Part shown: positions 1-64,000 of the stretch, in pieces
Layout: every line of letters starts with the position of its first letter
How positions within the stretch are numbered: position 1 is the first letter of the stretch
Source of the DNA: Agromyces sp. 3263
GTDB lineage: Bacteria; Actinomycetota; Actinomycetes; Actinomycetales; Microbacteriaceae
Length of the DNA stretch: 64,000 bases
Assembly (NCBI RefSeq): GCF_031456545.1
Contig: NZ_JAVDUV010000001.1
Coordinates: 2,418,001 to 2,482,000, forward strand
Reading direction: 5' to 3'
Position numbers and translations under genes: made by a program
Notes under the pieces: model-generated
The model's database searches: none
What the model was told of the DNA's origin: nothing
What the model saw: the letters and a program-made list of their open reading frames with translations, nothing else

Positions 1-39
1 CGCGGGAATGGCGGCGACGGTTCCTGTGCTGGTCTCCAT
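1..39 (-). CDS. 5' end of an unidentified gene, divergent from the TetR regulator
   Basis: An ATG on the minus strand at 39 is preceded by a good ribosome binding site (AGGAG at 49-45, 5 nt spacing). It reads METSTGTVAAIPA before leaving the window. Too little is present to name a family. It faces away from the TetR gene at 137 and shares the palindromic promoter region with it, so it is probably the regulator's target, for example an exporter or oxidoreductase. That is inference from layout only. Confidence 0.6.
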   Translation of the reverse strand, partial: METSTGTVAAIPA

Positions 40-54
40 GGGAGCTCCTCTGGT

Positions 55-80
55 CAATTCCAACTGAACAGTTGTAATTG
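55..80. promoter_or_regulatory. 26-bp palindromic operator between divergent genes
   Basis: The sequence is CAATTcCAACTG-aa-CAGTTGtAATTG, a near-perfect 26-bp inverted repeat with one mismatched pair plus the 2-nt centre. It lies between the start of the leftward gene (39) and the TetR start (137), which is where a TetR-family dimer usually binds to repress both directions. A weaker related element lies at 103-116. Confidence 0.75.
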
Positions 81-102
81 AAGCACATCGGAAGGCTATC
101 CA

Positions 103-116
103 CAACTACCCGGTTG
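103..116. promoter_or_regulatory. Second, weaker operator-like half-site pair
   Basis: CAACTaccCGGTTG repeats the CAACT/GTTG arms of the 55-80 palindrome, and both are followed by an AATTG-like flank. It falls in the -35 region of the TAGACT -10 box at 125-130, so occupancy would block the regulator's own promoter. Confidence 0.5.
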
Positions 117-124
117 GAAATTGC

Positions 125-130
125 TAGACT
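125..130 (+). promoter_or_regulatory. -10 box (TAGACT) of leaderless tetR gene
   Basis: TAGACT ends 6 nt before the ATG at 137, and no Shine-Dalgarno is visible. This matches the leaderless pattern seen repeatedly in this window. Confidence 0.6.
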
Positions 131-136
131 GTCGCC

Positions 137-799
137 ATGGCCTGGGACACGGAACGCACGAAGCGACTGCTCCTCGACGCCGCGACCGCCGAGTTCAGTG
201 CCTACGGCCTCGCCGGCGCCCGCATCGATCGCATCGCCGCGACCGCCGGGGTCAACAAGGAGCGCATCTACCAGTACTTCGGCAAGAAGGACGAGCTGTT
301 CGCCCGAGTGCTCGCCGGCCGCCTCCGGGCCTCCATGGACGAGGTGCAGATGACGGGAACCGGCCCCGAGGCCGTCGGCGAGTATGCGGGCCGACTCTTC
401 GATCACCACCTCGCCGACGGCGTCATCCCGCGCCTCGTGTTCTGGGAGGGACTCGAACGGGGTGCTGCCACCGCCGCCGACCTCGACCGCGCGGCCTATC
501 ACGCCGAGAAGGTCGAGCTGTTCCGGCGGCTCCTCCCGGGCGTCGGCGCCGAGGCCGCGGGCCAGCTCCTCCTGACGATCGTCTCCCTCGTGAACGCGTG
601 GCCCGTGCTCGGCCACCTCGACACCTTCCTCGTGGGCGACGGGCCCGACGCCGCCGACCGGCGCCGCGCCGTCGTCGTCGCGACCGCCACGGTGCTCGCT
701 CGCGACGCGCTCGCACGTGCCGGAGCGACCGGGGACACGACGGTCGACGCGGCATCCGACCGGGCGCTCGACGCGGCATCCGACACCGCCCGCTCCTGA
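137..799 (+). CDS. TetR/AcrR family transcriptional regulator
   Basis: This is a 220-residue one-component repressor. The N-terminal helix-turn-helix (about residues 8-50) has the family signature of an Ala-Gly-rich recognition helix followed by YQYFGKKDELF. The C-terminal ligand-binding part is not close to any family I can name. The ATG at 137 is chosen because a TAGACT -10 box sits 6 nt upstream, suggesting a leaderless mRNA. The gene is divergent from a gene starting at 39 and a 26-bp palindrome separates them, so it probably represses itself and that neighbour. The C-terminus carries a small internal duplication (DAASD twice), due to a repeated GCGGCATCCGAC stretch. The inducer is unknown. 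Confidence 0.9.
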   Translation: MAWDTERTKRLLLDAATAEFSAYGLAGARIDRIAATAGVNKERIYQYFGKKDELFARVLAGRLRASMDEVQMTGTGPEAVGEYAGRLFDHHLADGVIPRLVFWEGLERGAATAADLDRAAYHAEKVELFRRLLPGVGAEAAGQLLLTIVSLVNAWPVLGHLDTFLVGDGPDAADRRRAVVVATATVLARDALARAGATGDTTVDAASDRALDAASDTARS

Positions 800-811
800 C
801 CCGGGCAGAAC

Positions 812-829
812 ATCAGGGATACCCCTGAT
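812..829. promoter_or_regulatory. Palindrome over the -35 region of the LGFP gene promoter
   Basis: ATCAGGGatACCCCTGAT is an 18-bp imperfect inverted repeat. It ends about 21 bp before the TAACGT -10 box at 851-856, so it covers the -35 region. It could be an operator or an activator site. It lacks the GC stem and T-run of a terminator for the preceding tetR gene. Confidence 0.4.
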
Positions 830-850
830 CCTCTGCGCGTTCGCCGCTCG

Positions 851-856
851 TAACGT
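851..856 (+). promoter_or_regulatory. -10 box (TAACGT) upstream of the LGFP gene
   Basis: TAACGT fits the TAnnnT pattern. If it is used, the transcript begins near 863 and carries about 160 nt of untranslated leader before the ATG at 1026. Confidence 0.45.
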
Positions 857-862
857 GGAACC

Positions 863-1025
863 CGATCGCCGGGCCGCGAACCGCAGGGGGAACTGTCAAT
901 CGCGGCCGGTCGATCGGACAGCCGGCCTGCACCTCGTCGCGTACGGGTGCCGGCCGGCTTCCCCTGTCTCCCGGTTCGGCCGGGACGAAGCCCGGCACGG
1001 TCCGGCGACGACGAGCGGAGCACCC
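863..1025 (+). ncRNA. Structured 5' leader of the LGFP gene, candidate cis-regulatory RNA
   Basis: Three helices can be drawn by eye. An outer stem pairs CAGGGGGAA (884-892) with TTCCCCTG (959-966). Inside it, a 14-bp stem with one mismatch pairs 920-933 with 946-959 around a 12-nt loop; the two stems meet at 959. A third stem, CCCGG/CCGGG, lies at 70-74 and 80-84 of the 900s block (970-984). Such structure ahead of a cell-wall gene is typical of a riboswitch or attenuator. No known class is matched with confidence. Confidence 0.35.
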
Positions 1026-1784
1026 ATGCACGAGCCCAATGACCGGATGACACCGCACCGGGACATCGGGCAGGCGCGCCAGGCGCAGGCCGGCCTCCTG
1101 CCGAAGCGGCTCGATCGCGCGGTGAGCTGGTCGGACTTCCGCACCGCCGTGCGCTACGACCCGGCGAATCGGATGCTGCTCGCCGTTCCCGCGATCAGTG
1201 CCAAGCGCGCCGAGCACCCCTGGCTGGGTGAGGCGGTGACGGTGCACACGCGCATGGGCGACGCCGAGGTGTATCGCCGGGAGTACGAGCACGGTGCCGT
1301 CTACTGGTCGGAGCGCACGGGAGCGCACGAGGTGCACGGCGAGATCGCGGCGCGCTGGCGCGCGGTGGGTGCCGAGCGGTCCTTCCTCGGACTGCCCACG
1401 ACCGACGTGCAGCGGCTGCTGATCGACACGGATGCCGCAGCCGACGACGCACCCCACGCCGGCGGATCGGGCGGGTTCGCGCACTTCCGGGGCGGTTCGG
1501 TGTACTGGACCCCCCGCCACGGCGCGGCCATCGTGCACGGCATGGTCCGCGACATCTGGGCGCTGCTCGGCTGGGAGCGTTCGCCGCTCGGCGTGCCGGT
1601 GGCCGACGTCGTCGACGACCGGGCCACGGGTGCGATGAGCGGATGCTTCGAGCACGGCTCGATCACCTGGTCGGCGGCGCGCGGGCCCGAGGTCGCGCTC
1701 GATGCCGGCTGCGCGACCGGCGAGCCCGGCGTCGACCACGAGTCGCTCGACCGGCTGCATTCGGGCTTCGCCCCTCGAGCCTGA
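1026..1784 (+). CDS. LGFP-repeat protein (cell-wall-type repeats)
   Basis: The protein has 252 residues with at least three LGFP-type repeats. The clearest carry the cores RSFLGLPTTD and RSPLGVPVADV, each preceded by an aromatic/Gly strand (GAVYWSERTG, GGSVYWTPRHG). LGFP repeats are known from actinobacterial proteins that bind or anchor to the cell wall. The ATG at 1026 is chosen over longer in-frame starts, because those overlap tetR and encode low-complexity sequence; GCGGAG at 1015-1020 is a weak ribosome site. No signal peptide or membrane segment is visible, which is odd for a wall-binding protein. The gene has a long structured leader. It ends convergently 28 bp from the GH35 gene. Confidence 0.8.
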   Translation: MHEPNDRMTPHRDIGQARQAQAGLLPKRLDRAVSWSDFRTAVRYDPANRMLLAVPAISAKRAEHPWLGEAVTVHTRMGDAEVYRREYEHGAVYWSERTGAHEVHGEIAARWRAVGAERSFLGLPTTDVQRLLIDTDAAADDAPHAGGSGGFAHFRGGSVYWTPRHGAAIVHGMVRDIWALLGWERSPLGVPVADVVDDRATGAMSGCFEHGSITWSAARGPEVALDAGCATGEPGVDHESLDRLHSGFAPRA

Positions 1785-1792
1785 TCGCGCCC

Positions 1793-1814
1793 GAGCCGCG
1801 GCGATCGCCGGCTC
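1793..1814. terminator. Bidirectional terminator-like hairpin
   Basis: GAGCCG and CGGCTC arms surround a self-complementary GCGATCGC core, exactly between the convergent ends of the LGFP gene (1784) and the GH35 gene (1813). There is no T-run, as is usual at this GC content. Confidence 0.5.
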
Positions 1815-4200
1815 AGCCCTCCGTCTCGCGCCAGGCCGGCGAACTCGTGAGCCGCACGCCGTCGAGGGCGAGGAGCGGGCCGTCGACGGAACGGCGGCGG
1901 ACCTCGGCATCGGCGGGGAGGCGCACGGCCGCCTCGGGATGCAGCGGCAGGATGCGCAGCGTGATGCGCGAGCCGCCGGCGGCCTTCGGGCCGAGGGCGT
2001 CGAGGCCGATGAGCCAGGGCGTGCCGTCCCAGAACCGGTCGAGCGCCACGCGCCCGTCCACCTCGAGCACCGCCACGTCGCCGGCCCAGTCCACCACGAG
2101 CACGCGCCGGCCGGGTGCGCCCTCGGGGAGGGTGATCGTCCAGGTCGACGCGTGGCGCGCGATGGCCGCGGCATCTGGTGCGGCGGCGCGGTGCTCGCGC
2201 TTCCCGTAGCTCGCCGGCGGTGTCGTTCCCGTGGCCAGGGGCTCCGTCGAGAGGGCGACGTCGACGCCAGGCGCCGCCCCCGCCTCGTCGGCGTCGAAGT
2301 CGACCGGCACGAACCCGGCCGTCTCCGCGTCGAACTCGAGCACGGTCGGCCGCTCGGGCGAGCGCGCGACCAGCCTGCCGGCGGCGTCGACGTGCACGGG
2401 TGCGGCCGACCGCAGCAGGCGACGACCCCGTGTGGTGTCGAGCACCCAGAGCTCCGACGCGGATGCCGCGGGCAGCACGAGCACGCGGAGCCGCGCTTCG
2501 CCCCGCGAGACCGTGACGATCCGCGGCTCGGCGGCGTCGACCACGAAGACCCCGGCCGCCGCCTCCCTTGTCGCGCCCGCGGCATCCGTCACCGTCGTGG
2601 TCGCCTCGTCGACCGCGAGCTCCACGGGGATGCCGGCCTCGGCCACCGCGACGAGCATTGCACCATGGTCGCCGTCGCCGTCGGCCTCGAGCACCGTGAG
2701 TGGCGACGCCGTGAGCCAGCGCAGCCGCACGCCGCCCACTTCGAGGTTCACGGGCCAGTGCGCGATCGTGCCCGGCGGCACGTCGACCGGCAGGTGGGGG
2801 AATTCGACGCGCTCGTGGTCGAGGCCGACCGAGAACCGCGCCCCGCGGTAGGGCTCGAGCGGCACGTGCGGCTGCTGCCAGGTGAGGAACACCCAGGCGC
2901 TCGTGCCGTCGGACCGGATCGCCCAGCGCAGGGTCTCGCCGTCGTCGACGCCGGTCGGCAGCATGTCGGGCAGGGTGGACGGCAGGTCTGCCAGCCGCTC
3001 GCCGAAGGCGGCGAGGAACGCGTGCTGGCGCCGCAGCTCCGCATGGCTCGGCGCCAGCACGCCCGCGGCGCCGATCGGCGCGTGGAAGTCGTAGTCGAAC
3101 TCGGGCAGGTCGTTGGGGTAGCCGGTGGCCTGCGACTCCTGCAGCGCGGGGCGCGGGTTCACGCCCCCGCCGTACATGTAATAGCCCTGCCAGCCCGAGC
3201 CGTTGCCGATCTTGTCGTGCGCGACCGCGGCGATATCGAGCGCGCCGAGCAGCGGGCGGCGGTGGTAGGCGGTCGCCATGCCCCCGCCGAGCTCGCACGT
3301 CGCGGCGGGGAAGTCGGGGGAGGGCAGGCGTGTCGTCGGCCCGTCGCCGCGGCCGCCGATGCCGGGGTGCTCACGCAGGTCGGCGCCGATCCCCGGGTCG
3401 TCCCAGGTGTGCGAGAAGAAGAAGTGCTCGCGGAAGGTCGTGTCCCACGGCTGGTCGGCATCGACCCAGAAGCCGTCGCCGTAGCCGCCGTAGAGCGGGA
3501 GCACCTCGCCGGCGGGGAGCTCTGCGCCGCCCCAGGCGGTGGCCGTCCAGATCGGCGCCACGAGACCGTGGCGACGCGCGATCGCCTTGAGGGTCACGAG
3601 GTGGCCGGGCTGGTCGTAGAGCTCGTTCTCGAGCTGGATGCCCACGACGTTGCCGTCCGGTCCGCAGCGCGATGCGAGCTCGGCGCCGAGCGCGGAGAAC
3701 CACTCGTCGACAAGGGCGAGGTAGGCGGGGTCGTCGGTGCGGTGGCGCACCGGCGCGCCCTGCACCCAATCGGGGAAGCCGCCGTTGCGCGCCTCGCCGT
3801 GCGCCCACGGGCCGAGCCTCAGCACCACGTCGAGCCCGACGTGAGCGCAGGCGTCGACGAAGGCGCCCACGTCGAGCGCGCCCGAGAAGTCACGCAGCCC
3901 GCGCTCGGGTTCGTGGTGGTTCCAGAACACGTAGGTGGCGACGACCGTGATGCCCCCCGAGCGCATGAGCCGCAGCCGTTCCTCCCACTCGTCGCGGGGC
4001 ACGCGGCTGTAGTGCAGTTCGCCCGACACGGGGATCGCCGGACGGCCGCCGATCTCGACGTACCGGTTCGTGAGGGCGATGCGGTCGTGGTGGTCGACGG
4101 TGTTGCTCATCGCCGGCCGCCGGAGCGGGCGGTCGTGGGGCCGGTGGGTCACCGTGAGCGGCGTCGTCGTCGCGGCGGCGGGCGGCGGGGCGGTGGTCAC
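1813..4200 (-). CDS. Glycoside hydrolase family 35 beta-galactosidase-type enzyme
   Basis: This is a 795-residue retaining glycosidase, predicted to release terminal beta-galactose (or a related sugar) from oligosaccharides. The GH35 fold signature VSGELHYSRVPRDEW is at residues 58-72 and the substrate-pocket motif WNHHEPERG at 93-101. The acid/base Glu lies in LENEL (Glu193 by analogy with the ENEY motif). The likely nucleophile is Glu302 in TCELGGG, where classical members have a TE[FW] motif. No signal peptide is evident, so it is probably cytoplasmic and would need imported substrate. The GTG at 4200 is supported by AGGAG 9 nt upstream; an internal ATG (residue 31) has no such site. It stands alone and is divergent from the helicase gene. 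Confidence 0.88.
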   Translation of the reverse strand: MTTAPPPAAATTTPLTVTHRPHDRPLRRPAMSNTVDHHDRIALTNRYVEIGGRPAIPVSGELHYSRVPRDEWEERLRLMRSGGITVVATYVFWNHHEPERGLRDFSGALDVGAFVDACAHVGLDVVLRLGPWAHGEARNGGFPDWVQGAPVRHRTDDPAYLALVDEWFSALGAELASRCGPDGNVVGIQLENELYDQPGHLVTLKAIARRHGLVAPIWTATAWGGAELPAGEVLPLYGGYGDGFWVDADQPWDTTFREHFFFSHTWDDPGIGADLREHPGIGGRGDGPTTRLPSPDFPAATCELGGGMATAYHRRPLLGALDIAAVAHDKIGNGSGWQGYYMYGGGVNPRPALQESQATGYPNDLPEFDYDFHAPIGAAGVLAPSHAELRRQHAFLAAFGERLADLPSTLPDMLPTGVDDGETLRWAIRSDGTSAWVFLTWQQPHVPLEPYRGARFSVGLDHERVEFPHLPVDVPPGTIAHWPVNLEVGGVRLRWLTASPLTVLEADGDGDHGAMLVAVAEAGIPVELAVDEATTTVTDAAGATREAAAGVFVVDAAEPRIVTVSRGEARLRVLVLPAASASELWVLDTTRGRRLLRSAAPVHVDAAGRLVARSPERPTVLEFDAETAGFVPVDFDADEAGAAPGVDVALSTEPLATGTTPPASYGKREHRAAAPDAAAIARHASTWTITLPEGAPGRRVLVVDWAGDVAVLEVDGRVALDRFWDGTPWLIGLDALGPKAAGGSRITLRILPLHPEAAVRLPADAEVRRRSVDGPLLALDGVRLTSSPAWRETEG

Positions 4201-4281
4201 GACGGGCTGCTCCTTCGACTGTGTGCGCTCCCAGTTGTATCACGGCCCGGTCGTGACGCCGCGCGTGACAGACTCGGACGG

Positions 4282-6819
4282 GTGACCCAGCCCCTGCTCG
4301 ACCGCGTTCCGCGCCCCTACGACGCCGACGCCATGTACGACGCCTTCGTCGAGTGGGCCGACGACCGGGGCTTCGCGCTCTACCCCGCGCAGGACGAGGC
4401 GATCATCGAGATCGTCTCGGGCGCGAACGTCGTGCTCTCCACCCCGACGGGCACCGGCAAGTCGCTCGTCGCCGTGGCCGCGCACGCGGCATCCGTCGCC
4501 CGTGGCGGTCGCAGCTACTACACGGCGCCGATCAAGGCGCTCGTGAGCGAGAAGTTCTTCCAGCTCGCCGAGATCTTCGGGGCCGCGAACGTCGGCATGG
4601 TCACCGGCGACAGCTCGGTGAACCCCGACGCGCCCATCATCTGCTGCACGGCCGAGATCCTCGCCAACCTCGCCCTCAGGCATGGGGCGGATGCCGCGGT
4701 CGACCAGGTCGTGATGGACGAGTTCCACTACTACGGCGATCCCGACCGCGGCTGGGCGTGGCAGGTGCCGCTCATCACGCTCGCCCGCGCGCAGTTCATC
4801 CTCATGTCGGCGACGCTCGGCGACGTGACGGCGATCGCCGACGACCTCACCCGCCGCACCGGGCGCGAGACCGCGCGGGTCACCGGCGTCGACCGGCCCG
4901 TGCCGTTGCACTTCTCCTACGCGAAGACGCCGGTGCAGGAGACCGTGGAGGAGCTGCTCGAGACCCGACAGGCGCCCGTCTACATCGTGCACTTCTCCCA
5001 GGCCGCCGCGATGGAGCGGGCGCAGGCGCTCTCGTCGATCAGGGTGGTGTCGCGCGAGCAGCGCGACGAGATCGCCGACGCGATCGGCGGGTTCCGGTTC
5101 AACACCGGATTCGGCAAGATCCTGTCCCGGCTCGTGCGGGCGGGCATCGGCGTGCACCACGCCGGCATGCTGCCGCGCTACCGGCGGCTCGTCGAGACGC
5201 TCGCACAGCGCGGGCTGCTCCGCGTCATCTGCGGCACCGACACACTCGGTGTCGGCATCAACGTGCCCATCCGCACGGTGCTCATCACCGCGCTGTCGAA
5301 GTTCGACGGCCAGAAGATGCGACAGCTCTCGGCCCGCGAGTTCCACCAGATCGCCGGCCGCGCCGGCCGCGCGGGCTACGACACGGCGGGCACCGTCGTG
5401 GTGCTCGCTCCCGAGCACGAGATCGAGAACGAGGCCGCCGTGCGCAAGGCCGGCGACGACCCGAAGAAGATCAAGAAGATCGTGCGCAAGAAGGCCCCGG
5501 CCGGGCAGATCACGTGGGGTGAGGGGTCGTTCGAGCGCCTCGTCGCGGCGGAGCCGGAGCCGCTCACGCCGCAGCTGAAGCTCACGGCGGCGATGCTGAT
5601 CAACGTGATCGGCCGCGGCGGCGACGTGGCTCGCGGCATCCGCTCGCTCTGCTTCGACAACCACGAGCCGCGGGCGCGGCGATTCGAGCTCGCCCGCCGC
5701 GCTCTCGACATCCTCCGCACGCTGCGCGATGCGGGCGTGGTCGACCTCCTCCGGGCGTCGGCGCCGGGGCGGCTCGCCGACCTGCGCCTCACCGTCGACC
5801 TGCAGCCGAACTTCGCGCTCAACCAGCCGCTCTCGCCGTTCGCACTCGCCGCCATCGAGCTGCTCGATCCCGACGGCGCGCCGGGCACGGGCGTCGGCAC
5901 CGGTCACTACGCGCTCGACGTCGTGAGCGTCATCGAGTCGACGCTCGACGACCCGCGACCGATCCTCGCCCAGCAGCAGTACAAGGCCCGCGGCGAAGCG
6001 GTCGGCGCGATGAAGCAGGAGGGCATCGAGTACGAGCAGCGCATGGAGCTGCTCGAGGAGGTCACCTGGCCGAAACCGCTCGACGAGCTGCTCGCCCAGG
6101 CGTTCGAGACGTTCGCATCGAGCCAGCCCTGGGTGCGCGACTTCGAGCTCAGCCCGAAGGCGGTCGTGCGCGACATGTTCGAACGCAGCATGTCGTTCGG
6201 CGAGTACGTGTCGTTCTACCAGCTCGCGCGCAGCGAGGGGCTCGTGCTGCGCTACCTCTCCGACGCGTTCCGGGCGATCCGCCAGACGGTGCCCACCGAG
6301 GCGAAGGACGAGGAGCTCCTCGACATCATCGAGTGGCTGGGCGAGCTCGTGCGCCAGGTCGATTCGAGCCTCGTCGACGAGTGGAACGAGCTCGTCGATC
6401 CCACCTCGCACCTGCCCGAGGACGACGTGCCGGTCGTGCCGCCCGCACCGCCCTCGGTGGTGACGAACCGCCGCGCGTTCACGGTGCTCGTGCGCAACGA
6501 GCTGTTCCGCCGTGTGCAGCTCGCGGCGCTCGACCACGACGACGAGCTGCAGCTGCTCGACCCCGGTGAGCTCTGGCCCGACGCGCTGAACCGCTACTAC
6601 GCCGAGCACGACGAGATCCTGACGGGCGCGCCGGCCCGGTCGCCCCGACTGGTCGCCATCGACGAGACGGATGCCGCGAGCGGCATCTGGCGGGTCGAGC
6701 AGACGATCGACGACCCGGCCGGCGACCACGACTGGCGCATCCGCGGCGAGGTCGACCTCGAGGCGTCGGCCGAGGCGGGAGCCGCGGTGGTGCACGTCAC
6801 CGAGGTCGTGCGGCTCTAG
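4282..6819 (+). CDS. DEAD/DEAH-box helicase with C-terminal DUF3516 domain (Ski2/Mtr4-like)
   Basis: The protein has 845 residues. It is an ATP-dependent RNA/DNA helicase of the superfamily 2 Ski2-like group common in Actinobacteria. Motif I TPTGTGKS is at residues 54-61, motif II DEFH at 146-149, motif III SAT at 176-178, and a motif VI segment QIAGRAGRAG lies in the second RecA domain. The C-terminal 400 or so residues match the DUF3516 style, including the LGELVRQVDSSLVDEW region. The GTG at 4282 is preferred because the protein then starts just ahead of the helicase core, and a TAGACT-like box (CAGACT, 4269-4274) sits 7 nt upstream, suggesting a leaderless mRNA. The physiological substrate is unknown. 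Confidence 0.9.
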   Translation: MTQPLLDRVPRPYDADAMYDAFVEWADDRGFALYPAQDEAIIEIVSGANVVLSTPTGTGKSLVAVAAHAASVARGGRSYYTAPIKALVSEKFFQLAEIFGAANVGMVTGDSSVNPDAPIICCTAEILANLALRHGADAAVDQVVMDEFHYYGDPDRGWAWQVPLITLARAQFILMSATLGDVTAIADDLTRRTGRETARVTGVDRPVPLHFSYAKTPVQETVEELLETRQAPVYIVHFSQAAAMERAQALSSIRVVSREQRDEIADAIGGFRFNTGFGKILSRLVRAGIGVHHAGMLPRYRRLVETLAQRGLLRVICGTDTLGVGINVPIRTVLITALSKFDGQKMRQLSAREFHQIAGRAGRAGYDTAGTVVVLAPEHEIENEAAVRKAGDDPKKIKKIVRKKAPAGQITWGEGSFERLVAAEPEPLTPQLKLTAAMLINVIGRGGDVARGIRSLCFDNHEPRARRFELARRALDILRTLRDAGVVDLLRASAPGRLADLRLTVDLQPNFALNQPLSPFALAAIELLDPDGAPGTGVGTGHYALDVVSVIESTLDDPRPILAQQQYKARGEAVGAMKQEGIEYEQRMELLEEVTWPKPLDELLAQAFETFASSQPWVRDFELSPKAVVRDMFERSMSFGEYVSFYQLARSEGLVLRYLSDAFRAIRQTVPTEAKDEELLDIIEWLGELVRQVDSSLVDEWNELVDPTSHLPEDDVPVVPPAPPSVVTNRRAFTVLVRNELFRRVQLAALDHDDELQLLDPGELWPDALNRYYAEHDEILTGAPARSPRLVAIDETDAASGIWRVEQTIDDPAGDHDWRIRGEVDLEASAEAGAAVVHVTEVVRL

Positions 6820-6839
6820 CCCGCTCGCTGCGAGCCTGC

Positions 6840-6860
6840 GCGCGCCCGGCGTGGGCGCGC
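6840..6860. terminator. GC-stem terminator hairpin between convergent genes
   Basis: A perfect 8-bp stem GCGCGCCC/GGGCGCGC with a 5-nt loop lies 20 nt after the helicase stop and 30 nt after the EamA transporter stop on the other strand. It probably serves both. Confidence 0.6.
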
Positions 6861-6889
6861 CGGCATGCCCCGCCCCGGACGCCCCGGTA

Positions 6890-7840
6890 TCACGCCAGCG
6901 CGAGCATCCCGGCGGCCACGAGCGCGAGCACCAGCCCGATCCACTGCACCGGGGCGATGCGCTCCTTCAACACGATCGCGGCCAGCAGGATGGTGCCCGC
7001 CGGATACATGGCGCCGAGCACGGCCGCGACCGAGAGGTCTCCGGCACGGATGCCGATGAGCAGCAGGCCGTTCGCCGTCACGTCGACGGCGCCGCAGAGG
7101 ACCGCGAGGCGCACGCCCGCCGCGGTGGCGGAACGGGTCGGGGCGACGACCGTGCCCACGGCGGCGGGCCGCGGCATCCGCTGGTCCACCACATCGTCGG
7201 GGGATGCCGCCGGCCCTGCGGTCCCGCCCCGTCGGCGGCGCGCGGTCACGACGGCCAGCACGCCGAACGCGGCGAACATGATGGTCGCCGTCACGGCACG
7301 GTTGAGGAGCAGCGGCACGACGCCGCTCTGCTCGGAGGTCTGGTCGATCGTCACGAAGAATGCGCCGATCGCGATGCCCGAGCCGATCGCCATGAGGATG
7401 CCGCGGAGGCTCGGACGCACGGCGCCGCGTTCGGGAACGAATCCCACGAGCACGACCGCGACGAGGGCCAGCCCGAGCGCCCAATAGCCGAGCGCCGCGA
7501 ACCGCTCCCCACCGATGACGAGGCCCCACACCATCGGGACTACGGCGGACACCACGGCGGTGAGCGGGGACAGGATGCTCATCGGCCCGATCGCGAGGCT
7601 GGCGTACAGCAGCGAGATGGCCACCGCGCCGGTGACGCCGGACACCACGCCCCAGAACACGTCGTGGCCGGTCCAGTCGCCGCCGAGGAACGGCGCGGCG
7701 GCGGCGAGGAGCACGAACCCGGTGAGCGCGGCGACCGCCGTGGCGAGCACGGAACTCACGCGCTTGGCGGCCAGCCCACCCAGGAAGTCGGCCGCGCCGA
7801 AGACGAAGGCCCCGAGGAGCGAGAAGACGGCGGTGACCAT
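6890..7840 (-). CDS. EamA/DMT-superfamily transporter
   Basis: This is a 316-residue integral membrane protein of the drug/metabolite transporter superfamily, with about ten hydrophobic helices arranged as two EamA repeats. The second repeat ends with the family-typical stretch AAIVLKERIAPVQWIGLVL. Between the repeats is an unusually long, charged, Pro/Ala-rich linker (about residues 205-235). Members export metabolites or small drugs, and the substrate cannot be predicted. The start MVTAVFSLLG opens directly into helix 1. The gene is divergent from the copper-cluster gene at 7945. A second EamA gene in the window (46681) is only distantly similar. Confidence 0.88.
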   Translation of the reverse strand: MVTAVFSLLGAFVFGAADFLGGLAAKRVSSVLATAVAALTGFVLLAAAAPFLGGDWTGHDVFWGVVSGVTGAVAISLLYASLAIGPMSILSPLTAVVSAVVPMVWGLVIGGERFAALGYWALGLALVAVVLVGFVPERGAVRPSLRGILMAIGSGIAIGAFFVTIDQTSEQSGVVPLLLNRAVTATIMFAAFGVLAVVTARRRRGGTAGPAASPDDVVDQRMPRPAAVGTVVAPTRSATAAGVRLAVLCGAVDVTANGLLLIGIRAGDLSVAAVLGAMYPAGTILLAAIVLKERIAPVQWIGLVLALVAAGMLALA

Positions 7841-7932
7841 GGTCGTCCCAGCGTATCCGCGCCGCCCGGTGGTGGTGCCGGCCCCACTCGCGTTCGGGGG
7901 CCAGCCCCCAGGGCGGGCTGCCGCGCGACGTT

Positions 7933-7938
7933 TAGGCT
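7933..7938 (+). promoter_or_regulatory. -10 box (TAGGCT), leaderless promoter of the copper cluster
   Basis: TAGGCT ends 6 nt before the GTG at 7945 and there is no ribosome site. The same hexamer recurs at several other starts in the window. Confidence 0.65.
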
Positions 7939-7944
7939 GGACGG

Positions 7945-8574
7945 GTGATGTCCCGGGGTGCGCGCGCGATCCGCGGAACGGCGGTCGCCGTGTTCGCGAC
8001 CTTCGTGGCGTCCCTCGCGCACACGCTCGGCGGCGGCACCCCGCCCGGGCCGGTGGCGCTCCTGATCGCGCTCGCCTTCTCGGTGCCGCTCGCGATGCTC
8101 GTCACGGGGGCGCGGGCGCGCCTCGCCCGCACGATCGTGGCTGCGCTCGTCGCGCAGGCGTCGCTGCACCTCTGCTACGCGCTGGGCTCGGCCGGGCCCA
8201 TCGCCCCGTCAGGCGGGCACGCGGGCGGCGTGGGCTCGGCCGGGCATGCCGGCCACGCCGGGCGTGCCACCGTGACCCACACCCTCACCATGCCGCCGGG
8301 AGTCGCACTCGACCACGGCCACGCCTGGATGCCGCTGGCCCACCTCGTCGCAGCGGCGATCACGGTGCTCGCACTGGTGAGCGCGAACCGCGCCGTCGCG
8401 GCCGTCGTGAGCGCCGTGCTCGCGCTGGTGCGCCGCCTCACGAGCGTGCCCGTGCCCGTCGACGCGCGGCCGCGCCGGCAACCCGCCGATGCCGCCGTGC
8501 GCCGCCTGCTCAGCCTGCCCCTCCTCGCCTCGATCGGGTCCCGTGGTCCCCCGGTCGCCGCGCTGGCGGCCTGA
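7945..8574 (+). CDS. His/Gly-rich membrane protein at the head of the copper cluster
   Basis: This 209-residue protein has about four predicted membrane helices. The loop between the first two and last two is rich in His and Gly (HAGGVGSAGHAGHAG, later LDHGHAW), which suggests metal binding. I do not recognise a named family; similar small proteins sit beside ycnI and copC in Actinobacteria. It begins with GTG at 7945, directly followed by ATG at 7948, with a TAGGCT box 6 nt upstream. It is followed after 71 bp by the YcnI-type gene, so the three genes probably form one transcript. A role in copper or periplasmic metal handling is inferred from context. Confidence 0.7.
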   Translation: MMSRGARAIRGTAVAVFATFVASLAHTLGGGTPPGPVALLIALAFSVPLAMLVTGARARLARTIVAALVAQASLHLCYALGSAGPIAPSGGHAGGVGSAGHAGHAGRATVTHTLTMPPGVALDHGHAWMPLAHLVAAAITVLALVSANRAVAAVVSAVLALVRRLTSVPVPVDARPRRQPADAAVRRLLSLPLLASIGSRGPPVAALAA

Positions 8575-8645
8575 ACCGCCGACGACTCCGAATCACTTCC
8601 CGGATGCCGCAACCGCGCCCGGACACGACCACGAAAGACTTCGAC

Positions 8646-9359
8646 ATGCGTATCGCACGCCTCTCCGCCGTCGGCCTCACCGCCGGCGTCGCCATCACCC
8701 TCGCCGCCGCGCCCCTCGCCGCGAGCGCCCACGTCAGCGTCACGCCGAGCAGCACCGCCGCCGGCAGCTACTCGGTGCTCACGTTCTCGCTCAGCCACGG
8801 CTGCGAGGAATCCCCGACCACCAGCCTCACCTTCGACCTCCCCGACGGCATCGACAGCGTCGCGCCGACGGTCAACCCGAACTGGACCATCGAGAAGGTG
8901 GCCGACGGCGACCGCACCGCGCAGGTCGTCTACACGGCGATCACGCCGCTCGAGAGCGGCTACCGCGACACGGTCGAGCTGTCGGTGAAGCTGCCCGAGG
9001 ACGCCGCGGGCGAGACGCTCTCCTTCCCGGTGCTGCAGTCGTGCGAGGTCGGCGAGACGAACTGGAACCAGGTCGCCGAAGAGGGCGAGGCGGAGCCCGA
9101 GAGCCCCGCTCCCTCGATCGTCGTGACAGAGGCCACGGGCGACGAGCACAGCCACGGCGCGGCCGTCGCCGGTGATGCCGGAACCGAGGGCGACGAGCAC
9201 ACCGGTCACGACGACTCGGCGACCGCCGAGACGACGGCCGCCGGCACGGGTGCCTCCGACGGCGTGGCACGGGTGCTCGGCATCGGCGGGCTCATCGTCG
9301 GCGTGGTCGGCATCGTGCTGGCCGTCACCGCACGCCGCCGTCCCCGGTCGGACGCGTGA
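8646..9359 (+). CDS. ycnI: YcnI family copper-binding membrane protein (DUF1775)
   Basis: The protein has 237 residues. A signal peptide ends at ASA, leaving His as the first mature residue (HVSVTPSS). This is the arrangement of the YcnI monohistidine brace, in which the N-terminal His and a conserved Trp (here in NPNWTIEK) bind Cu(II). The DUF1775 domain fills the exported part. It is followed by a Glu/His-rich linker (EHSHG, DEHTGHDD) and a C-terminal helix with a positive tail. It is predicted to sit on the outer face of the membrane as a copper chaperone. The ATG at 8646 follows a weak GAAAG site. The stop overlaps the copC start (TGATG), indicating translational coupling. Confidence 0.9.
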   Translation: MRIARLSAVGLTAGVAITLAAAPLAASAHVSVTPSSTAAGSYSVLTFSLSHGCEESPTTSLTFDLPDGIDSVAPTVNPNWTIEKVADGDRTAQVVYTAITPLESGYRDTVELSVKLPEDAAGETLSFPVLQSCEVGETNWNQVAEEGEAEPESPAPSIVVTEATGDEHSHGAAVAGDAGTEGDEHTGHDDSATAETTAAGTGASDGVARVLGIGGLIVGVVGIVLAVTARRRPRSDA

Positions 9360-10006
9360 TGCGCGTGCAGCGGGACGCCGGGCGCCGGCACGTGGGCCGG
9401 GCCGCGGCAGCGGGTGCGGCGCTCGTCGCGGCATCCGCAGTGCTCGTCGTGCTGCCGGCGCTGCCCGCGTCGGCGCACAACTACGTGGTCGCCACGACGC
9501 CTGCCGAGGGCGCGACGGTGACCGAGCAGCCGGGCGCGATCTCGCTCGAGACGAACGACGAGCTGCTCGAGCTCGACGGCGGCTCCGTCATCGAGGTGCA
9601 GGGGCCCGACGGGCGCTATTACGGCGACGGCTGCACGATCGTCGACGGAGCCACCGCGGCGATGGAGGCCGAGCTCGGCGCTCCGGGCGACTACACCGTC
9701 ACCTGGCGGGTCGTCTCGACCGACGGCCACCCGATCTCGGGCACGTGGGCGTTCACCTGGCAGCCCGCCGATGGGGTGGCGCTCGCCGAGGGATCCGACG
9801 CGCCCGGCGACTGCGGGGGCACGGCCGTCGTCAGCACGCCCGGAGCCGATCAGACCGGCGACACCGGCGACGCGACCGACTCGACGCGATCCCGAGACGA
9901 CGCGCCGGCCGGCTTCCCGACGGACGCGCTCTGGATCGTCGGCGGCGTCCTCGCCGCGGCGGTCGCCGCCCTCGTCACCTGGTTCGCGGTGCGCCGCCGA
10001 ACCTGA
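9359..10006 (+). CDS. copC: CopC-domain copper resistance protein
   Basis: The protein has 215 residues. The signal peptide ends at ASA so that mature CopC begins with His (HNYVVATTPAEG), the known copper ligand position of CopC. The core includes LEGDY-type strands and DGHPISGTWAF, characteristic of the C-terminal strand that carries the second His. After a Thr/Asp-rich linker, a single membrane helix anchors the protein. It starts at the ATG overlapping the YcnI stop. CopD, the usual membrane partner and often fused to CopC, is not present here; the His-rich membrane protein at 7945 may take that place. Confidence 0.88.
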   Translation: MRVQRDAGRRHVGRAAAAGAALVAASAVLVVLPALPASAHNYVVATTPAEGATVTEQPGAISLETNDELLELDGGSVIEVQGPDGRYYGDGCTIVDGATAAMEAELGAPGDYTVTWRVVSTDGHPISGTWAFTWQPADGVALAEGSDAPGDCGGTAVVSTPGADQTGDTGDATDSTRSRDDAPAGFPTDALWIVGGVLAAAVAALVTWFAVRRRT

Positions 10007-10038
10007 GGAGAACCGGCTCACCCGTCGGGGGCCGTCGT

Positions 10039-10044
10039 TACACT
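10039..10044 (+). promoter_or_regulatory. -10 box (TACACT), leaderless promoter of recQ
   Basis: TACACT ends 6 nt before the GTG at 10051. Confidence 0.6.
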
Positions 10045-10050
10045 CGACGG

Positions 10051-12072
10051 GTGAGCTGGAACCCGGAACCCCACGGCGCCGAGGAGGTCCCCTGGGATCC
10101 CGATGAGCTGCCGCCGCCCGACGACGAGTGGGCCCCGCCGCCGCCCGATGACGCGTGGATGCCGCAGCCGGCTCGATCCGGCCCCGTCGCCGCATCTCCG
10201 ACCTCCGTGGCCGTCCCGCCACGAGGCATCCGCGCCGCCCCCGCCAGGTTCGCGTCGGCCGCCGAGGCGCTGCACACGGTGTTCGGCTACGAGTCGTTCC
10301 GCGGCGAGCAGGCCGAGATCATCGCGCAGGTCGCGGGTGGCGGCGACGCCGTCGTGCTCATGCCCACCGGCGGCGGCAAGAGCCTCTGCTACCAGATCCC
10401 CGCGCTCCTCCGCGAGGGCACCGGCGTCGTCGTGTCGCCCCTGATCGCCCTCATGCATGACCAGGTCGACGCGCTCGTGCGCAACGGCGTGCGCGCCGCC
10501 TACCTCAACTCGAGCCAGCAGCCGGCCGAACGTGCGGCGGTCGAGCGCGCCTACCTCGCGGGCGAGCTCGACCTGCTCTACATCGCGCCCGAGCGGCTGA
10601 ACTCCGAGGCGTCCAAGCGGTTCCTCGAGGGGGGTCGGGTCGCCCTCTTCGCCATCGACGAGGCGCACTGCGTCGCCCAGTGGGGTCACGACTTCCGGCC
10701 CGACTACCTCGCTCTCTCCGACCTCGCCGAGCGCTGGCCCGCGGTGCCGCGCGTCGCGCTCACGGCCACGGCCACCGAGGCGACGCACCGAGAGATCACC
10801 ACGCGCCTCTCGCTCGAGGGCGCCCGGCATTTCGTGTCGAGCTTCGACCGGCCCAACATCCAGTACCGCATCGCGCCCAAGATCGAGGTCCGCAAGCAGC
10901 TCCTCGACTTCGTCCGCACCGAGGGCCGGGACGCCTCGGGCGCGCCCGTCTCGGGCATCGTCTACGCCCTCTCCCGGGCGAGCACCGAGAAGCTCGCGGC
11001 GTTCCTCGCCGCCAACGGCGTCAACGCGCTGCCCTACCACGCCGGCCTCGACGCGGGGCTGCGCCGGAGCACGCAGGAGCGATTCCTGCGCGAAGACGGC
11101 GTGGTCATCGTCGCCACCATCGCGTTCGGCATGGGCATCGACAAGCCCGACGTGCGATTCGTCGCCCACGTCGACCTGCCGAAGTCCGTCGAGGGCTACT
11201 ACCAGGAGACGGGGCGTGCGGGCCGCGACGGCATGCCCGCGACCGCGTGGCTGGCCTACGGCCTGCAGGACGTCGTGCAGCAGCGCCGCATGATCGACGA
11301 AAGCCCCGGCGACCTCGCGCATCGCCGCCGCCTGTCCGAGCACCTCGACGCGATGCTCGCCCTCTGCGAGACGGTGCAGTGCCGAAGGCAGAACCTGCTC
11401 GGCTACTTCGGCGAGCCGAGCCGGCCGTGCGGCAACTGCGACACCTGCCTCGAGCCGCCCGAGGCGTGGGACGGCACGGTGCCCGCGCAGAAGCTGATGT
11501 CGACCATCGTGCGCCTCCAGCGCGAGCGCCGCCAGAAGTTCGGCGCGGGCCACCTCATCGACATCCTCCGCGGAAAGGAGACGCCGCGCGTGCGCCAGTA
11601 CGGCCATGACGCCCTCGCGACGTGGTCGATCGGCGCCGACCTCTCCGAGCAGCAGTGGCGCGGCGTCGTCCGTCAGCTCCTCGCCCAGGGTCTCCTGGCG
11701 ACGCACGGCGAGTACGGCACCCTGACGATCACGGATGCCGCGGCCGAGGTGCTGTCGGGCGCCCGCAGCGTGATGCTCCGCACCGAGGCCGACCGGCCGT
11801 CGTCGCGGTCGCGCGGTCCCAAGGCCGTGGCCGCGGCGGCCGACCTCGAACCGGCCCAGGCCGAGCTGTTCGAGGCGCTGCGCACGTGGCGGGCGGGCGA
11901 GGCGCGCGAGCAGGGCGTGCCCGCCTACATCGTCTTCGGCGATGCCACCCTCCGAGCGGTCGCGGTGGCCAGGCCTGCGCGGCTCGGCGACCTCGACGGC
12001 ATCACCGGCATCGGCGCGAAGAAGCTCGAGGCCTATGGCGAGGCGCTGCTCGCGGTGGTCGCGGCCGCGTAA
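10051..12072 (+). CDS. recQ: RecQ family ATP-dependent DNA helicase
   Basis: The protein has 673 residues and is a 3'-5' DNA helicase for recombination and fork repair. Walker A PTGGGKS is at residues 105-111 and the DEAH box at 203-206 (DEAHC, with the typical aromatic-rich QWGHDFR loop after it). Motif VI is QETGRAGRDG. The RQC zinc site is CRRQNLLGYFGE then CGNCDTC. A winged-helix segment and a C-terminal HRDC domain (AYIVFGDATLR...ITGIGAKK) follow. The protein begins with a 65-residue Pro/Asp/Trp-rich extension (WDPDELPPPDDEW, PPPPDDAW) absent from standard RecQ, which looks disordered. The GTG start is set by the TACACT box 6 nt upstream. Confidence 0.93.
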   Translation: MSWNPEPHGAEEVPWDPDELPPPDDEWAPPPPDDAWMPQPARSGPVAASPTSVAVPPRGIRAAPARFASAAEALHTVFGYESFRGEQAEIIAQVAGGGDAVVLMPTGGGKSLCYQIPALLREGTGVVVSPLIALMHDQVDALVRNGVRAAYLNSSQQPAERAAVERAYLAGELDLLYIAPERLNSEASKRFLEGGRVALFAIDEAHCVAQWGHDFRPDYLALSDLAERWPAVPRVALTATATEATHREITTRLSLEGARHFVSSFDRPNIQYRIAPKIEVRKQLLDFVRTEGRDASGAPVSGIVYALSRASTEKLAAFLAANGVNALPYHAGLDAGLRRSTQERFLREDGVVIVATIAFGMGIDKPDVRFVAHVDLPKSVEGYYQETGRAGRDGMPATAWLAYGLQDVVQQRRMIDESPGDLAHRRRLSEHLDAMLALCETVQCRRQNLLGYFGEPSRPCGNCDTCLEPPEAWDGTVPAQKLMSTIVRLQRERRQKFGAGHLIDILRGKETPRVRQYGHDALATWSIGADLSEQQWRGVVRQLLAQGLLATHGEYGTLTITDAAAEVLSGARSVMLRTEADRPSSRSRGPKAVAAAADLEPAQAELFEALRTWRAGEAREQGVPAYIVFGDATLRAVAVARPARLGDLDGITGIGAKKLEAYGEALLAVVAAA

Positions 12073-12117
12073 CCAGCGGATGCCGCGTGGGGCCCTCCCG
12101 GGCGCTCGCCCCGAGGC

Positions 12118-12123
12118 TAGGAT
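12118..12123 (+). promoter_or_regulatory. -10 box (TAGGAT) for the small membrane protein gene
   Basis: TAGGAT lies 54 nt before the ATG at 12178, which has its own AAGGAG site at 12166-12171, so this mRNA would have a short leader. Confidence 0.5.
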
Positions 12124-12177
12124 CGCGGCAAGCGGGCCGTGGCCGCGGCATCCGTGCCTTCGACCAAGGAGTGCGCC

Positions 12178-12609
12178 ATGTCCGACCAGCTCGGCCCCAA
12201 GCGTCCGCTCGGAGTCACCATCGTCGCCGCCCTGGCGGTCGTCTCGGGGGTCTTCGACCTCATCGGCGGCATCGTGCTGCTCTCCATGCAGTCCGACCCG
12301 ACGACGGCCGACGCGTTCGGCGGCGCGAGCGTCGCCACGTCGCTCGCCGTCATGGAGATCGCGTTCGGCATCGTGATGATCCTCATCGCGGTGGGGCTCC
12401 TCCGCGGCAACACGGTCTCGCGCATCGCGGCGACGATCGTGCAGGCGTTCTCGCTCGCCGGCTCGATCTGGATCGGGATCGCGCAGCCCGCCACACTGTC
12501 GACCGAGATCGTGAGCGCGTTGGTCGCCCTCGCCATCCTGATGCTGCTCTGGTCGGCCGACGCCACGCGCTACTTCAAGGGACTCTCGCCCGATCAGCCC
12601 ACCAGCTGA
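12178..12609 (+). CDS. Four-helix small membrane protein, paralogue 1 of 3
   Basis: The 143-residue protein has four hydrophobic helices and almost no loops. Its first helix reads GVTIVAALAVVSGVFDLIGG and the last ends LLWSADATRYFKG. Paralogues with the same architecture lie at 14692 and 15174. The pattern resembles the DUF7144-type integral membrane proteins of Actinobacteria; the family name is tentative and the function unknown. The ATG is supported by AAGGAG 6 nt upstream. Confidence 0.8.
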   Translation: MSDQLGPKRPLGVTIVAALAVVSGVFDLIGGIVLLSMQSDPTTADAFGGASVATSLAVMEIAFGIVMILIAVGLLRGNTVSRIAATIVQAFSLAGSIWIGIAQPATLSTEIVSALVALAILMLLWSADATRYFKGLSPDQPTS

Positions 12610-12650
12610 TCGCGCACGAACGTCAGACCAAAACCTAGCGACATTCGGTT

Positions 12651-12656
12651 TATGAT
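12651..12656 (+). promoter_or_regulatory. -10 box (TATGAT) and operator-like repeat of the GH3 gene
   Basis: TATGAT matches the sigma-70 consensus well. Just upstream and partly overlapping, AAACC-N11-GGTTT forms an inverted repeat (about 12631-12651), which could bind a sugar-responsive repressor. The nearest LacI gene is 39 kb away, so the partner is unknown. Confidence 0.45.
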
Positions 12657-12708
12657 GGACCGGATGCCGGACGCTCGCTGCCGGCCCGAGCATGAAGGAG
12701 TGCTGCGG

Positions 12709-14538
12709 ATGACCGACACCACGACCACGACCGGAACGTCCGCGGCCCGCGAACTGGACGCCCGCTATCGCGACGCGAGCCTGCCGACCGCCGAGCGCGT
12801 CGAGATCCTGCTCGCGCAGATGACGCTCGAGGAGAAGGCCGGGCTCTTCTTCCAGACCATGATCGCCGCGGGCGACGACGGCTCCCTCTCCCAGGGCGGC
12901 GACGCCTTCGGCCTCCCGTCCACCGACGAGGTCGTCTCGGGCAGGCTCATGAACCACTTCAACGTGCTCGCCCTCCCTCCGACGCCCGAGCTGATCGCCG
13001 AGTGGCACAACCGCCTGCAGGAGGCCGCGGCCGCGACCCGCCTCGGCATCCCCGTGACCGTGTCGACCGACCCGCGCCACTCCTACACCGACAATCCGCT
13101 CGCGGGCATGCTCGCCGGGTCGTTCTCGGTCTGGCCCGAGACGCTGGGGCTCGCCGCCACCCGCGACGAGGAGCTCGTCGAGCGGTTCGGCGACATCGCC
13201 CGGCGCGAGTACACCGCCGTCGGCATCCGCGTCGCCCTGCATCCCCAGATCGACCTCGCCACCGAGCCACGCTGGTCGCGCGCCCTGCAGACGTTCGGTG
13301 AGGACCCCGACCTGGCCGGCCGGCTCGGGGCCGCCTACATCCGCGGCTTCCAGGGTGCCGAGCTCGGCCCCGAGTCGGTCGCCACCATGACGAAGCACTT
13401 CCCGGGCGGCGGCCCCCAGAAGGACGGCGAGGACCCGCACTTCGCGCACGGCCGAGAGCAGGTCTATCCCGGCGACGAGTTCGAGACCCACCTGAAGCCG
13501 TTCGAGGCGGCGTTCGAGGCCGGCACGAGCCAGATCATGCCGTACTACGGCATGCCGGTGGGCACCGAGTACGAGGAGGTCGGCTTCGGCTTCAACAGGT
13601 CGGTCATCACGGGGTTGCTCCGCGAGCGGTACGGCTTCGACGGCATCGTCTGCACCGACTGGGGCCTCATCAACGACTCGGAGATCATGGGCGAGCCCTT
13701 CCCGGCGCGCGCGTGGGGCGTCGAGCACCTCACTCCGCGCGAGCGCATGAGGAAGGTCATCGACGCGGGCGTCGACCAGTTCGGCGGTGAGGCCGACCCC
13801 GCCATGCTCGTCGACCTGGTGCGTTCGGGCGAGATCACCGAGGAGCGGCTGGACGTCTCGGCCCGTCGCCTGCTGCGTGAGAAGTTCGTGCTCGGCCTGT
13901 TCGACCAGCCCTTCGTCGACGTCGAGCGTGCGAAGCGCGTCGTCGGCTCGCCCGAGTTCCTCGCGGCGGGGGAGGCCGCACAGCGTGCGGCGATCACCCT
14001 GCTCGTCAATCGCGAGCGGCCGGATGCCTCGGGCGCGCCGCGTCCCGTGCTCCCGCTCGCTCGCGGGCTGCGCCTCTACGTCGAGGGCGTCCCGGCCGAG
14101 GTCGCCGCCGAGTACGGCGAGGTCGTCGCCTCGCCGGCCGACGCGGACGTCGCGATCCTTCGCCTGCAGGCGCCGTTCGAGCAGCGTCCGACGTTCTTCG
14201 AGAACTTCTTCCACTCGGGCTCGCTCGACTTCCCGGCCGAGCAGGTCGCGCACGTGCGCGAGGTCGCCGCGGCGGTGCCGACCGTCGTCGACGTGTTCCT
14301 CGACCGCCCGGCGATCCTCTCGCCGTTCGTCGACGACCTCGCCGCCCTCACCGCGAACTGGGGTGCGAACCCGCGGGCCCTGTTCGATGTGCTCGTCGGC
14401 GACGCCGCCCCCCAGGGCGCATTGCCGTTCGACCTGCCGTCGAGCATGGCCGCCGTCGAGGCGAGCCGGCCCGACGTGCCCTTCGACACGGCGGAGCCCC
14501 TGTTCCGGTTCGGGCACGGCCTGCGCTACGCCGGCTGA
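12709..14538 (+). CDS. Glycoside hydrolase family 3 beta-glucosidase-type enzyme
   Basis: This is a 609-residue retaining beta-glycosidase. The N-terminal (beta/alpha)8 domain carries TMTKHFPGGGPQ, the conserved KH substrate-binding motif, and the nucleophile Asp in GIVCTDWGLIND. A C-terminal alpha/beta sandwich follows, ending with the usual FRFGHGLRY. The general acid/base in the second domain is not obvious by eye. There is no signal peptide, so it is likely intracellular and acts on imported gluco-oligosaccharides or glucosides. The ATG at 12709 has GAAGGAG 8 nt upstream; the longer frame from 12652 starts inside the -10 box. It is flanked by the small membrane protein paralogues. Confidence 0.9.
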   Translation: MTDTTTTTGTSAARELDARYRDASLPTAERVEILLAQMTLEEKAGLFFQTMIAAGDDGSLSQGGDAFGLPSTDEVVSGRLMNHFNVLALPPTPELIAEWHNRLQEAAAATRLGIPVTVSTDPRHSYTDNPLAGMLAGSFSVWPETLGLAATRDEELVERFGDIARREYTAVGIRVALHPQIDLATEPRWSRALQTFGEDPDLAGRLGAAYIRGFQGAELGPESVATMTKHFPGGGPQKDGEDPHFAHGREQVYPGDEFETHLKPFEAAFEAGTSQIMPYYGMPVGTEYEEVGFGFNRSVITGLLRERYGFDGIVCTDWGLINDSEIMGEPFPARAWGVEHLTPRERMRKVIDAGVDQFGGEADPAMLVDLVRSGEITEERLDVSARRLLREKFVLGLFDQPFVDVERAKRVVGSPEFLAAGEAAQRAAITLLVNRERPDASGAPRPVLPLARGLRLYVEGVPAEVAAEYGEVVASPADADVAILRLQAPFEQRPTFFENFFHSGSLDFPAEQVAHVREVAAAVPTVVDVFLDRPAILSPFVDDLAALTANWGANPRALFDVLVGDAAPQGALPFDLPSSMAAVEASRPDVPFDTAEPLFRFGHGLRYAG

Positions 14539-14636
14539 CCCGAACCGCACCGCACCGCCACCAGGCCCCCGACGACCCGGGCGCGCCACGCGTCGACGGA
14601 TGCCCCGGCCTCTCGCCGCGGCATCCGTCGCCGCGC

Positions 14637-14642
14637 TAGCAT
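14637..14642 (+). promoter_or_regulatory. -10 box (TAGCAT) for paralogue 2
   Basis: TAGCAT is 49 nt before the ATG at 14692. The same hexamer precedes the third paralogue. Confidence 0.5.
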
Positions 14643-14691
14643 CGGGCCAGGGTCGTCGCCTGGGACGACGCGCACGAGTGGGGAGCGCATC

Positions 14692-15123
14692 ATGTCGGAA
14701 GCAGCAGCACCAGCAGTCCACCGGCCGATCGGCGTCGCGATCGTGGCCGTGCTGGCAGGCCTCTCGGGCATCGTCGATGTGATCACCGGCATCCTGCTGA
14801 TGTTCCAGGGCGGCAATCCCGAGATCGCCGACGCGTTCGGCGGACCGAACGGCGTACTGGCCGCGTCGATCGGCTCGATCCTGCTCGGCGTCATCGTGTT
14901 GTCCCTGTCGTTCGGCATCTGGCTCGGCCGCTGGGTGGCGCGCATGATCGTCACGGTCCTCGAGGCGCTGTCGCTCATCCAGTCCTTGTTCCTCGCCGTG
15001 GCCAACCTCGGCAACCCGGTCGGCGAGTGGGCGAGCGTCTTCTTCTCGGCGCTGGTCATGATCCTGCTCTGGACGCGCCCGTCGAGCGCGTACTTCCGCG
15101 GCAGCGAGGTCGCCGCGCGCTAG
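14692..15123 (+). CDS. Four-helix small membrane protein, paralogue 2 of 3
   Basis: The 143-residue protein has four membrane helices, opening with GVAIVAVLAGLSGIVDVITG and closing with ILLWTRPSSAYFRG. It is plainly homologous to the proteins at 12178 and 15174. The function is unknown. GGGAG lies 5-9 nt before the ATG. Its TAG stop forms the first three bases of the TAGCAT box serving the next paralogue. Confidence 0.8.
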   Translation: MSEAAAPAVHRPIGVAIVAVLAGLSGIVDVITGILLMFQGGNPEIADAFGGPNGVLAASIGSILLGVIVLSLSFGIWLGRWVARMIVTVLEALSLIQSLFLAVANLGNPVGEWASVFFSALVMILLWTRPSSAYFRGSEVAAR

Positions 15124-15126
15124 CAT
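15121..15126 (+). promoter_or_regulatory. -10 box (TAGCAT) overlapping the stop codon of the upstream gene
   Basis: The TAG stop of the 14692 gene is bases 1-3 of this TAGCAT. The next ATG is at 15174 with GAGGAG at 15163-15168. Confidence 0.5.
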
Positions 15127-15173
15127 CGCCCCAAGTGCGCCGCGTCCTGGCGGCGCCGACGTGAGGAGTGGTC

Positions 15174-15575
15174 ATGTCGGATTCGATGCGCCGGCCCGGC
15201 GGCGTCACCCTGGTCGCGGTGATCGCGTGGATCTCGGGCCTGCTCGACGTCATCGGGGGCACGCTGCTGCTGTTCCAGACGAGCGTGACCGCGACGGTGG
15301 AGCAGTTCGGCGGGGCCAGCCAGCTCATCGCCTCGGCGCTGCTCGAGATCCTGATCGGCGTGGTCGTGATCGTGGTCGCGATCGGACTGCTGCGCGGCAA
15401 CAACGCGTCGCGCATCGTGATCACCATCTTCGAGATCCTCTCGATCGTCGGCTCCGTGTTCCTGGCCATCGCGTACCCGGCCGGCGCCATCGGCGAGTAC
15501 TTCAGCATCGCGGTCGCGGCGATCGTGCTGCTCCTGCTGTGGACGCGCAGCGCGACCGCGTTCTTCCGCGACTGA
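15174..15575 (+). CDS. Four-helix small membrane protein, paralogue 3 of 3
   Basis: The 133-residue protein is the third member of the local family. It opens with GVTLVAVIAWISGLLDVIGG and closes with LLLLWTRSATAFFRD. The ATG at 15174 is preferred to the GTG 6 nt upstream because GAGGAG then has a normal 5-nt spacing. Tandem duplication with paralogue 2 is likely, given the adjacency and identical promoter hexamers. The function is unknown. Confidence 0.8.
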   Translation: MSDSMRRPGGVTLVAVIAWISGLLDVIGGTLLLFQTSVTATVEQFGGASQLIASALLEILIGVVVIVVAIGLLRGNNASRIVITIFEILSIVGSVFLAIAYPAGAIGEYFSIAVAAIVLLLLWTRSATAFFRD

Positions 15576-15642
15576 CCCGCCGGTCGGCGAGCGGATGCCG
15601 CGTCCGACGCTTGTGGACACGGACACCCGCTTCGTGCGCCCG

Positions 15643-15694
15643 TTTGTAGGGAGCCGACAGGCCTTGGCGAACCGTCCAGCGCGCCCTTTGTAGG
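15643..15694 (+). repeat. Two direct repeats (GCGCCC-TTTGTAGG) upstream of the acyl-CoA oxidase gene
   Basis: GCGCCCgTTTGTAGG and GCGCCCTTTGTAGG are repeated with their TTTGTAGG cores 44 bp apart (15643-15650 and 15687-15694). Each is followed by a Gly/Cys-rich CCG-type flank. They lie about 40-90 bp before the TAGCGT -10 box. They could be regulator sites for a fatty-acid gene. Confidence 0.4.
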
Positions 15695-15732
15695 CGCCGG
15701 ACGCCTCGTTTCCGGTCCCGACGGCGCCGTCC

Positions 15733-15738
15733 TAGCGT
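15733..15738 (+). promoter_or_regulatory. -10 box (TAGCGT) for the acyl-CoA oxidase gene
   Basis: TAGCGT lies 40 nt before the ATG at 15779. Confidence 0.45.
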
Positions 15739-15778
15739 GGAACGACACGTGACCGCGCAGACGAAGGACGATCCGACG

Positions 15779-17908
15779 ATGGTTGACACGGCATCCCGTA
15801 CCAGTTCGAAGCAGTCGCCCGAGCGCGCCGCGACCGTGCCGCCCAAGCCGGCCCGGGACGCGGTGTCCGCGCCGATCCCGGCGCCCCGGGCCGACGCGCA
15901 GCCCGCGTCGCCGCGTGTCGACACGGAGCTCCTCGGCCGCCAGCTGCTCGGCACCTGGGCCGACCTGCGCGTGATCGCCCGCGAGCGGGCCGCGCATCCC
16001 GACCTGCAGCGCATCGAGGGCCAGACGATGGCCGAGCACCGCGAGCGCGTACTCCAGCAGCTGAAGATCCTGGTCGAGCAGGGTGCCGTGCACCGCGCCT
16101 TCCCGACCGAGCTCGGCGGTCACGATGACCACGGCGGCAACATCGCCGGCTTCGAGGAGCTCGTCCTCGCCGACCCGAGCCTGCAGATCAAGTCGGGCGT
16201 GCAGTGGGGCCTCTTCGGCGCCGCCGTGCTGCACCTCGGCACCGAGTACCACCACCGCACCTTCCTGCCCGACATCATGTCGCTCAAGGTGCCCGGCGCA
16301 TTCGCCATGACCGAGACGGGCCACGGGTCGGATGTCGCGGCGATCGGCACCACCGCCACCTACGACGAGGCGAAGCAGCAGTTCGTCATCAACACGCCGT
16401 TCCGCGGCGCGTGGAAGGACTACCTCGGCAACGCGGCCGTGCACGGCACCGCCGCGGTCGTCTTCGCCCAGCTCATCACCAAGGGCGTGAACCACGGCGT
16501 GCACGCGTTCTACGTGCCGATCCGCACCGCCAGGGGCGGATTCCTCAAGGGCATCGGCGGCGAGGACGACGGCCTCAAGGGCGGCCTCAACGGCATCGAC
16601 AACGGACGCCTGCACTTCACGAACGTGCGGGTTCCCCGCGCCAACCTGCTGAACCGCTACGGCTCGGTCGCCGAAGACGGCACGTACTCCAGCCCGATCT
16701 CGAGCCCCGGCCGCCGGTTCTTCACCATGCTCGGGACCCTCGTACAGGGCCGGGTCTCCCTCGATGGCGCCGCCACGTCGGCCGCCGCGATGGCCCTCAC
16801 CATCGCGATCACGTACGGCAACCAGCGCCGCCAGTTCAACGCCGCGAGCGAGACCGACGAGGAGGTGCTGCTCGACTACCAGCGCCACCAGCGCCGCCTG
16901 CTGCCGAAGCTGGCCACCACGTACGCGCAGATCTTCGCCCACGACGAGTTCCTCGTGAAGTTCGACGCGGTGTTCTCGGGCAAGGCCGACACCGACGACG
17001 ACCGCCAGGACCTCGAGACGATCGCCGCCGCGTTGAAGCCGCTCTCCACCTGGCACGCGCTCGAGACCCTCCAGGAGGCGCGTGAGGCGTGCGGGGGATC
17101 GGGCTTCCTCGCCGAGAACCGCCTCGTCGGCCTCCGCCAGGACCTCGACGTCTACGTCACCTTCGAGGGCGACAACAACGTGCTGCTGCAGCTCGTCGCC
17201 AAGCGCCTGCTCACCGACTTCTCGAAGCAGTTCGCGAAGGCCGATGCCGGCGTGATGGCGCGGTACGTCGTGTCGCAGACGGCCGAGCGCGCCTACCACG
17301 GCACCGGCCTCCGCCGCCTGGCGCAGACCATCGCCGACTTCGGGTCGACCCGCCGGTCGGTCTCCGAGCTGCGTGACGAGGAGACGCAGCGCGAGCTGCT
17401 CACCGACCGCGTCGAGACGATGATCGCCGAGATCGCCGGGCGCCTCCGTGACGCGCGCAAGCTGCCGAAGGTCGACGCCGCCGCGGCGTTCAACCGCAAC
17501 CAGAACGAGCTCATCGAGGCGGCTCGCGCGCACGCGGAGCTGCTCCAGTGGGAGGCGTTCTCGCGCGGCCTCGCGCAGACCACCGACCCGGGCACGAAGC
17601 AGGTGCTCACGTGGGTGCGCGACCTCTTCGGCCTGGGCCTCCTCGAGAAGCACCTCTCGTGGTACCTCATCCACGGGCGCCTGTCACCGCAGCGTGCGCA
17701 GGCCGTCACCGCCTACATCGACCGCCTCATCGAGCGGCTCCGGCCGCACGCGCAGGACCTCGTCGACGCGTTCGGGTACAAGCCCGAGCACCTGCGCGCG
17801 AAGATCGCGTCGGGCGCCGAGCAGGAGCGCCAGGACGAGGCCCGCGCGTACTACGCCGCGCAGCGGGCGGCGGGCACCCTGCCCGTGCCCGAGAAGTCGA
17901 AGAGGTAG
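15779..17908 (+). CDS. Acyl-CoA oxidase/dehydrogenase family protein (long ACOX type)
   Basis: The 709-residue flavoprotein is predicted to introduce the alpha-beta double bond into fatty acyl-CoA. Its length and its C-terminal domain fit the peroxisomal acyl-CoA oxidase branch rather than 380-residue dehydrogenases. FAMTETGHGSDVAAIGTTA is the FAD/substrate loop. Glu463 in VTFEGDNNVLLQL is the catalytic base position of ACOX enzymes (TYEGDN in eukaryotes). The first 50 or so residues are a disordered Ala/Pro extension. The ATG at 15779 has GAAGGA 10 nt upstream; GTG codons at 15737 and 15749 are alternatives. Two direct repeats upstream may carry regulation. A strong hairpin follows. Confidence 0.9.
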   Translation: MVDTASRTSSKQSPERAATVPPKPARDAVSAPIPAPRADAQPASPRVDTELLGRQLLGTWADLRVIARERAAHPDLQRIEGQTMAEHRERVLQQLKILVEQGAVHRAFPTELGGHDDHGGNIAGFEELVLADPSLQIKSGVQWGLFGAAVLHLGTEYHHRTFLPDIMSLKVPGAFAMTETGHGSDVAAIGTTATYDEAKQQFVINTPFRGAWKDYLGNAAVHGTAAVVFAQLITKGVNHGVHAFYVPIRTARGGFLKGIGGEDDGLKGGLNGIDNGRLHFTNVRVPRANLLNRYGSVAEDGTYSSPISSPGRRFFTMLGTLVQGRVSLDGAATSAAAMALTIAITYGNQRRQFNAASETDEEVLLDYQRHQRRLLPKLATTYAQIFAHDEFLVKFDAVFSGKADTDDDRQDLETIAAALKPLSTWHALETLQEAREACGGSGFLAENRLVGLRQDLDVYVTFEGDNNVLLQLVAKRLLTDFSKQFAKADAGVMARYVVSQTAERAYHGTGLRRLAQTIADFGSTRRSVSELRDEETQRELLTDRVETMIAEIAGRLRDARKLPKVDAAAAFNRNQNELIEAARAHAELLQWEAFSRGLAQTTDPGTKQVLTWVRDLFGLGLLEKHLSWYLIHGRLSPQRAQAVTAYIDRLIERLRPHAQDLVDAFGYKPEHLRAKIASGAEQERQDEARAYYAAQRAAGTLPVPEKSKR

Positions 17909-17921
17909 CCTCCGCGAATCG

Positions 17922-17961
17922 CCGTGGGCCGTACGGGGTTGATGCCCCCTGCGGCCCACGG
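17922..17961 (+). terminator. Strong hairpin terminator abutting the next promoter
   Basis: Perfect 10-bp arms CCGTGGGCCG and CGGCCCACGG enclose a 20-nt loop that itself contains GGGG/CCCC. It lies 14 nt after the acyl-CoA oxidase stop and ends 6 nt before the TAGGCT -10 box of the next gene. Confidence 0.7.
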
Positions 17962-17967
17962 CGGCGG

Positions 17968-17973
17968 TAGGCT
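17968..17973 (+). promoter_or_regulatory. -10 box (TAGGCT), leaderless promoter of the second tetR gene
   Basis: TAGGCT ends 7 nt before the GTG at 17981. Its -35 region would fall inside the preceding hairpin. Confidence 0.6.
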
Positions 17974-17980
17974 GACCGCC

Positions 17981-18775
17981 GTGTCGACCGAACCCCTCGC
18001 CTCAGGCGAGCCCGACCGCGCGCTGCGCCTGCTCTGGCGCGACCGCCTGGGCCAGCCCGTCGGCTCGAGGGGCCCGAAGCAGCGCACGAGCGTGGACGCC
18101 GTCGTCGATGCCGCGATCACCATCGCCGACGACGAGGGCATCGAGGCACTGTCGATGCGCCGGGTCGCCGAGCGCCTCGGCCTCAGGCCCATGTCCGTCT
18201 ATACCTACGTGCCCGGCAAGGCGGAGCTCATCGACCTCATGGTCGACCGGGTGGCCGGCGAGCAGCCGCTGCCGGAGCCGGGCGGCTCCCTGCGAACGCG
18301 ACTCGAGCAGGTGGCGCGCCTGACGTGGAACGAGTTCCTGCGACATCCGTGGCTGCTCTCGATCGACACGAGCCGTCCGCCGCTCGGTCCCAACGTGTCG
18401 GACCGGTGGGAGTGGAGCCTCCGCGCGATCGACGGACTGGGCCTCTCCGATGTCGAGCTCGACCGGGTCATCACGCTCGTGACCGCGTTCGTGGTCGGCC
18501 CCGCCCGGGCGTACGTCGATGCCGAACGGCTGCACCGCGCCTCCACCGAGAGCGACGAGGAGTGGTGGGAGCGCAACGCGCCCGTGCTGGACCGGGTCGC
18601 CGAGCCGGGCCGCTACCCCATCGCGGCACGGGTCGGACGGGCCGTGAAGGCGCACGACGCGTCGGGCGATCCCGAGCGCGCGTTCGCCTTCGGGCTGGCA
18701 CGCGTGATCGACGGGATCGAGTCCTACGTGGCCGCGCGCGCGAAGCCGGGCCTCAGCGGGCCGGCGGCTTCATGA
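17981..18775 (+). CDS. TetR family regulator with TetR_C-type ligand domain
   Basis: This is a 264-residue repressor. The helix-turn-helix comes after a 30-residue N-terminal extension: IEALSMRRVAERLGLRPMSVYTYVPGKAELIDLM is the typical pattern (quoted from about residues 50-85 in two blocks, IEALSMRRVAERLG and SVYTYVPGKAEL). The C-terminal domain resembles the TetR_C group linked to drug efflux and oxidoreductase genes (RHPWLLSI...DRWEWSLRAIDGLGLS). The GTG is set by the TAGGCT box. The target is unknown; it could regulate the acyl-CoA oxidase upstream or itself. It ends in a 23-bp tail-to-tail overlap with a small membrane protein gene. Confidence 0.88.
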   Translation: MSTEPLASGEPDRALRLLWRDRLGQPVGSRGPKQRTSVDAVVDAAITIADDEGIEALSMRRVAERLGLRPMSVYTYVPGKAELIDLMVDRVAGEQPLPEPGGSLRTRLEQVARLTWNEFLRHPWLLSIDTSRPPLGPNVSDRWEWSLRAIDGLGLSDVELDRVITLVTAFVVGPARAYVDAERLHRASTESDEEWWERNAPVLDRVAEPGRYPIAARVGRAVKAHDASGDPERAFAFGLARVIDGIESYVAARAKPGLSGPAAS

Positions 18776-18926
18776 TGGCGCCCGCCGCGAGGCCCAGCAC
18801 GATGCCGGCGGCGAGCCACAGCCAGAACCCCGTCCAGAGGCTGATCCCCACGCCCACGATCGCGCCCACCACGAGCCCGACGATGATCTGGGTGCGGCGG
18901 GCGGAGCTGCTCGATTCGGAGGCCAT
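18753..18926 (-). CDS. 57-residue membrane protein
   Basis: The short frame reads MASESSSSARRTQIIVGLV followed by a hydrophobic double-helix hairpin rich in Gly and Trp, ending MKPPAR. The ATG at 18926 has a TAGGCT -10 box 6 nt upstream on the same strand (18938-18933), so it is a leaderless gene with the same promoter type as its neighbours. It overlaps the end of the TetR gene by 23 bp on the opposite strand. No function can be assigned. Confidence 0.7.
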   Translation of the reverse strand: MASESSSSARRTQIIVGLVVGAIVGVGISLWTGFWLWLAAGIVLGLAAGAIMKPPAR

Positions 18927-18956
18927 GGTCCAAGCCTAGGCGGCGGCTCAGGCGGC

Positions 18957-19751
18957 TCAGGCGGCTCGCGGGCGGTATTCGCGCACGTACTCCACCTCGA
19001 AGACGAACGGATGAGCCGACGTGTCGCGCGGGGCATCCGTCGGCAGCTCGTACACGTCGAGCATGAGCTGCGCCGGGTAGTCGATCGACTGCTCGACGGT
19101 CTTCACGAGCCGACCGTCGACGAAGAAGCGGAGCCGGCCCGGCAGCCACTCGACCGCGTAGTCGTGGAACTGCGTGAGGTCGCCGTCGACGCGCATCTTC
19201 TCGAAGTCGAGCACCAGCCGGGGGTCGCGCTGCGGCTTCACGCCCACGCCGACGAGGCCGTGGTGCTCGCCGATCTCGCTGCCGAAGATCTCGAAGATGC
19301 AGATCTCGCCGCAGTTCGCCCCCTGGTCCTCGAAGCCGACGGGCCAGAGCGCGACCATCGCCGACGGGTGCCGGATGCCGCGGGCGCGCGCCTCGATGAC
19401 GCCGAAGTGCGGCAGCCACAGCCGCTCCTCGTCCTGCGCCTCGCGCACGACCAGGCCGGCGCGGAACCGGTGCTGGCCCACCGGGCTGCCGACGGGGCCG
19501 GAGAACTGACCAGTCTGCAGGTGCGACACGCGCACCTCGCCGTCGTACTCGGGCGACCACGGCGCCGTGTCGGCGTCGATGCGGAGCTTCAACGTGCCAC
19601 CGGAGACCTCGTACCGGGCGCGGGTCGCCTCGCGGGAGCTCCAGTGCGGCGTGTAGTGCGGCAACCAGCGGGTCTCGTCGAGGGCCTCACCCTCGAACTG
19701 CTCGTCGACGACGAGCTCGTAGCCCGAGAGGTCGAGCGCGGCATCCGTCAT
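18957..19751 (-). CDS. Glycoside hydrolase family 16 protein with altered catalytic motif
   Basis: The 264-residue jelly-roll protein has GH16 features: WSSREATRARYEVSGG early, SAMVALWPVGFED, then the active-site strand and DFHDYAVEWLPGRLRFFVDG. In active GH16 enzymes the strand reads E-[IL]-D-[IVLM]-x-E. Here it is GEICIFEIFG, so the nucleophile and acid/base Glu are present but the central Asp is Cys. No signal peptide is visible, so the protein is predicted cytoplasmic or exported by other means. The ATG is at 19751, 9 nt after the malate dehydrogenase stop, so the two may be cotranscribed. It could be a divergent glucanase or a carbohydrate-binding relic. Confidence 0.82.
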   Translation of the reverse strand: MTDAALDLSGYELVVDEQFEGEALDETRWLPHYTPHWSSREATRARYEVSGGTLKLRIDADTAPWSPEYDGEVRVSHLQTGQFSGPVGSPVGQHRFRAGLVVREAQDEERLWLPHFGVIEARARGIRHPSAMVALWPVGFEDQGANCGEICIFEIFGSEIGEHHGLVGVGVKPQRDPRLVLDFEKMRVDGDLTQFHDYAVEWLPGRLRFFVDGRLVKTVEQSIDYPAQLMLDVYELPTDAPRDTSAHPFVFEVEYVREYRPRAA

Positions 19752-19759
19752 CGTGATCG

Positions 19760-20779
<1,020 letters not shown>

Positions 20780-20801
20780 CTACGCCGGGGCACCGACGCG
20801 A

Positions 20802-21296
20802 TCACCAGCCGAGCGATCCGGCGGCGCCCTTGAACGGGCCGGCGATGGCCGACGTGATCCAGCCGCCGTAGAAGTGCCCAGGCTGCGGGGTCACGCGTTC
20901 GCCGCCCACGGTGCACTCGTCGACCAGGCCCGCGTAGACGGCGACGCGCTCGGCGAGGACCTCGTAGCCCGCCTCGGGCGACGGGTAGTTCCACGCCGCG
21001 CGCTCGGCGACCCTGGCGCCGCCCCGCACGTCGAGGTAGCGGGCGGCGCCCTTGAACTCGCAGAACGAGGAGCCGTGCGCGGGCGTGAGCGAGAACGGGA
21101 CGAAGGCGCCGATCGGCAGGTAGTAGACCGGCGGATGACTCGTCTCGAGCACCCGCACGACGTCGCGCGTGTCGACCACGCGTTCGCCGCCCAGGTCGAT
21201 CGTGACCCGCACGTCGACCCCCTCGACGCGCGGCGGCCGAGGATAATCCCAGACGGACTCCTGGCCCGGACGGATCGGCTCCGGTACTGGCTGCAT
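20802..21296 (-). CDS. DUF427 domain protein
   Basis: The 164-residue protein belongs to the DUF427 family, a small all-beta fold found widely in Actinobacteria and proteobacteria. The family-typical stretches are VWDYPRPPRVE, FCEFKGAARYLDV and AAWNYPSPEAGYE. Known members lack an assigned biochemical function. It is 31 bp upstream of mdh on the same strand and may be cotranscribed. Confidence 0.88.
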   Translation of the reverse strand: MQPVPEPIRPGQESVWDYPRPPRVEGVDVRVTIDLGGERVVDTRDVVRVLETSHPPVYYLPIGAFVPFSLTPAHGSSFCEFKGAARYLDVRGGARVAERAAWNYPSPEAGYEVLAERVAVYAGLVDECTVGGERVTPQPGHFYGGWITSAIAGPFKGAAGSLGW

Positions 21297-21423
21297 TGCC
21301 GGAGGCTAGGCCTTCATCCTGTGAGCGGGCATCGGATCGACGCTGGAAGGGTGTCTGCCGAACCGGACAACGGCGCGGCGCGGCATCCGACCGCGGCATC
21401 GGCTCGTCGCGTACCGTGAGGTC

Positions 21424-22635
21424 ATGAGAGACCTGTATCCGGAGATCGAGCCGCTCGAGACGGGCATGCTCGACGTGGGGGACGGCCAGCACATCTACTG
21501 GGAGGTGTCGGGCAACCGCGAGGGCAAGCCGGTGGTCTTCCTGCACGGCGGACCGGGCGCGGGCACCAGCTCGGTGCACCGCCGGCTGTTCGATCCGGAG
21601 CGGTACCGGATCGTGCTCTTCGACCAGCGCGGATGCGGACTGTCGATCCCGCACGCCTCCGAACCCGCCGCCGACCTCTCGGCGAACACCTCGTGGCACC
21701 TCGTCGCCGACATGGAACGGCTGCGCCACCACCTCGGCATCGACCGGTGGCAGGTCTTCGGGGGATCGTGGGGCAGCGCCCTCGCGCTCGCCTACGCGCA
21801 GACGCACCCCGAGCGCGTGACCGAGATCGTGCTGCGCGGGATCTTCACCCTGCGACGACAGGAGCTGGACTGGTTCTACGAGGGCGGCGCCTCCGCGGTG
21901 TTCCCCGACCTGTGGGAGGACTTCATCGCGCCGGTGCCCGTGCTCGAGCGCACCCACCTCATCGACGCCTATGCGCGCCTGCTGGCCGATCCTGATCCCG
22001 AGGTGCACGAGCCCGCCGCGATCGCCTGGGCGAAGTGGGAGGGGTCGACGATCACGCTGCTGCCGCAGGCCGACACCATCGCGCGATTCACGGACCCCGA
22101 GTACGCCGTCGCGTTCTCGCGCATCGAGAACCACTACTTCCGCCACGGCGGCTGGTGGGACGAGGGGCAGCTCATCCGCGATGCCCCGCGGCTCGCCGGG
22201 ATCCCCGCGGTGATCGTGCAGGGCAGGTACGACATGTGCACGCCGCCAATGACCGCGTGGGACCTGCACCGGGCCTGGCCGGAGGCGGAGTTCCACATGA
22301 TCGGCGACGCCGGGCACGCGTTCGACGAGCCCGGGATCCTCGACGCGCTGATCCGGGCGACCGACCGGTTCGGGCGGAGCCCCGAGGACGTGGCGCGCGA
22401 CGGCGACCCGGGCGACGACGACCGCGGCACCGACGATGACGCCGATGACGATCACGCCGACGACGATCACGACGACGACGACGACGACGACGATGATGAC
22501 GACGAAGCGCGCGACGACGATCGCGATGACCACGACGATGACGACGATGAGGATGACGACGCGGCATCCGAGCCCGATGTCAACCCGTCGGGCGAGGAAC
22601 GCCGCGAATGGGGGCCCGGACACCCAGCGGGGTAG
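21424..22635 (+). CDS. pip: Prolyl aminopeptidase with an Asp/His-rich C-terminal tail
   Basis: The 403-residue alpha/beta hydrolase removes N-terminal proline from peptides. HGGPGAG (oxyanion hole), DQRGCGLS and the nucleophile motif GGSWGS are typical of proline iminopeptidases. The Asp in GRYDMCTP and the His in GDAGHAF complete the triad. The enzyme itself ends near residue 318. After that a tail of about 80 residues is dominated by Asp with some His, including an uninterrupted run of eleven Asp, encoded by GAC/GAT triplet repeats. The family normally stops at about 310-325 residues. The tail may bind metal, aid solubility, or reflect repeat expansion. The TAG stop is part of the next gene's -10 box. 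Confidence 0.9.
   Translation: MRDLYPEIEPLETGMLDVGDGQHIYWEVSGNREGKPVVFLHGGPGAGTSSVHRRLFDPERYRIVLFDQRGCGLSIPHASEPAADLSANTSWHLVADMERLRHHLGIDRWQVFGGSWGSALALAYAQTHPERVTEIVLRGIFTLRRQELDWFYEGGASAVFPDLWEDFIAPVPVLERTHLIDAYARLLADPDPEVHEPAAIAWAKWEGSTITLLPQADTIARFTDPEYAVAFSRIENHYFRHGGWWDEGQLIRDAPRLAGIPAVIVQGRYDMCTPPMTAWDLHRAWPEAEFHMIGDAGHAFDEPGILDALIRATDRFGRSPEDVARDGDPGDDDRGTDDDADDDHADDDHDDDDDDDDDDDEARDDDRDDHDDDDDEDDDAASEPDVNPSGEERREWGPGHPAG
22384..22602 (+). repeat. GAY trinucleotide repeat tract encoding the acidic tail
   Basis: A roughly 200-bp region is dominated by GAC and GAT codons with interspersed CAC. Its densest part is about 22466-22505. Such tracts are prone to slippage, so length may vary between strains. 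Confidence 0.75.
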
Positions 22636-22638
22636 TTT
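22633..22638 (+). promoter_or_regulatory. -10 box (TAGTTT) formed over the upstream stop codon
   Basis: The TAG stop of the prolyl aminopeptidase gene is bases 1-3 of TAGTTT, which ends 6 nt before the ATG at 22645. This is consistent with a leaderless mRNA. Confidence 0.55.
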
Positions 22639-22644
22639 CTGAGC

Positions 22645-23523
22645 ATGACGTTCAACCCGAACTCCGACATCGGCGGCGGCCGGGTCTCCCGGCGCGGCCG
22701 CAACACGGGCATCGCGGTCGGCGGCGGCCTCGGCGTGATCGCCCTCTTCGTGCTCTCGCAGTTCCTCGGCGTGGACCTCACGGGACTGGTGGGCGGCGGT
22801 GGCGGCGACCCGGCCGCCAGCGATTCGGCGCTCACCGAATGCCAGACCGGACAGGACGCGAACGAGCGCATCGACTGCCGCATGAAGGGCGCCGCGGCAT
22901 CGCTCGACGCCTACTGGCAGGAGGAGGCGCCGAACGTGGGCCTCGACTACGTCAGCCCGCAGCCCATCGTGCTCTTCACCGAGGCGACGGGAACGGGCTG
23001 CGGCAACGCGTCGTCGGCGACCGGGCCGTTCTACTGCCCGCCCGACCAGACCATCTACATCGACACGAGCTTCTACGACCAGCTCGAGAGCCAGTTCGGC
23101 GCCGAGGGCGGCCCCCTCGCCGAGATGTACGTGGTGGCGCACGAGTGGGGGCACCACATCCAGAACCTCGCGGGCATCCTCGAGCGCGCACAGGACGGAG
23201 ACACCGGACCCACCTCGAACTCGGTGCGCACGGAGCTGCAGGCCGACTGCTTCGCGGGATCCTGGGCGGCTGCCGCCTCGCAGACCGTCGACGAGAACGG
23301 AGTGCCGTTCCTCCAGCCGATCACGCGCGACCAGTACGCACAGGCGATCGACGCGGCCGCGGCGGTCGGCGACGACCGCATCCAGGAGGCCACCCAGGGC
23401 CAGGTGAACCCGCACTCGTTCACGCACGGCACGAGCGAGCAGCGCGTGAACTGGTTCGAGACGGGCTACGAGCAGGGCGCGGGCGCCTGCGACACGTTCT
23501 CCATCGACGGCTCCCAACTGTGA
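22645..23523 (+). CDS. YpfJ-type neutral zinc metallopeptidase
   Basis: The 292-residue protein belongs to the putative neutral zinc metallopeptidase (YpfJ) family. An N-terminal basic segment (VSRRGRNTG) precedes one membrane helix and a Gly linker, placing the catalytic domain outside the cell. The zinc motif is HEWGHH (HExxH) after AEMYVVA. The third ligand is likely the Glu of RTELQADC downstream. Conserved ADCFAGSWA and RVNWFETGY match the family. It may process surface or envelope proteins; the substrates are unknown. The gene has a leaderless promoter and is followed 10 bp later by a hydrolase gene. Confidence 0.9.
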   Translation: MTFNPNSDIGGGRVSRRGRNTGIAVGGGLGVIALFVLSQFLGVDLTGLVGGGGGDPAASDSALTECQTGQDANERIDCRMKGAAASLDAYWQEEAPNVGLDYVSPQPIVLFTEATGTGCGNASSATGPFYCPPDQTIYIDTSFYDQLESQFGAEGGPLAEMYVVAHEWGHHIQNLAGILERAQDGDTGPTSNSVRTELQADCFAGSWAAAASQTVDENGVPFLQPITRDQYAQAIDAAAAVGDDRIQEATQGQVNPHSFTHGTSEQRVNWFETGYEQGAGACDTFSIDGSQL

Positions 23524-23533
23524 GGGCGCGGCC

Positions 23534-24295
23534 GTGATAGCCCGCCGCATCGGGCGCATCGCGCTCTGGGTGGCGGCGGTGCTCGCGCTCGCCGTGGTGG
23601 TGTTCCTCGTCTGGGCGCACACGGTGTTCGCGGGGGAGCGCCCCGAGTCGCTGAAGGCGTGGACCGATTCCGAGGTCACGATCCGGCACACCGACTCGTC
23701 GTTCGTGATCGAGCCGGCCGACGGCGGCAGCGACGTCGGCCTCGTGTTCATCCCCGGTGCCCGCGTCGACCCGTCGGCCTACCTCTGGAAGCTCAGCGGG
23801 ATCGTCGCCGAGACCGGCGTCACCGTGGTGATCACCGAGCCCACGCTGAACCTCGCGTTCTTCGACCAGCGGCCGCTCTCGACGTTCACGTCCGAGGCGC
23901 CCGGCGTGTCGCAGTGGTACGTGGGCGGGCACTCGCTCGGCGGCGTGCGCGCCTGCCAGCTCGCCGAGGCGGGCACGGATGCCGCGGCCGACCCCGAGGT
24001 GGTCGGGCTCGTGCTGTTCGGCAGCTACTGCGCGAACGACCTCTCGGACACCGACCTGCGCGTGCTCTCGCTCGTCGGCGAGAACGACGGGCTGTCGACG
24101 CCGGCCAAGGTCGAGGCGTCGGCGGGCCTGCTGCCGCCCGACACCGTGTCGGTGCTGCTCGAGGGCGCGAACCACGCCGCGTTCGGCGACTACGGGCCGC
24201 AGCCCGGTGACGGCGCGGCGACGGCGTCCGACGAGGAGACCCGCGACGGGATCACCGCCGCGGTCGCGGAATTCCTCGGGCAGCCGTCGTCGTGA
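23534..24295 (+). CDS. Membrane-anchored alpha/beta hydrolase
   Basis: The 253-residue protein has one N-terminal helix (ALWVAAVLALAVVVFLVWA) followed by an extracytoplasmic alpha/beta hydrolase fold. The nucleophile is the Ser in VGGHSLGGVRA; Asp in GENDGL and His in GANHAAFGDY complete the triad. It resembles the Abhydrolase_5/YdeN-type group of unknown substrate. The GTG at 23534 starts 10 bp after the zinc peptidase stop, and the two probably form an operon. Confidence 0.85.
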   Translation: MIARRIGRIALWVAAVLALAVVVFLVWAHTVFAGERPESLKAWTDSEVTIRHTDSSFVIEPADGGSDVGLVFIPGARVDPSAYLWKLSGIVAETGVTVVITEPTLNLAFFDQRPLSTFTSEAPGVSQWYVGGHSLGGVRACQLAEAGTDAAADPEVVGLVLFGSYCANDLSDTDLRVLSLVGENDGLSTPAKVEASAGLLPPDTVSVLLEGANHAAFGDYGPQPGDGAATASDEETRDGITAAVAEFLGQPSS

Positions 24296-24326
24296 GGCGC
24301 GACCCGTGATCCGGATCGCGAGTCGG

Positions 24327-24332
24327 TAGGCT
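24327..24332 (+). promoter_or_regulatory. -10 box (TAGGCT) upstream of the fucosyltransferase gene
   Basis: TAGGCT lies 33 nt before the ATG at 24366, which has a GGCGGAG ribosome site. It marks the left edge of the polysaccharide locus. Confidence 0.5.
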
Positions 24333-24365
24333 GGCGCCACGAAACGTCGACGAGGGCGGAGTTCG

Positions 24366-25235
24366 ATGGTGTGGCGCATCCGTTCCCGTGACATCGTGCT
24401 CGGCCTGCAGGGCGGCATCGGCAACCAGCTCTTCCAGTGGGCCTACGCCACGGATCTCGCGGCGCGTGGTCGACGGGTGGTCTTCGACCTCACGCGCCTC
24501 GGAGGCGATCGACCGTTCGAACTCGGGCCGATCGTGCCGAGCGCCGCGCGCCTCGCCCGCCCCGTGGGCCTCGCACTCGCGGTCGCCGCGAAGGCAGGGC
24601 TCCTGTCGGACCGGTCGAGCCTGCGCCTCGTGCGACAACGGCGCTCGGGATTCGACCCGTCGGTCGACGAGCGGCTCGATCGCACGAGCTACCTGCTCGG
24701 CTACTTCCAGTCCCGGCACTACTTCGAGGCGTCAGCCGACCAGGTGCGGGCAGAGGTCCGACGGCTGCTCGAGGGCATGCTGACCGACCGTGGAAGGGCG
24801 CTCGCCACGACGCTCCGCGACGACCCCCACAGCGTCGCGGTGCACGTGCGCCGGGGCGACTACCTCCAGGCGGCCAACGCGCGGCACGGCGTGCTGGGCG
24901 CGGCGTACTACGGCGCGGCACTCGCGCACGCCGAAGCGCTCGGGCACGTCAACCGCGTCTGGTTCAGCGACGACCTCGACTGGGTGCGCGACCACCTCGC
25001 ACGCGACGGCGACCGCCTCTGCCCCGCCGACGCGATCGTGCGCGACGGCGGCGAGATCGCACTCATGGCCGCGTGCTCGACGCGCATCATCGCCAACAGC
25101 AGCTTCAGTTGGTGGGGCGGATGGCTCGGCGCGGCGAGCACCCCGCAGCATCCGGTGATCGCGCCCGTCGCCTGGTTCGCCGACGGGCACAGCGATGCGA
25201 GCGAGCTCGTGCCCGAGAGCTGGGTGCGGCTGTGA
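24366..25235 (+). CDS. GT11 family alpha-1,2-fucosyltransferase-type enzyme
   Basis: The 289-residue cytoplasmic glycosyltransferase is predicted to move L-fucose (or a similar 6-deoxyhexose) from GDP-fucose to a growing oligosaccharide. GT11 hallmarks are the N-terminal GGIGNQLFQWAYA, HVRRGDYL (motif I, nucleotide-sugar binding) and NSSFSWWGGWLG near the C-terminus. Donor synthesis is encoded 17 kb away by gmd and fcl in the same locus. It is convergent with the PaaK-like gene, only 10 bp away. The acceptor cannot be predicted. Confidence 0.92.
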   Translation: MVWRIRSRDIVLGLQGGIGNQLFQWAYATDLAARGRRVVFDLTRLGGDRPFELGPIVPSAARLARPVGLALAVAAKAGLLSDRSSLRLVRQRRSGFDPSVDERLDRTSYLLGYFQSRHYFEASADQVRAEVRRLLEGMLTDRGRALATTLRDDPHSVAVHVRRGDYLQAANARHGVLGAAYYGAALAHAEALGHVNRVWFSDDLDWVRDHLARDGDRLCPADAIVRDGGEIALMAACSTRIIANSSFSWWGGWLGAASTPQHPVIAPVAWFADGHSDASELVPESWVRL

Positions 25236-25245
25236 TCCGTGCCGG

Positions 25246-26589
25246 TTACGGCGCGTTGGACGTGAGGTCGCTCGTGACGAGCCTGGCCTTGCCGCCGAGG
25301 TGCTCGATCCGGTCCACCGGCTCGAGGCGCACCACGACGTCGCCACGGAGCATCCGGCGCACCCGCTCGGCGACCTCCTCGGCCGCCGCGGCCGCGACCT
25401 CGCCGGAGTCCCCGGGCACGTAGCGGAGGGTCACCGCGTAGTCGGCGTGCTGGTGCAACTGGAACTGGGTGACCGCCGTCGGACGATCGTTGAAGAGGGT
25501 GCTCAGCCCGCCGGTCACCATGGTGCCGTCGGGCGTCCGCAGCACGTCGACGATCCGCCCCTGGATGGGATCGATGCGGGGGAGGGTCATGCCGCATGCG
25601 CACTGCCCCGAGCGCATCGCCGATCGATCGCCGATCCGGTAGCGGATGATCGGGAAGGCCGAATTGAGCAGGTCGGTGACGAGGACGTCGCCCTCGACTC
25701 CCTCGGGGGCGGCTTCACCCGACTGATCCACCACCTCCGCGATCCGGACGTCGCCGAACACGTGCAGCCCGTCGCGCTTCGCGCACTGCGCGGCGATCCA
25801 GGGAACCTCGGCGCTGCGGTAGCAGTCGAAGACCGGAGCGGCCAGGCAGGACTCGATGAACGCGCGCTTCGACGGCGTCAGCACCGACGCCGTGGAGGCG
25901 ATGGCCCGCGGCGGGGCCAGGTCGAGGCCCGCCCTCGTGATGAACTGCGCGAATTCGTGGAGGCCGTCGACGTAGCCCGTGAAGAGTGCGGGCCGGACCC
26001 GCTGCCACAGCCTCGTGAAGGAGCGCATCGACGCGTCGTCCATGGCTCGCGCGTCGAGGAGGATCTGCCGCGTGGGCCACCATTCCAGCCGGTGCACCAC
26101 CTCCTGACCAGGGGTCCGTGAACGGCGGTAGACGGAGGCGGAATCGTCGGCGGGATGTATCCCCCACCAGCGGTTCGCGCGCCACCAGAGCGACGCCGCA
26201 GGCGTGCGGGGATCCTGCCAGACGACCAGGGGCCGGCCGGTGCTGCCCCCGGTCGTCGATTGCAGCAGCTTCGGCGGGGCGGTCGAGGAGCGAAGCGCAT
26301 CGCCCGCATCGCGAAGCCCGTCCTTCTCCAGCACGGGCAGGTGCGCGAAGTTCGAGGCATCCTCGAAATCGCGCTCGGTGAAACCGGCATCACCGTAGAG
26401 TTCGCGGTAGAAGGCCGTCGTGCAGAAGGCGTGCCCCGCCAGCGCGATCGCACGCTCGGAAGCCCGAGCGGCGAGGACCTCGCCCGGGAGTCGCTCCGCC
26501 TGCCGCATCACGCGGGCGTGGGCGCGGTCGGGCCGCTGCGCGATCTTCGTCTTGAACTCGAACACGCCTCGTGCGAATGCGCCCGACAT
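25246..26589 (-). CDS. PaaK/CapK-like adenylate-forming enzyme
   Basis: The 447-residue protein belongs to the phenylacetate-CoA ligase-like branch of the ANL superfamily that occurs in capsule clusters (CapK). The phosphate-binding loop is STTGGSTGRPLVV, followed by SAEVPW in place of the usual YGxTE, the hinge-type IIRYRIGDRS, and a Cys pair (QCACGM) near it that may bind zinc. Such enzymes activate an acid by adenylation, perhaps to decorate the polymer with an acyl or amino-acid group; the substrate is unknown. GGAGGGAA is 5-7 nt before the ATG. A TAGGAT -10 box abuts a strong hairpin from the GH16 gene behind it. Confidence 0.82.
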   Translation of the reverse strand: MSGAFARGVFEFKTKIAQRPDRAHARVMRQAERLPGEVLAARASERAIALAGHAFCTTAFYRELYGDAGFTERDFEDASNFAHLPVLEKDGLRDAGDALRSSTAPPKLLQSTTGGSTGRPLVVWQDPRTPAASLWWRANRWWGIHPADDSASVYRRSRTPGQEVVHRLEWWPTRQILLDARAMDDASMRSFTRLWQRVRPALFTGYVDGLHEFAQFITRAGLDLAPPRAIASTASVLTPSKRAFIESCLAAPVFDCYRSAEVPWIAAQCAKRDGLHVFGDVRIAEVVDQSGEAAPEGVEGDVLVTDLLNSAFPIIRYRIGDRSAMRSGQCACGMTLPRIDPIQGRIVDVLRTPDGTMVTGGLSTLFNDRPTAVTQFQLHQHADYAVTLRYVPGDSGEVAAAAAEEVAERVRRMLRGDVVVRLEPVDRIEHLGGKARLVTSDLTSNAP

Positions 26590-26620
26590 GCGGTTTCCCT
26601 CCGTCGCGCTGGGATGCCTG

Positions 26621-26626
26621 ATCCTA
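26621..26626 (-). promoter_or_regulatory. -10 box (TAGGAT) of the PaaK-like gene
   Basis: On the minus strand TAGGAT (26626-26621) lies 3 nt after the end of the large hairpin at 26630-26667 and 31 nt before the ATG at 26589. Confidence 0.5.
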
Positions 26627-26629
26627 GCA

Positions 26630-26667
26630 ATCGGCCGGTGAGCACACAGGGGTGCTCACCGGCCGAT
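26630..26667 (-). terminator. Very strong hairpin terminator of the secreted GH16 gene
   Basis: The perfect 16-bp arms start ATCGGCCGGTGAGCAC and repeat in inverse after a 6-nt loop (ACAGGG). It begins 21 nt downstream of the GH16 stop and runs almost into the next gene's -10 box. Confidence 0.85.
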
Positions 26668-26687
26668 CGGTCATTCAGGGGCTCGGA

Positions 26688-28262
26688 TCAGCCCTGGTAC
26701 TTCCAGATCCGGACGTAGTCCACCTGGTAGTCCAGCGGCTGCGTCCACGACTTGTTGTTCGGGTCGGGCAGGCCCCAGTACGTCGCCGACGGGCCGACGT
26801 GCAGGTTCAGTCGCACGTGCAGGGGCGAACCGAAGAACGACGGGTTCCACAGGTTCGGGTGCGTGGCCGGCGTCACTCGGGTGAGCTGCTTGCCGTCGAC
26901 GATGATCGCCGCGTAGGTGGGCGTGAACTCGAATGCGTACGTGTGGAAGTCATCCCACACGGGAGTGGCCGCGCCGAAGTCGGCGTGGGTCCAGTAGTAC
27001 TTCTGGTTGCCCGAGCCCGACGTCTGCGTGTGCACCGTGGTCGTCGCGGTGTCGATGCGCTGACCGCCGGGGGCCGCCGTCTCGTTGTAGCCCCACGCCT
27101 CCATGATGTCGATCTCGCCGCTCTGGCTGTTGCGGAGCCAGAACGCGGCCAGCGACCCGAAGGTCTTGGGCCCGGTCGGCGTCTTGGCGCGGATCTCCCA
27201 GCGGCCGTACTGCTGCGAGTACGACATGTCGTCGGACTGCAGCTTGCGCTGGTCCATGTAACCGGTCTTGTGGGTGATGGTCGGCACGCCGGCCTGGCCG
27301 GCCGGTCGGCTGAACGGCTGGTCGAGCCAGTCGGCCTTGAGGTGTGCGATGCCGGCGGCGTCGACGCTCACCTGGCTGGACTCGGGCTCAGCCGCGTCCT
27401 GCAGGAGCCCGAGGTCCGAGCGGTCACGGACGTTCCACTTCGTCGGGTCGATGGCCGGCTGGCCGCTGGAGTTCTTGAACGTGAACTCGTCGCGCCAGGT
27501 GGGGGCGCCCCATCCGGCGATCTCGCCGCTGTCCGAGCCCGTGCCTGGAGCCGGCGGAGTCGGCGCGTCCGCTTCGGACGGCACGGTGTAGGTGAGCGCC
27601 GCGTCGAAGCTCGTGTTGTACGTCTTGCGCCAGTTCGAGTGCACCTCGGCGGCGATCACGTTCGCACCGGCGCGAAGCGACGATGCGGGCACCTGCACGG
27701 TGATCAGGTCGGCTCGCGCCGCCGTGCTCTGCGGAGCCGACGTCGCGTACGTGCCCGGGCCGATCGCCCCGGCGGGCATGTTGCGGCGAACCGCCTCGAC
27801 GCCGTTGACGTAGACGACGACGCCGTCGTCGGCCCACGTCTGCAGGGTCAGGCCCGACGCGGGCACTGCCGCGAGCGAGAAGCCACGCGCGAAGTAGCTC
27901 GCGAGCGGTGCAGGGCTGCCCTGCTCCAGCTGCGTGCCGAGCTGGCCGGGGTTCAGGCCGAACCCGAGCGGCGCCGTGCCGGTCGACCACGACGTGGAGC
28001 CGCTGGTCCAGGACGAGGCGGGGGCGGTGGAGCCCCGGTAGTACGACCACCCGGAGCTTGCGAAGGGGAGGACGGTGGCCTGGGAATCGGCGGCCGACGC
28101 CGTGGCGTCCGTCGCGATGGCCGCGGCGCCCATCGTGCTGATGGCGAGCGCGGCTGCGATGGCGCCGCCGATGGCGACGCGGGTGAGGGATCTGCGGTTG
28201 GGGGTTTTGTTCGGTGGGGTCAGCGGGGGCTTGGCCTTGAGCAAAATTGGGGAACCTAACAT
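26688..28262 (-). CDS. Secreted GH16 endo-beta-glucanase with N-terminal beta module
   Basis: The 524-residue exported enzyme has three parts. The signal region has basic residues (NRRSLTR), a hydrophobic core and an AxA-type site near residue 58. A beta module of about 160 residues follows (WSYYRGSTAPASSW ... WADDGVVVYVNGVEAVRRNMPAG ... SNWRKTYNTSFDAAL). The C-terminal GH16 catalytic domain has the intact motif GEIDIMEAW. The N-terminal module is homologous to the two modules of the giant protein at 36975. A natural role is trimming or remodelling the locus's own glucan-type polymer, or a fungal/plant beta-glucan. The start at 28262 lacks a clear ribosome site. Confidence 0.9.
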   Translation of the reverse strand: MLGSPILLKAKPPLTPPNKTPNRRSLTRVAIGGAIAAALAISTMGAAAIATDATASAADSQATVLPFASSGWSYYRGSTAPASSWTSGSTSWSTGTAPLGFGLNPGQLGTQLEQGSPAPLASYFARGFSLAAVPASGLTLQTWADDGVVVYVNGVEAVRRNMPAGAIGPGTYATSAPQSTAARADLITVQVPASSLRAGANVIAAEVHSNWRKTYNTSFDAALTYTVPSEADAPTPPAPGTGSDSGEIAGWGAPTWRDEFTFKNSSGQPAIDPTKWNVRDRSDLGLLQDAAEPESSQVSVDAAGIAHLKADWLDQPFSRPAGQAGVPTITHKTGYMDQRKLQSDDMSYSQQYGRWEIRAKTPTGPKTFGSLAAFWLRNSQSGEIDIMEAWGYNETAAPGGQRIDTATTTVHTQTSGSGNQKYYWTHADFGAATPVWDDFHTYAFEFTPTYAAIIVDGKQLTRVTPATHPNLWNPSFFGSPLHVRLNLHVGPSATYWGLPDPNNKSWTQPLDYQVDYVRIWKYQG

Positions 28263-28396
28263 CTCGACTTGGTCACGAATCAGACGCCCACTGTAAGGGC
28301 ACGGTTCTCGATCGCCAAACTAAACTGAGAATCCGTCGGGAAGATGGTGGGAGCGGTTGCGGCCCCGCCTCCACCGGTTCCGCGTCGGGGCCACGT

Positions 28397-28402
28397 TACG
28401 AT
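28397..28402 (+). promoter_or_regulatory. -10 box (TACGAT) of the Wzz-like gene
   Basis: TACGAT lies 28 nt before the ATG at 28430, with a GAGGGGG ribosome site between. The GH16 gene diverges from the same 168-bp region. Confidence 0.4.
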
Positions 28403-28429
28403 GACTCATCCGGATGGCGAGGGGGCCGC

Positions 28430-29278
28430 ATGCTCGACGACGTCTTTCACAGCATCGCGCGACGCTGGCGATGGCTTGTCGGCGTGACGATACTGATGAC
28501 GCTCCTCGGGCTCGCGCTCGGCCTCCTCTGGCCCGACCGGTACACCGCCACCGCATCGGTCACGGTCGAGTCGATCACCATCGGCGAGCAGACCCAGGAC
28601 GTCAACATGGAGACCCAGCGGCTCGTCGCCCGGTCGACCGAGGTGCTCTCCATCGCCGCGGAGAACGTCGACGACGTGTCGGTCGCCCAGCTGCGGGGCG
28701 CCCTGCAGGTGAATGTGCCACGTGGCTCGCAGGTGCTCGAGTTCATCGTCACCGCGCCGTCGGCCGAGGCCGCGGCCGAGCAGGCGAACGCCATCGCGGA
28801 GGCCTACCTGGAACAGCGCACGGCGGCCGTCGAGGAGCGCATCACCGAGGCGTCCGCGACCTTGACCTCGACCGCCGACGAACTCGCCGCGCAGGCCGCC
28901 GGCCTCGCCCCCGACGACCCCAGGCGCATCTCGCTCGAGAGCCAGGTGCAGGCGCTGCAGGACCAGCGCGCGGTGCTGATCGCCACCTCCTTCGACGCGG
29001 GCGCACTCATCGACCCGGCCGTCGCGCCGACCGACACGGATAAGCCGAAGCTCTATGTCTTCGTGGCGGCCGGATTCTTCCTCGGCCTGTTTCTCGGCGC
29101 CTTCGTGGCGCTGATCAGGGACCGGCTCGCCCGCCGTGGCGAGCGAGCGGCGGAGGACGTCGGGTTGGAGCGGGCCGAGCCCCGGACGGCCGACGATGCA
29201 GCGGCGGTCGACCTCGGAAGCCCGGCGAGCGCCGGCGTGCGCGACGTGGCACCGGCGGGCCCGGGTTCCTCCTCCTGA
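28430..29278 (+). CDS. Wzz/chain-length-determinant family protein
   Basis: The 282-residue protein has the polysaccharide co-polymerase layout. A short cytoplasmic start is followed by a membrane helix (LVGVTILMTLLGLALGLLW) and YTATASVTVES, the typical Wzz strand. A long periplasmic-type coiled region (residues about 100-185, Ala/Glu-rich) leads to a second helix (VFVAAGFFLGLFLGAFVALI) and an acidic tail. There is no kinase domain. It is expected to set polymer length together with the Wzy protein at 34845. The ATG at 28430 is placed just ahead of the first helix. Confidence 0.85.
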   Translation: MLDDVFHSIARRWRWLVGVTILMTLLGLALGLLWPDRYTATASVTVESITIGEQTQDVNMETQRLVARSTEVLSIAAENVDDVSVAQLRGALQVNVPRGSQVLEFIVTAPSAEAAAEQANAIAEAYLEQRTAAVEERITEASATLTSTADELAAQAAGLAPDDPRRISLESQVQALQDQRAVLIATSFDAGALIDPAVAPTDTDKPKLYVFVAAGFFLGLFLGAFVALIRDRLARRGERAAEDVGLERAEPRTADDAAAVDLGSPASAGVRDVAPAGPGSSS

Positions 29279-29287
29279 CGACGGCGC

Positions 29288-30169
29288 TCAGCGCGCGACC
29301 GTCTCGCCCCACAGCTCCTCGACGATGTCGACAGTCGCCTCGATGTGCTGGCGCGACGACGCCCCGAACACGATCGACTCGATCTGGGGCCGGGCATGCA
29401 CCCACTCGAGCGCCTCTCGCGCCGGGATCGCGCCCGACGCGAAGACCGACATCGCGATCGGCCGGAATCGACGCGTCGCCAGCACCTCGTCGTAGGCGGC
29501 TGTGCCGCCCGACACCCGGAACGACAGCTTGTTCATGTTCGAGCACACGATGGGGTTCTCGATCCCGGCGCGCTCGAGGGTCTCGAGCGCGAGCGGCAGG
29601 TTCATCGTGATGAACCCCGGCTCCGCACCGTATCGGGAACGCACGTGGTCGGCGAAGATGGAGAACGCCGCGTCGAAGCGCAGCCCCAGCAGGAGGTCGA
29701 CGACGACATTCTGCAGGAACACGACCGGCGTCGAGAGCCCCCGGAACATCTTCATCTCGGAATCCACGAGGAGCGTCACGAGGCCCTCGACGTCCTTGCC
29801 GGCGAACGCCCGCCCGCCGCGCATCGCCGCGTTGAGGTAGCCCTCGTCGGGAAGGAAGTGACGGAGGGCGCCCAGCATGCCGTGCTCGGTGACGGCGTTG
29901 GCGTACTTGTGCGCATACGGCATGCACGGCAGGAACGTGAAGCCGTCATACCGGTCGGGATGCGCGCGCACGTGCTCCGCGACCTCGGCGATGCGCTCGT
30001 GCGTCGTGCACATGAACGAACGTACGCCGGCCGCGTAGGCACTGTCGATCACCTCGATGATCGCGCCCGTGTCCTGGAACCGCATGGCGCTCTGGCGGGC
30101 CCGCTCCTCGGACATGTGGTTCACGCCGAAGAACTGGTTGTCGCCGAAGAGGAGCCGATCGAGCTTCAT
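29288..30169 (-). CDS. TIM-barrel protein resembling aldo/keto reductases
   Basis: The protein has 293 residues. The opening RLLFGDNQFFGVNH and the alternating strand/helix pattern (VIDSAYAAGVRSFMCTTHE ... NPIVCSNMNKLSF ... IESIVFGASSRQHIEATV) resemble a (beta/alpha)8 barrel of the aldo/keto reductase class. The standard Asp-Tyr-Lys-His set is not clearly present. It overlaps the Gfo/Idh/MocA gene by 4 bp (ATGA), so the two proteins are likely made together and may act on the same sugar intermediate. The precise reaction is unknown. Confidence 0.65.
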   Translation of the reverse strand: MKLDRLLFGDNQFFGVNHMSEERARQSAMRFQDTGAIIEVIDSAYAAGVRSFMCTTHERIAEVAEHVRAHPDRYDGFTFLPCMPYAHKYANAVTEHGMLGALRHFLPDEGYLNAAMRGGRAFAGKDVEGLVTLLVDSEMKMFRGLSTPVVFLQNVVVDLLLGLRFDAAFSIFADHVRSRYGAEPGFITMNLPLALETLERAGIENPIVCSNMNKLSFRVSGGTAAYDEVLATRRFRPIAMSVFASGAIPAREALEWVHARPQIESIVFGASSRQHIEATVDIVEELWGETVAR

Positions 30170-31269
30170 GCGTGCCGCTCCGACCTGCGAGCCGCCCGTG
30201 CCGCTCGCCATCCGTGCGCCTGCGGCTCGACGACCTTCGCGCTGGCGTCGTCGGGGTGCAGGAAGCGCTCGATCACCACGTCGGTCACGGCCGCGCTGGT
30301 GAAGTCGTTGACCGGGTCCCACGTCTCGCCGCGCTTCGCTCGTTCGACCGAGCGCACGAAGTGGTCGAGCTCGGCGCTGTACTCCTCGCCCCGCAGGTAG
30401 AAGCCCACCGGCGGCGTCAGGGCCGTCGTGTTCGCCACGGTCCAGCCTCGCCGGTACCCGTCGGGCACCGACGCGGTGTCGCGAAGGAACACCTGGATCT
30501 CCTGGCGATCGGCGAGGATCTTGCCGTGGTCGCCCCACAGGGTGACTCGCGTGGTCATCTTGCGGTACGACTCATCCGACCAGTTCACCGACAACTGCGC
30601 GCTCGCACCGCTCGCGTATCCGAGGGTGCCGTAGATCTCGTCGTCGGTCTCGGCCGAGAACACCCGGCCGAGCACCGCACCGGTCACGGAGTCGGGCTCG
30701 CCGAGGTACCAGCCCAGCAGGTCGAGCGGATGCGCCGCATAGTCGTAGAGCGCTCCGCCACCGGCCGAACGCCGGCTGCGCCAGGTCTCGCCCTTGGGGC
30801 GGAGGACCACCGGCCCGTAGGCCTCGGCCAGCGCATGACTGACCTGGCCGATGGCGCCGGCGTCGAGCAGCCGCTTCACCTCGCCGAAGGTGCCGACGAA
30901 CCGGTTGTGGTAGCCGACCTGGCTGACGAGGCCGAGTTCGGCGGCTCGCTCCGCGAGGCGCATGGAGTCGGCCGCGCTCAGCGAGAGCGGCTTCTCGCAG
31001 AACACGTGGATCCCGCGGTCGAGCGCCGCACCCACGAGGTCGACATGCGAGGCCGACGGCGTCGCGATGAGCACTCCGTCGAGGTCTGCGGTGTCGAGCA
31101 TGCGCTGCGCGTCGGTGTACTTCGCCACGCCGGTGTACTTCTCGAGCACGTCGAGCAGGTAGCCCATCGAGTCGCACACGCCGGCGACCTCGACCGACGG
31201 GTGCGCCCCCAAGATCGACAGGTGCGAGAGGCCCATCTTCCCTGCGCCGACGACCCCGATCCTGACCAT
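30166..31269 (-). CDS. Gfo/Idh/MocA family NAD(P)-dependent oxidoreductase
   Basis: The 367-residue two-domain dehydrogenase has the Rossmann motif VVGAGKMGLSHLSIL at residues 6-20. The family signature CEKPLSLS carries the catalytic Lys of EKP, and the C-terminal alpha/beta sheet domain follows. Members oxidise or reduce sugar rings, including nucleotide-sugar 3-dehydrogenation. Placement in the polysaccharide locus, coupled to the TIM-barrel gene, suggests synthesis of an unusual sugar or cyclitol. It is divergent from the GT2 gene at 31378. Confidence 0.9.
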   Translation of the reverse strand: MVRIGVVGAGKMGLSHLSILGAHPSVEVAGVCDSMGYLLDVLEKYTGVAKYTDAQRMLDTADLDGVLIATPSASHVDLVGAALDRGIHVFCEKPLSLSAADSMRLAERAAELGLVSQVGYHNRFVGTFGEVKRLLDAGAIGQVSHALAEAYGPVVLRPKGETWRSRRSAGGGALYDYAAHPLDLLGWYLGEPDSVTGAVLGRVFSAETDDEIYGTLGYASGASAQLSVNWSDESYRKMTTRVTLWGDHGKILADRQEIQVFLRDTASVPDGYRRGWTVANTTALTPPVGFYLRGEEYSAELDHFVRSVERAKRGETWDPVNDFTSAAVTDVVIERFLHPDDASAKVVEPQAHGWRAARAARRSERHA

Positions 31270-31336
31270 CGGACCTCCCGGATGCCGCGCACGGATGTCT
31301 CTGGCCTCATCCTATCTGCGCCGGGCATCCCGCCGA

Positions 31337-31342
31337 TAGGAT
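31337..31342 (+). promoter_or_regulatory. -10 box (TAGGAT) of the GT2-PssD-PssE operon
   Basis: TAGGAT is 35 nt before the ATG at 31378, which has AGGGAGG 4 nt upstream. Confidence 0.5.
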
Positions 31343-31377
31343 GCAGGCACCCCTTCAACGAGTGGCAGGGAGGTGGC

Positions 31378-32292
31378 ATGAGCTCGCCCCCGATCACTGC
31401 TGTCGTCCCCACTCACAATCGTCCCGACATGATGCGGCGGGCGGTCGAAAGTATTCTGGCGCAGGAATATGACGGACCGATCGAGGTCATCGTCGTGTTC
31501 GATGCGTGCGACCCGGTGCTGCCCGACGTGGACATCCCGGAGGGGCGCACCCTCCACGGCGTGGTCAACGAGCGCGTCCGCGGCCTCGCCGGTGCGCGGA
31601 ACACCGGCATCACGGGGGCATCGCATGAGCTCGTCGCGTTCCTCGACGACGACGACGCCTGGATGCCCGGCAAGCTCACCGTGCAGGCCGAGGCGTTCGC
31701 GCGTCACCCCGCGGCCGTGCTCGTCGGTACCGCGATGATCGTCGACGACGGTGAGCGGACGCACGAACGCCTGGTCGGCTCCACCCTCGTCGACCACACG
31801 ATGCTGTTGCATGACCGGCTCCCCGGCCTGCACTCCAGCAGCTTCGTCGTGCGCCGTTCCGCGCTCATGGGCGACCTGGGGCTCATCGACGAGGCGCTGC
31901 CCCGCAGCTATGGCGAGGACTACGACCTCCTCCTGCGCGCGACCGCGCTGGGCGAGGTCGTCGTCGTCGACGAGCCGTTCGTCACCGTGACCTGGCAGGG
32001 ACAGTCGTACTTCTTCGGGCGGTGGAAGGACTACGCGGACGCCCTGGAGTACCTCCTCGCGAAGCATCCCGACTTCGCGGAGCACCGGAGGGCCGTCGGG
32101 CGGATCGAATCGCAGATCGCATTCGCGCGCGTCTCGGCGGGGCAGCGAGAGGACGGGCTCCGATGGGCGAGGCGTTCGCTCGCCCACTCCCCGACGCAGG
32201 TCAAGGCCGCACTCGCCATGCTCATCGCCGCGCGGGTGCTCACCACCGAGCAGGTGACCCGGATCGTCCAGCGGTTCGGGAAGGGCATCTGA
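31378..32292 (+). CDS. GT2 family glycosyltransferase
   Basis: The 304-residue GT-A fold enzyme begins TAVVPTHNRPDMMRRAV, the nucleotide-sugar binding strand. The metal-binding DxD region is FLDDDDAWM at about residues 92-100, and the acceptor-side acidic motif is YGEDYDLL. The C-terminal 60 residues are helical without membrane segments, so it is cytoplasmic or peripheral. AGGGAGG sits just before the ATG. It leads a three-gene operon (1 nt gap to PssD). The donor sugar is unknown. Confidence 0.9.
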   Translation: MSSPPITAVVPTHNRPDMMRRAVESILAQEYDGPIEVIVVFDACDPVLPDVDIPEGRTLHGVVNERVRGLAGARNTGITGASHELVAFLDDDDAWMPGKLTVQAEAFARHPAAVLVGTAMIVDDGERTHERLVGSTLVDHTMLLHDRLPGLHSSSFVVRRSALMGDLGLIDEALPRSYGEDYDLLLRATALGEVVVVDEPFVTVTWQGQSYFFGRWKDYADALEYLLAKHPDFAEHRRAVGRIESQIAFARVSAGQREDGLRWARRSLAHSPTQVKAALAMLIAARVLTTEQVTRIVQRFGKGI

Positions 32293-32293
32293 G

Positions 32294-32743
32294 ATGCGGG
32301 TGCTCATCGTCTGCTCGTCGGGAGGTCACCTGACCCAGGCGCTCGCGCTCAGGGACTGGTGGGCTCAGCACGAGCGATCGTGGGTCACCCTGCCCACCGA
32401 GGACGCCCGATCCCGCCTCGTCGGCGAGCACGTCGTGGAGGCGCATTACCCGACCGTGCGGAACCTCCCCAACCTCCTTCGGAACTTCCGCCTGGCGCGC
32501 CGCGTGCTCCGCGAGGTGCGACCGGACCTCGTCTTCAGCACCGGGGCGGCGATCGCCCTTCCGTTCTTCACGCAGGCGCACCACTACGGCGCTCGCACCG
32601 CGTTCCTCGAGCCCGTCGACCGCATCACCACGCCATCGCTGAGCGGCCGACTCGTCTACCCGTTCTCCGACGCCTTCCTCGTGCAGTGGGCGTCGCTGCA
32701 GTCGGTCTATCCCGAGGCCCGCGACATCGGAGTCGTGCTGTGA
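32294..32743 (+). CDS. PssD/Alg14-like glycosyltransferase subunit
   Basis: The 149-residue protein corresponds to the membrane-anchoring, acceptor-binding half of a bipartite GT-B enzyme, as in yeast Alg14 and bacterial PssD/EpsE. It starts VLIVCSSGGHLTQAL, the diagnostic Gly-rich loop. VFSTGAAIALPF and AFLEPVDRITTPSLSGRLV are also family-typical. It overlaps the next gene by 4 bp (GTGA), and both halves are needed for activity in known pairs. Confidence 0.9.
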   Translation: MRVLIVCSSGGHLTQALALRDWWAQHERSWVTLPTEDARSRLVGEHVVEAHYPTVRNLPNLLRNFRLARRVLREVRPDLVFSTGAAIALPFFTQAHHYGARTAFLEPVDRITTPSLSGRLVYPFSDAFLVQWASLQSVYPEARDIGVVL

Positions 32744-33303
32744 GTGCCAGGACCGTGGTCGTGAGCGCGGGGAGCTACCACCTGCCGTTCCAGCGGCTTG
32801 TCGACTGGATGACGCCGTGGGTCGCCGAGCACCCCGAGGTGCACGTGATCATGCAGCACGGTCCCAGCCATCCGCTCCCGGGTGCCGAGAACCACGACGT
32901 GCTCCCGTACGGCGAGCTGCTCGATCGGTGCCGGACCGCCGACGCCATCGTGCTGCAGGGCGGCGCCGGGGGCGTCATGGACATGCGGGCCATCGGCCGC
33001 GTCCCTATCGTGGTTCCACGGGTCCCCGTCGACGCCGAGGTCGTGGACGAGCACCAACTGATCTTCACCGAACGGGCCGAGCGGCTCGGCACGGTGCATC
33101 GGGCGATCACGCGTGAGCAGCTCTGGTCCTGCCTCGACGGGATGCTGGACGGCAGCATCGCCACGTCGGCGCCACGGTCCGAGCCGACGCCAGGGGTGGT
33201 GGCCGCGGCATCCGTGCTCGGAACGCTGCCCGAGCGACTGCCCGTGCCGGCGAGGGTCGCACGGCTCGGCCGCTCGGTCCGCGGCATCCTCTTCGGTCGC
33301 TGA
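32740..33303 (+). CDS. PssE/Alg13-like glycosyltransferase subunit
   Basis: The 187-residue catalytic half of the bipartite GT belongs to the family 28 C-terminal domain. The UDP-sugar binding features are MQHGPS, AIVLQGGAGGVMD and PIVVPRVP. The GTG at 32740 overlaps the PssD stop, the expected arrangement for a coupled pair. The C-terminus has an extra Pro/Ala-rich stretch and a basic end. The sugar donor is probably UDP-linked. Confidence 0.88.
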   Translation: MSARTVVVSAGSYHLPFQRLVDWMTPWVAEHPEVHVIMQHGPSHPLPGAENHDVLPYGELLDRCRTADAIVLQGGAGGVMDMRAIGRVPIVVPRVPVDAEVVDEHQLIFTERAERLGTVHRAITREQLWSCLDGMLDGSIATSAPRSEPTPGVVAAASVLGTLPERLPVPARVARLGRSVRGILFGR

Positions 33304-33346
33304 GTGCGCCGACCGCGCCAAGCGCTGACCTGCCGAGCCGGGCCGA

Positions 33347-34855
33347 TCAGGCGAAGCGACCGAGCAGCGGGAATTCCCTCCAGAGGGCGACGATGCCCAG
33401 CCGGCGGCGGAGCATCCAGAGGGCGCCGGCGTACGCCAGGCCGACGACCGCGAGCCCGACGACCAGCGCGCCGAGCGACGTGCCGAGCGTCAGGCGGACG
33501 ATGCCCATGCCGACTCCGAAGACCCCGCTCGCGATGAGCATCGCCGGGAGCAACGGACGCGGTCGCAACCACACGCCCATCCTGCGGTGCACCTGCCACG
33601 CGGCGATGCCGGTATCGGTGAGGCCGACGACGGCCCAGGTGATCGCGGCGCCGATGATGCCCACGATCGGCACGAGGGCCAGGTTGAGCGCGACGCTGGT
33701 GGTCAGGACGATCGACTTGTTGAGCACCTGCCATGAGCTCCTGCCGCCCTGCAGGATGATGCTCTGCAACATGCCCGCGCTGGACGTGACGAGCATGGTG
33801 AGACTCAGGATGAGCAGTGGCACGGCGCCGCCCTCGAACTCCGCGCCGAACACCAGGAGCACCGACGGCCCCATGATGGCGAGCGTCAGGTAGTAGGGCC
33901 AGCTGACGAGGATCATCGCCCGGGTCACGGTCGTGTGCAGCTCCCGGGTCTCCGCGAGCTCCCCCTTCGCCAGGTGTCGCGAGATGCGAGGGCTCACCGC
34001 GAGGCGCATCGCCCGGTCGACGACCTGGCCCGCCCGTACCGTGCGGGTGACCACCGCGTAGATGCCCGCCTCGCCTGGCGAGGCGATGGCCGCGACGATG
34101 AGCACGTCCGTCCATTCGAGGAGGATCTCGAGCGAACCGCCGACCGCCCTCGTCGCGCTGAAGCGCCAGAACCTGCCACTCGCTTCGCCGAGCGGCTCCA
34201 CCGCCTGGGCGCGCTGTCGCCAGTCCTGGCGCAGGGGCGACACGAGCAGTCCGACGCTCACGAGCACCCAGAGCGGGATGACCGCGAGCCAGGCGCCGAA
34301 CGCGGTGAACGCGGTGCCCGCGGCGTACACGACCACGCCCACGGCGATGAGTCGCACGGCGGGGTAGATGATCGTATGGACGAGCGTGTACGCCGAGATG
34401 CCGTTGACCATGCGGGAGGCGATCTGGAGCACGGCGAGCAGCGCGCCCACGCTGATGAACGGCGCCATCAACTCCAGGAACGGCCGCAGCTGGGCGCTCT
34501 CGCCCGGCGAGGCGAGCCAGTTCGCGAGTGGCTCCGAACACACCCACACGAGCGCACCGGCGATGATCCCCAGAACGGCGACGGGGATGACGGCGATGAC
34601 GACGACGCGCCAGGTCTCGCCGCGACGCTCGAACGCCTGGTGTTCGGAGATCGTCCGTACCAGGCTGCTGTTGGTCCCGAGCCGGAGCACCTGGCTCGCG
34701 ATGGTGAAGAAGCCGACCGCCTGGAAGAAGAGGCCGGTGCCATAGGCGCCGAGCGCGTTGCCGATGATGACCGCGATGACGAGCGCCGAGAGCGCGGATG
34801 CCACCGATCCGATCAGGCTGAGCAGACCGCTGCGCGCAAGGCGTTCAACGCGCAT
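33347..34855 (-). CDS. Wzx-type polysaccharide flippase (oligosaccharide transporter)
   Basis: The 502-residue protein has about 12-14 membrane helices of the MOP/MATE-like polysaccharide transporter type. It opens with LARSGLLSLIGSVASALSALV, typical of Wzx. It is predicted to flip undecaprenyl-linked repeat units across the membrane. Its ATG overlaps the end of the Wzy gene by 11 bp, and it is the last gene of the ten-gene operon. It ends 44 bp from the convergent PssE gene. Confidence 0.9.
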   Translation of the reverse strand: MRVERLARSGLLSLIGSVASALSALVIAVIIGNALGAYGTGLFFQAVGFFTIASQVLRLGTNSSLVRTISEHQAFERRGETWRVVVIAVIPVAVLGIIAGALVWVCSEPLANWLASPGESAQLRPFLELMAPFISVGALLAVLQIASRMVNGISAYTLVHTIIYPAVRLIAVGVVVYAAGTAFTAFGAWLAVIPLWVLVSVGLLVSPLRQDWRQRAQAVEPLGEASGRFWRFSATRAVGGSLEILLEWTDVLIVAAIASPGEAGIYAVVTRTVRAGQVVDRAMRLAVSPRISRHLAKGELAETRELHTTVTRAMILVSWPYYLTLAIMGPSVLLVFGAEFEGGAVPLLILSLTMLVTSSAGMLQSIILQGGRSSWQVLNKSIVLTTSVALNLALVPIVGIIGAAITWAVVGLTDTGIAAWQVHRRMGVWLRPRPLLPAMLIASGVFGVGMGIVRLTLGTSLGALVVGLAVVGLAYAGALWMLRRRLGIVALWREFPLLGRFA

Positions 34856-36227
34856 GCGGTGGCCGATGGTCGAGCTTGGGGACCCAGAGCTTCGAACCTG
34901 GCGTGTACCGCTCCCGGAGCAGCAGGCCCAGGATGAGGCAGAGGCTGAGCATGTGCCGGTCGAGTCCGTAGAAGGCGCTGACCACGGTGCCGCTGATCAC
35001 GGCGGCGTGCAGCCAGAGGGTCGCCGTGTTGGGCGCCGACCACGTGCGGGCGATGCCGCCGAGGAGGAACCAGGCGAAGAGGAGGAGTCCCACGAAGCCG
35101 AAGCAGAACATGGTGTTCCACAGGGCGCCCTGGGTGCCGATGGTGATCTCGCTCGTCAGTGAGGGGCGGGGTGCGCCGAACCCGAGGATCGGCGACTCCA
35201 GCGTGCGGGCGAAGGTCTCCTCGTAGAGCAGGCTCCGCCCCTGCGTCGTGTCGACGACCTCCTGCCGCTCGACGATCGCCTCGAGTGCGCCGGAGATCGA
35301 CAACAGGAACATCACGCCCGAGCTCAGGACGCACACCCAGAGGAACGCCAGCCACTTGCCCCGTAGGAGCAACCGGATGACGACGTATGCGAGGCCCACC
35401 GCGACGCCGATGAACAGGCCACGATTGCTCGAGGCCACGGCCGGCGGTACCGCCAGCGCCGCGCCGAAGAGCACGAGGAGCAGGGCGCGCGCCGTGCCGC
35501 GCTCGAGCGCCCAGGCCACCGCCACGGGCGTGAGGATCACGAGCGCGGCGCCCCAGCCGTTCGTGTATGCGAAGGGTGCCGATGGGCGCACGAACGGTTC
35601 CTCGGCGCCCCATGGGTCCTGGACCTCGGAGAACTTGGGGAACACCAGGTCGTTGACGTACTCGTTGTCGAGGATCCCACCGGGAAGGAGACGCCCGACC
35701 GTGAACGTCAGGATCCCGTCGGGCCAGAGGATGCCGAGGTATCCGGCCAGGATGATGAAGAACCACGTGAAGGTGAGGCCCGCGAGCACGCGCCGCGGCG
35801 TCAGGGTCGAGCGGGCGTTGATGAGGTAGACGAGCGCGATCGCCACACCCGCGAACTGGGCGAAGCGCATGCCGAAGCCCAGCACTCGGCCCAGCGAGTC
35901 GAGCATGAGCGCGCACGGCAGCATCCAGACGACGAAGGCCAGCCAGGGGATGGTGCCCGGGACGAGTTCGACGCGCCCGCGATGGACGAGGTAGGCGAGC
36001 ATCGGCACGGAGACGATCAGCAGGTAGAAGGGCAGCAGGCCGAACGCCCACCACGCAGGCAGCCCCCACAGCAGGATGAGGATGGGCCAGGCAGGCAGTT
36101 CGCGCCGGGTCGCCGGTCGCATTGTCGCGGCCACGTGCGCGCCCGAGCCGGCGCGCGCGCCCACGGCAGCGCCGACGCCGGCGCCGGCCGTGGCCGCTCG
36201 TCCGGACCTGCCGACGGTGACGGTCAC
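34845..36227 (-). CDS. Wzy-type O-antigen polymerase/ligase family protein
   Basis: The 460-residue integral membrane protein has about ten to twelve helices and one large extracytoplasmic loop. The segment VPPAVASSNRGLFIGVAVG, followed by the loop with Arg-rich TTQGRSLLYEE and a Gly-Phe-Gly turn (ESPILGFGAPRP), is typical of the Wzy_C domain. It is predicted to polymerise repeat units on the outside. The GTG at 36227 overlaps the preceding stop (GTGA), supporting this start; the first 40 residues are a Gly/Ala-rich cytoplasmic extension. It works with the Wzx gene that follows and the Wzz-like protein at 28430. Confidence 0.88.
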   Translation of the reverse strand: MTVTVGRSGRAATAGAGVGAAVGARAGSGAHVAATMRPATRRELPAWPILILLWGLPAWWAFGLLPFYLLIVSVPMLAYLVHRGRVELVPGTIPWLAFVVWMLPCALMLDSLGRVLGFGMRFAQFAGVAIALVYLINARSTLTPRRVLAGLTFTWFFIILAGYLGILWPDGILTFTVGRLLPGGILDNEYVNDLVFPKFSEVQDPWGAEEPFVRPSAPFAYTNGWGAALVILTPVAVAWALERGTARALLLVLFGAALAVPPAVASSNRGLFIGVAVGLAYVVIRLLLRGKWLAFLWVCVLSSGVMFLLSISGALEAIVERQEVVDTTQGRSLLYEETFARTLESPILGFGAPRPSLTSEITIGTQGALWNTMFCFGFVGLLLFAWFLLGGIARTWSAPNTATLWLHAAVISGTVVSAFYGLDRHMLSLCLILGLLLRERYTPGSKLWVPKLDHRPPHAR

Positions 36228-36973
36228 GCGACCGGAGTCCGGACTCCGGCGCGGAGCGCTCGGTACTTGCGGACCAGCGAGAGCGCGGCGACCCCCGCGG
36301 TGAACAGGAACAGGGCCACGTACGCGGTGAGGAACACCGGCATCCAGGCGGACGTCGCGACGATGAGGTAGGTCACTCCCACGTCGTACGGCAGTTTCGC
36401 GAAGGACAGCCAGACCGGGGCATCCGGTCGGGGCGCCTCGCCGCCCGGTGCCAGCTTCTCCGCCAGGGTCTGCGCGAAGAACCACACCGACGACAGCAGG
36501 GCGAACGCGGCGGCCGTCGACACGAACACCGGTGGCTGACCGGCTTGCACGAGGAAGACCAGGACGGCGATGTGGAACAGCGGCAATCGCGCGGCATCGA
36601 CGACGTGGTCGAGCCATTCACCCGCCACGGAGCCGGAGCCCGTGAGCCGCGCGAGCTGGCCGTCGGCGGAGTCGAGCGCATACCCGCCGAGGAGCAGCGC
36701 CGAGGCGCCGATCGCCGCCGCCGGCGAGGGCGGCGCGAGCACCAGCACGAGCATGCCGGCAAGCGACAGGATGCCGCTGAGGAGCGTCACCTGGTTCGGG
36801 GACAGCCGCAGGACATAGGCAGCCGCAGCGGCACGGCGTCCGAGGCCCCGATTGACCCAGCGGAGGTAGGCGGGAACTCCGGCGCCCGGCTTCTGCGCCG
36901 CCGCGAGCCGGCTCACCGCCTCACGGTAGTTCCGTCGTTCGCCTGCAGGGGTCAATCGGGGTCCCGGTGCCAT
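36224..36973 (-). CDS. CDP-alcohol phosphatidyltransferase family enzyme
   Basis: The 249-residue membrane enzyme has six or so helices. The complete CDP-alcohol motif is present: D-S-A-D-G-Q-L-A-R, then eight residues, then G-E-W-L-D-H-V-V-D (D-x2-D-G-x2-A-R-x8-G-x3-D-x3-D). Such enzymes displace CMP from a CDP-alcohol. A tagD-like cytidylyltransferase in the same operon (43501) could supply a CDP-alcohol. This suggests a phospho-alditol or novel lipid headgroup attached to, or anchoring, the polymer. It lies 1 nt after the giant protein's stop and overlaps the Wzy gene by 4 bp. Confidence 0.88.
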   Translation of the reverse strand: MAPGPRLTPAGERRNYREAVSRLAAAQKPGAGVPAYLRWVNRGLGRRAAAAAYVLRLSPNQVTLLSGILSLAGMLVLVLAPPSPAAAIGASALLLGGYALDSADGQLARLTGSGSVAGEWLDHVVDAARLPLFHIAVLVFLVQAGQPPVFVSTAAAFALLSSVWFFAQTLAEKLAPGGEAPRPDAPVWLSFAKLPYDVGVTYLIVATSAWMPVFLTAYVALFLFTAGVAALSLVRKYRALRAGVRTPVA

Positions 36974-36974
36974 G

Positions 36975-39900
36975 TCACCGTGTCGCCGACAGGACGAGCT
37001 GGAAGCTCAGGTCGGGCGATGTGCGGTAGTTGAGGTGGGTGGACGCCGTCAGGACGTTCGTCCCGGCGACCAGGAGGCCCGCAGGAACAGCGACTTCGAC
37101 CTGGTTGGCCACCGCCGTGCTCGTGCGAGGTGCAGCCGTCGCGAACGTCGACTGGCTGATCGTGCCGGCCGGGAGGTTCGCGCGACCGATCTCGGTGCCG
37201 TTGAGGTAGACGATCGCGCCGTCGTTCGCCACGAACCGCAGCGTGACCGTCTGGAGCGCGCTCGGGTCGCTCACGGTGAACGCGTGCCGGAACCGGGCAC
37301 TCAAGGGCCGCGGAGACGGCGCCCCCACCGAGATGTCGGTGCCGAGACCGGTCGAGTTGAACCCCAGCGGGGCCGGGCCGACCGCCCACGAGGAGTCGTC
37401 GAAGCCCGATTGCTGCCAGTCCGCCTCCCACGTGCTGCCGTCGTAATCCCAGCGCCAGTTCGCCGTCTGCGGCACGAGGGTCACGTTCGGGTCGACCGGT
37501 TCGGCAGGCGTCGTGACCTGTGCGGTCCCGGCAGGTGACGTCGAGGCGCCGGCGATGGCGACCACGCTGTACTGGTAGGTCGTCGATGCCGTCAAGCCGC
37601 TGTCGGCGAAGCTCATCGTCGACCCCGGCACGCGCGCCACCTCGACGCCGTCCCGCCGCACGGCGTACTCGGTGACGCTCCCGGGCGAGGGGTGCGTCCA
37701 CGAGACGTCGACCGTCGAGAAGCTCGTCGCACTCGCCGTCACGGTCGGTGCCGCGAGCGGCGCCGGCGTGCCCCGCTTCGCCGTGAACCTCAGGTCGAAG
37801 CTGAGGTCGGGCGACGTGCGGTAGTTGAGATGCGTCGAGGCGGCGATCACGTTCGTCCCGCTGACGAGCAGCCCGCTGGGCACCGTGAACTGGACGCGGC
37901 TGGATGCCGCGGCCGTCGTTCGCGGAGCCGCGCTGGCGAACGTGTTCTGGCCGATCGTGCCGGACGGCATATTGGCCCGCCCGATCTCGACGCCGTTCAC
38001 GGACACCACCACGCCATCGTCGGCGACGACGGACACGACGCCGTTGATCACGGTCGCTGGGTCACTCACCGTGAACGACTTGCGGAACTGCGCGCTCAGC
38101 GGGCGCGGGCTCGGCGCTCCGACCGAGATGTCGGTCGCGATGGTCGAGGACCCGAATCCGAGGAACGACGCACCGGTCGCCCAGGCTCCGTCGTTGTAGC
38201 CGATGTCGCGCCAGTTCGTCGCCCAAGCCGTGGAGTCGTAGCGCCAGCGCCACGAATCGCCGGTGGACGCGAAGGTGAGATCACTCGCGCTCGGCGGGTT
38301 CACCAGAGCGACCGAGGACGTCGCCGAGCGGTTGCCGGCCGCGTCGACGGCACGCACGAAGTACTTCACCGGCGCGCTCTCGACGGGAACCGAGAGCTCC
38401 TGCGCGGTCGTGGACTCGACGACCTTGTTCCCCCGGATCACCTCGTACTTCGCGACGCCGCGATTGTCGGTCGAGGCGGTCCAGGACAGCAGGGCGTGGG
38501 TGGCATCCGTCGGGGTGACCGACGCGGTCGGCGCCGACGGTGCGGCCGCGTCACGCGGGGCGAACCTCGAGAAGCCGGCCGCCCACTGGTTCACCTGTCC
38601 GGCCCGGGTGGAGTACAGGAGGTCTCCGCCCGCCCACAGCGTGCCGGTCGAGTCCTGGAAGATCGCCCACACGCCGAACCCGCGACGGGCCTGGGTGATC
38701 GGGTTGAAGTCCTGGAGGTACTTGCCGGTCGCCGCATCCCACCCGCCGAACAGGTTGATGCTGTCGCCCTGCGTCCAGTTCGTGCCGACGTCCGACCACG
38801 CGAAGGCGTTCTCGTACGAGAAGTCACCGCAGTGGCATCCGCCGAAGACGGTGTCGGCATTCGCCTCGACCACCTGGAAGTCGCCGCCGGCCTTCGTGAT
38901 GCTCCCGCTCGTTCGGGTGAACGTGTTGCGGTCGTAGCCGAACAGGCTGTGCTCGGATCCGCCCGAGTACACCTTGCCGGCCGCCTCCGCGACGCCGAGC
39001 TGCCAGATGTTGCCCGTGAAGTTCGTGCCGGGCTTGCTGAACTGCGGGGCCCACAGGGGCTGCACCAGCGGCGCGCCGCTGGCGGTCTGGAAGGCCGCGT
39101 CGCTCAGCGTCTGGGTGGCCCCGCTCTGGCGGAAGTAGCCCGAGTAGTACGCCCGCGTGCCGTCGCCGGCGGCCTCCACCCCGACGCTGGTGCCGTTCAG
39201 GTTGGGGTTCCACTGGTTGTCGGGGCCGCCGGCGGCGAGGTTGATCCGTCCGCCGTTCCACGAGCTCGAGGTCACGCCATTGGATCCGACGAGGTGCGTG
39301 AACGAGCCCGACAGGTAGAGGAATCCGCCCTGGAGCGAGAAGCCCCGGACCTGGACGGTTCCGCCCGCCGTGCGGTTCTCCACGTCGACCTGCCAGCCGG
39401 GCGCGGTCTGGCCCGTGGCCGGGTCGAGCACCACGAAGCCGGAATGCGGTTGACCGTTCACCGTGGTGAACTGGCCGCCGACCGCCAGGCGTCCGTCGGG
39501 CAGTCCGATGATGGACTTCACCTGGTTGTCCAACTGCGGCACGAAGGTCGGCTTGAACTCCCCGGTGTTCACGTCGAACGCCGCGAGGTAGGGTCGCTCG
39601 ATCTTGCTGGTGCCCGTCGACGTCGCCGACTTCTGCACGTAGCGGAAGTTGCCGCCCACGTACACGGTGCTTCCCACCTGGCCGAACGCGGCCACCTCGG
39701 TGTTGAGCTCGCCGTCCACGCCGTTCGCCTGGCCGGTCACGCCCCACACCGTGCGAAGCGCATCGCTGTCGGGCTGTGGCCGGAGGGTCTGCGCCGGTGC
39801 CCCGCCGTCGGGGATGGTGCCGAAGTCCATCTGGGAGATCCGCAGCTGGGGTCGGAGGTACACCTGCGTGAACGGACGAGCGCCCCCGAGCCCGTTCGTC

Positions 39901-40658
39901 GCGGAGTAGAGGTAGGAGGTGGCAGCGGTCTGGCCGAGCACCTGGGAGCCGAAGGAGAATCCACCGACCCAGCCCTGCGCCGCGCTGATGCTCTGGTCGA
40001 CGCGCCGGAACTGCGAGTTGCTGCCGAAGTTGGCGGTCGTGCCGCCGGAGCCGGCGACCCCGTCGAACTGGTAGGTGCCGACCGGATGCTCACCCCGGAA
40101 CGTCCACACCCAGCGGTCCCGCTTGGGCATCGTGAACCGCGCCTCCTGCCAGGTCGTGCCGGTCGTGTTGGTCGCACGACGGAGCCGGATTCCATCGGGG
40201 ACGGCGCTCACCTTGCCGTTGTTCAGCAGGCCGTCGATCATCTGGGACGGAAGCTGCGCCACGGTGAATGCGTCGGGCCCGGTCACGGTGTTGCGGAGCA
40301 CGTCGGGGGTGCGCAGGCCGTGGTAGTAGTTCTTCCAGCCCTCGCGGCCGCGGCCGACGAGGACCCATCCGCCACCGCTGGTGGTCATGTCGCAGTAGAA
40401 CTGCTCGGGCGCCTTCAGTGCGGGCGTGAGCAGCCAGTACACGCCGTCGGGAGACGCGGGAACGTTCTGCTTCACCTCCCAGCACGAGCCGGCCGCGGTG
40501 CGCTGACTCAGCCCGTCGGGCGTCGGCTCGGCCGCCGCCGCGGGTGACGGGGGCGAGCCGGTGAACATCAGCAGGGATGCCGCCATCGCGGCGGTGGCCA
40601 TGAGAGCGATCGTCGTTCGTGCTCCGAGTCGGCTTCGGGGCGAGGTGTGGGTGTTCAT
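36975..40658 (-). CDS. Giant secreted fibrinogen-domain/beta-propeller/FnIII/beta-module protein
   Basis: The protein has 1227 residues from the ATG at 40658, chosen for AAGGA 7 nt upstream; an in-frame ATG at 40685 would overlap the previous gene. The order is as follows. Signal peptide to about residue 43. A fibrinogen-related domain at about 55-280 (SCWEVKQ, FYCDMTTSGGGWVLVGRG). A repeat-rich region at 290-710 with VYVGGNF, LAVGGQF, FLYLSGSF, VYSGGSEH and LWAGGDL, which looks like a beta-propeller. An FnIII domain at 725-810. Beta module A at 815-975, a second FnIII domain, and beta module B at 1070-1227. The modules share TDISVGAPSPRPLSA and THLNYRTSPDLSF. The domain mix predicts glycan or protein binding at the surface. 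The wall anchor, if any, is not an LPxTG. Confidence 0.85.
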   Translation of the reverse strand: MNTHTSPRSRLGARTTIALMATAAMAASLLMFTGSPPSPAAAAEPTPDGLSQRTAAGSCWEVKQNVPASPDGVYWLLTPALKAPEQFYCDMTTSGGGWVLVGRGREGWKNYYHGLRTPDVLRNTVTGPDAFTVAQLPSQMIDGLLNNGKVSAVPDGIRLRRATNTTGTTWQEARFTMPKRDRWVWTFRGEHPVGTYQFDGVAGSGGTTANFGSNSQFRRVDQSISAAQGWVGGFSFGSQVLGQTAATSYLYSATNGLGGARPFTQVYLRPQLRISQMDFGTIPDGGAPAQTLRPQPDSDALRTVWGVTGQANGVDGELNTEVAAFGQVGSTVYVGGNFRYVQKSATSTGTSKIERPYLAAFDVNTGEFKPTFVPQLDNQVKSIIGLPDGRLAVGGQFTTVNGQPHSGFVVLDPATGQTAPGWQVDVENRTAGGTVQVRGFSLQGGFLYLSGSFTHLVGSNGVTSSSWNGGRINLAAGGPDNQWNPNLNGTSVGVEAAGDGTRAYYSGYFRQSGATQTLSDAAFQTASGAPLVQPLWAPQFSKPGTNFTGNIWQLGVAEAAGKVYSGGSEHSLFGYDRNTFTRTSGSITKAGGDFQVVEANADTVFGGCHCGDFSYENAFAWSDVGTNWTQGDSINLFGGWDAATGKYLQDFNPITQARRGFGVWAIFQDSTGTLWAGGDLLYSTRAGQVNQWAAGFSRFAPRDAAAPSAPTASVTPTDATHALLSWTASTDNRGVAKYEVIRGNKVVESTTAQELSVPVESAPVKYFVRAVDAAGNRSATSSVALVNPPSASDLTFASTGDSWRWRYDSTAWATNWRDIGYNDGAWATGASFLGFGSSTIATDISVGAPSPRPLSAQFRKSFTVSDPATVINGVVSVVADDGVVVSVNGVEIGRANMPSGTIGQNTFASAAPRTTAAASSRVQFTVPSGLLVSGTNVIAASTHLNYRTSPDLSFDLRFTAKRGTPAPLAAPTVTASATSFSTVDVSWTHPSPGSVTEYAVRRDGVEVARVPGSTMSFADSGLTASTTYQYSVVAIAGASTSPAGTAQVTTPAEPVDPNVTLVPQTANWRWDYDGSTWEADWQQSGFDDSSWAVGPAPLGFNSTGLGTDISVGAPSPRPLSARFRHAFTVSDPSALQTVTLRFVANDGAIVYLNGTEIGRANLPAGTISQSTFATAAPRTSTAVANQVEVAVPAGLLVAGTNVLTASTHLNYRTSPDLSFQLVLSATR
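36978..38240 (-). repeat. Two duplicated beta modules in the giant protein gene
   Basis: Segments at about 37730-38240 and 36978-37450 encode homologous modules of about 160 residues with shared blocks (TDISVGAPSPRPLSA, NYRTSPDLSF, AAPRT). They are separated by an FnIII-like domain. A third, more distant copy is in the GH16 gene at about 27580-28085. Confidence 0.8.
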
Positions 40659-40672
40659 CATGGTTTCCTTGC

Positions 40673-41380
40673 TCATTCGGGACATGAGGCGCCATCGGGG
40701 ATCTCGTGGGTCGAGATTCTCCAGACGTCGTCCGTGAAGACGGCGCCATAGAGGTGCAGCACCGGGTGTCCGGGCTGGTAGAGCTGATCGCCGACGGACT
40801 TGCCGGCGCTGTCGAGGACGTCGAGTCCGCTCGTGTCGACGCAGACTTCGAGGAGGGCGGTCGGAGGGTCGGAGGTGAGGTCCATGGAACGGACGGCGAC
40901 GCTGGTGACCTCGGCGGCGCCGACCTGGGTGTAGCCGAGCTGCTTCCGCTCGACGGCGAGCGCCTCGAGTTCACCGCGGACGAAGCCCGTCGCGATCGCG
41001 TCGATCCCCTCGGTGCCGCCGTCGGCGCGCTGCAGGATCTCGTTGCCCGCGGCCACGAGGTCCTCGACCGCCACCGTGGCGGCGACCGTCGCGGTCTCCT
41101 CATCGCCGAGAGGGGCCGGCTCGGGAGTCGCGACGGAGAGCGGCGGCGGCGGCGGTTCCTCCGTGGGCTCGACGGTCGATTGCGCCGAGGTGTCGACCGG
41201 TGGTTGAGTCAGGTTCGCGGAGAGGGCGATCACCCCGGCGATCACCGCGCCGCCCGCGACGAGGGCCGCGCCGATGATCCAGCGCGTACGACGCGAACGC
41301 GGGTTCTCGGGCCGAAGCTCGTCTTCGGGACCGAGCTCGTCTTCGGGACCGAGGTCGTCTTCGAGGCGTCGTGGGGTCAT
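40673..41380 (-). CDS. Membrane-anchored protein of unknown function in the polysaccharide operon
   Basis: The protein has 235 residues. An acidic N-terminus with tandem repeats ([15 protein letters not shown]) and a basic patch (PRSRRTRW) precede one membrane helix, then a Pro/Thr-rich linker and an extracellular domain of about 140 residues. The outer domain ([13 protein letters not shown] ... [14 protein letters not shown] ... [17 protein letters not shown]) has the feel of the small Mce-associated or conjugal-transfer lipoprotein folds, but I cannot name it. It overlaps Fcl (ATGA) and precedes the giant protein by 14 bp, so it may help tether or export that protein. Confidence 0.7.
41318..41366 (-). 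repeat. 18-bp tandem repeat encoding the PEDEL-type acidic repeat
   Basis: GTCTTCGGGACCGAG is repeated with an 18-bp period (41321 and 41339), flanked by partial copies, inside the N-terminus of the anchored protein. Confidence 0.75.
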
Positions 41381-42381
41381 GGCGTGCTCCCAAGGGGGTC
41401 GACGGCCCCGGAGCGGGCCGCGTACTGGAGCATGAAGTCGTCGACGGTCGAGCGGAGGCCGTCGCGCAGGGTGATCTCCGCGTTCCAGCCGAGGGCCGTC
41501 ACGCGGGAGACGTCGAGCAGCTTGCGGGGCGTGCCGTCGGGCATCGTCGGGTCGAATTCGAGTCGGCCCTCGAAGCCGACCGCACCTGCGACGAGGCCGG
41601 CGAGCTCACGGATGGTGAGGTCGACGCCCGTGCCCACGTTGAGATGCGCGAGCGTTCCGCCGAGCACCTCGTCGAACTCGGACCGAGGTCGTTCCATGAC
41701 GTGCACGCTCGCTCGGGCGAGGTCGTCGACGTGCAGGAACTCCCGCCGCGGCTCGCCCGTGCCCCAGATGACGACTTCGGGGGCGCCGGTCTCGCGCGCC
41801 TCGTGGAAGCGGCGGATGAGTCCCGGGATGACATGGCTCCGCGTGGGGTGGTAGTTGTCGCCCGGGCCGTAGAGGTTGGTCGGCATGATGGCCCGGTAGT
41901 CGCGGCCGAACTGCGTGCGGAGGCTCGCGCAGAGCGTGATCCCGGCGATCTTCGCGACCGCGTAGGGCTCGTTCGTCGGCTCGAGAGGACCCGTGAGCAG
42001 CGCCTCCTCGACCATCGGCTGGGTGGCGAACTTGGGGTAGATGCACGATGAACCGAGGAAGAGGAGTCGATCGACGTCGCGGGCGTGAGCCGCCCAGATC
42101 ACATTGGCCTCGATCATCAGGTTCTCGTAGACGAAGTCCGCGGGCAGCATGCTGTTCGCGTAGATGCCGCCCACCTTCGCCGCGGCCAGGACGACCTGGT
42201 CGATGTGCTCGCTCGCGAAGAATCGCCGGACCTGGGCCTGGTCGGTGAGGTCGAGTTCGGCGCGGGTGCGCGTGACGATCTCGGCGTAGCCCAGCGAACG
42301 GAGGCGCCGCTCGATCGCCGAGCCCACCATTCCACGGTGCCCGGCGACGAAGATTCGGAGGTCGGTGGGGTGCATGCTCAT
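41377..42381 (-). CDS. fcl: GDP-L-fucose synthase
   Basis: The 334-residue epimerase/reductase of the SDR family converts GDP-4-keto-6-deoxymannose to GDP-L-fucose. The Rossmann start is [16 protein letters not shown], and the catalytic Tyr-Lys pair is in [21 protein letters not shown] and [17 protein letters not shown] are near-invariant in Fcl proteins. It is coupled to gmd by an ATGA overlap and to the next gene likewise. Its product is the donor for the GT11 enzyme at 24366. Confidence 0.95.
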
Positions 42382-43496
42382 CCCTCCGCCGTGACCAGCG
42401 TGGGGTAGCCGAGCGACTTCAGCAGCGCGGTCTGCTTGGCGACGTCGAGATCGGCGGCGACCATCTCGGCGCAGAGCTCACGGACACCGATCTCGGGCAT
42501 CCAGCCCAGCTCGAGCTTCGCCTTCGTCGCATCGCCGAGCAGGGTCTCCACCTCGGCGGGCCGGAAGTACCGGGGGTCCACCCGCACGATGACGTCGCCG
42601 GGCGCCACACCCGGTGCGTCGTCGCCGATGACCTCGTCGACCACGCCGACCTCGCCGAGTCCCGAGCCCTCGAACCGCAGGGTGACCCCCACCTCCTCGG
42701 CGGCCCACCGCACGAACTGGCGGACCGAGTGCTGGATGCCCGTCGCGATGACGAAGTCCTTGGGCTCCTCGCGCTGCAGCATCATCCACTGCAGGCGCAC
42801 GTAGTCCCGCGCGTGCCCCCAATCGCGTCGCGAGTCCAGGTTGCCGAGGTACAGGCAGCGCTCGAGGCCCTGGGCGATGTTCGCGACGCCGCGGGTCACC
42901 TTGCGGGTCACGAAGGTCTCTCCGCGCCGGGGCGACTCGTGGTTGAAGAGCACGCCGTTGCAGGCGTACATGCCGTAGGACTCCCGGTAGTTGACCGTGA
43001 TCCAGTAGGCGAAGAGCTTCGACGCGGCATACGGCGACCGAGGGTAGAACGGGGTCGACTCCCGCTGCGGAACCTCCTGCACCTTCCCGAACAGCTCGGA
43101 AGTCGAGGCCTGGTAGAACCGCACCTGGTCCAGACGCAGGAGCCGGACCGCCTCCAGCAGCCGCAGCGTCCCCAGGGCGTTGACGTCGGCCGTGTACTCG
43201 GGTTCCTCGAAGCTGACGGCGACGTGCGATTGCGCGCCCAGGTTGTAGATCTCGTCGGGCTCGACGTCGCGCACGATCCTCGTGATGTTCGACGCGTCGG
43301 TGAGATCGCCGTAGTGCAGGAAGAGCTGCGCGTCCTCGGCGTGCGGGTCCTGGTAGATGTGGTCGATCCGCTGCGTGTTGAATTGCGAGGAACGGCGCTT
43401 GATGCCGTGCACCTCGTAGCCTCGCTCCAGGAGGAACTCGGCGAGGTACGAGCCGTCCTGGCCCGTGATTCCCGTGATGAGTGCGCGCTTGGCCAT
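42378..43496 (-). CDS. gmd: GDP-mannose 4,6-dehydratase
   Basis: The 372-residue SDR dehydratase performs the first step from GDP-D-mannose towards GDP-L-fucose. The NADP motif is [20 protein letters not shown]; the active site includes [14 protein letters not shown] and [31 protein letters not shown] is diagnostic of Gmd. Its start is 4 nt after the cytidylyltransferase stop. It is cotranscribed with fcl. Confidence 0.97.
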
Positions 43497-43500
43497 GGCG

Positions 43501-43989
43501 TCAGCCCTCGCCCTCGCTGCGCTCCGGAGCGTCGGGCTCCTGGAGTGCGGCCAGTGCTCGCCGGAGGATGGTGCTCGAGGTCGTCACCGTGTAGGGGAAG
43601 TACACGACCTCGACGCCGACCTTCGCGAACGCCCGCTCCAGGTCGCGACCACGACGCGTGCCCTTCCAGTCGTCGCCCTTGAAGTAGATGTCGAACCGGA
43701 CTTCGTTCCACGTCTCGAGCTTGTCGACGGCGGTTTCGGGGTACGCCTCGTCGACGAAGGAGATGTGCCGGACGATCTCGAGCCGCTCGCTGAGCGGGAC
43801 GATCGGACCGTGGCCGCGAGTGGCGACGAGGGCCTCGTCGGCGACGACGCCCGCCACGAGATAGTCGCACGCGCTGCGTGCGTGCTTGAGGATGTTGAGG
43901 TGGCCGATGTGGAAGAGGTCGAAGGCGCCCCCGGCGTAGCCGATGCGCGCTCCCTCGGGGCGCGCGACGGTCTGCTCGATGTCGGCCAT
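43501..43989 (-). CDS. TagD/RfaE-like cytidylyltransferase
   Basis: The 162-residue nucleotidyltransferase of the cytidylyltransferase-like fold has [15 protein letters not shown] with the HxGH motif, and the ISSTxxR-type motif as [17 protein letters not shown] matches the glycerol-3-phosphate cytidylyltransferase subgroup. It would make a CDP-alcohol (CDP-glycerol or another CDP-polyol) or an ADP-sugar. The CDP-alcohol phosphotransferase in the same operon favours a CDP product. Its ATG overlaps the priming transferase stop by 1 nt (TGATG). Confidence 0.87.
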
Positions 43990-45515
43990 CAGTACGCCCC
44001 CTTGGGACGAAGCACCGTCTTCACCGTGCGCCATACGATCATGAGGTCGCCGAGGAGCGACCAGTTCTCGACGTAGTAGAGGTCGAGCCGGACGCTCTCC
44101 TCCCAACTCAGGTCGGAGCGTCCGCTGATCTGCCAGAGGCCCGTGAGGCCGGGCTTGATCATCAGCCGACGCTTCACCTTCTTCTCGTAGCACTCCGCCT
44201 CGGCGACGAGTGGCGGCCGCGGTCCGACGACGCTCATGTCGCCGACGAGGATGTTCCAGAACTGGGGCAGCTCGTCGAGCGAGTGCGAGCGCAGCTTCCG
44301 GCCGATGCGCGTGACGCGCGGATCGTTGCGAAGCTTGAAGAGCACGCCCGAGCCCTCGTTCTGGTCGAGCAGTCCCTCGAGGTCCCGTTCGGCGGTCTGC
44401 ACCATGGAGCGGAACTTCAGCATCTCGAACGTCTGGCCGTCGCGCCCGCACCGGGTCTGCCGGAACAGGATCGGGCCCGGGCTGTCGAGCCGCACCAGCA
44501 GCGCGATGACGAGCATGAGCGGGGAGAGCAGCAGGAGCGCCGTGCCCGAGAACGCGATGTCGAACGTGCGCTTGACCGCATGGCGCCACCCGGCGAAGGT
44601 CGGAATCTCGACGTGGAGGAGCGGCAGGCCCTCGACGGGGCGGAAGTGGACCCGTGGCCCGGCGACGTCGGTGAGCCGCGACGACAGCACCAGCTCGGTC
44701 GCCGTGCCCTCGAGATCCCAGCTCAGCTGCCGGATCGCGTCGCCGCCGTCGCCGTACTGCCCGGTCACGATCACGGCGTCGGCGTGGTGGGCCGACGCGG
44801 CGGTGGCGGCGCCGGCGGTGCCTGAGACGACGGGGATGCTGCTCCCCGCCACCGTCAGTTCCGTCCGGTCGTCGTCGACCGCCGCGCCGACCACGACGAA
44901 CCCGGCTCCGGCGTCGCGTGCGATCTGCCGGGCGACGTATTCGACGTCGTGGCGCGCGCCGACCACGATCGCTCGGGAGAGGTAGTTGCCTCGTCGGCGC
45001 TGGAGGAAGAGCCACCGTCGCCACTTCCAGCGACCGACCAGCAGGGCGATCGCGCCGGTCGGGGCGGCGACGAGGAGGTACCACCGCGCGCCTGGGGTCT
45101 CGGGGAGGACGAGGAGCAGGATGGCGCCGAGCCCGAAGGCGGTCGCAGTCGCGTTGAGCACGCGCTTGTACTCGGCTGCACCCACGCCGATCACGTGCGG
45201 ATCCCGCGAGCGGAAAGCGCTGAGCGCCATGAGCCAGATCGCCGCGGTGATGACCGGGATACCCGCCGGCTGAAGCCACCCATCGGCCGCGACCGGCGGC
45301 CCGAGCACCATGATCCGCACCGTGACGGCGGCGAGCGTCGCGGCCACCACGACGGAGACGTCGGTGAACCGCAGCCGATCGCGATAGCGGCGCGCCCACC
45401 GCAGGCCGGAGGCTGACCAGACGCGGTCGGATGCCGCGGCCACGCGTCGGTCTGCGACGTCGGGAGGCGCCGTCGACGGTGCGGCGGGCGTGATCCTCGA
45501 CGGCAGGCCGCTCAT
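43989..45515 (-). CDS. Polyprenyl-phosphate sugar-1-phosphate transferase (priming enzyme, WcaJ-like)
   Basis: The 508-residue first enzyme of the polymer pathway loads a hexose-1-phosphate onto undecaprenyl phosphate. Four N-terminal helices are followed by a soluble CoA-binding-like domain (AIVVGARHDVEYVARQI) and the bacterial sugar transferase domain. The latter has KRTFDIAFSGTALLLLSPLM, MLKFRSM, the catalytic Asp-Glu in SLDELPQFWN, MSVVGPRPPLV and PGLTGLWQISGRSD. The ATG at 45515 is chosen over a start at 45722 whose extra 69 residues are low-complexity. It begins the ten-gene operon. Confidence 0.93.
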   Translation of the reverse strand: MSGLPSRITPAAPSTAPPDVADRRVAAASDRVWSASGLRWARRYRDRLRFTDVSVVVAATLAAVTVRIMVLGPPVAADGWLQPAGIPVITAAIWLMALSAFRSRDPHVIGVGAAEYKRVLNATATAFGLGAILLLVLPETPGARWYLLVAAPTGAIALLVGRWKWRRWLFLQRRRGNYLSRAIVVGARHDVEYVARQIARDAGAGFVVVGAAVDDDRTELTVAGSSIPVVSGTAGAATAASAHHADAVIVTGQYGDGGDAIRQLSWDLEGTATELVLSSRLTDVAGPRVHFRPVEGLPLLHVEIPTFAGWRHAVKRTFDIAFSGTALLLLSPLMLVIALLVRLDSPGPILFRQTRCGRDGQTFEMLKFRSMVQTAERDLEGLLDQNEGSGVLFKLRNDPRVTRIGRKLRSHSLDELPQFWNILVGDMSVVGPRPPLVAEAECYEKKVKRRLMIKPGLTGLWQISGRSDLSWEESVRLDLYYVENWSLLGDLMIVWRTVKTVLRPKGAY

Positions 45516-45871
45516 GTGTGCGACCGGATGCGAATGGAGGATGGGCGGGTGTTCAAGGGTCGGCGAGGTCGCCGACAATATGCAGGCTTCATCGTGCTTC
45601 TTCGATTGGGGACTCGGGTTTCGAAGAATGACCGGAGGGGACCGGTTGGAAGCGGCCTGCTGTCGTGCAGGATACGGCAGCTGGTCGTGCGGTGTGCCAT
45701 CCCAGGGGAAGGATGAGTTCATCTCACAGGGGAGAGATGTTTCACTGACGTTACGCTTGCAACCGCCTTGCCGCGTTACCCAGAACGGGGGGCGGTGGGG
45801 GGGTTGACCCGGCCACGGCTATTCGCGAGGATTCGTCGTTTCGGCCGCGAGGCGGTCTTCGGGGGACACGG
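45516..45871. promoter_or_regulatory. 356-bp regulatory region upstream of the polysaccharide operon
   Basis: No gene is visible. On the minus strand a TATTGT -10 candidate (45580-45575) gives a leader of about 55 nt. Directly after it is an 18-bp near-perfect palindrome, GTCGGCGAggTCGCCGAC (45559-45576). Farther upstream are a lower-GC stretch (about 45730-45770, GTTACGCTTGCAA) and two G-runs of six and seven (45787-45792 and 45797-45803). The region is the only sizeable gap in the window, fitting a regulated operon promoter. Confidence 0.5.
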
Positions 45872-46576
45872 TCAGCTCGAGAGCGCCGCGACGATCGCCT
45901 GCCCGAGCTGCACGGGCTTGGTGAACTGGGGCCAGTGGCCGGTGGGCAGGTCGACGTAGTCGACGTGCTTCACCTTGGCCAGCTCGGCCGTGAAGGGCGA
46001 ACCCGCCGCGATCCACTCGACGAGGGCGGCGCTCGGGAACTCGCACGCGATGACGGTGATGGGCACGTCGTAGCGGCGGTCGTCGGTGAGCGTGATCGGG
46101 TCGTAGGCGGCGCCGACCGGCTCGGGGATCGCGCGCGCCCGGAACTCCTCGCGGAGCCCCTCGTCGAGGTCGACGAGGTCGGCGTCGTCGAACTCCGACC
46201 AGTCGGGCAGCGGGATCTCGCCGTCGACGATTGGGAGCCCGTCGTTCACGGCGCTGCCGCCGGCGAGCGGCCCCGCGTCGACGTAGACCACCCGGTGGAT
46301 GCGGTCGGGTCGTGCGTCGGCCACGCCGTGCGCCACGGCCCCGCCGCCCGAGTGCCCCACGAGCACGAGCGGGGTGCCCTCGTCGAACGTGTCGACGAGC
46401 CGCACGACCGCGTCGATGTGCTCGAGCAGTCCGATGCCCGCGCGGTCGGCGGTGACGGACTCCAGGCCCGGCAGCGTGACCGGGTGCACCCGGTGCCCGG
46501 CCTCCTCGATCACCGGTGTCACGCGCTCCCAGGAGGACGCGTCGAGCCAGAAGCCGGGAACGAGGATGAGGTCCAT
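45872..46576 (-). CDS. Alpha/beta hydrolase of the salicylate-esterase-like group
   Basis: The 234-residue cytoplasmic hydrolase opens ILVPGFWLDASSWE, the oxyanion strand typical of esterases acting on small aromatic or aliphatic esters. The nucleophile is the Ser of VLVGHSGGGAVAHG and the catalytic His is in PTGHWPQF near the C-terminus. The native substrate is unknown. It is separate from the polysaccharide operon and 104 bp downstream of the EamA gene on the same strand. Confidence 0.85.
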   Translation of the reverse strand: MDLILVPGFWLDASSWERVTPVIEEAGHRVHPVTLPGLESVTADRAGIGLLEHIDAVVRLVDTFDEGTPLVLVGHSGGGAVAHGVADARPDRIHRVVYVDAGPLAGGSAVNDGLPIVDGEIPLPDWSEFDDADLVDLDEGLREEFRARAIPEPVGAAYDPITLTDDRRYDVPITVIACEFPSAALVEWIAAGSPFTAELAKVKHVDYVDLPTGHWPQFTKPVQLGQAIVAALSS

Positions 46577-46680
46577 GGCTCGACGCTACTGGCGGCCGCC
46601 GACACCGGAGCCGTACGGCGGCGTCGGACCCGGTGCGGGCCTGGGCGGCCTCCGACCCGCGGCCGCGCGACGTCGCTCGC

Positions 46681-47616
46681 TCAGGCGGCGACGACCGCCG
46701 GCGCCCTCCGCGCCCCGCCGGTGGCGAGCACGACGATGCCGGCGGCGAGCACCACGAGCCCGAGCACCCCGCCGGCGGTGAGCGTCTCGCCGAGTACGGC
46801 GACCCCGAGGATCCCGGCGGTGAGCGGCTCGGCGAGGGTCAGCGTCGACACGGTGGCCGGGGCGAGCCCGCGCAGGCCCGCTCCGAACAGCACGTACGCG
46901 AGCGTCGTGGCGACGAGCCCGAGCCAGAGGGCCATGGCGAGTCCGGGCCCGGTGGCCAGCCATGCGGCATCCGTCATCGCGAGCATCGGGGCACTCACCA
47001 CCGCCGCCGTGCCGAAGAGGGCGCCCATGCTGCCCGTCGGCGTCCACCCGCGGTCGAGCAGCGCCTTGGCCGCGAGCGTGTAGACGGCGTACGAGGCGCC
47101 GGCGCCGAGCGACGCGAGCAGCCCGAGCGGGTCGGCCGCGGCGTGGCCCGCGTCGGTCGCGGTGGCCAGGATCGCGACGCCCGCGGTGGCGATCGCGGTG
47201 GCGACGAGCCACCGGTGTCCGGGATACCGCCGCCGCAGCATCCAGTCGACCGCGCCGGTGATGACCGGAGCCGAGCCGAGCGCGACGACGGTGCCGACCG
47301 CGACGCCGTTCGTCGCGGTGCCCGCGAAGAAGGCCGGTTGGTAGGCGAGCACGCCGGCGGCGCCGATGGCCACGACGACCCAGGAGGGCAGCGGATGCCG
47401 CGTGCCGACGCCGGGCGTCGATGCGGTGGATGTCCCCGTGCCGCGTCGACGCCCGGCGAAGTGGAGGGCGAGGGCGAGGAGTCCGAGCGCACCGCCGCCG
47501 ATGAGGATGCGCGCGGCGCCCACGGATGCCGCGCTCGCGTCAGGCCCGAGGGCCTGCGCGGTCCCCGTGGTGCCGAAGCACACCGAGGCGAGCAGCACGG
47601 CCACCACGAATCGCAT
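46681..47616 (-). CDS. EamA/DMT-superfamily transporter
   Basis: The 311-residue membrane protein has ten helices in two EamA repeats. Helix 1 ends with VCFGTTGTAQAL, a pattern of this subgroup, and the second repeat contains LTLAEPLTAGILGVAVLGE, the classical PxxA exporter motif. It is probably an efflux carrier for a metabolite. The promoter has TAACAA 6 nt before the ATG, and a 13-bp palindrome ATTGT-tac-ACAAT covers it. Confidence 0.9.
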   Translation of the reverse strand: MRFVVAVLLASVCFGTTGTAQALGPDASAASVGAARILIGGGALGLLALALHFAGRRRGTGTSTASTPGVGTRHPLPSWVVVAIGAAGVLAYQPAFFAGTATNGVAVGTVVALGSAPVITGAVDWMLRRRYPGHRWLVATAIATAGVAILATATDAGHAAADPLGLLASLGAGASYAVYTLAAKALLDRGWTPTGSMGALFGTAAVVSAPMLAMTDAAWLATGPGLAMALWLGLVATTLAYVLFGAGLRGLAPATVSTLTLAEPLTAGILGVAVLGETLTAGGVLGLVVLAAGIVVLATGGARRAPAVVAA

Positions 47617-47621
47617 CCCAC

Positions 47622-47634
47622 ATTGTTACACAAT
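47622..47634. promoter_or_regulatory. Palindrome ATTGTtacACAAT over the EamA gene's -10 box
   Basis: Perfect 5-bp arms with a 3-nt centre cover the TAACAA -10 candidate (47628-47623 on the minus strand), which ends 6 nt before the ATG at 47616. The style is that of a MarR/TetR-type operator, but no regulator is adjacent. Confidence 0.45.
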
Positions 47635-47705
47635 CCATGACGAGCCGGTGGAAGTCCCTGGCTGGCGCCGCTCCGCCCGTGGCCTCGCACCCCCTCGCGG
47701 GCCGG

Positions 47706-47711
47706 TAGGCT
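47706..47711 (+). promoter_or_regulatory. -10 box (TAGGCT) for the alcohol dehydrogenase gene
   Basis: TAGGCT lies 109 nt before the GTG at 47821, giving a longer leader than most genes here. Confidence 0.4.
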
Positions 47712-47820
47712 CGCGGATGTCGCGGGCGACCGGCTGCGACGGGTGCCCGCCCCGCGGCATCCGCCGGGCCACCCGAACCGAGCCGCCGCGACATCCGTCG
47801 ACCCGAATCGGAGGAGCCCT

Positions 47821-48864
47821 GTGCGCGCCGTGCTCGTGAACGCCTTCGGTGAGCAGCCCACCCTCGCGGACGTTCCCGAACCCGCGTGCCCGCCGCGCGG
47901 CGCCGTGATCCGCGTGCGCGCCACCGGCGTCTGCCGCAGCGACTGGCACGCCTGGATGGGCCACGACGACACCGTCGTGCTGCCGCACGTGCCCGGCCAC
48001 GAGTTCGCCGGCGAGATCGCCGAGCTCGGCTCCGAGGTCGACCCGGGGGCCGGCTGGAAGGTCGGCGACCGCGTGACCGCACCCTTCATCTGCGCGTGCG
48101 GCCGCTGCCCCGAATGCCTCGCCGGGAACGAGCAGGTGTGCGACGCGCAGTCCCAGCCGGGGTTCACGCACTGGGGCTCGTTCGCCGAGCTCGTGGCCGT
48201 CGACGAGGCCGCGCTCAACCTCATCCGGCTGCCCGACTCGCTCGGCTTCGTCGAGGCGGCGTCGCTCGGCTGCCGGTTCGCCACCGCCTACCGCGCCATC
48301 GTGTCGCGCAGTCGGCTCGCTCCGGGCGAGCAGATCGCGGTGCACGGATGCGGCGGCGTCGGCCTCTCGGCGATCATGATCGCGGTCGCCGCGGGCGTGA
48401 CGGTCTTCGGCGTCGACGTCTCGGACGCCGCACTCGACGCGGCCGAGAAGCTCGGGGCGGTGCCGGTGCGCGGCGGCGAGGGCGCGGCCGAGCGCATCCT
48501 CGCGGCATCCGGTGGCGGCGTCGACGTGTCGGTCGACGCCTTCGGCAGCGGCGAGACGTCGTTCGCCTCGGTGCGGAGCCTGAAGAAGCGCGGCCGTCAC
48601 GTGCAGATCGGCCTCATGTTCGGCGACAGCGCGCTCGCGGCGATGCCGATGGACGCGGTCATCGCCGGAGAGCTCGAGATCCTGGGCAGCCACGGCATGG
48701 CGGCGCACGAGTACCCGTCGATGCTCGGCGCGGTCGCGTCGGGCGACTTCCGGCCGATCGAGCTCGTCGGTCGCCGCATCACGCTCGACGAGGTGCCCGC
48801 GGCCCTCGCGGCGATGGGCACGGCCGGGGCATCCGGCTCGGGCATGACCGTCGTCGAGCTGTAG
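47821..48864 (+). CDS. Zinc-dependent alcohol dehydrogenase (MDR family)
   Basis: The 347-residue enzyme has the GroES-like domain with catalytic zinc ligands Cys in TGVCRSDWH and the conserved GHEFAGEI. The structural zinc Cys set is CACGRCPECLAGNEQVC. The NAD-binding motif is VHGCGGVGLSAIMIAVAAG. It reduces or oxidises alcohols and aldehydes; the substrate is unpredictable. The GTG start is supported by GGAGGAG 5 nt upstream. Confidence 0.92.
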   Translation: MRAVLVNAFGEQPTLADVPEPACPPRGAVIRVRATGVCRSDWHAWMGHDDTVVLPHVPGHEFAGEIAELGSEVDPGAGWKVGDRVTAPFICACGRCPECLAGNEQVCDAQSQPGFTHWGSFAELVAVDEAALNLIRLPDSLGFVEAASLGCRFATAYRAIVSRSRLAPGEQIAVHGCGGVGLSAIMIAVAAGVTVFGVDVSDAALDAAEKLGAVPVRGGEGAAERILAASGGGVDVSVDAFGSGETSFASVRSLKKRGRHVQIGLMFGDSALAAMPMDAVIAGELEILGSHGMAAHEYPSMLGAVASGDFRPIELVGRRITLDEVPAALAAMGTAGASGSGMTVVEL

Positions 48865-48899
48865 CCTCGCACCCCCTTGTGGGAACGGCCGGCGTTCCC

Positions 48900-48905
48900 T
48901 AGCCT
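48900..48905 (+). promoter_or_regulatory. -10 box (TAGCCT) for the secreted beta-helix gene
   Basis: TAGCCT is followed by a 119-nt leader that contains GTGAC-N4-GTCAC at 48923-48936 and an AGGAGG ribosome site at 49009-49014. Confidence 0.45.
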
Positions 48906-49024
48906 GAGCGATACGCCATCAGGTGACACGAGTCACTCACCGCGTCACGTGCCACGACGACGTCAGCGACGACGCCCGGCCGTGCGTGGTGCGCGCCCAC
49001 CCTCGACGAGGAGGACACGACCGA

Positions 49025-50917
49025 ATGAGCACCACATCACCACGCGCGCGCCGGTCGCGACGCATCGCCACGGCCGTCACCGTCACGGCGGTGATCACCG
49101 TCGCCGGCGCCGCGGGCGCCGCCAACGCCGCACCCGGCCAGCAGATCGATCCCTTCGCACCCGACTTCGGGCCGAACGTGGCGATCGTCTCGCCCGACAC
49201 CCCGCAGGACGAGGTGCAGGCCATGCTCGACGACCTCGCCGACGCACAGGTCGACGCCGAGATGTCGACCGCCCGGCACAGCGTGCTCTTCCTGCCCGGC
49301 GCCTACGGCACCGCCGACGACCCGCTGCAGGCGCGCGTCGGCTACTACACCGAGATCGCCGGGCTCGGCGCCTCGCCCGACGACGTCGACGTCACCGGCA
49401 AGATCGAGGTCTACAACCGCTGCCTCGCCGACGGCGGCACGTCGAACTGCCTTGCGCTCGTCAACTTCTGGCGCACGATCTCGAACCTGTCGCTGCAGGT
49501 GAACGGCACCGGCCAGGACGGATGCCGCGGGTCGGCGAACTTCTGGGCCGTGTCGCAGGCGGTGTCCATGCGGCGCCTCGACATCTCGGGCGGCAACCTC
49601 TCGCTGATGGACTACTGCACCGCAGGCCCCCAGTACGCGAGCGGCGGCTTCATCGCCGACTCGCGCCTGCCGTTCGTGGTGAGCGGATCCCAGCAGCAGT
49701 GGCTCACGCGCGACAGCGTGGTCGCCGGATGGTCGAACGCGGTCTGGAACCAGGTCTTCTCGGGCGTCGAGGGCGCTCCGGATGACGCGACCTTCCCGAA
49801 CCCGCCGTACACGACGCTCGACGCGACGCCCGTCAGCCGAGAGAAGCCGTACCTCTTCGTCGACGAGAGCGGACGCTACGCCGTGCGCGTGCCCTCGGCG
49901 AGCACGGGAACCCGCGGCATCACCTGGGCCGACGGCGAGACGCCCGGACGCACCATCCCGATCACCGACTTCCACATCGCCAAGCCGGGTGACTCGGTCG
50001 GCTCGATCAACTCCGCCCTCGCGAAGGGCAAGCACCTGCTGCTCACCCCCGGCGTGTACGACATCGCGAGCAGCATCAACGTGAAGCGCGCCGACACCGT
50101 CGTGCTCGGCATGGGCCACGCGACGCTCACGGCGGTCGACGGCGCCGTGCCGCTCAAGGTGCACGACGCCCCCGGCATCGTCGTCGCGGGCGTCACCATC
50201 GACGCCGGCACGGTCGAGTCGCCCGTGCTGCTGCAGGTCGGCCAGCCCGGCAAGGGTCACGCGAAGCAGCTCGACCCGGCCAACCCGATCACGCTCTCCG
50301 ACGTGTACTTCCGCGTCGGCGGCCCCCACATCGGCAAGGCCGACACCGCGCTCGTCGTGAACAGCGACCACGTGCTCATCGACCACACCTGGGTGTGGCG
50401 GGGCGATCACGGCGTCGAGGGCTTCACGAACGGCGTGAACGGCGACACCGACCGCTGGAACACGAACACCGGGCGTGTCGGCGTGGTCGTGAACGGCGAT
50501 GACGTCACCGCGACGGGCCTGTTCGTCGAGCACTTCCAGACGTACAACACGGTCTGGAACGGGGAGCGGGGCACGACGGTGCTCTACCAGAACGAGCTGC
50601 CCTACGACCCGCCCACCCAGGCGGACTGGACGCAGCCCGACGGCACGCTCGGCTACCCCGGCTACAAGGTGGCCGACAACGTGACCGAACATGCGCTCTA
50701 CGGCGCCGGCGTCTACGTGTTCAACCAGAACAACCCGTCGATCGTCACCGCGAACGGGTTCGAGACGCCCGAGGGCGAGGGCATCTCGCTGCACCACATC
50801 ATGACGGTGAACCTCAGCGCCGGGGTCATCGAGCACGTCGTGAACGGGTACGGCGGCACGGCCGACACCTCGGTGATCGGCACGCCCCAGTACGTCACGG
50901 ACTACCCGCTGCCGTGA
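49025..50917 (+). CDS. Secreted right-handed beta-helix protein
   Basis: The 630-residue exported protein has a twin-Arg-like basic start (RARRSRR), a hydrophobic core and cleavage after ANA near residue 37. The mature part shows the repeated short strands of a pectin-lyase-like parallel beta-helix (VVLGMGHATLTAVDG, IVVAGVTIDAG, LIDHTWVWRGDHG, VVVNGDDVTATGLFVEH). Homologous actinobacterial proteins are often labelled adenylyl cyclase or coagulation factor 5/8; nothing here supports a cyclase. A polysaccharide-degrading or binding role is more plausible. AGGAGG is 10 nt before the ATG. Confidence 0.75.
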   Translation: MSTTSPRARRSRRIATAVTVTAVITVAGAAGAANAAPGQQIDPFAPDFGPNVAIVSPDTPQDEVQAMLDDLADAQVDAEMSTARHSVLFLPGAYGTADDPLQARVGYYTEIAGLGASPDDVDVTGKIEVYNRCLADGGTSNCLALVNFWRTISNLSLQVNGTGQDGCRGSANFWAVSQAVSMRRLDISGGNLSLMDYCTAGPQYASGGFIADSRLPFVVSGSQQQWLTRDSVVAGWSNAVWNQVFSGVEGAPDDATFPNPPYTTLDATPVSREKPYLFVDESGRYAVRVPSASTGTRGITWADGETPGRTIPITDFHIAKPGDSVGSINSALAKGKHLLLTPGVYDIASSINVKRADTVVLGMGHATLTAVDGAVPLKVHDAPGIVVAGVTIDAGTVESPVLLQVGQPGKGHAKQLDPANPITLSDVYFRVGGPHIGKADTALVVNSDHVLIDHTWVWRGDHGVEGFTNGVNGDTDRWNTNTGRVGVVVNGDDVTATGLFVEHFQTYNTVWNGERGTTVLYQNELPYDPPTQADWTQPDGTLGYPGYKVADNVTEHALYGAGVYVFNQNNPSIVTANGFETPEGEGISLHHIMTVNLSAGVIEHVVNGYGGTADTSVIGTPQYVTDYPLP

Positions 50918-51043
50918 CGCGCGACGCGCTGACGCGCTGACGCACTGAAGCACCGCACGTCGAGTCGCCGGCGATGACCGCTCCGGATGCTCCGGATGCC
51001 CCGGGGCCGGCCATCGCCGGCGATTCGCGTCCTGCCGGCGCCG

Positions 51044-52018
51044 CTACGCGGACTCGCGCGCGACGAGCGTCGGCGGGTCATGCGGCCGGGTCGGGGGAGC
51101 CTCGCCGTCGAGTGCGGCGAGCACGCACGCCGCCAGGTACGACGCCTCGTGCTCGATCGACTGGGTCACGGTCGTGAGTGGCGGCGACGCGAGCGCGGCG
51201 AGCGGCACGTCGTCGACGCCGATGACGGCGAGGTCGGCGGGCACCGCCAGCGCGGCATCCCTCGCCCCCGCGAGCACGGCGAACGCGACCTCGTCGTTGT
51301 AGGCGGCGACCCCGTCGACGTCGGCCTGCGTCCAGGCGGCGACGGCCGACGCCGCCGACCCGGGGTCGACGCGCACCGGAATCACGAGCGGCTCGGCGAG
51401 CCCGTGCTCGACGCACGCCGCACGCACGCCGGCGAGCCGCCGCTCCGCGAAGTCCGAGACCCGCCGATCGTCGGTCGTGGCGTAGCCGAGGCGGCGGCGG
51501 CCGCGGGAGATGAGCCGCTCGGCCTGCATCCGTCCGATGCGCGGCTGCGGATCCTCGAGCGCCGCCGCCTCGGCCGAATCGACGTCGTCGCCCACGACCT
51601 GGACGCCCGCCTGCCGCATCGCCCGCACGTCCGCGGGGTCGAACGGCGCGAGCCCGACCACCGTGCGCGGGGTGACCGCCCGCCACAGGTGGGCGAGGGG
51701 GCGATCGCCGCGCACGTGGTGCACGAGTACCGAGAGGTCGCGCTCGGCGAGCTCGTCGGCGAGGTGGTCGAGCATCGTCTCCACGACGGGGCCGACCGGC
51801 CAGTCGGGCAGCACGCAGAGCACGAGGTCGCTGCGTCCGCTGCGCAGGGCCCGGGCGGCCGCCGAGGGCGCGTAGCCGAGTCGTGCCGCGGTCTCGAGCA
51901 CCCGCCGTCGGGTCGATGGCGACACCGAGACGCCCGCCTTGTCGTTGAGCACGTAGCTCACCGTCGTCCGCGACACCCCGCTCTCGCGTGCGACATCCGC
52001 ACTCGTCACTCCGCCCAC
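51044..52018 (-). CDS. LacI family transcriptional regulator
   Basis: The 324-residue repressor has an N-terminal HTH (VTSADVARESGVSRTTVSYVLNDKAG) at residues 4-30 and the hinge helix APSAAARALRSG. A periplasmic-binding-protein-like core ends with VIGVDDVPLAALASPPLTTV, the typical closing pattern. The ligand is probably a sugar. The GTG at 52018 has GGAGG 5 nt upstream and a TAGGGT -10 box at 52051-52046. No sugar operon is directly adjacent, so the targets are remote. Confidence 0.9.
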   Translation of the reverse strand: MGGVTSADVARESGVSRTTVSYVLNDKAGVSVSPSTRRRVLETAARLGYAPSAAARALRSGRSDLVLCVLPDWPVGPVVETMLDHLADELAERDLSVLVHHVRGDRPLAHLWRAVTPRTVVGLAPFDPADVRAMRQAGVQVVGDDVDSAEAAALEDPQPRIGRMQAERLISRGRRRLGYATTDDRRVSDFAERRLAGVRAACVEHGLAEPLVIPVRVDPGSAASAVAAWTQADVDGVAAYNDEVAFAVLAGARDAALAVPADLAVIGVDDVPLAALASPPLTTVTQSIEHEASYLAACVLAALDGEAPPTRPHDPPTLVARESA

Positions 52019-52045
52019 GGCACCTCCGGATCCTCGCCTGCCTGC

Positions 52046-52051
52046 ACCCTA
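52046..52051 (-). promoter_or_regulatory. -10 box (TAGGGT) of the lacI-type gene
   Basis: On the minus strand TAGGGT lies 27 nt before the GTG at 52018. The PHP gene's leaderless promoter (CAGAAT, 52130-52135) fires the other way from the same 123-bp region. Confidence 0.45.
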
Positions 52052-52141
52052 GTCGCGCGAGCGGCGATGCGTCGCCGTGAGGCATCCGGAACCGTCGTCG
52101 CAGGGTGTCGCCGCGCACGCCTCCCGGGCCAGAATGGGCAG

Positions 52142-53188
52142 ATGGATCCGGTGGCCGCACTCGAGGAGATCGCATTCCTGCTGGAGCGCGACCGCGCATC
52201 GTCGTTCAAGTCCAAGGCGTTCCGGCGGGCGGCCGACGTCATCGGCGGCTATTCCGCCGAGGAGCTCGCGGCCCGGGTGCACGACGGTCGGCTGAAGCGC
52301 ACCAAGGGCATCGGCGACACGACCTACGCGGTGATCGCCGAGGCCGTCGCCGGTGACGTTCCGTCGTACCTCGCCGACCTGCGCGAGAAGCACGGCCCGG
52401 CGGTCCCCGCGGCCGGGCTGCGCGCGCAGCTCAAGGGCGACCTGCACAGCCACACCGAGTGGTCCGACGGCACCACGCCGATCGGCACGATGGCCCGCGC
52501 CGCGCAGCTCGTGGGTCTCGAGTACCTCGTGATCAGCGATCACTCGCCGAACCTCACCATCGCCAACGGGCTCAGCGCCGAGCGGCTGGCGCAGCAGCTC
52601 GAGGTGCTCGACGAGCTGGATGCGGCGAACGAGGCGAGCGGCGGCATCCGGCTGCTCTCGGGCATCGAGACCGACATCCTGCTCGACGGCACGCTCGACC
52701 AGTCGCCCGAGATGCTCGACCGGCTCGACGTGGTGGTCGCGAGCGTGCACTCGAAGCTGCGCACCGAGTCGCGCGAGATGACCCAGCGGATGCTGCGCGC
52801 CATCGCCGACCCCCGCATGAACGTGCTGGGCCACTGCACGGGCCGCCTCGTCGAGGGCTCGCGCGGCACGCGGCCGCAGTCGACGTTCGACGCGAAGGCC
52901 GTGTTCGCGGCGTGCGCCGAGCACGACGTGGCCGTCGAGATCAACTCCCGGCCCGAGCGCCAGGACCCGCCCGACGACCTCATCCAGCTCGCGCTCGAGG
53001 CCGGATGCCTCTTCAGCATCGACACCGACGCGCACGCGCCGGGCCATTTCTCGTTCCTCGACCTCGGCGCCGCCCGGGCGGAGGCCAACGGCGTGCCCGC
53101 CGAGCGCATCGTCACGACGTGGCCGGCCGACCGCCTGCTGGAGTGGGCGGCGGCGAAGCGCGAGGAGCGTGGTGCTAGGGGCGCCTGA
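52142..53188 (+). CDS. PHP domain protein with N-terminal helix-hairpin-helix (PolX-like without polymerase)
   Basis: The 348-residue protein opens with a DNA-polymerase-X-type 8-kDa/HhH region (LEEIAFLLERDRASSFKSKAF ... RTKGIGDTTYAVI; residues 6-70). It then goes straight into a PHP phosphoesterase domain. The metal-binding motifs are DLHSHTEWSDG, VISDHSPN, LGHCTGRL and DTDAHAPGH. The polymerase palm found in full PolX enzymes is missing between them. A role in phosphate-ester or DNA 3'-end processing is inferred. A CAGAAT box ends 6 nt before the ATG. Confidence 0.85.
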   Translation: MDPVAALEEIAFLLERDRASSFKSKAFRRAADVIGGYSAEELAARVHDGRLKRTKGIGDTTYAVIAEAVAGDVPSYLADLREKHGPAVPAAGLRAQLKGDLHSHTEWSDGTTPIGTMARAAQLVGLEYLVISDHSPNLTIANGLSAERLAQQLEVLDELDAANEASGGIRLLSGIETDILLDGTLDQSPEMLDRLDVVVASVHSKLRTESREMTQRMLRAIADPRMNVLGHCTGRLVEGSRGTRPQSTFDAKAVFAACAEHDVAVEINSRPERQDPPDDLIQLALEAGCLFSIDTDAHAPGHFSFLDLGAARAEANGVPAERIVTTWPADRLLEWAAAKREERGARGA

Positions 53189-53387
53189 CGGCGTCCACCA
53201 CGGCGTCGACCGTCGCGTCGTCGACCGGGAGGCCGGCCTCAGCCAGGCGCTGCTCGGCCATCGAGCGCAGGTCGTCGACGTGGCCGAGCTGGTCGTCGCC
53301 CCGCATCTGCTGCGCGACTCCCTCGATCTTCTCGTCGCTGGTGGCCTCGTCGTGGCCGTCTTCGATGGGTGCGTCCTGGGTGTCCAT
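53175..53387 (-). CDS. Small acidic conserved protein
   Basis: The 70-residue protein is rich in Asp and Glu with no membrane segment (MDTQDAPIEDGHDEA ... LRSMAEQRLAEAGLPVDD). Its 3' end overlaps the PHP gene by 14 bp on the opposite strand. Similar small proteins occur in Microbacteriaceae, and no function is known to me. Only a short GAGG precedes the ATG. Confidence 0.55.
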   Translation of the reverse strand: MDTQDAPIEDGHDEATSDEKIEGVAQQMRGDDQLGHVDDLRSMAEQRLAEAGLPVDDATVDAVVDAVRRP

Positions 53388-53437
53388 GCCTCAGCGTGAC
53401 ATGGGCGGGCGCTCGCCGCCGCCCCTTGACAGCGGTC

Positions 53438-53863
53438 TCACGCGTCGGCAGGGGATTTCGAAGGCTGACGTCGACGTGCCGACACGGGAACGGGCTGGGG
53501 CCGGTTCGGCGGCGGATCGAGGGGGACCGGCCTCGACGGCGTCCGCGGTTGGATCGGCTGGTCGATGCGCGTCGCCGGAGCCGGCTCGGGCATGACCATC
53601 AGCCCCGAGTTCGAGTTCGCGGCGCGCGCAAGCAGTTCGAGCCACTCGCGGTTGAGCAGCGGGTGCCGATTGCCCGAGTAGACGAACTCCAGCGCGACCG
53701 ACGGGCCGATCCAGCACACCGAGTCCTGGCCGCCCTCGTCGCGCCACGTGAAGGTGAACGACTCCCGGCGACGAAGCTTGTTGATCATGACGACCTGCAG
53801 GTGTGCGAGAACGCGGTCATCGATCACGAGGGTCGTGGTGCTGTGGTAGACCAGCATGCCCAT
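53438..53863 (-). CDS. DUF7882 family protein
   Basis: The 141-residue protein begins MGMLVYHSTTTLVIDDRVLA and continues HLQVVMINKLRRRESFTFTW ... GNRHPLLNREWLELL ... NSNSGLMVMPEP. This is the pattern of the small beta-rich DUF7882 proteins common in Microbacteriaceae, sometimes labelled ATP-dependent DNA ligase by transfer. It has a Pro/Arg-rich tail. The ATG at 53863 has GGAGG 5 nt upstream; a longer frame to 53977 is not supported. Function unknown. Confidence 0.8.
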   Translation of the reverse strand: MGMLVYHSTTTLVIDDRVLAHLQVVMINKLRRRESFTFTWRDEGGQDSVCWIGPSVALEFVYSGNRHPLLNREWLELLARAANSNSGLMVMPEPAPATRIDQPIQPRTPSRPVPLDPPPNRPQPVPVSARRRQPSKSPADA

Positions 53864-54122
53864 GGGAGCCTCCAACTCGTCCTGCATCCGCGTCGTCGGG
53901 TCGCCGACGCGGACGTGGTGCGCACGCCTCGTTCGACGGTTCCCCCGACCGTCGATTCGAGCCCACCACGCGTCCACGGTACGATCGGGTGAGTCTGAGG
54001 ATCCCTCGACAGCGGGCGCTTCTTCCGTCTTCGGACGGAGCTGTACCGATCGCGGACGATCGGACCGCAGAGCGACGAACGTCGAGGTCGAAGTGGGCCG
54101 AGCAGGTCAGGAGGAGCGCAGC

Positions 54123-55058
54123 ATGCCCGAGCTGGAGCACCAGTCCCGCTCGTTCGACGACGTCGATTCCGCCCACGAGTGGTTCGCGGAGTACTTTCCC
54201 GAGCGCCGGTTCGGGGTCGATCAGGATGGGCGGTTCGGGGTGCGCGTCAGCATGTCGACCTCCGGCCGGTTCTCCTTCATCGACTCGGCATGGACCGCGC
54301 CGGGAACCGCGACCGGCGGGACGCACGAGCTGACGGTCATCAGCGGCGCGGGTCGCGGGTACCGCCTGACCCAGGGCCCGACCGATCTCGACGCGTGCCA
54401 GCCGCTCCTGGCGCCGGCCGACGGACTCGCAGTCCGGTGGGAGGAACGGCGCACCTCGGTCGTCGCACTCGAGTTCGCCGCCGTGGAGCGCATCGCGCGC
54501 GCCGCCACGGGGTATGACGCGCTTCGGTTGCGGCGGACCGGACTGGTCGCCAACTCGCCCGAGCTCGCCGATCACTGGGTGACGGTGCTGCGCGGCATCC
54601 GGTCGTCGCTCGCGCGGGAGCCCGGCCTGCTGGATGCGCCGCTCGTGGCGAACGCGACGTTCCACCACCTCGCCACGGCGTTCCTCCACGCGTTCCCGAC
54701 GAACTGGCTGGAGTCGCCGGACGAGCGCCGGGGTGGTTCGGCGGTCGTCCGCCGGGCGATCGAGTACATGCACGCGCACGCCGGTGAGCCCATCACGATC
54801 ACGGATGTCGCGAGCGCCGTGTTCATCTCCACCCGCGGCCTGCACTTCGCCTTCACCCGGGAACTGGGGGAGTCGCCGGCGCAGGTGCTGCGGCGGATCC
54901 GGCTGGAGGGGGCGCGCTCGGACCTCCGCGCGGCCGGGGCCGATGCGACGGTCGCGAAGGTCGCCCGGGCGTGGGGGTTCGCGCATCACCAGCGGTTCGC
55001 CGACTCCTACCGGCGGGCATTCGGCGAGCGTCCCTCCGAGACCCTGCGCTCCCGCTGA
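54123..55058 (+). CDS. AraC family transcriptional regulator
   Basis: The 311-residue regulator has a variable N-terminal ligand domain. The C-terminal AraC double HTH (residues about 205-311) has PITITDVASAVFISTRGLHFAF, SPAQVLRRIRLEGARSDL and the conserved second helix ending WGFAHHQRFADSYRRAFGERP. AGGAGGAG is 7 nt before the ATG. It is divergent from the DUF7882 gene. The target is unknown. Confidence 0.9.
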   Translation: MPELEHQSRSFDDVDSAHEWFAEYFPERRFGVDQDGRFGVRVSMSTSGRFSFIDSAWTAPGTATGGTHELTVISGAGRGYRLTQGPTDLDACQPLLAPADGLAVRWEERRTSVVALEFAAVERIARAATGYDALRLRRTGLVANSPELADHWVTVLRGIRSSLAREPGLLDAPLVANATFHHLATAFLHAFPTNWLESPDERRGGSAVVRRAIEYMHAHAGEPITITDVASAVFISTRGLHFAFTRELGESPAQVLRRIRLEGARSDLRAAGADATVAKVARAWGFAHHQRFADSYRRAFGERPSETLRSR

Positions 55059-55154
55059 CGCGCTGCCGCGGGCTGGACCGACCGGCATCCAGCCCCTTGC
55101 CGCTCGACCGATGCGGATGCATGCTTGGCTCCGAAGCCGTGAAGGGGGCCGGGC

Positions 55155-55883
55155 GTGAACGCCACCGAGCGCCGCATCCGCGAGTTGCAGCGGATCGCCT
55201 ACGGCGCGGATGCCACGGACGAGGAGCGGGCCGAGGCCATGGCGGAGCTCGAGGACCTGTCGCGGCGCGTCGAGCCGGTCGCGCGCGCCGAACCCGTCGA
55301 ACGCGTCGAATCGGTCCAGCCCGGCCAGTCGATCGAGGACGCCGAGGCGGTCGTACCCGGCGATCGGGGCGTGACGAGGACGGATGCCGCGCGATGCCGA
55401 CTCGTGCGCTGGACCGCGGTCGCGGCGTCCGTCGGGCTGCTCGTGGGAGGGGCGCTCGGCTGGTCGACGGCGCAGCGGGTGCCCGCGACGTCGAGTTCGT
55501 CGTCGCGGTTCGGCATCGTGTCGACGCCCGAGCCGGGAGTGCCCGTCGAGGACACGAGGATCCCGCAGTTGTTCGATCGCCTTCCGCTCGCCGACGAGGC
55601 CGCTCGCATCGCGGGGATCGACGACTCGGTCGACCCGGCGTCGGTTCGGCTGGTCGCCTCTCGCACCGACGGTCCTTCGGCCTTCGTCGTGCGCGCGTTC
55701 GACGGCGCCGACGTCTGCCTCGTGCTCGCGTTTCCGACGGGGCCGTTCCGGCGAGAGTGCACGACCCAGGGCATCTTCCCGCTCGACGGGCTCAGCGTGG
55801 AGTACGGCCCCGACGGCTACGGGCTCGCGGTGGCCCGGCTGAGCACGGCGGGCACCGTCTCGCTCGGCCTCATCGTGCCCTGA
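55155..55883 (+). CDS. Single-pass membrane protein of unknown function
   Basis: The protein has 242 residues. A cytoplasmic N-terminal helix (RRIRELQRIAYGADATDEERAEAMAEL) and an acidic Val/Glu stretch precede one membrane helix (VAASVGLLVGGALGWSTA), followed by an outer domain. The outer part has a Cys pair (DVCLVL...RRECTTQG) that may form a disulfide. The opening matches other small actinobacterial membrane proteins; I cannot assign a role. The GTG start has GAAGGGGG upstream. Confidence 0.7.
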   Translation: MNATERRIRELQRIAYGADATDEERAEAMAELEDLSRRVEPVARAEPVERVESVQPGQSIEDAEAVVPGDRGVTRTDAARCRLVRWTAVAASVGLLVGGALGWSTAQRVPATSSSSSRFGIVSTPEPGVPVEDTRIPQLFDRLPLADEAARIAGIDDSVDPASVRLVASRTDGPSAFVVRAFDGADVCLVLAFPTGPFRRECTTQGIFPLDGLSVEYGPDGYGLAVARLSTAGTVSLGLIVP

Positions 55884-55897
55884 CGGGTCGCCTGCCG

Positions 55898-56425
55898 CTA
55901 CTCGTGGGCGTCCTTGCCCTGGTCCTCGTCCTCGTACGCCTCGAACGCGTCGGCGAACCGCAGTTCGCCGTGCACCGACTCGCCCTCGAGCACGACGCGC
56001 TGCACGAGCCCCTCGCCGAGTCCGCGGTAGGTGAGGCCGTCGTCGCCGACGAAGCCCATCGGGCCGTAGACCGCGGGGTTGCCGATGAGCGCGCATCCGC
56101 GTGCGCCCCGTTCGCGGAGCTCGTCGAGGCCGGCCGCGACGAGCCGGCTGCCGATGCCCTGACGCTGGCGGCCGGGGTGCACGGAGATCGGCCCGAGGCC
56201 GTACCACCCCACGTCGGCCCCGCCGACGGTGACCGGCGAGAACGCGACGTGGCCGATGACCTCGCCGTCCTCCACTTCGACGAGGGAGACGGTGAGCTCG
56301 CCCGCTGCGCGCAGGGCGCGGATGATGGGCGCCTCGGTCCCGTCGCTGAACGGCATCGGGTCGAAGGCGATGACGGTGAGCTCGTGGATGGCGTCGGCGT
56401 CGTCGGGGCGCTCTGGTCGGATCAC
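55898..56425 (-). CDS. GNAT family N-acetyltransferase
   Basis: The 175-residue acetyltransferase has acetyl-CoA motif A as LGPISVHPGRQRQGIGSRLV (residues about 79-98) and GARGCALIGNPAVYGPMGF, a signature of the YhbS-like subgroup. The substrate is unknown. The GTG at 56425 is set by TACACT (56437-56432), 6 nt upstream, suggesting a leaderless mRNA. It is divergent from the hydroxylase gene. Confidence 0.9.
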   Translation of the reverse strand: MIRPERPDDADAIHELTVIAFDPMPFSDGTEAPIIRALRAAGELTVSLVEVEDGEVIGHVAFSPVTVGGADVGWYGLGPISVHPGRQRQGIGSRLVAAGLDELRERGARGCALIGNPAVYGPMGFVGDDGLTYRGLGEGLVQRVVLEGESVHGELRFADAFEAYEDEDQGKDAHE

Positions 56426-56431
56426 CGCAGC

Positions 56432-56437
56432 AGTGTA
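56432..56437 (-). promoter_or_regulatory. -10 box (TACACT), leaderless promoter of the GNAT gene
   Basis: TACACT on the minus strand ends 6 nt before the GTG at 56425; the same hexamer precedes recQ. Confidence 0.6.
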
Positions 56438-56561
56438 TGCGGGCGGGCGGCCCGGCGCACGGCTCGACCCACCTGCGAGGCATGGACGCGTCTGCGGACC
56501 CCGGCTTGCCACCCCGCACCGCCGCGCCTAGCATCGTGTATGCGCTATATGTGAATTGCAA

Positions 56562-56576
56562 GTTCGATTATCGAAC
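56562..56576. promoter_or_regulatory. Perfect 15-bp palindrome GTTCGATtATCGAAC, predicted IclR operator 1
   Basis: The 7-bp arms are identical to those at 59354-59368 upstream of the iclR gene. It lies 54 bp before the hydroxylase start and just after TANNNT-like boxes (TAGCAT at 56529-56534; TATATG at 56546-56551). Confidence 0.75.
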
Positions 56577-56581
56577 ACGCA

Positions 56582-56599
56582 TCGACCGTGATCGGTCGA
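56582..56599. promoter_or_regulatory. Second palindrome TCGACCG-tgat-CGGTCGA
   Basis: Perfect 7-bp arms with a 4-nt centre lie 6 bp after operator 1 in the hydroxylase leader. It may be a second regulator site or an mRNA hairpin. Confidence 0.45.
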
Positions 56600-56629
56600 G
56601 ACCACCGCACGATGATGTGAGGAGAACCC

Positions 56630-58558
56630 GTGCAGTTCCACCACCACGGCTACGTGTCCGGCGACCCGCGGGTGCTGCCCGCCGCCGGGGTCGGCCTCGA
56701 CCGCCCCGCCGAGCTGCCCGACGAGGTCGACGTGCTCATCGTGGGCGCCGGCCCCGCGGGCATGATCGCCGCGGCGCAGCTCGCGATGTTCCCGAATGTG
56801 ACGACCCGCATCATCGACCGCCGCCCCGGGCGGCTCGAGATCGGCCAGGCCGACGGCATCCAGGCGCGCAGCGTCGAGACGTTCCAGGCGTTCGGGTTCG
56901 CCGAGCGCATCGTCGCCGAGGCCTACTGGCAGACCGAGATGGTGTTCTGGAAGCCCGACCCGGCCGACCCGTCGCGCATCGTGCGAGCCAAGCGCACGCC
57001 CGACGACCCGGCCGGCGTCAGCGAGTTCCCGCACCTGCTCGTCAACCAGGCGCGCGTGCTCGACTACTTCGCGGAGTTCGCCGCCAACGCCCCGACGCGC
57101 CTGGCCCCCGACTTCGGCTACGAGTTCGAGGGCCTCGAGGTCGCCGACGACGCGCAGGACGGCGGGGCGGACGGCGCGCACCCGGTCACGGTCACGCTCC
57201 GTCACACGTCAGGCGAGCACGAGGGCGAGCGGCGCATCGTGCGCGCGAAGTACGTGATGGGCGCCGACGGCGCGCGCAGCCGGGTGCGCGCTGCGATCGG
57301 ATGCCACATGGCCGGCGACCAGGCCAACCACGCGTGGGGCGTCATGGACGTGCTCGCGGTCACCGACTTCCCCGACATCCGCACCAAGTGCTCGATCCAG
57401 TCGGAGGCAGGCTCGATCCTGCTCATCCCGCGCGAGGGCGGCTACCTCTTCCGCATGTACGTGGACCTCGGCGAGGTGCCGGCCGACGACCACCACCACG
57501 TGCGCCAGACCGGCATCGAGCAGGTCATCGCCCGCGCGAACGAGATCCTGCACCCCTACACGCTCGACGTGCGGCACGTGGCGTGGCACAGCGTCTACGA
57601 GGTCGGGCACCGCCTCACCGATCGGTTCGACGACGTGCCGACGGATGCCGCGGGCTCGCGCACCCCGCGCGTGTTCATCGCCGGCGACGCCTGCCACACC
57701 CACAGCGCCAAGGCCGGCCAGGGCATGAACGTCTCCATCCAGGACGGCTGGAACCTCGGCTGGAAGCTCGGGCACGTGCTCGAGGGGCGCGCCCCCGAAG
57801 CCCTGCTGGCCACGTACTCGGCCGAACGGCAGGTCGTCGCGCAGAACCTCATCGACTTCGACAAGCAGTGGTCGACGATGATGGCGAAGAAACCCGAGGA
57901 GTTCGCCTCGCCGTCGGAGCTCGAGGAGTTCTACGCGCAGACATTCGAGTTCCCCGCGGGCTTCATGACCCAGTACGCGCCGTCGCTCGTCGTCGCCGAG
58001 GCCTCGCACCAGGCGCTCGCCGAGGGCTTCCCGATCGGCAAGCGGTTCAGGTCGGCCGAGGTGGTGCGGGTGTGCGACGCGAACCCGGTGCACCTCGGCC
58101 ACCACGCGACCGCCGACGGGCGGTGGCGCATCTACGTCTTCGCCGACGCCGCACGCGCCGGCGCGGCATCCGGTGTCGCGACCCTCGCCGAGTGGCTCGA
58201 CACCGCGGCGGACTCGCCGTTGGCGGCGACCCCCGACGGCGCCGACCGCGACGCCTGGTTCGACGTCAAGGTGGTCTACCAGCAGCCCTACACCGAGGTC
58301 GACCTCGGCGTCGTGCCCGAAGTGTTCCTGCCGCGGTCGGGTCCGTTCGAGCTCGTCGACTACGAGAAGGTGTACGCGGCCGACCCCGAGCACGACCTCT
58401 TCGAGGAGCGGGGCGTCGACCGCGGCGGCGTCGTCGTCGTGGTGCGCCCCGACCAGTACGTGGCGAACGTGCTGCCGCTGAGTGCGACCGACGAGCTCGC
58501 CGCGTTCTTCGCGCCCATCCTACGGGCGGATCAGCCGGTGACGGCGTCAGAGGTGTGA
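56630..58558 (+). CDS. mobA: FAD-dependent aromatic hydroxylase (3-hydroxybenzoate 4-monooxygenase type)
   Basis: The 642-residue flavoprotein monooxygenase belongs to the phenol-2-monooxygenase/MobA group. The FAD/NAD(P)H motifs are VLIVGAGPAGMIAA (residues 35-48), MGADGARSRVR and FIAGDACHTHSAKAGQGMN. The C-terminal thioredoxin-like domain of this group is present (residues about 455-640). The likely reaction is hydroxylation of 3-hydroxybenzoate or a related phenol, feeding protocatechuate. GAGGAG lies 6 nt before the GTG. Two palindromes upstream, one shared with the iclR gene, indicate specific regulation. No ring-cleavage genes are in the window, so the substrate is inferred. Confidence 0.85.
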   Translation: MQFHHHGYVSGDPRVLPAAGVGLDRPAELPDEVDVLIVGAGPAGMIAAAQLAMFPNVTTRIIDRRPGRLEIGQADGIQARSVETFQAFGFAERIVAEAYWQTEMVFWKPDPADPSRIVRAKRTPDDPAGVSEFPHLLVNQARVLDYFAEFAANAPTRLAPDFGYEFEGLEVADDAQDGGADGAHPVTVTLRHTSGEHEGERRIVRAKYVMGADGARSRVRAAIGCHMAGDQANHAWGVMDVLAVTDFPDIRTKCSIQSEAGSILLIPREGGYLFRMYVDLGEVPADDHHHVRQTGIEQVIARANEILHPYTLDVRHVAWHSVYEVGHRLTDRFDDVPTDAAGSRTPRVFIAGDACHTHSAKAGQGMNVSIQDGWNLGWKLGHVLEGRAPEALLATYSAERQVVAQNLIDFDKQWSTMMAKKPEEFASPSELEEFYAQTFEFPAGFMTQYAPSLVVAEASHQALAEGFPIGKRFRSAEVVRVCDANPVHLGHHATADGRWRIYVFADAARAGAASGVATLAEWLDTAADSPLAATPDGADRDAWFDVKVVYQQPYTEVDLGVVPEVFLPRSGPFELVDYEKVYAADPEHDLFEERGVDRGGVVVVVRPDQYVANVLPLSATDELAAFFAPILRADQPVTASEV

Positions 58559-58571
58559 GGGCGCCGACGGT

Positions 58572-59285
58572 TTAGGCGGCGCCGAGCGCACCGCGGATCG
58601 ATCGCGACGCCTCGCCCAGCCGCGCCGCGATCTCGGCGTCGGTTCGCGCGCTCGACACGTAGACCACGGCCAGGGCGGCCGGCTGGCCGCTCGGCAGCGC
58701 GAGCGGCACGGCGGTCGAGCGGAGTCCGGGGATGACCTCGTCGTGACTCGTCGCGTACCCGCGCACGAGGGCCTCGTCGAGCTCGGCCCGCCGCGAGGCA
58801 TCCGCATCGGTCGGCCAGTCGGCGTTCGGCAGGCCGGCGAGGATGACCTTGCCGGGTGCGCCGATGCCGATCGCGTGTCGCGTGCCCGGCCGCTGCGCGA
58901 CCGATGCGATCGCATGCCGCGGCTCGATGCTCGTCAGCGTCACGATCTCGTCGCCGTCGAGCACGGCGAGGAAGCAGGTCATGCCGAGCTCGTTCGCCGC
59001 GCTCGTGAGCTCGGGCAGCGCCTCCGCCTGCAGGTCGTGGGCGACTCCGGCGGCGAGTGCCGCGAGGCGGGCGCCGAGCACGATGCGGCCGCGCGCGTCG
59101 CGCACCGTGAGGCGGTGGTGCTCGAGGGTGCGCAGCAGGCGGTAGGCGACCGAGCGATGCACGCCCAAGCGGCTCGCGAGCTCGTCGATCGTGAGCGGCT
59201 CGCGTGCGTCGGCGAGGATCTCGAGCACCCGGATGCCGCGTGACAGCGTCTGCGACTGCGGCGCCGCAGTGGTCTCGTCGGCCAT
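58572..59285 (-). CDS. IclR family transcriptional regulator
   Basis: The 237-residue regulator has an N-terminal winged HTH (PLTIDELASRLGVHRSVAYRLL) and a C-terminal GAF-like effector domain with the family motif GIGAPGKVILAG. It is convergent with and 13 bp from the hydroxylase gene, whose promoter shares its palindrome. It therefore likely senses the aromatic substrate or product and controls both. GAGGAGA precedes the ATG. A TACTGT -10 candidate (59343-59338) is overlapped upstream by the palindrome at 59354-59368, consistent with autorepression. Confidence 0.92.
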   Translation of the reverse strand: MADETTAAPQSQTLSRGIRVLEILADAREPLTIDELASRLGVHRSVAYRLLRTLEHHRLTVRDARGRIVLGARLAALAAGVAHDLQAEALPELTSAANELGMTCFLAVLDGDEIVTLTSIEPRHAIASVAQRPGTRHAIGIGAPGKVILAGLPNADWPTDADASRRAELDEALVRGYATSHDEVIPGLRSTAVPLALPSGQPAALAVVYVSSARTDAEIAARLGEASRSIRGALGAA

Positions 59286-59353
59286 GTCGGTCTCCTCAGG
59301 AGCGTGCGTCGGGTGAGCGGCGGCGTCCCGCTCGATCACAGTATGAACGATGT

Positions 59354-59368
59354 GTTCGATGATCGAAC
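59354..59368. promoter_or_regulatory. Perfect 15-bp palindrome GTTCGATgATCGAAC, predicted IclR operator 2
   Basis: This is the same arms as operator 1 with only the central base different. It lies in the -35 region of the iclR promoter. Confidence 0.75.
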
Positions 59369-59437
59369 GATGGCGCCGACGACGAAGCCGGCATCGACGT
59401 CCATGCCCGAGTCCGACATTCCCGTGCGGGCCCGGGA

Positions 59438-60106
59438 TCAGCCGACGTGGCCGGCACCGGCGCGACGCCGATAGCGGTGCTCGGGGCGGCCGGTGGTGCC
59501 GTAGCGGAGCGAGACCTCCACGAGCCCCCGGTCGACGAGGGCCGAGAGGTGGCGTTGGGCGGTCGCCCGGGAGATGCCTGCGCGTTCGGCGGCCTCGGCG
59601 GCAGAGCACTCGCCATCGCCGAGCCGCTCGAGGAGGAGCTGCTCGGTCGGCGATCGTGACGCGATCGGCGAGGCGCTGCCGTGCAGGATGCGGACCGCAC
59701 GGTCCACGGCCTCCTGGTCGAGCGTCCGGTCGGCGCCGAGCACGTTGCGGAAGCGCACGAACGCGTCGATGCGTTCAGCCAGGAGCGCGGGCGGGAACGG
59801 CTTGATCAGCATGGCGTGGGCGCCGGCCCGCAGCGCGCGGCGCACCGTCGCGGCATCCGATGCGGCGGTGATCACGAACGCGTCGACGTCGAGCTCCCGG
59901 ACGAGCGCGATACCGTCGCCGTCGGGCAGGTAGACGTCGGCGAGCAGGAGGTCGGGTGCATGGTCGCGCACCGCCGCCCGTGCGGCGGCCGCGGTGTACA
60001 CGGGCTCGAGCACCTGCACGCCCGATCGGCCGGCGACGATCTCGCGGTGGAGCCCGGCGACCCGGAAGTCGTCGTCGACGATGAGCACGAGCACGGGTTC
60101 AGTCAC
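59438..60106 (-). CDS. CitB/DcuR-type response regulator
   Basis: The 222-residue regulator has a receiver domain with the acidic pocket LIVDDDFRV, the phospho-acceptor Asp in LLADVYLPDGDG and the Lys in LIKPFPP. The C-terminal winged-helix HTH (SAAEAAERAGISRATAQRHLSAL) is the type used by citrate/C4-dicarboxylate regulators. The GTG overlaps the sensor kinase stop (GTGA), with GGGAGG upstream. It is predicted to activate the citrate transporter gene at 61982. Confidence 0.9.
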   Translation of the reverse strand: MTEPVLVLIVDDDFRVAGLHREIVAGRSGVQVLEPVYTAAAARAAVRDHAPDLLLADVYLPDGDGIALVRELDVDAFVITAASDAATVRRALRAGAHAMLIKPFPPALLAERIDAFVRFRNVLGADRTLDQEAVDRAVRILHGSASPIASRSPTEQLLLERLGDGECSAAEAAERAGISRATAQRHLSALVDRGLVEVSLRYGTTGRPEHRYRRRAGAGHVG

Positions 60107-61773
60107 AGTTCCTCCCGAGGGGACATGACGCCGGGCAGGCGCGCGCAGAAGACGGCTCCGCCCTCGCCCCCGCCCGCGTCGGCCAGCCACACGTCGCCGC
60201 CGCGCCGGCGGGCGAGGTCGCGGATGAGCGGCAAGCCGATGCCGTGGCCGTGCACCGCGTCGGCCGGCGCTCGGCCCGCCCCCGCCCCGGCCTGCGCTCC
60301 GGCCACTGTTGCGTCGTCGCCCCCGGGGAACAGCCGTGCCGGGTCGGCCACCCCGGCTCCCGAGTCGGCGACGGTGATCGCCAGCACGTCGGCGTCGTCG
60401 AGCAGCTCGACCTCCACCTGCCTCGGAGTGCGCTCGGCGGAGAGCGCGGCCCGAACGGCGTTGTCGATGAGGTTCCCGAGCACCGCGCCGACATCCTCGG
60501 GCGCCGAGAGCGTGCCGCGCACGAAGGTGCCCTCGGCGACGGTCACCCGTACGCCCCGCTCGGCCGCCTCGATCGCCTTCGCGCCCACGATGGCCTGCAG
60601 CAGGGGTTCCTCGATGCGCTCGAGACGGCCGCCGGGGGCCGCGATCGGGCCGCGGCCGCGGAGCTCGTCGAGGAAGGAGCGCGCCTCCTCGACCCGGCCG
60701 GCGTCGATGAGGCCGGCGGCGACATGCACCCGGTTCGCGAACTCGTGCCGCTGGGCTCGCAGGGCGTTCGTCATCGAGCCCACGGCGTCGAGGCGTTCCG
60801 ACAGCGCCATCAGGTCGGTGCGGTCGCGCAGCACGAACACCACGCCGAGGTCCCGGCCGAGCCGGCGCACCGGGCGACGGTCGACGTAGAGGATGCGTTC
60901 CCCCGCTGGGAAGGCCGAGGTCGGGTCGGGCGGAGGTGCCGCGGGATCGAGCACGGCGGCGAGCGCCGGCGCGAGGCCCAGCGCGTCGACGCGGGCGCCC
61001 ACCGGATCGTCGACCCCGAGCATCCGCTCGGCGACCGCGTTGCACACCCGGATGATCCGGTCAGGTGCGATGGCGACCACGCCGTCGCCCACGCCGTCGA
61101 GCACGGCCGCCTGCTGTTGCACGAGCGCGGTGAGCTCCTCGGGCTGCAGGCCGAGGGTCAGCCGCTCGAGCCGCCGCCGCAGCAGCACCGCGACGAGCAC
61201 GCCGATCGAGAGCGCGGCCAGGGCGGCGACGGCGACGCCCGCGAGCAGGGTGGGCAGGTCGTCGAAGACGCTCGCGGGCGCGAAGCCCACACTGACCTCA
61301 CCCACGGGTCGCGCCGTGCCGGGCGCGTAGACGGGCACCTTCGCCCGGGCCGACTCGCCGAGCGTGCCGCGCTCCCACGACACGGTCTCCTCGCCGGCCA
61401 GCGCCGCGGCGAAGCTCGTGCTGACCTCCTCGCCGATGCGGTCGGGGTCGGGGTGTGCGAGCCGGATGCCGCGGTCGTCGGTCACGACCACGAACAGCGC
61501 ACCCGTGCGCGCCTGCACGGCCCCCGCCGCCGCGGCGATCGGCCCGCCCCGCAGCTCGTCGACCGCGGGAGCCGCGGCCCGCGCGGAGTAGCCGGCGACG
61601 GCAGCCCGCAGGTCCGGGTCCTCCGAGAGGGTGCGCGCGATGCTCAGCGCCTCGCCCTCGGTCTGCGTGCGCAACTGCTGCACGCCGAGCCACGCGAAGA
61701 CCGCGAGGCACACCGCGACGACCGCCACGACGCATCCGAGCACCAGCAGCAGCATCGAGTCGGCGAAGCGCAC
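60103..61773 (-). CDS. CitA/DcuS-type sensor histidine kinase
   Basis: The 556-residue membrane kinase has helix 1 (LLLVLGCVVAVVAVCLAVFAW) and an extracytoplasmic sCache-type sensor domain at residues about 35-175 (FVVVTDDRGIRLAHPDPDRIG). Helix 2 (about 180-205), a PAS domain, the H-box RAQRHEFANRVHV with its phospho-His, and the ATPase domain (GNLIDNAVRAAL, ITVADSGAGV, GHGIGLPLIRDL) follow. It is likely to sense citrate or a similar carboxylate outside the cell. The GTG start has GGAGG 5 nt upstream. It is divergent from the transporter gene it probably controls. Confidence 0.92.
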   Translation of the reverse strand: MRFADSMLLLVLGCVVAVVAVCLAVFAWLGVQQLRTQTEGEALSIARTLSEDPDLRAAVAGYSARAAAPAVDELRGGPIAAAAGAVQARTGALFVVVTDDRGIRLAHPDPDRIGEEVSTSFAAALAGEETVSWERGTLGESARAKVPVYAPGTARPVGEVSVGFAPASVFDDLPTLLAGVAVAALAALSIGVLVAVLLRRRLERLTLGLQPEELTALVQQQAAVLDGVGDGVVAIAPDRIIRVCNAVAERMLGVDDPVGARVDALGLAPALAAVLDPAAPPPDPTSAFPAGERILYVDRRPVRRLGRDLGVVFVLRDRTDLMALSERLDAVGSMTNALRAQRHEFANRVHVAAGLIDAGRVEEARSFLDELRGRGPIAAPGGRLERIEEPLLQAIVGAKAIEAAERGVRVTVAEGTFVRGTLSAPEDVGAVLGNLIDNAVRAALSAERTPRQVEVELLDDADVLAITVADSGAGVADPARLFPGGDDATVAGAQAGAGAGRAPADAVHGHGIGLPLIRDLARRRGGDVWLADAGGGEGGAVFCARLPGVMSPREEL

Positions 61774-61866
61774 GTCGACCTCCGTCGGTCACCCCGCGGT
61801 GTTCGCGGGCCTGCCCCAACGCTACGCCCGGATGCCGCGTCCCCTTCGTCCGCGACCCGTCGCGAA

Positions 61867-61911
61867 CAATGCGCAGAACCCGGTCAATGCGCACAACGGC
61901 GGGCAATGCGC
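61867..61911 (+). promoter_or_regulatory. Three direct repeats CAATGCGC, predicted response-regulator sites
   Basis: CAATGCGC occurs at 61867-61874, 61885-61892 and 61904-61911, so the copies are 18 and 19 bp apart. The last ends 30 bp before the TAGCGT -10 box of the citrate transporter. The spacing fits activation by a head-to-tail bound regulator. Confidence 0.6.
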
Positions 61912-61940
61912 GATACCCGCCGCACGGGGCATCCGGTGCG

Positions 61941-61946
61941 TAGCGT
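61941..61946 (+). promoter_or_regulatory. -10 box (TAGCGT) of the citrate transporter gene
   Basis: TAGCGT is 35 nt before the ATG at 61982, which has AAAGGAG 5 nt upstream. Confidence 0.5.
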
Positions 61947-61981
61947 GCCCGTACCCGTACCAGCCCGACAAAGGAGTCGAC

Positions 61982-63487
61982 ATGCTCGTCATACTCGGAT
62001 TCGCCATGATCCTCGCCTTCATGGCGCTGATCATGACCAAGCGGCTCACGCCGATGGTCGCCCTCATCGTGGTCCCCACGATCTTCGGCCTGTTCGCCGG
62101 CGCGGGGCTCGGCATCGGCGACATGGTGCTCGAGTCCATCGGCGCCCTCGCGCCCACGGCGGCCCTGCTGATGTTCGCCATCATGTTCTTCGGCATCATG
62201 ATCGACGTCGGGCTGTTCGATCCGCTGATCCGCTTCATCACGAGGCTGCTGGGCAACGACCCGGCGAAGGTCGTGCTCGGCACGGCGCTGCTGGCCGGGG
62301 CGGTCTCGCTCGACGGCGACGGCTCGACGACGTTCATCATCACGACCTCGGCGATGCTGCCGATCTACCTGCGCCTCGGCATGAGCCCGGTGGTGCTCAC
62401 CTGCGTGGCCGGCCTCATGAACGGCACACTCAACATCGTTCCGTGGGGCGGTCCCACCGTGCGCGCCGCGTCGGCGCTGCAGGTCTCGCCGACCGACATC
62501 TTCGTGCCCATGCTGCCCTCGCTCGCAGTCGGCCTGGCCGTCTCGCTCGCGTTCGCCTGGATGCTCGGCCTCGGCGAGCGCAAGCGGCTCGGCACCCTCG
62601 CCGCGGGCGACCTCATGGTGAGCGAGTGGGCGGGGGAGCGGGCGACGGATGCCGCGTCCGGGCTTCGCGGCGCCGCCGGCAGCATCCGGAACCGGCTGGG
62701 TCTCCTGCGCGGGGCGCAGGCGTCGGTCGGGGCGAGGGCGACCCTGTCGACGACGAACGTGATGACGATCACCCCGGTGGGCGGATCGACCGGGACGATG
62801 ACCGTCGGCGAGGACGAGCGCGACACCGTCATGGCCGACACGGTGCTCGACCCCGCCCGTGCGACCCTGCGGCCGAAGCTGATCTGGTTCAACCTGGCGC
62901 TGACGCTCGCGGTGATGGTGCTGCTCGTCATCGACGTCGTGCCGCTCCCGTTCGTCTTCATGATCGGCGCCGCCGTGGCGCTCATCGTGAACTTCCCGAA
63001 GGTGCGGGCGCAGGCCGATGAGATCGTCGCGCACGCACCGAGCATCGTCGGCGTCGTCTCGATGGTGCTCGCCGCCGGGGTGCTCGTCGGCGTGCTCAAC
63101 GGCACGGGCATGGTGACCGCGATGGCCGACTGGGTCGTCGACGTCGTGCCCCAGGCGCTCGGACCGTACCTCGCCGTCATCACCGGCATCCTCTCCATCC
63201 CGATGACGTTCTTCATGTCGAACGACGCGTTCTACTTCGGCATCCTGCCGATCCTGTCGGAGAGCGCGGCGACCTACGGCATCGACCCCGTCGAGATGGC
63301 CCGCGCGTCGATCACCGGCCAGCCGGTGCACCTGCAGAGCCCCCTCGTGCCGGCGATCCTCCTGCTCGTGTCGCTCGCGGGCGTGAACCTCGGCGACCAC
63401 CACAAGAAGGTGCTCTGGCGCGCCGTGATCGTCTCGCTCGTGATGCTGACCGTCGGCGTGGTCGTCGGGGCGATCCCGTTCGGATGA
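61982..63487 (+). CDS. citM: CitMHS family citrate:cation symporter
   Basis: The 501-residue transporter has about 12 helices of the CitMHS family, which imports citrate complexed with Mg2+ or a related divalent ion together with protons. GAVSLDGDGSTTFIITTSAML, NGTLNIVPWGGPTVRAA and MSNDAFYFGILPILSE are the conserved loops. A hydrophilic central loop of about 90 residues separates the halves and is longer and more Gly/Arg-rich than usual. The gene is divergent from the CitA/CitB-type system, and three phased repeats in the shared region support control by it. The sequence around its stop codon is repeated twice downstream. Confidence 0.94.
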   Translation: MLVILGFAMILAFMALIMTKRLTPMVALIVVPTIFGLFAGAGLGIGDMVLESIGALAPTAALLMFAIMFFGIMIDVGLFDPLIRFITRLLGNDPAKVVLGTALLAGAVSLDGDGSTTFIITTSAMLPIYLRLGMSPVVLTCVAGLMNGTLNIVPWGGPTVRAASALQVSPTDIFVPMLPSLAVGLAVSLAFAWMLGLGERKRLGTLAAGDLMVSEWAGERATDAASGLRGAAGSIRNRLGLLRGAQASVGARATLSTTNVMTITPVGGSTGTMTVGEDERDTVMADTVLDPARATLRPKLIWFNLALTLAVMVLLVIDVVPLPFVFMIGAAVALIVNFPKVRAQADEIVAHAPSIVGVVSMVLAAGVLVGVLNGTGMVTAMADWVVDVVPQALGPYLAVITGILSIPMTFFMSNDAFYFGILPILSESAATYGIDPVEMARASITGQPVHLQSPLVPAILLLVSLAGVNLGDHHKKVLWRAVIVSLVMLTVGVVVGAIPFG

Positions 63488-63549
63488 CGCGGGTCGGTTT
63501 CGCTTCGGATGACGCGGGTCAGTCAGTCGCGCTTCGGATGACGCGGGTC
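63479..63549 (+). repeat. Three copies of a 17-bp unit that includes the citM stop codon
   Basis: TTCGGATGACGCGGGTC occurs at 63479-63495, 63504-63520 and 63533-63549. The first copy encodes the last two residues and the TGA stop of citM. The other two lie in the intergenic region. Confidence 0.85.
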
Positions 63550-63592
63550 AGTCGCGCTCGCGGACGATCTCGGGGAGCGTGGGCAAATCCGC

Positions 63593-64000
63593 CTACGGTC
63601 GCGCGGCTCGATAGGTGAGGTGGGTCACGCGTGACGCCGGCCGCACGGACACCAGCTCGAGCTGCTGCGCGGGCACGCCGTCGAGGACGCGCTCGCCGGC
63701 GCCGAGGATGCAGGGCGTCACGTGCAGCCGAAGCTCGTCGAGGAGCCCGGCCGCCAGGTACTGGTTCAGGGTCGATGCGCCTCCGGCGATCGAGATGTCC
63801 CGGTCGCCGGCCGCGTCGCGCGCCTGCTCCATGGCCGACTCGATGCCGTCGGTGACGAAGTGGAAGGTGGTGCCGCCCTCCATCTCGATCGGGTCGTGCC
63901 CGAAGTGGGTCAGCACGAAGACCGGCCCGTGGTACGGCGGGTTCGGGCCCCACCAGCCCCGCCAGTCGCGGTCCCACTCGCCGCGCACCGGTCCGAACAT
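63593..64000 (-). CDS. Dihydrofolate reductase/RibD C-terminal family protein, 5' end beyond the window
   Basis: At least 135 residues of a protein that continues past the right edge. GPVFVLTHFGHDPI, ISIAGGASTLNQYLAAGLLDELRLHVTP and LGAGERVLDG are typical of the second half of the small RibD_C/DHFR-fold oxidoreductases of Actinobacteria. These are about 190-200 residues long and NADPH-linked. The Met at the very edge is probably internal, since about 60 N-terminal residues of the fold would be missing. Function unknown. Confidence 0.8.
   Translation of the reverse strand: MFGPVRGEWDRDWRGWWGPNPPYHGPVFVLTHFGHDPIEMEGGTTFHFVTDGIESAMEQARDAAGDRDISIAGGASTLNQYLAAGLLDELRLHVTPCILGAGERVLDGVPAQQLELVSVRPASRVTHLTYRAARP

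Follow-up and report, generated by a model that had tools for sequence, protein, structure and literature searches.

The soil bacterium Agromyces sp. 3263 carries, within a Wzx/Wzy/Wzz exopolysaccharide operon, a gene for a 1236-aa protein that combines a fibrinogen-related domain (FReD), a beta-propeller and a tail of FnIII and beta-sandwich units. Its co-inheritance with one type of Wzy polymerase is near-exclusive. Because the sampled genomes that have the protein also have this one polysaccharide polymerase type, it is probably the dedicated matrix protein of the polymer; on balance, and with modest confidence, we favour a secreted, soluble, multi-domain matrix protein or scaffold devoted to a single Wzx/Wzy exopolysaccharide type.

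The giant protein gene and its operon

The features of the window, the whole stretch of 64,000 nucleotides that was analysed, are listed in Table 1. Judged from its gene content (a PF02397 initiator, Wzx, Wzy, Wzz and glycosyltransferases are all present), the locus is a Wzx/Wzy-dependent exopolysaccharide locus. Profile scans agreed with the preliminary description in placing gmd and fcl upstream of the giant-protein gene and CDP-OH_P_transf and the polymerase downstream, so that its position in the operon is established. The genes from gmd to the CDP-alcohol phosphotransferase are tightly packed and partly overlapping.

Table 1. Coordinates of the features of the exopolysaccharide locus in the window
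Feature	Coordinates	Strand	Basis and remarks
FReD-propeller-FnIII/beta protein	36975..40685	minus	ORF, 1236 aa; likely true start is the ATG at 40658
FReD, ~residues 56-289	39819..40520	minus	structure model, fold searches, sequence models; Cys only C68, C98
Beta-propeller, residues 301-716	38538..39785	minus	structure model, fold search; invariant Cys-His-Cys at 617-619
Two FnIII + beta-sandwich units, residues 717-1236	36978..38537	minus	Pfam, structure model
u235, 235-aa conserved protein, one hydrophobic segment	40673..41380	minus	homologue in 31/33 loci
CDP-alcohol phosphotransferase	36224..36973	minus	intact D-x2-DG-x2-AR-x8-G-x3-D-x3-D; homologue in 32/33 loci
Wzy_C-type polymerase	34845..36137	minus	stretch used as search query; homologue in 33/33 loci
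Wzx flippase	33347..34855	minus	PF01943, 46 bits, cut-off 28.2
Wzz chain-length protein	28247..29278	plus	PF02706; true start probably within ORF
GH16-family glycanase with one beta module of the giant protein's family	26688..28262	minus	PF00722, 50.1 bits, cut-off 22; EIDIME in translation
GDP-fucose synthase (fcl)	41377..42381	minus	489.7 bits, equivalog cut-off 500
GDP-mannose 4,6-dehydratase (gmd)	42378..43496	minus	profile match
Cytidylyltransferase-like protein	43501..43986	minus	PF01467; homologue in 23/33 loci
Initiating sugar-phosphate transferase	43989..45722	minus	PF02397
Alg14/PssD-like + Alg13/PssE-like glycosyltransferase pair	32294..33303	plus	profile match
Family 11 glycosyltransferase	24366..25235	plus	profile match

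The giant-protein ORF shows two coding signals, a GC3 of 0.92 and 37-94% identity to relatives across most of the chain. The gene had been described as ending at 40658; the full ORF reaches 40685, and the internal ATG at 40658 (residue 10) is nevertheless favoured as the start because the ORF of the A. subbeticus orthologue begins there. At least 1,116 homologous proteins were found. The N-terminus reads like a Sec signal and the protein is probably secreted. Among the matches listed, the N-terminus was hydrophobic in 114 of 120 homologues and a sortase-type motif was found in none of the 120, which fits a soluble exported protein; LPxTG anchoring was rejected.

Between fcl and the giant-protein gene lies u235, which was absent from the earlier gene list and had no family match in profile scans. 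The phosphotransferase carries what we take to be the complete motif of its family, and the cytidylyltransferase-like protein is a possible source of the CDP-alcohol. The Wzy coordinates delimit the part that served as search query; a longer ORF, to 36617, overlaps the previous gene. The Wzy of the window had no Pfam match; 16 of 20 aligned relatives matched PF04932 Wzy_C (E up to 1, best 1.9e-12), and a Wzy profile gave no match against PDB sequences. A further ORF, u331 (31312-32307, minus), was set aside as the apparent antisense shadow of a plus-strand GT2 gene, although 27 of 33 loci contain a stretch homologous to it.

Domain composition and predicted folds

The architecture first proposed, one chain with a FReD, a propeller, two FnIII domains and two beta modules, was borne out by the NF040941 and fn3 matches, by structure prediction (pLDDT 91) and by fold searches, which gave a divergent but whole FReD, a propeller and two FnIII plus beta-sandwich units. 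This domain anatomy and the predicted folds are established.

In the FReD, residues 67-110 matched NF040941 at 75.2 bits (cut-off 30), and Pfam Fibrinogen_C (PF00147) scored 19.5 bits in the protein scan and 22.4 bits in the genome scan (cut-off 22). NF040941, named GGGWT_bact (fibrinogen-like YCDxxxxGGGW domain-containing protein), is a model of 46 positions with no role given, and its name is borne by many homologues among the matches listed; the FReD is already catalogued as a bacterial domain. The string YCDxxxxGGGW did not occur in the literature searched. Whole-domain structural matches of the FReD model were ficolins, FIBCD1, tachylectin 5A, tenascins and intelectin, intelectins being the nearest solved proteins by sequence, and the predicted fold spans the whole domain in a divergent form. 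FReD lectins of the animal type have a second disulfide and a calcium-binding D-x-D site close to the ligand pocket. In contrast to ficolins, FIBCD1, tachylectin 5A and intelectin, all 45 sequences checked lacked a second cysteine pair and a calcium-site-like motif, the motif check having been run without a positive control. The proposed fibrinogen-related fold stood, whereas the animal-type ligand site is, by sequence, absent.

The propeller model probably has seven blades, and the fold-search matches listed for it were WD40-like propellers. C617 and C619 were kept in all 65 aligned rows of the propeller alignment and the CHC string was found in all 120 homologues listed. Against PDB sequences (phmmer, up to E 10), the propeller gave a single weak match, to a chitin-binding protein (E 0.14). 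As regards Vibrio cholerae Bap1 and RbmC, solved propellers were absent from the matches of this single-sequence search within E 10, a miss with which a distant relation is compatible. Bap1 was not among the structural-search matches listed, which proves nothing either way.

Two stretches of the tail matched fn3 (family score 37.1 bits, cut-off 25) and two matched the CBM-like family PF14683 at 25.8 bits, slightly below the cut-off of 27. The tail varies by whole units across the 120 homologues listed: one beta module is present in 38, two in 68, three in 12 and none in 2. Searched against PDB sequences, the beta module gave one meaningless match (E 0.5). It is also found on the GH16 enzyme of the window, which carries E-x-D-x-x-E, presumably the GH16 catalytic motif, and on the GH16 enzymes of three related Agromyces. 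That GH16 enzymes always carry the module was rejected, as only 2 of 6 distinct GH16-like ORFs of other loci did so (those in loci L115 and L116 are one gene shown twice). The module is present in another protein encoded elsewhere as well, which weakens the case for its being polymer-specific.

Co-inheritance with one polymerase

Firstly, the distribution of the protein was compared with that of the polymerase. In a family sample of 299 genomes, the 21 that have the FReD-propeller protein in full were also the 21 that have this Wzy, the full-length cut being a natural gap (7e-162 versus 9e-19). In an order sample of 297 genomes, all 26 matched genomes, which represent seven families, carried the Wzy; 25 matches extended over FReD and propeller and one (G519) over the propeller only. 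Seven further genomes of this sample had Wzy matches only, all weaker, and that these were the weakest Wzy matches is a pattern spotted post hoc. Over both samples, all 42 matched genomes (41 of them with a full-length match) had the Wzy, these co-occurrence figures being raw genome counts. Protein and Wzy lay on one contig in 20 of the 26 order-sample genomes, 1.5-11.7 kb apart, and in both samples the separation was mostly within 6 kb. The suggested tie to polymer synthesis is upheld and is stronger than could be seen from the sequence alone, each genome with the protein having one Wzy family (21/21 and 26/26).

Secondly, the neighbours were counted in 33 FReD loci, one per genome, drawn from 34 distinct genomes (37 entries minus the duplicates G353, G359 and G360); the set was drawn up before the order sample yielded further FReD genomes and does not include them. 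G338 was excluded as its FReD gene is at a contig end; this genome has its Wzy at a distance of 5 kb and gave no match for the CDP-alcohol phosphotransferase. Wzy and Wzx were present in 33/33 loci, the CDP-alcohol phosphotransferase in 32/33 and u235, immediately upstream of the FReD gene in most loci, in 31/33, whereas none of the four was present in any of 19 random 20-kb regions (one of 20 had been removed beforehand because it overlapped a FReD locus); with 16-25 kb for the loci, the lengths compared are slightly unequal. Homologues are thus not found mainly outside polysaccharide loci, and the FReD, which had been thought uncommon in bacterial polymer operons, instead accompanies this polymerase type. 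In contrast, gmd and fcl homologues were each found in just 6 of 33 loci, and a general link to fucose synthesis was rejected. What accompanies the giant protein is Wzy, Wzx and the CDP-alcohol phosphotransferase; the fucose genes are incidental.

Relatives outside this pairing were of two kinds. Some paralogues are outside polysaccharide loci, alone at housekeeping loci; in four loci with secondary copies in G357 and G103, counted apart, Wzy, Wzx and the CDP-alcohol phosphotransferase were found in 0/4 and u235 in 1/4. Propeller-only relatives occur in polysaccharide loci of a different make-up, which lack this Wzy. Among them, giant proteins of other Agromyces loci at the same chromosomal site (G040, G054, G001, G002) have a related propeller; the five proteins scanned had no FReD match and tails of Laminin_G_3 and PKD domains, and neither the Wzy nor the Wzx nor the CDP-alcohol phosphotransferase of the window was matched in the stretches compared. 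A candidate u235 relative at the same position in G040 was rejected as unconvincing (20% probability, hydrophobic segment).

Role of the protein and its alternatives

In the role we favour, the operon would produce both the polymer, through its initiating transferase, glycosyltransferases, Wzx, Wzy and Wzz, and the giant protein. Once exported, the latter may bind the polymer through its propeller, its FReD or both; the FnIII and beta-sandwich tail, in one, two or three copies according to species, would provide reach and multivalency. Polymer chains would so be cross-linked and retained at the cell or on surfaces, and the GH16 enzyme, with its shared beta module, may trim or release them.

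Strict co-occurrence with Wzy, u235 directly upstream in most loci and the tight gene packing would suit a protein essential for polymer assembly or surface retention and not a glue, which, with u235, would catch nascent chains on the outer side of the membrane beside Wzy and determine how they are released, anchored or packed. We consider this unlikely, if worth keeping in mind: contact with Wzy is conjecture, and solitary paralogues and propeller-only relatives in loci without this Wzy argue against it. Bolder, and distinctly doubtful, is a new Actinomycetota polymer-assembly module in which the cytidylyltransferase and CDP-alcohol phosphotransferase would add an alcohol-phosphate mark to the polymer or its lipid end, and the FReD-propeller protein, with help from u235, would read it, being obligatory for the Wzy system and not optional glue; if true, the FReD would recognise a glycan mark that the bacterium itself makes.

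That the protein is an adhesin directed at foreign glycans or surfaces, co-transferred with the operon and not touching the polymer, is improbable; the lectin-type modular architecture, the solitary paralogues and the beta modules shared with a protein elsewhere are compatible with it, but such a passenger would be expected to be lost or separate in some genomes, and every matched genome of the two samples had the Wzy. FnIII and CBM-like modules are common on secreted enzymes. Their presence, together with the invariant Cys-His-Cys, could indicate a propeller that modifies or cuts the polymer while FReD and beta modules keep it on its substrate; with WD40-like structural matches, one weak chitin-binding match and a GH16 enzyme already encoded in the locus, this is very improbable. 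Least probable is a Wzy acting (also) as an O-oligosaccharyltransferase with the giant protein as glycan acceptor in a covalent glycoconjugate: PF04932, matched by most Wzy relatives, also includes ligases and protein O-glycosylating enzymes, and the one-to-one match between Wzy and one exported protein would agree with this reading, but the locus has a single Wzy candidate, needs a polymerase and encodes Wzz.

The favoured matrix protein appears analogous to RbmA, Bap1 and RbmC of Vibrio cholerae, a likeness of kind rather than proven kinship. These too are exported propeller, FnIII or lectin-module proteins, and the genes of several lie together with those for the polysaccharide and for an enzyme suggested to cut it. 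Excerpts of the published work describe VPS binding by the Bap1/RbmC propeller in gel shifts (PMC10102183) and by RbmA through an FnIII domain (PMC5605196), and place the rbm genes, including the suggested lyase RbmB, in the vps intergenic region (PMC8295476); the authors on Bap1/RbmC there ask whether the double-sided-tape design is general (PMC10102183). Bap1 and RbmC have an eight-bladed propeller and beta-prisms where the Agromyces protein has a propeller of probably seven blades and a FReD. Unlike the Vibrio system, the Agromyces gene is inside the operon of a Gram-positive and strictly paired with one Wzy.

Among the literature matches listed, no title or abstract opening linked a FReD or DUF5122 protein of bacteria with an exopolysaccharide locus, and the FReD-polymerase pairing was not seen there. 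To our knowledge, the best-studied protein partners of exopolysaccharides come from Gram-negatives. The results point to a widespread Gram-positive system in which one polymerase is co-inherited with a lectin-like protein of several domains. They offer a defined protein-polymer pair and a bacterial FReD whose role probably concerns self-glycan, and the polymerase type may serve as a genomic marker that predicts matrix proteins.

Organization of the FReD locus

In the 4.07-Mb genome carrying the window, the catalogued fibrinogen-related domain (FReD) model NF040941 occurs only once. The minus-strand gene order is a wcaJ-type initiator, a cytidylyltransferase, gmd, fcl, u235 (encoding a 235-aa protein), the FReD protein, a CDP-alcohol phosphotransferase, Wzy and Wzx. 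From gmd to the phosphotransferase the genes overlap or are spaced by at most 14 bases, which suggests that this segment forms one transcription unit. Farther along the locus are an Alg14/Alg13-type pair, a GT2, a Gfo/Idh oxidoreductase, Wzz, a GH16 glycanase and a GT11. Of the genomes that share this locus, those of Agromyces humi, A. sp. Marseille-P2726 and A. subbeticus are the most closely related.

Features of the FReD locus (positions in the window)
Feature	Position	Strand	Remarks
PaaK-like, adenylate-forming-type protein	25246-26589	-	447 aa; locus edge
GH16-family enzyme	26688-28262	-	N-terminal beta (beta-sandwich) module of the giant FReD protein's family
CDP-alcohol phosphotransferase	36224-36973	-	
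FReD protein ORF	36975-40685	-	1236 aa
Cys-His-Cys	38829-38837	-	residues 617-619, propeller of the FReD protein; invariant
u235	40673-41380	-	conserved; one hydrophobic segment; two invariant Cys

A search for a family match to u235 found none; almost every locus has its gene adjoining that of the FReD protein. The Cys-His-Cys motif contains the sole cysteines of the giant protein beyond the FReD and possibly represents a metal site or a disulfide. The combination of GH16 and beta module is also present in three related Agromyces; the other fetched loci yielded 6 distinct GH16-like ORFs, of which 2 carry the module. Homologues of the PaaK-like protein were present in 4 of 33 related loci.

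Association and co-inheritance with Wzy

A database search gave at least 1116 homologues of the FReD protein, with scores for the best candidates only, and a genome scan identified relatives (37-94% identity) in Agromyces, Leifsonia, Cryobacterium, Microbacterium, Amnibacterium, Ornithinimicrobium, Rothia, Tamaricihabitans and Amycolatopsis. Neighbourhoods were analyzed by tblastn on 16-25 kb stretches, one locus per genome for 33 of 34 distinct genomes identified by that stage; 19 random 20-kb stretches from ten of the same genomes served as control. Homologues of Wzy and Wzx were present in all 33 loci, the CDP-alcohol phosphotransferase in 32 and u235 in 31; none of these four was detected in the 19 control stretches. 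The other loci counts were 23 for the cytidylyltransferase, 22 for an Alg14-like protein, 20 for the initiating transferase (1/19 in the control), 13 for GH16 and 6 each for the fucose genes gmd and fcl. The Amycolatopsis locus matched Wzy and Wzx, without a match for the phosphotransferase or u235. Read by hand, 13 of the 14 main-locus orthologues with at least 50% identity had a PF02397 gene within 3.6 kb, the fourteenth (G356) having one 18 kb off; in remoter relatives, the initiator is often distant or on a different contig.

Among 299 Microbacteriaceae genomes, full FReD-propeller matches and matches to this Wzy each occurred in 21, the two sets being identical, on a shared contig and 1.5-5.5 kb apart in 21/21. 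Among 297 Actinomycetales genomes, the FReD-propeller query matched 26, belonging to seven families (25 spanning FReD and propeller; the fragmented assembly G519 propeller only), and Wzy matched 33. No matched genome of this order sample lacked this Wzy (0/26), and the seven Wzy-only genomes ranked last by strength of their Wzy match (E 2e-40 to 3e-22 vs 1.4e-47 or better). The two genes shared a contig in 20/26, at 1.5-11.7 kb, and lay on separate contigs in the other six. The two samples overlap and together comprise 42 matched genomes which, given common ancestry, are not 42 independent events. That the order-sample matches come from seven families, with 35-74% identity and differing flanking genes, argues for selection keeping the FReD protein and Wzy paired.

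Propeller proteins and modules in other contexts

Of the 299 family genomes, 62 gave propeller-only matches. Counting propeller matches of both kinds, 78/82 family genomes that had one contained the CDP-alcohol phosphotransferase subfamily, vs 22/217 that had none; this subfamily follows giant propeller proteins generally. It lay within 1.8 kb of the FReD gene in 20 of 21 FReD genomes of the family sample; relative to the propeller-only gene, it was within 20 kb in 41/62 genomes, farther in 10 and absent from that contig in 11. At the same chromosomal site, other Agromyces (G040, G054, G001, G002) carry propeller proteins, and the five scanned (G040, G054, G013, G001) contain Laminin_G_3 and PKD domains. 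The site thus seems, from a few genomes, to swap polymer type and exported-protein type jointly. In G040 and G054 (L039-L044), multiple giant propeller proteins are encoded consecutively in a polysaccharide locus at this site.

Microbacterium sufflavum (G357; L059, L115, L116, L117) carries five FReD-propeller copies, one inside a polysaccharide locus, two 18-19 kb away and two solitary by housekeeping genes. Near the second copy of genome G103, u235 was found; Wzy, Wzx and the phosphotransferase were not. At an unrelated place (G000:C2:445170-446498; L004, L049), a protein of ~800 aa, metallophosphoesterase-like at its start as read by eye, has two beta modules at its end that share 43% identity with the tail of the giant protein; genes resembling it occur in G021, G055 and G057. 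These extra copies and modules complicate the picture and indicate that domains, and even entire FReD-propeller proteins, can exist apart from this Wzy-linked polymer.

Proposed role of the FReD-propeller protein

By analogy, the best-supported reading is that the FReD-propeller protein would be a matrix scaffold dedicated to its polymer, acting as Vibrio matrix proteins do through putative polymer binding. In Vibrio cholerae, the Bap1/RbmC propeller is reported to bind Vibrio polysaccharide (VPS) directly (PMC10102183), as is an FnIII domain of RbmA (PMC5605196), and rbm genes are described in the vps intergenic region along with a suggested polysaccharide lyase (PMC8295476). The likeness lies in the proposed action and is to be read as analogy; a single-sequence search with the propeller against PDB sequences, up to E 10, matched no solved propeller. 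Their conservation points to the FReD and the propeller as candidate polymer-binding parts. The pairing of FReD protein and Wzy is strict enough to accommodate a role in polymer assembly or retention, and also a bolder reading in which the phosphotransferase would install a mark on the polymer that the FReD would read.

The FReD piece is already an NCBI-catalogued domain whose name many listed homologues carry. Among the open-access matches listed, none was seen to describe an exopolysaccharide system that includes a FReD or DUF5122 protein. In kind, the FReD-propeller protein would be a matrix protein of a polysaccharide locus, and its genomic pairing is unusually clean.
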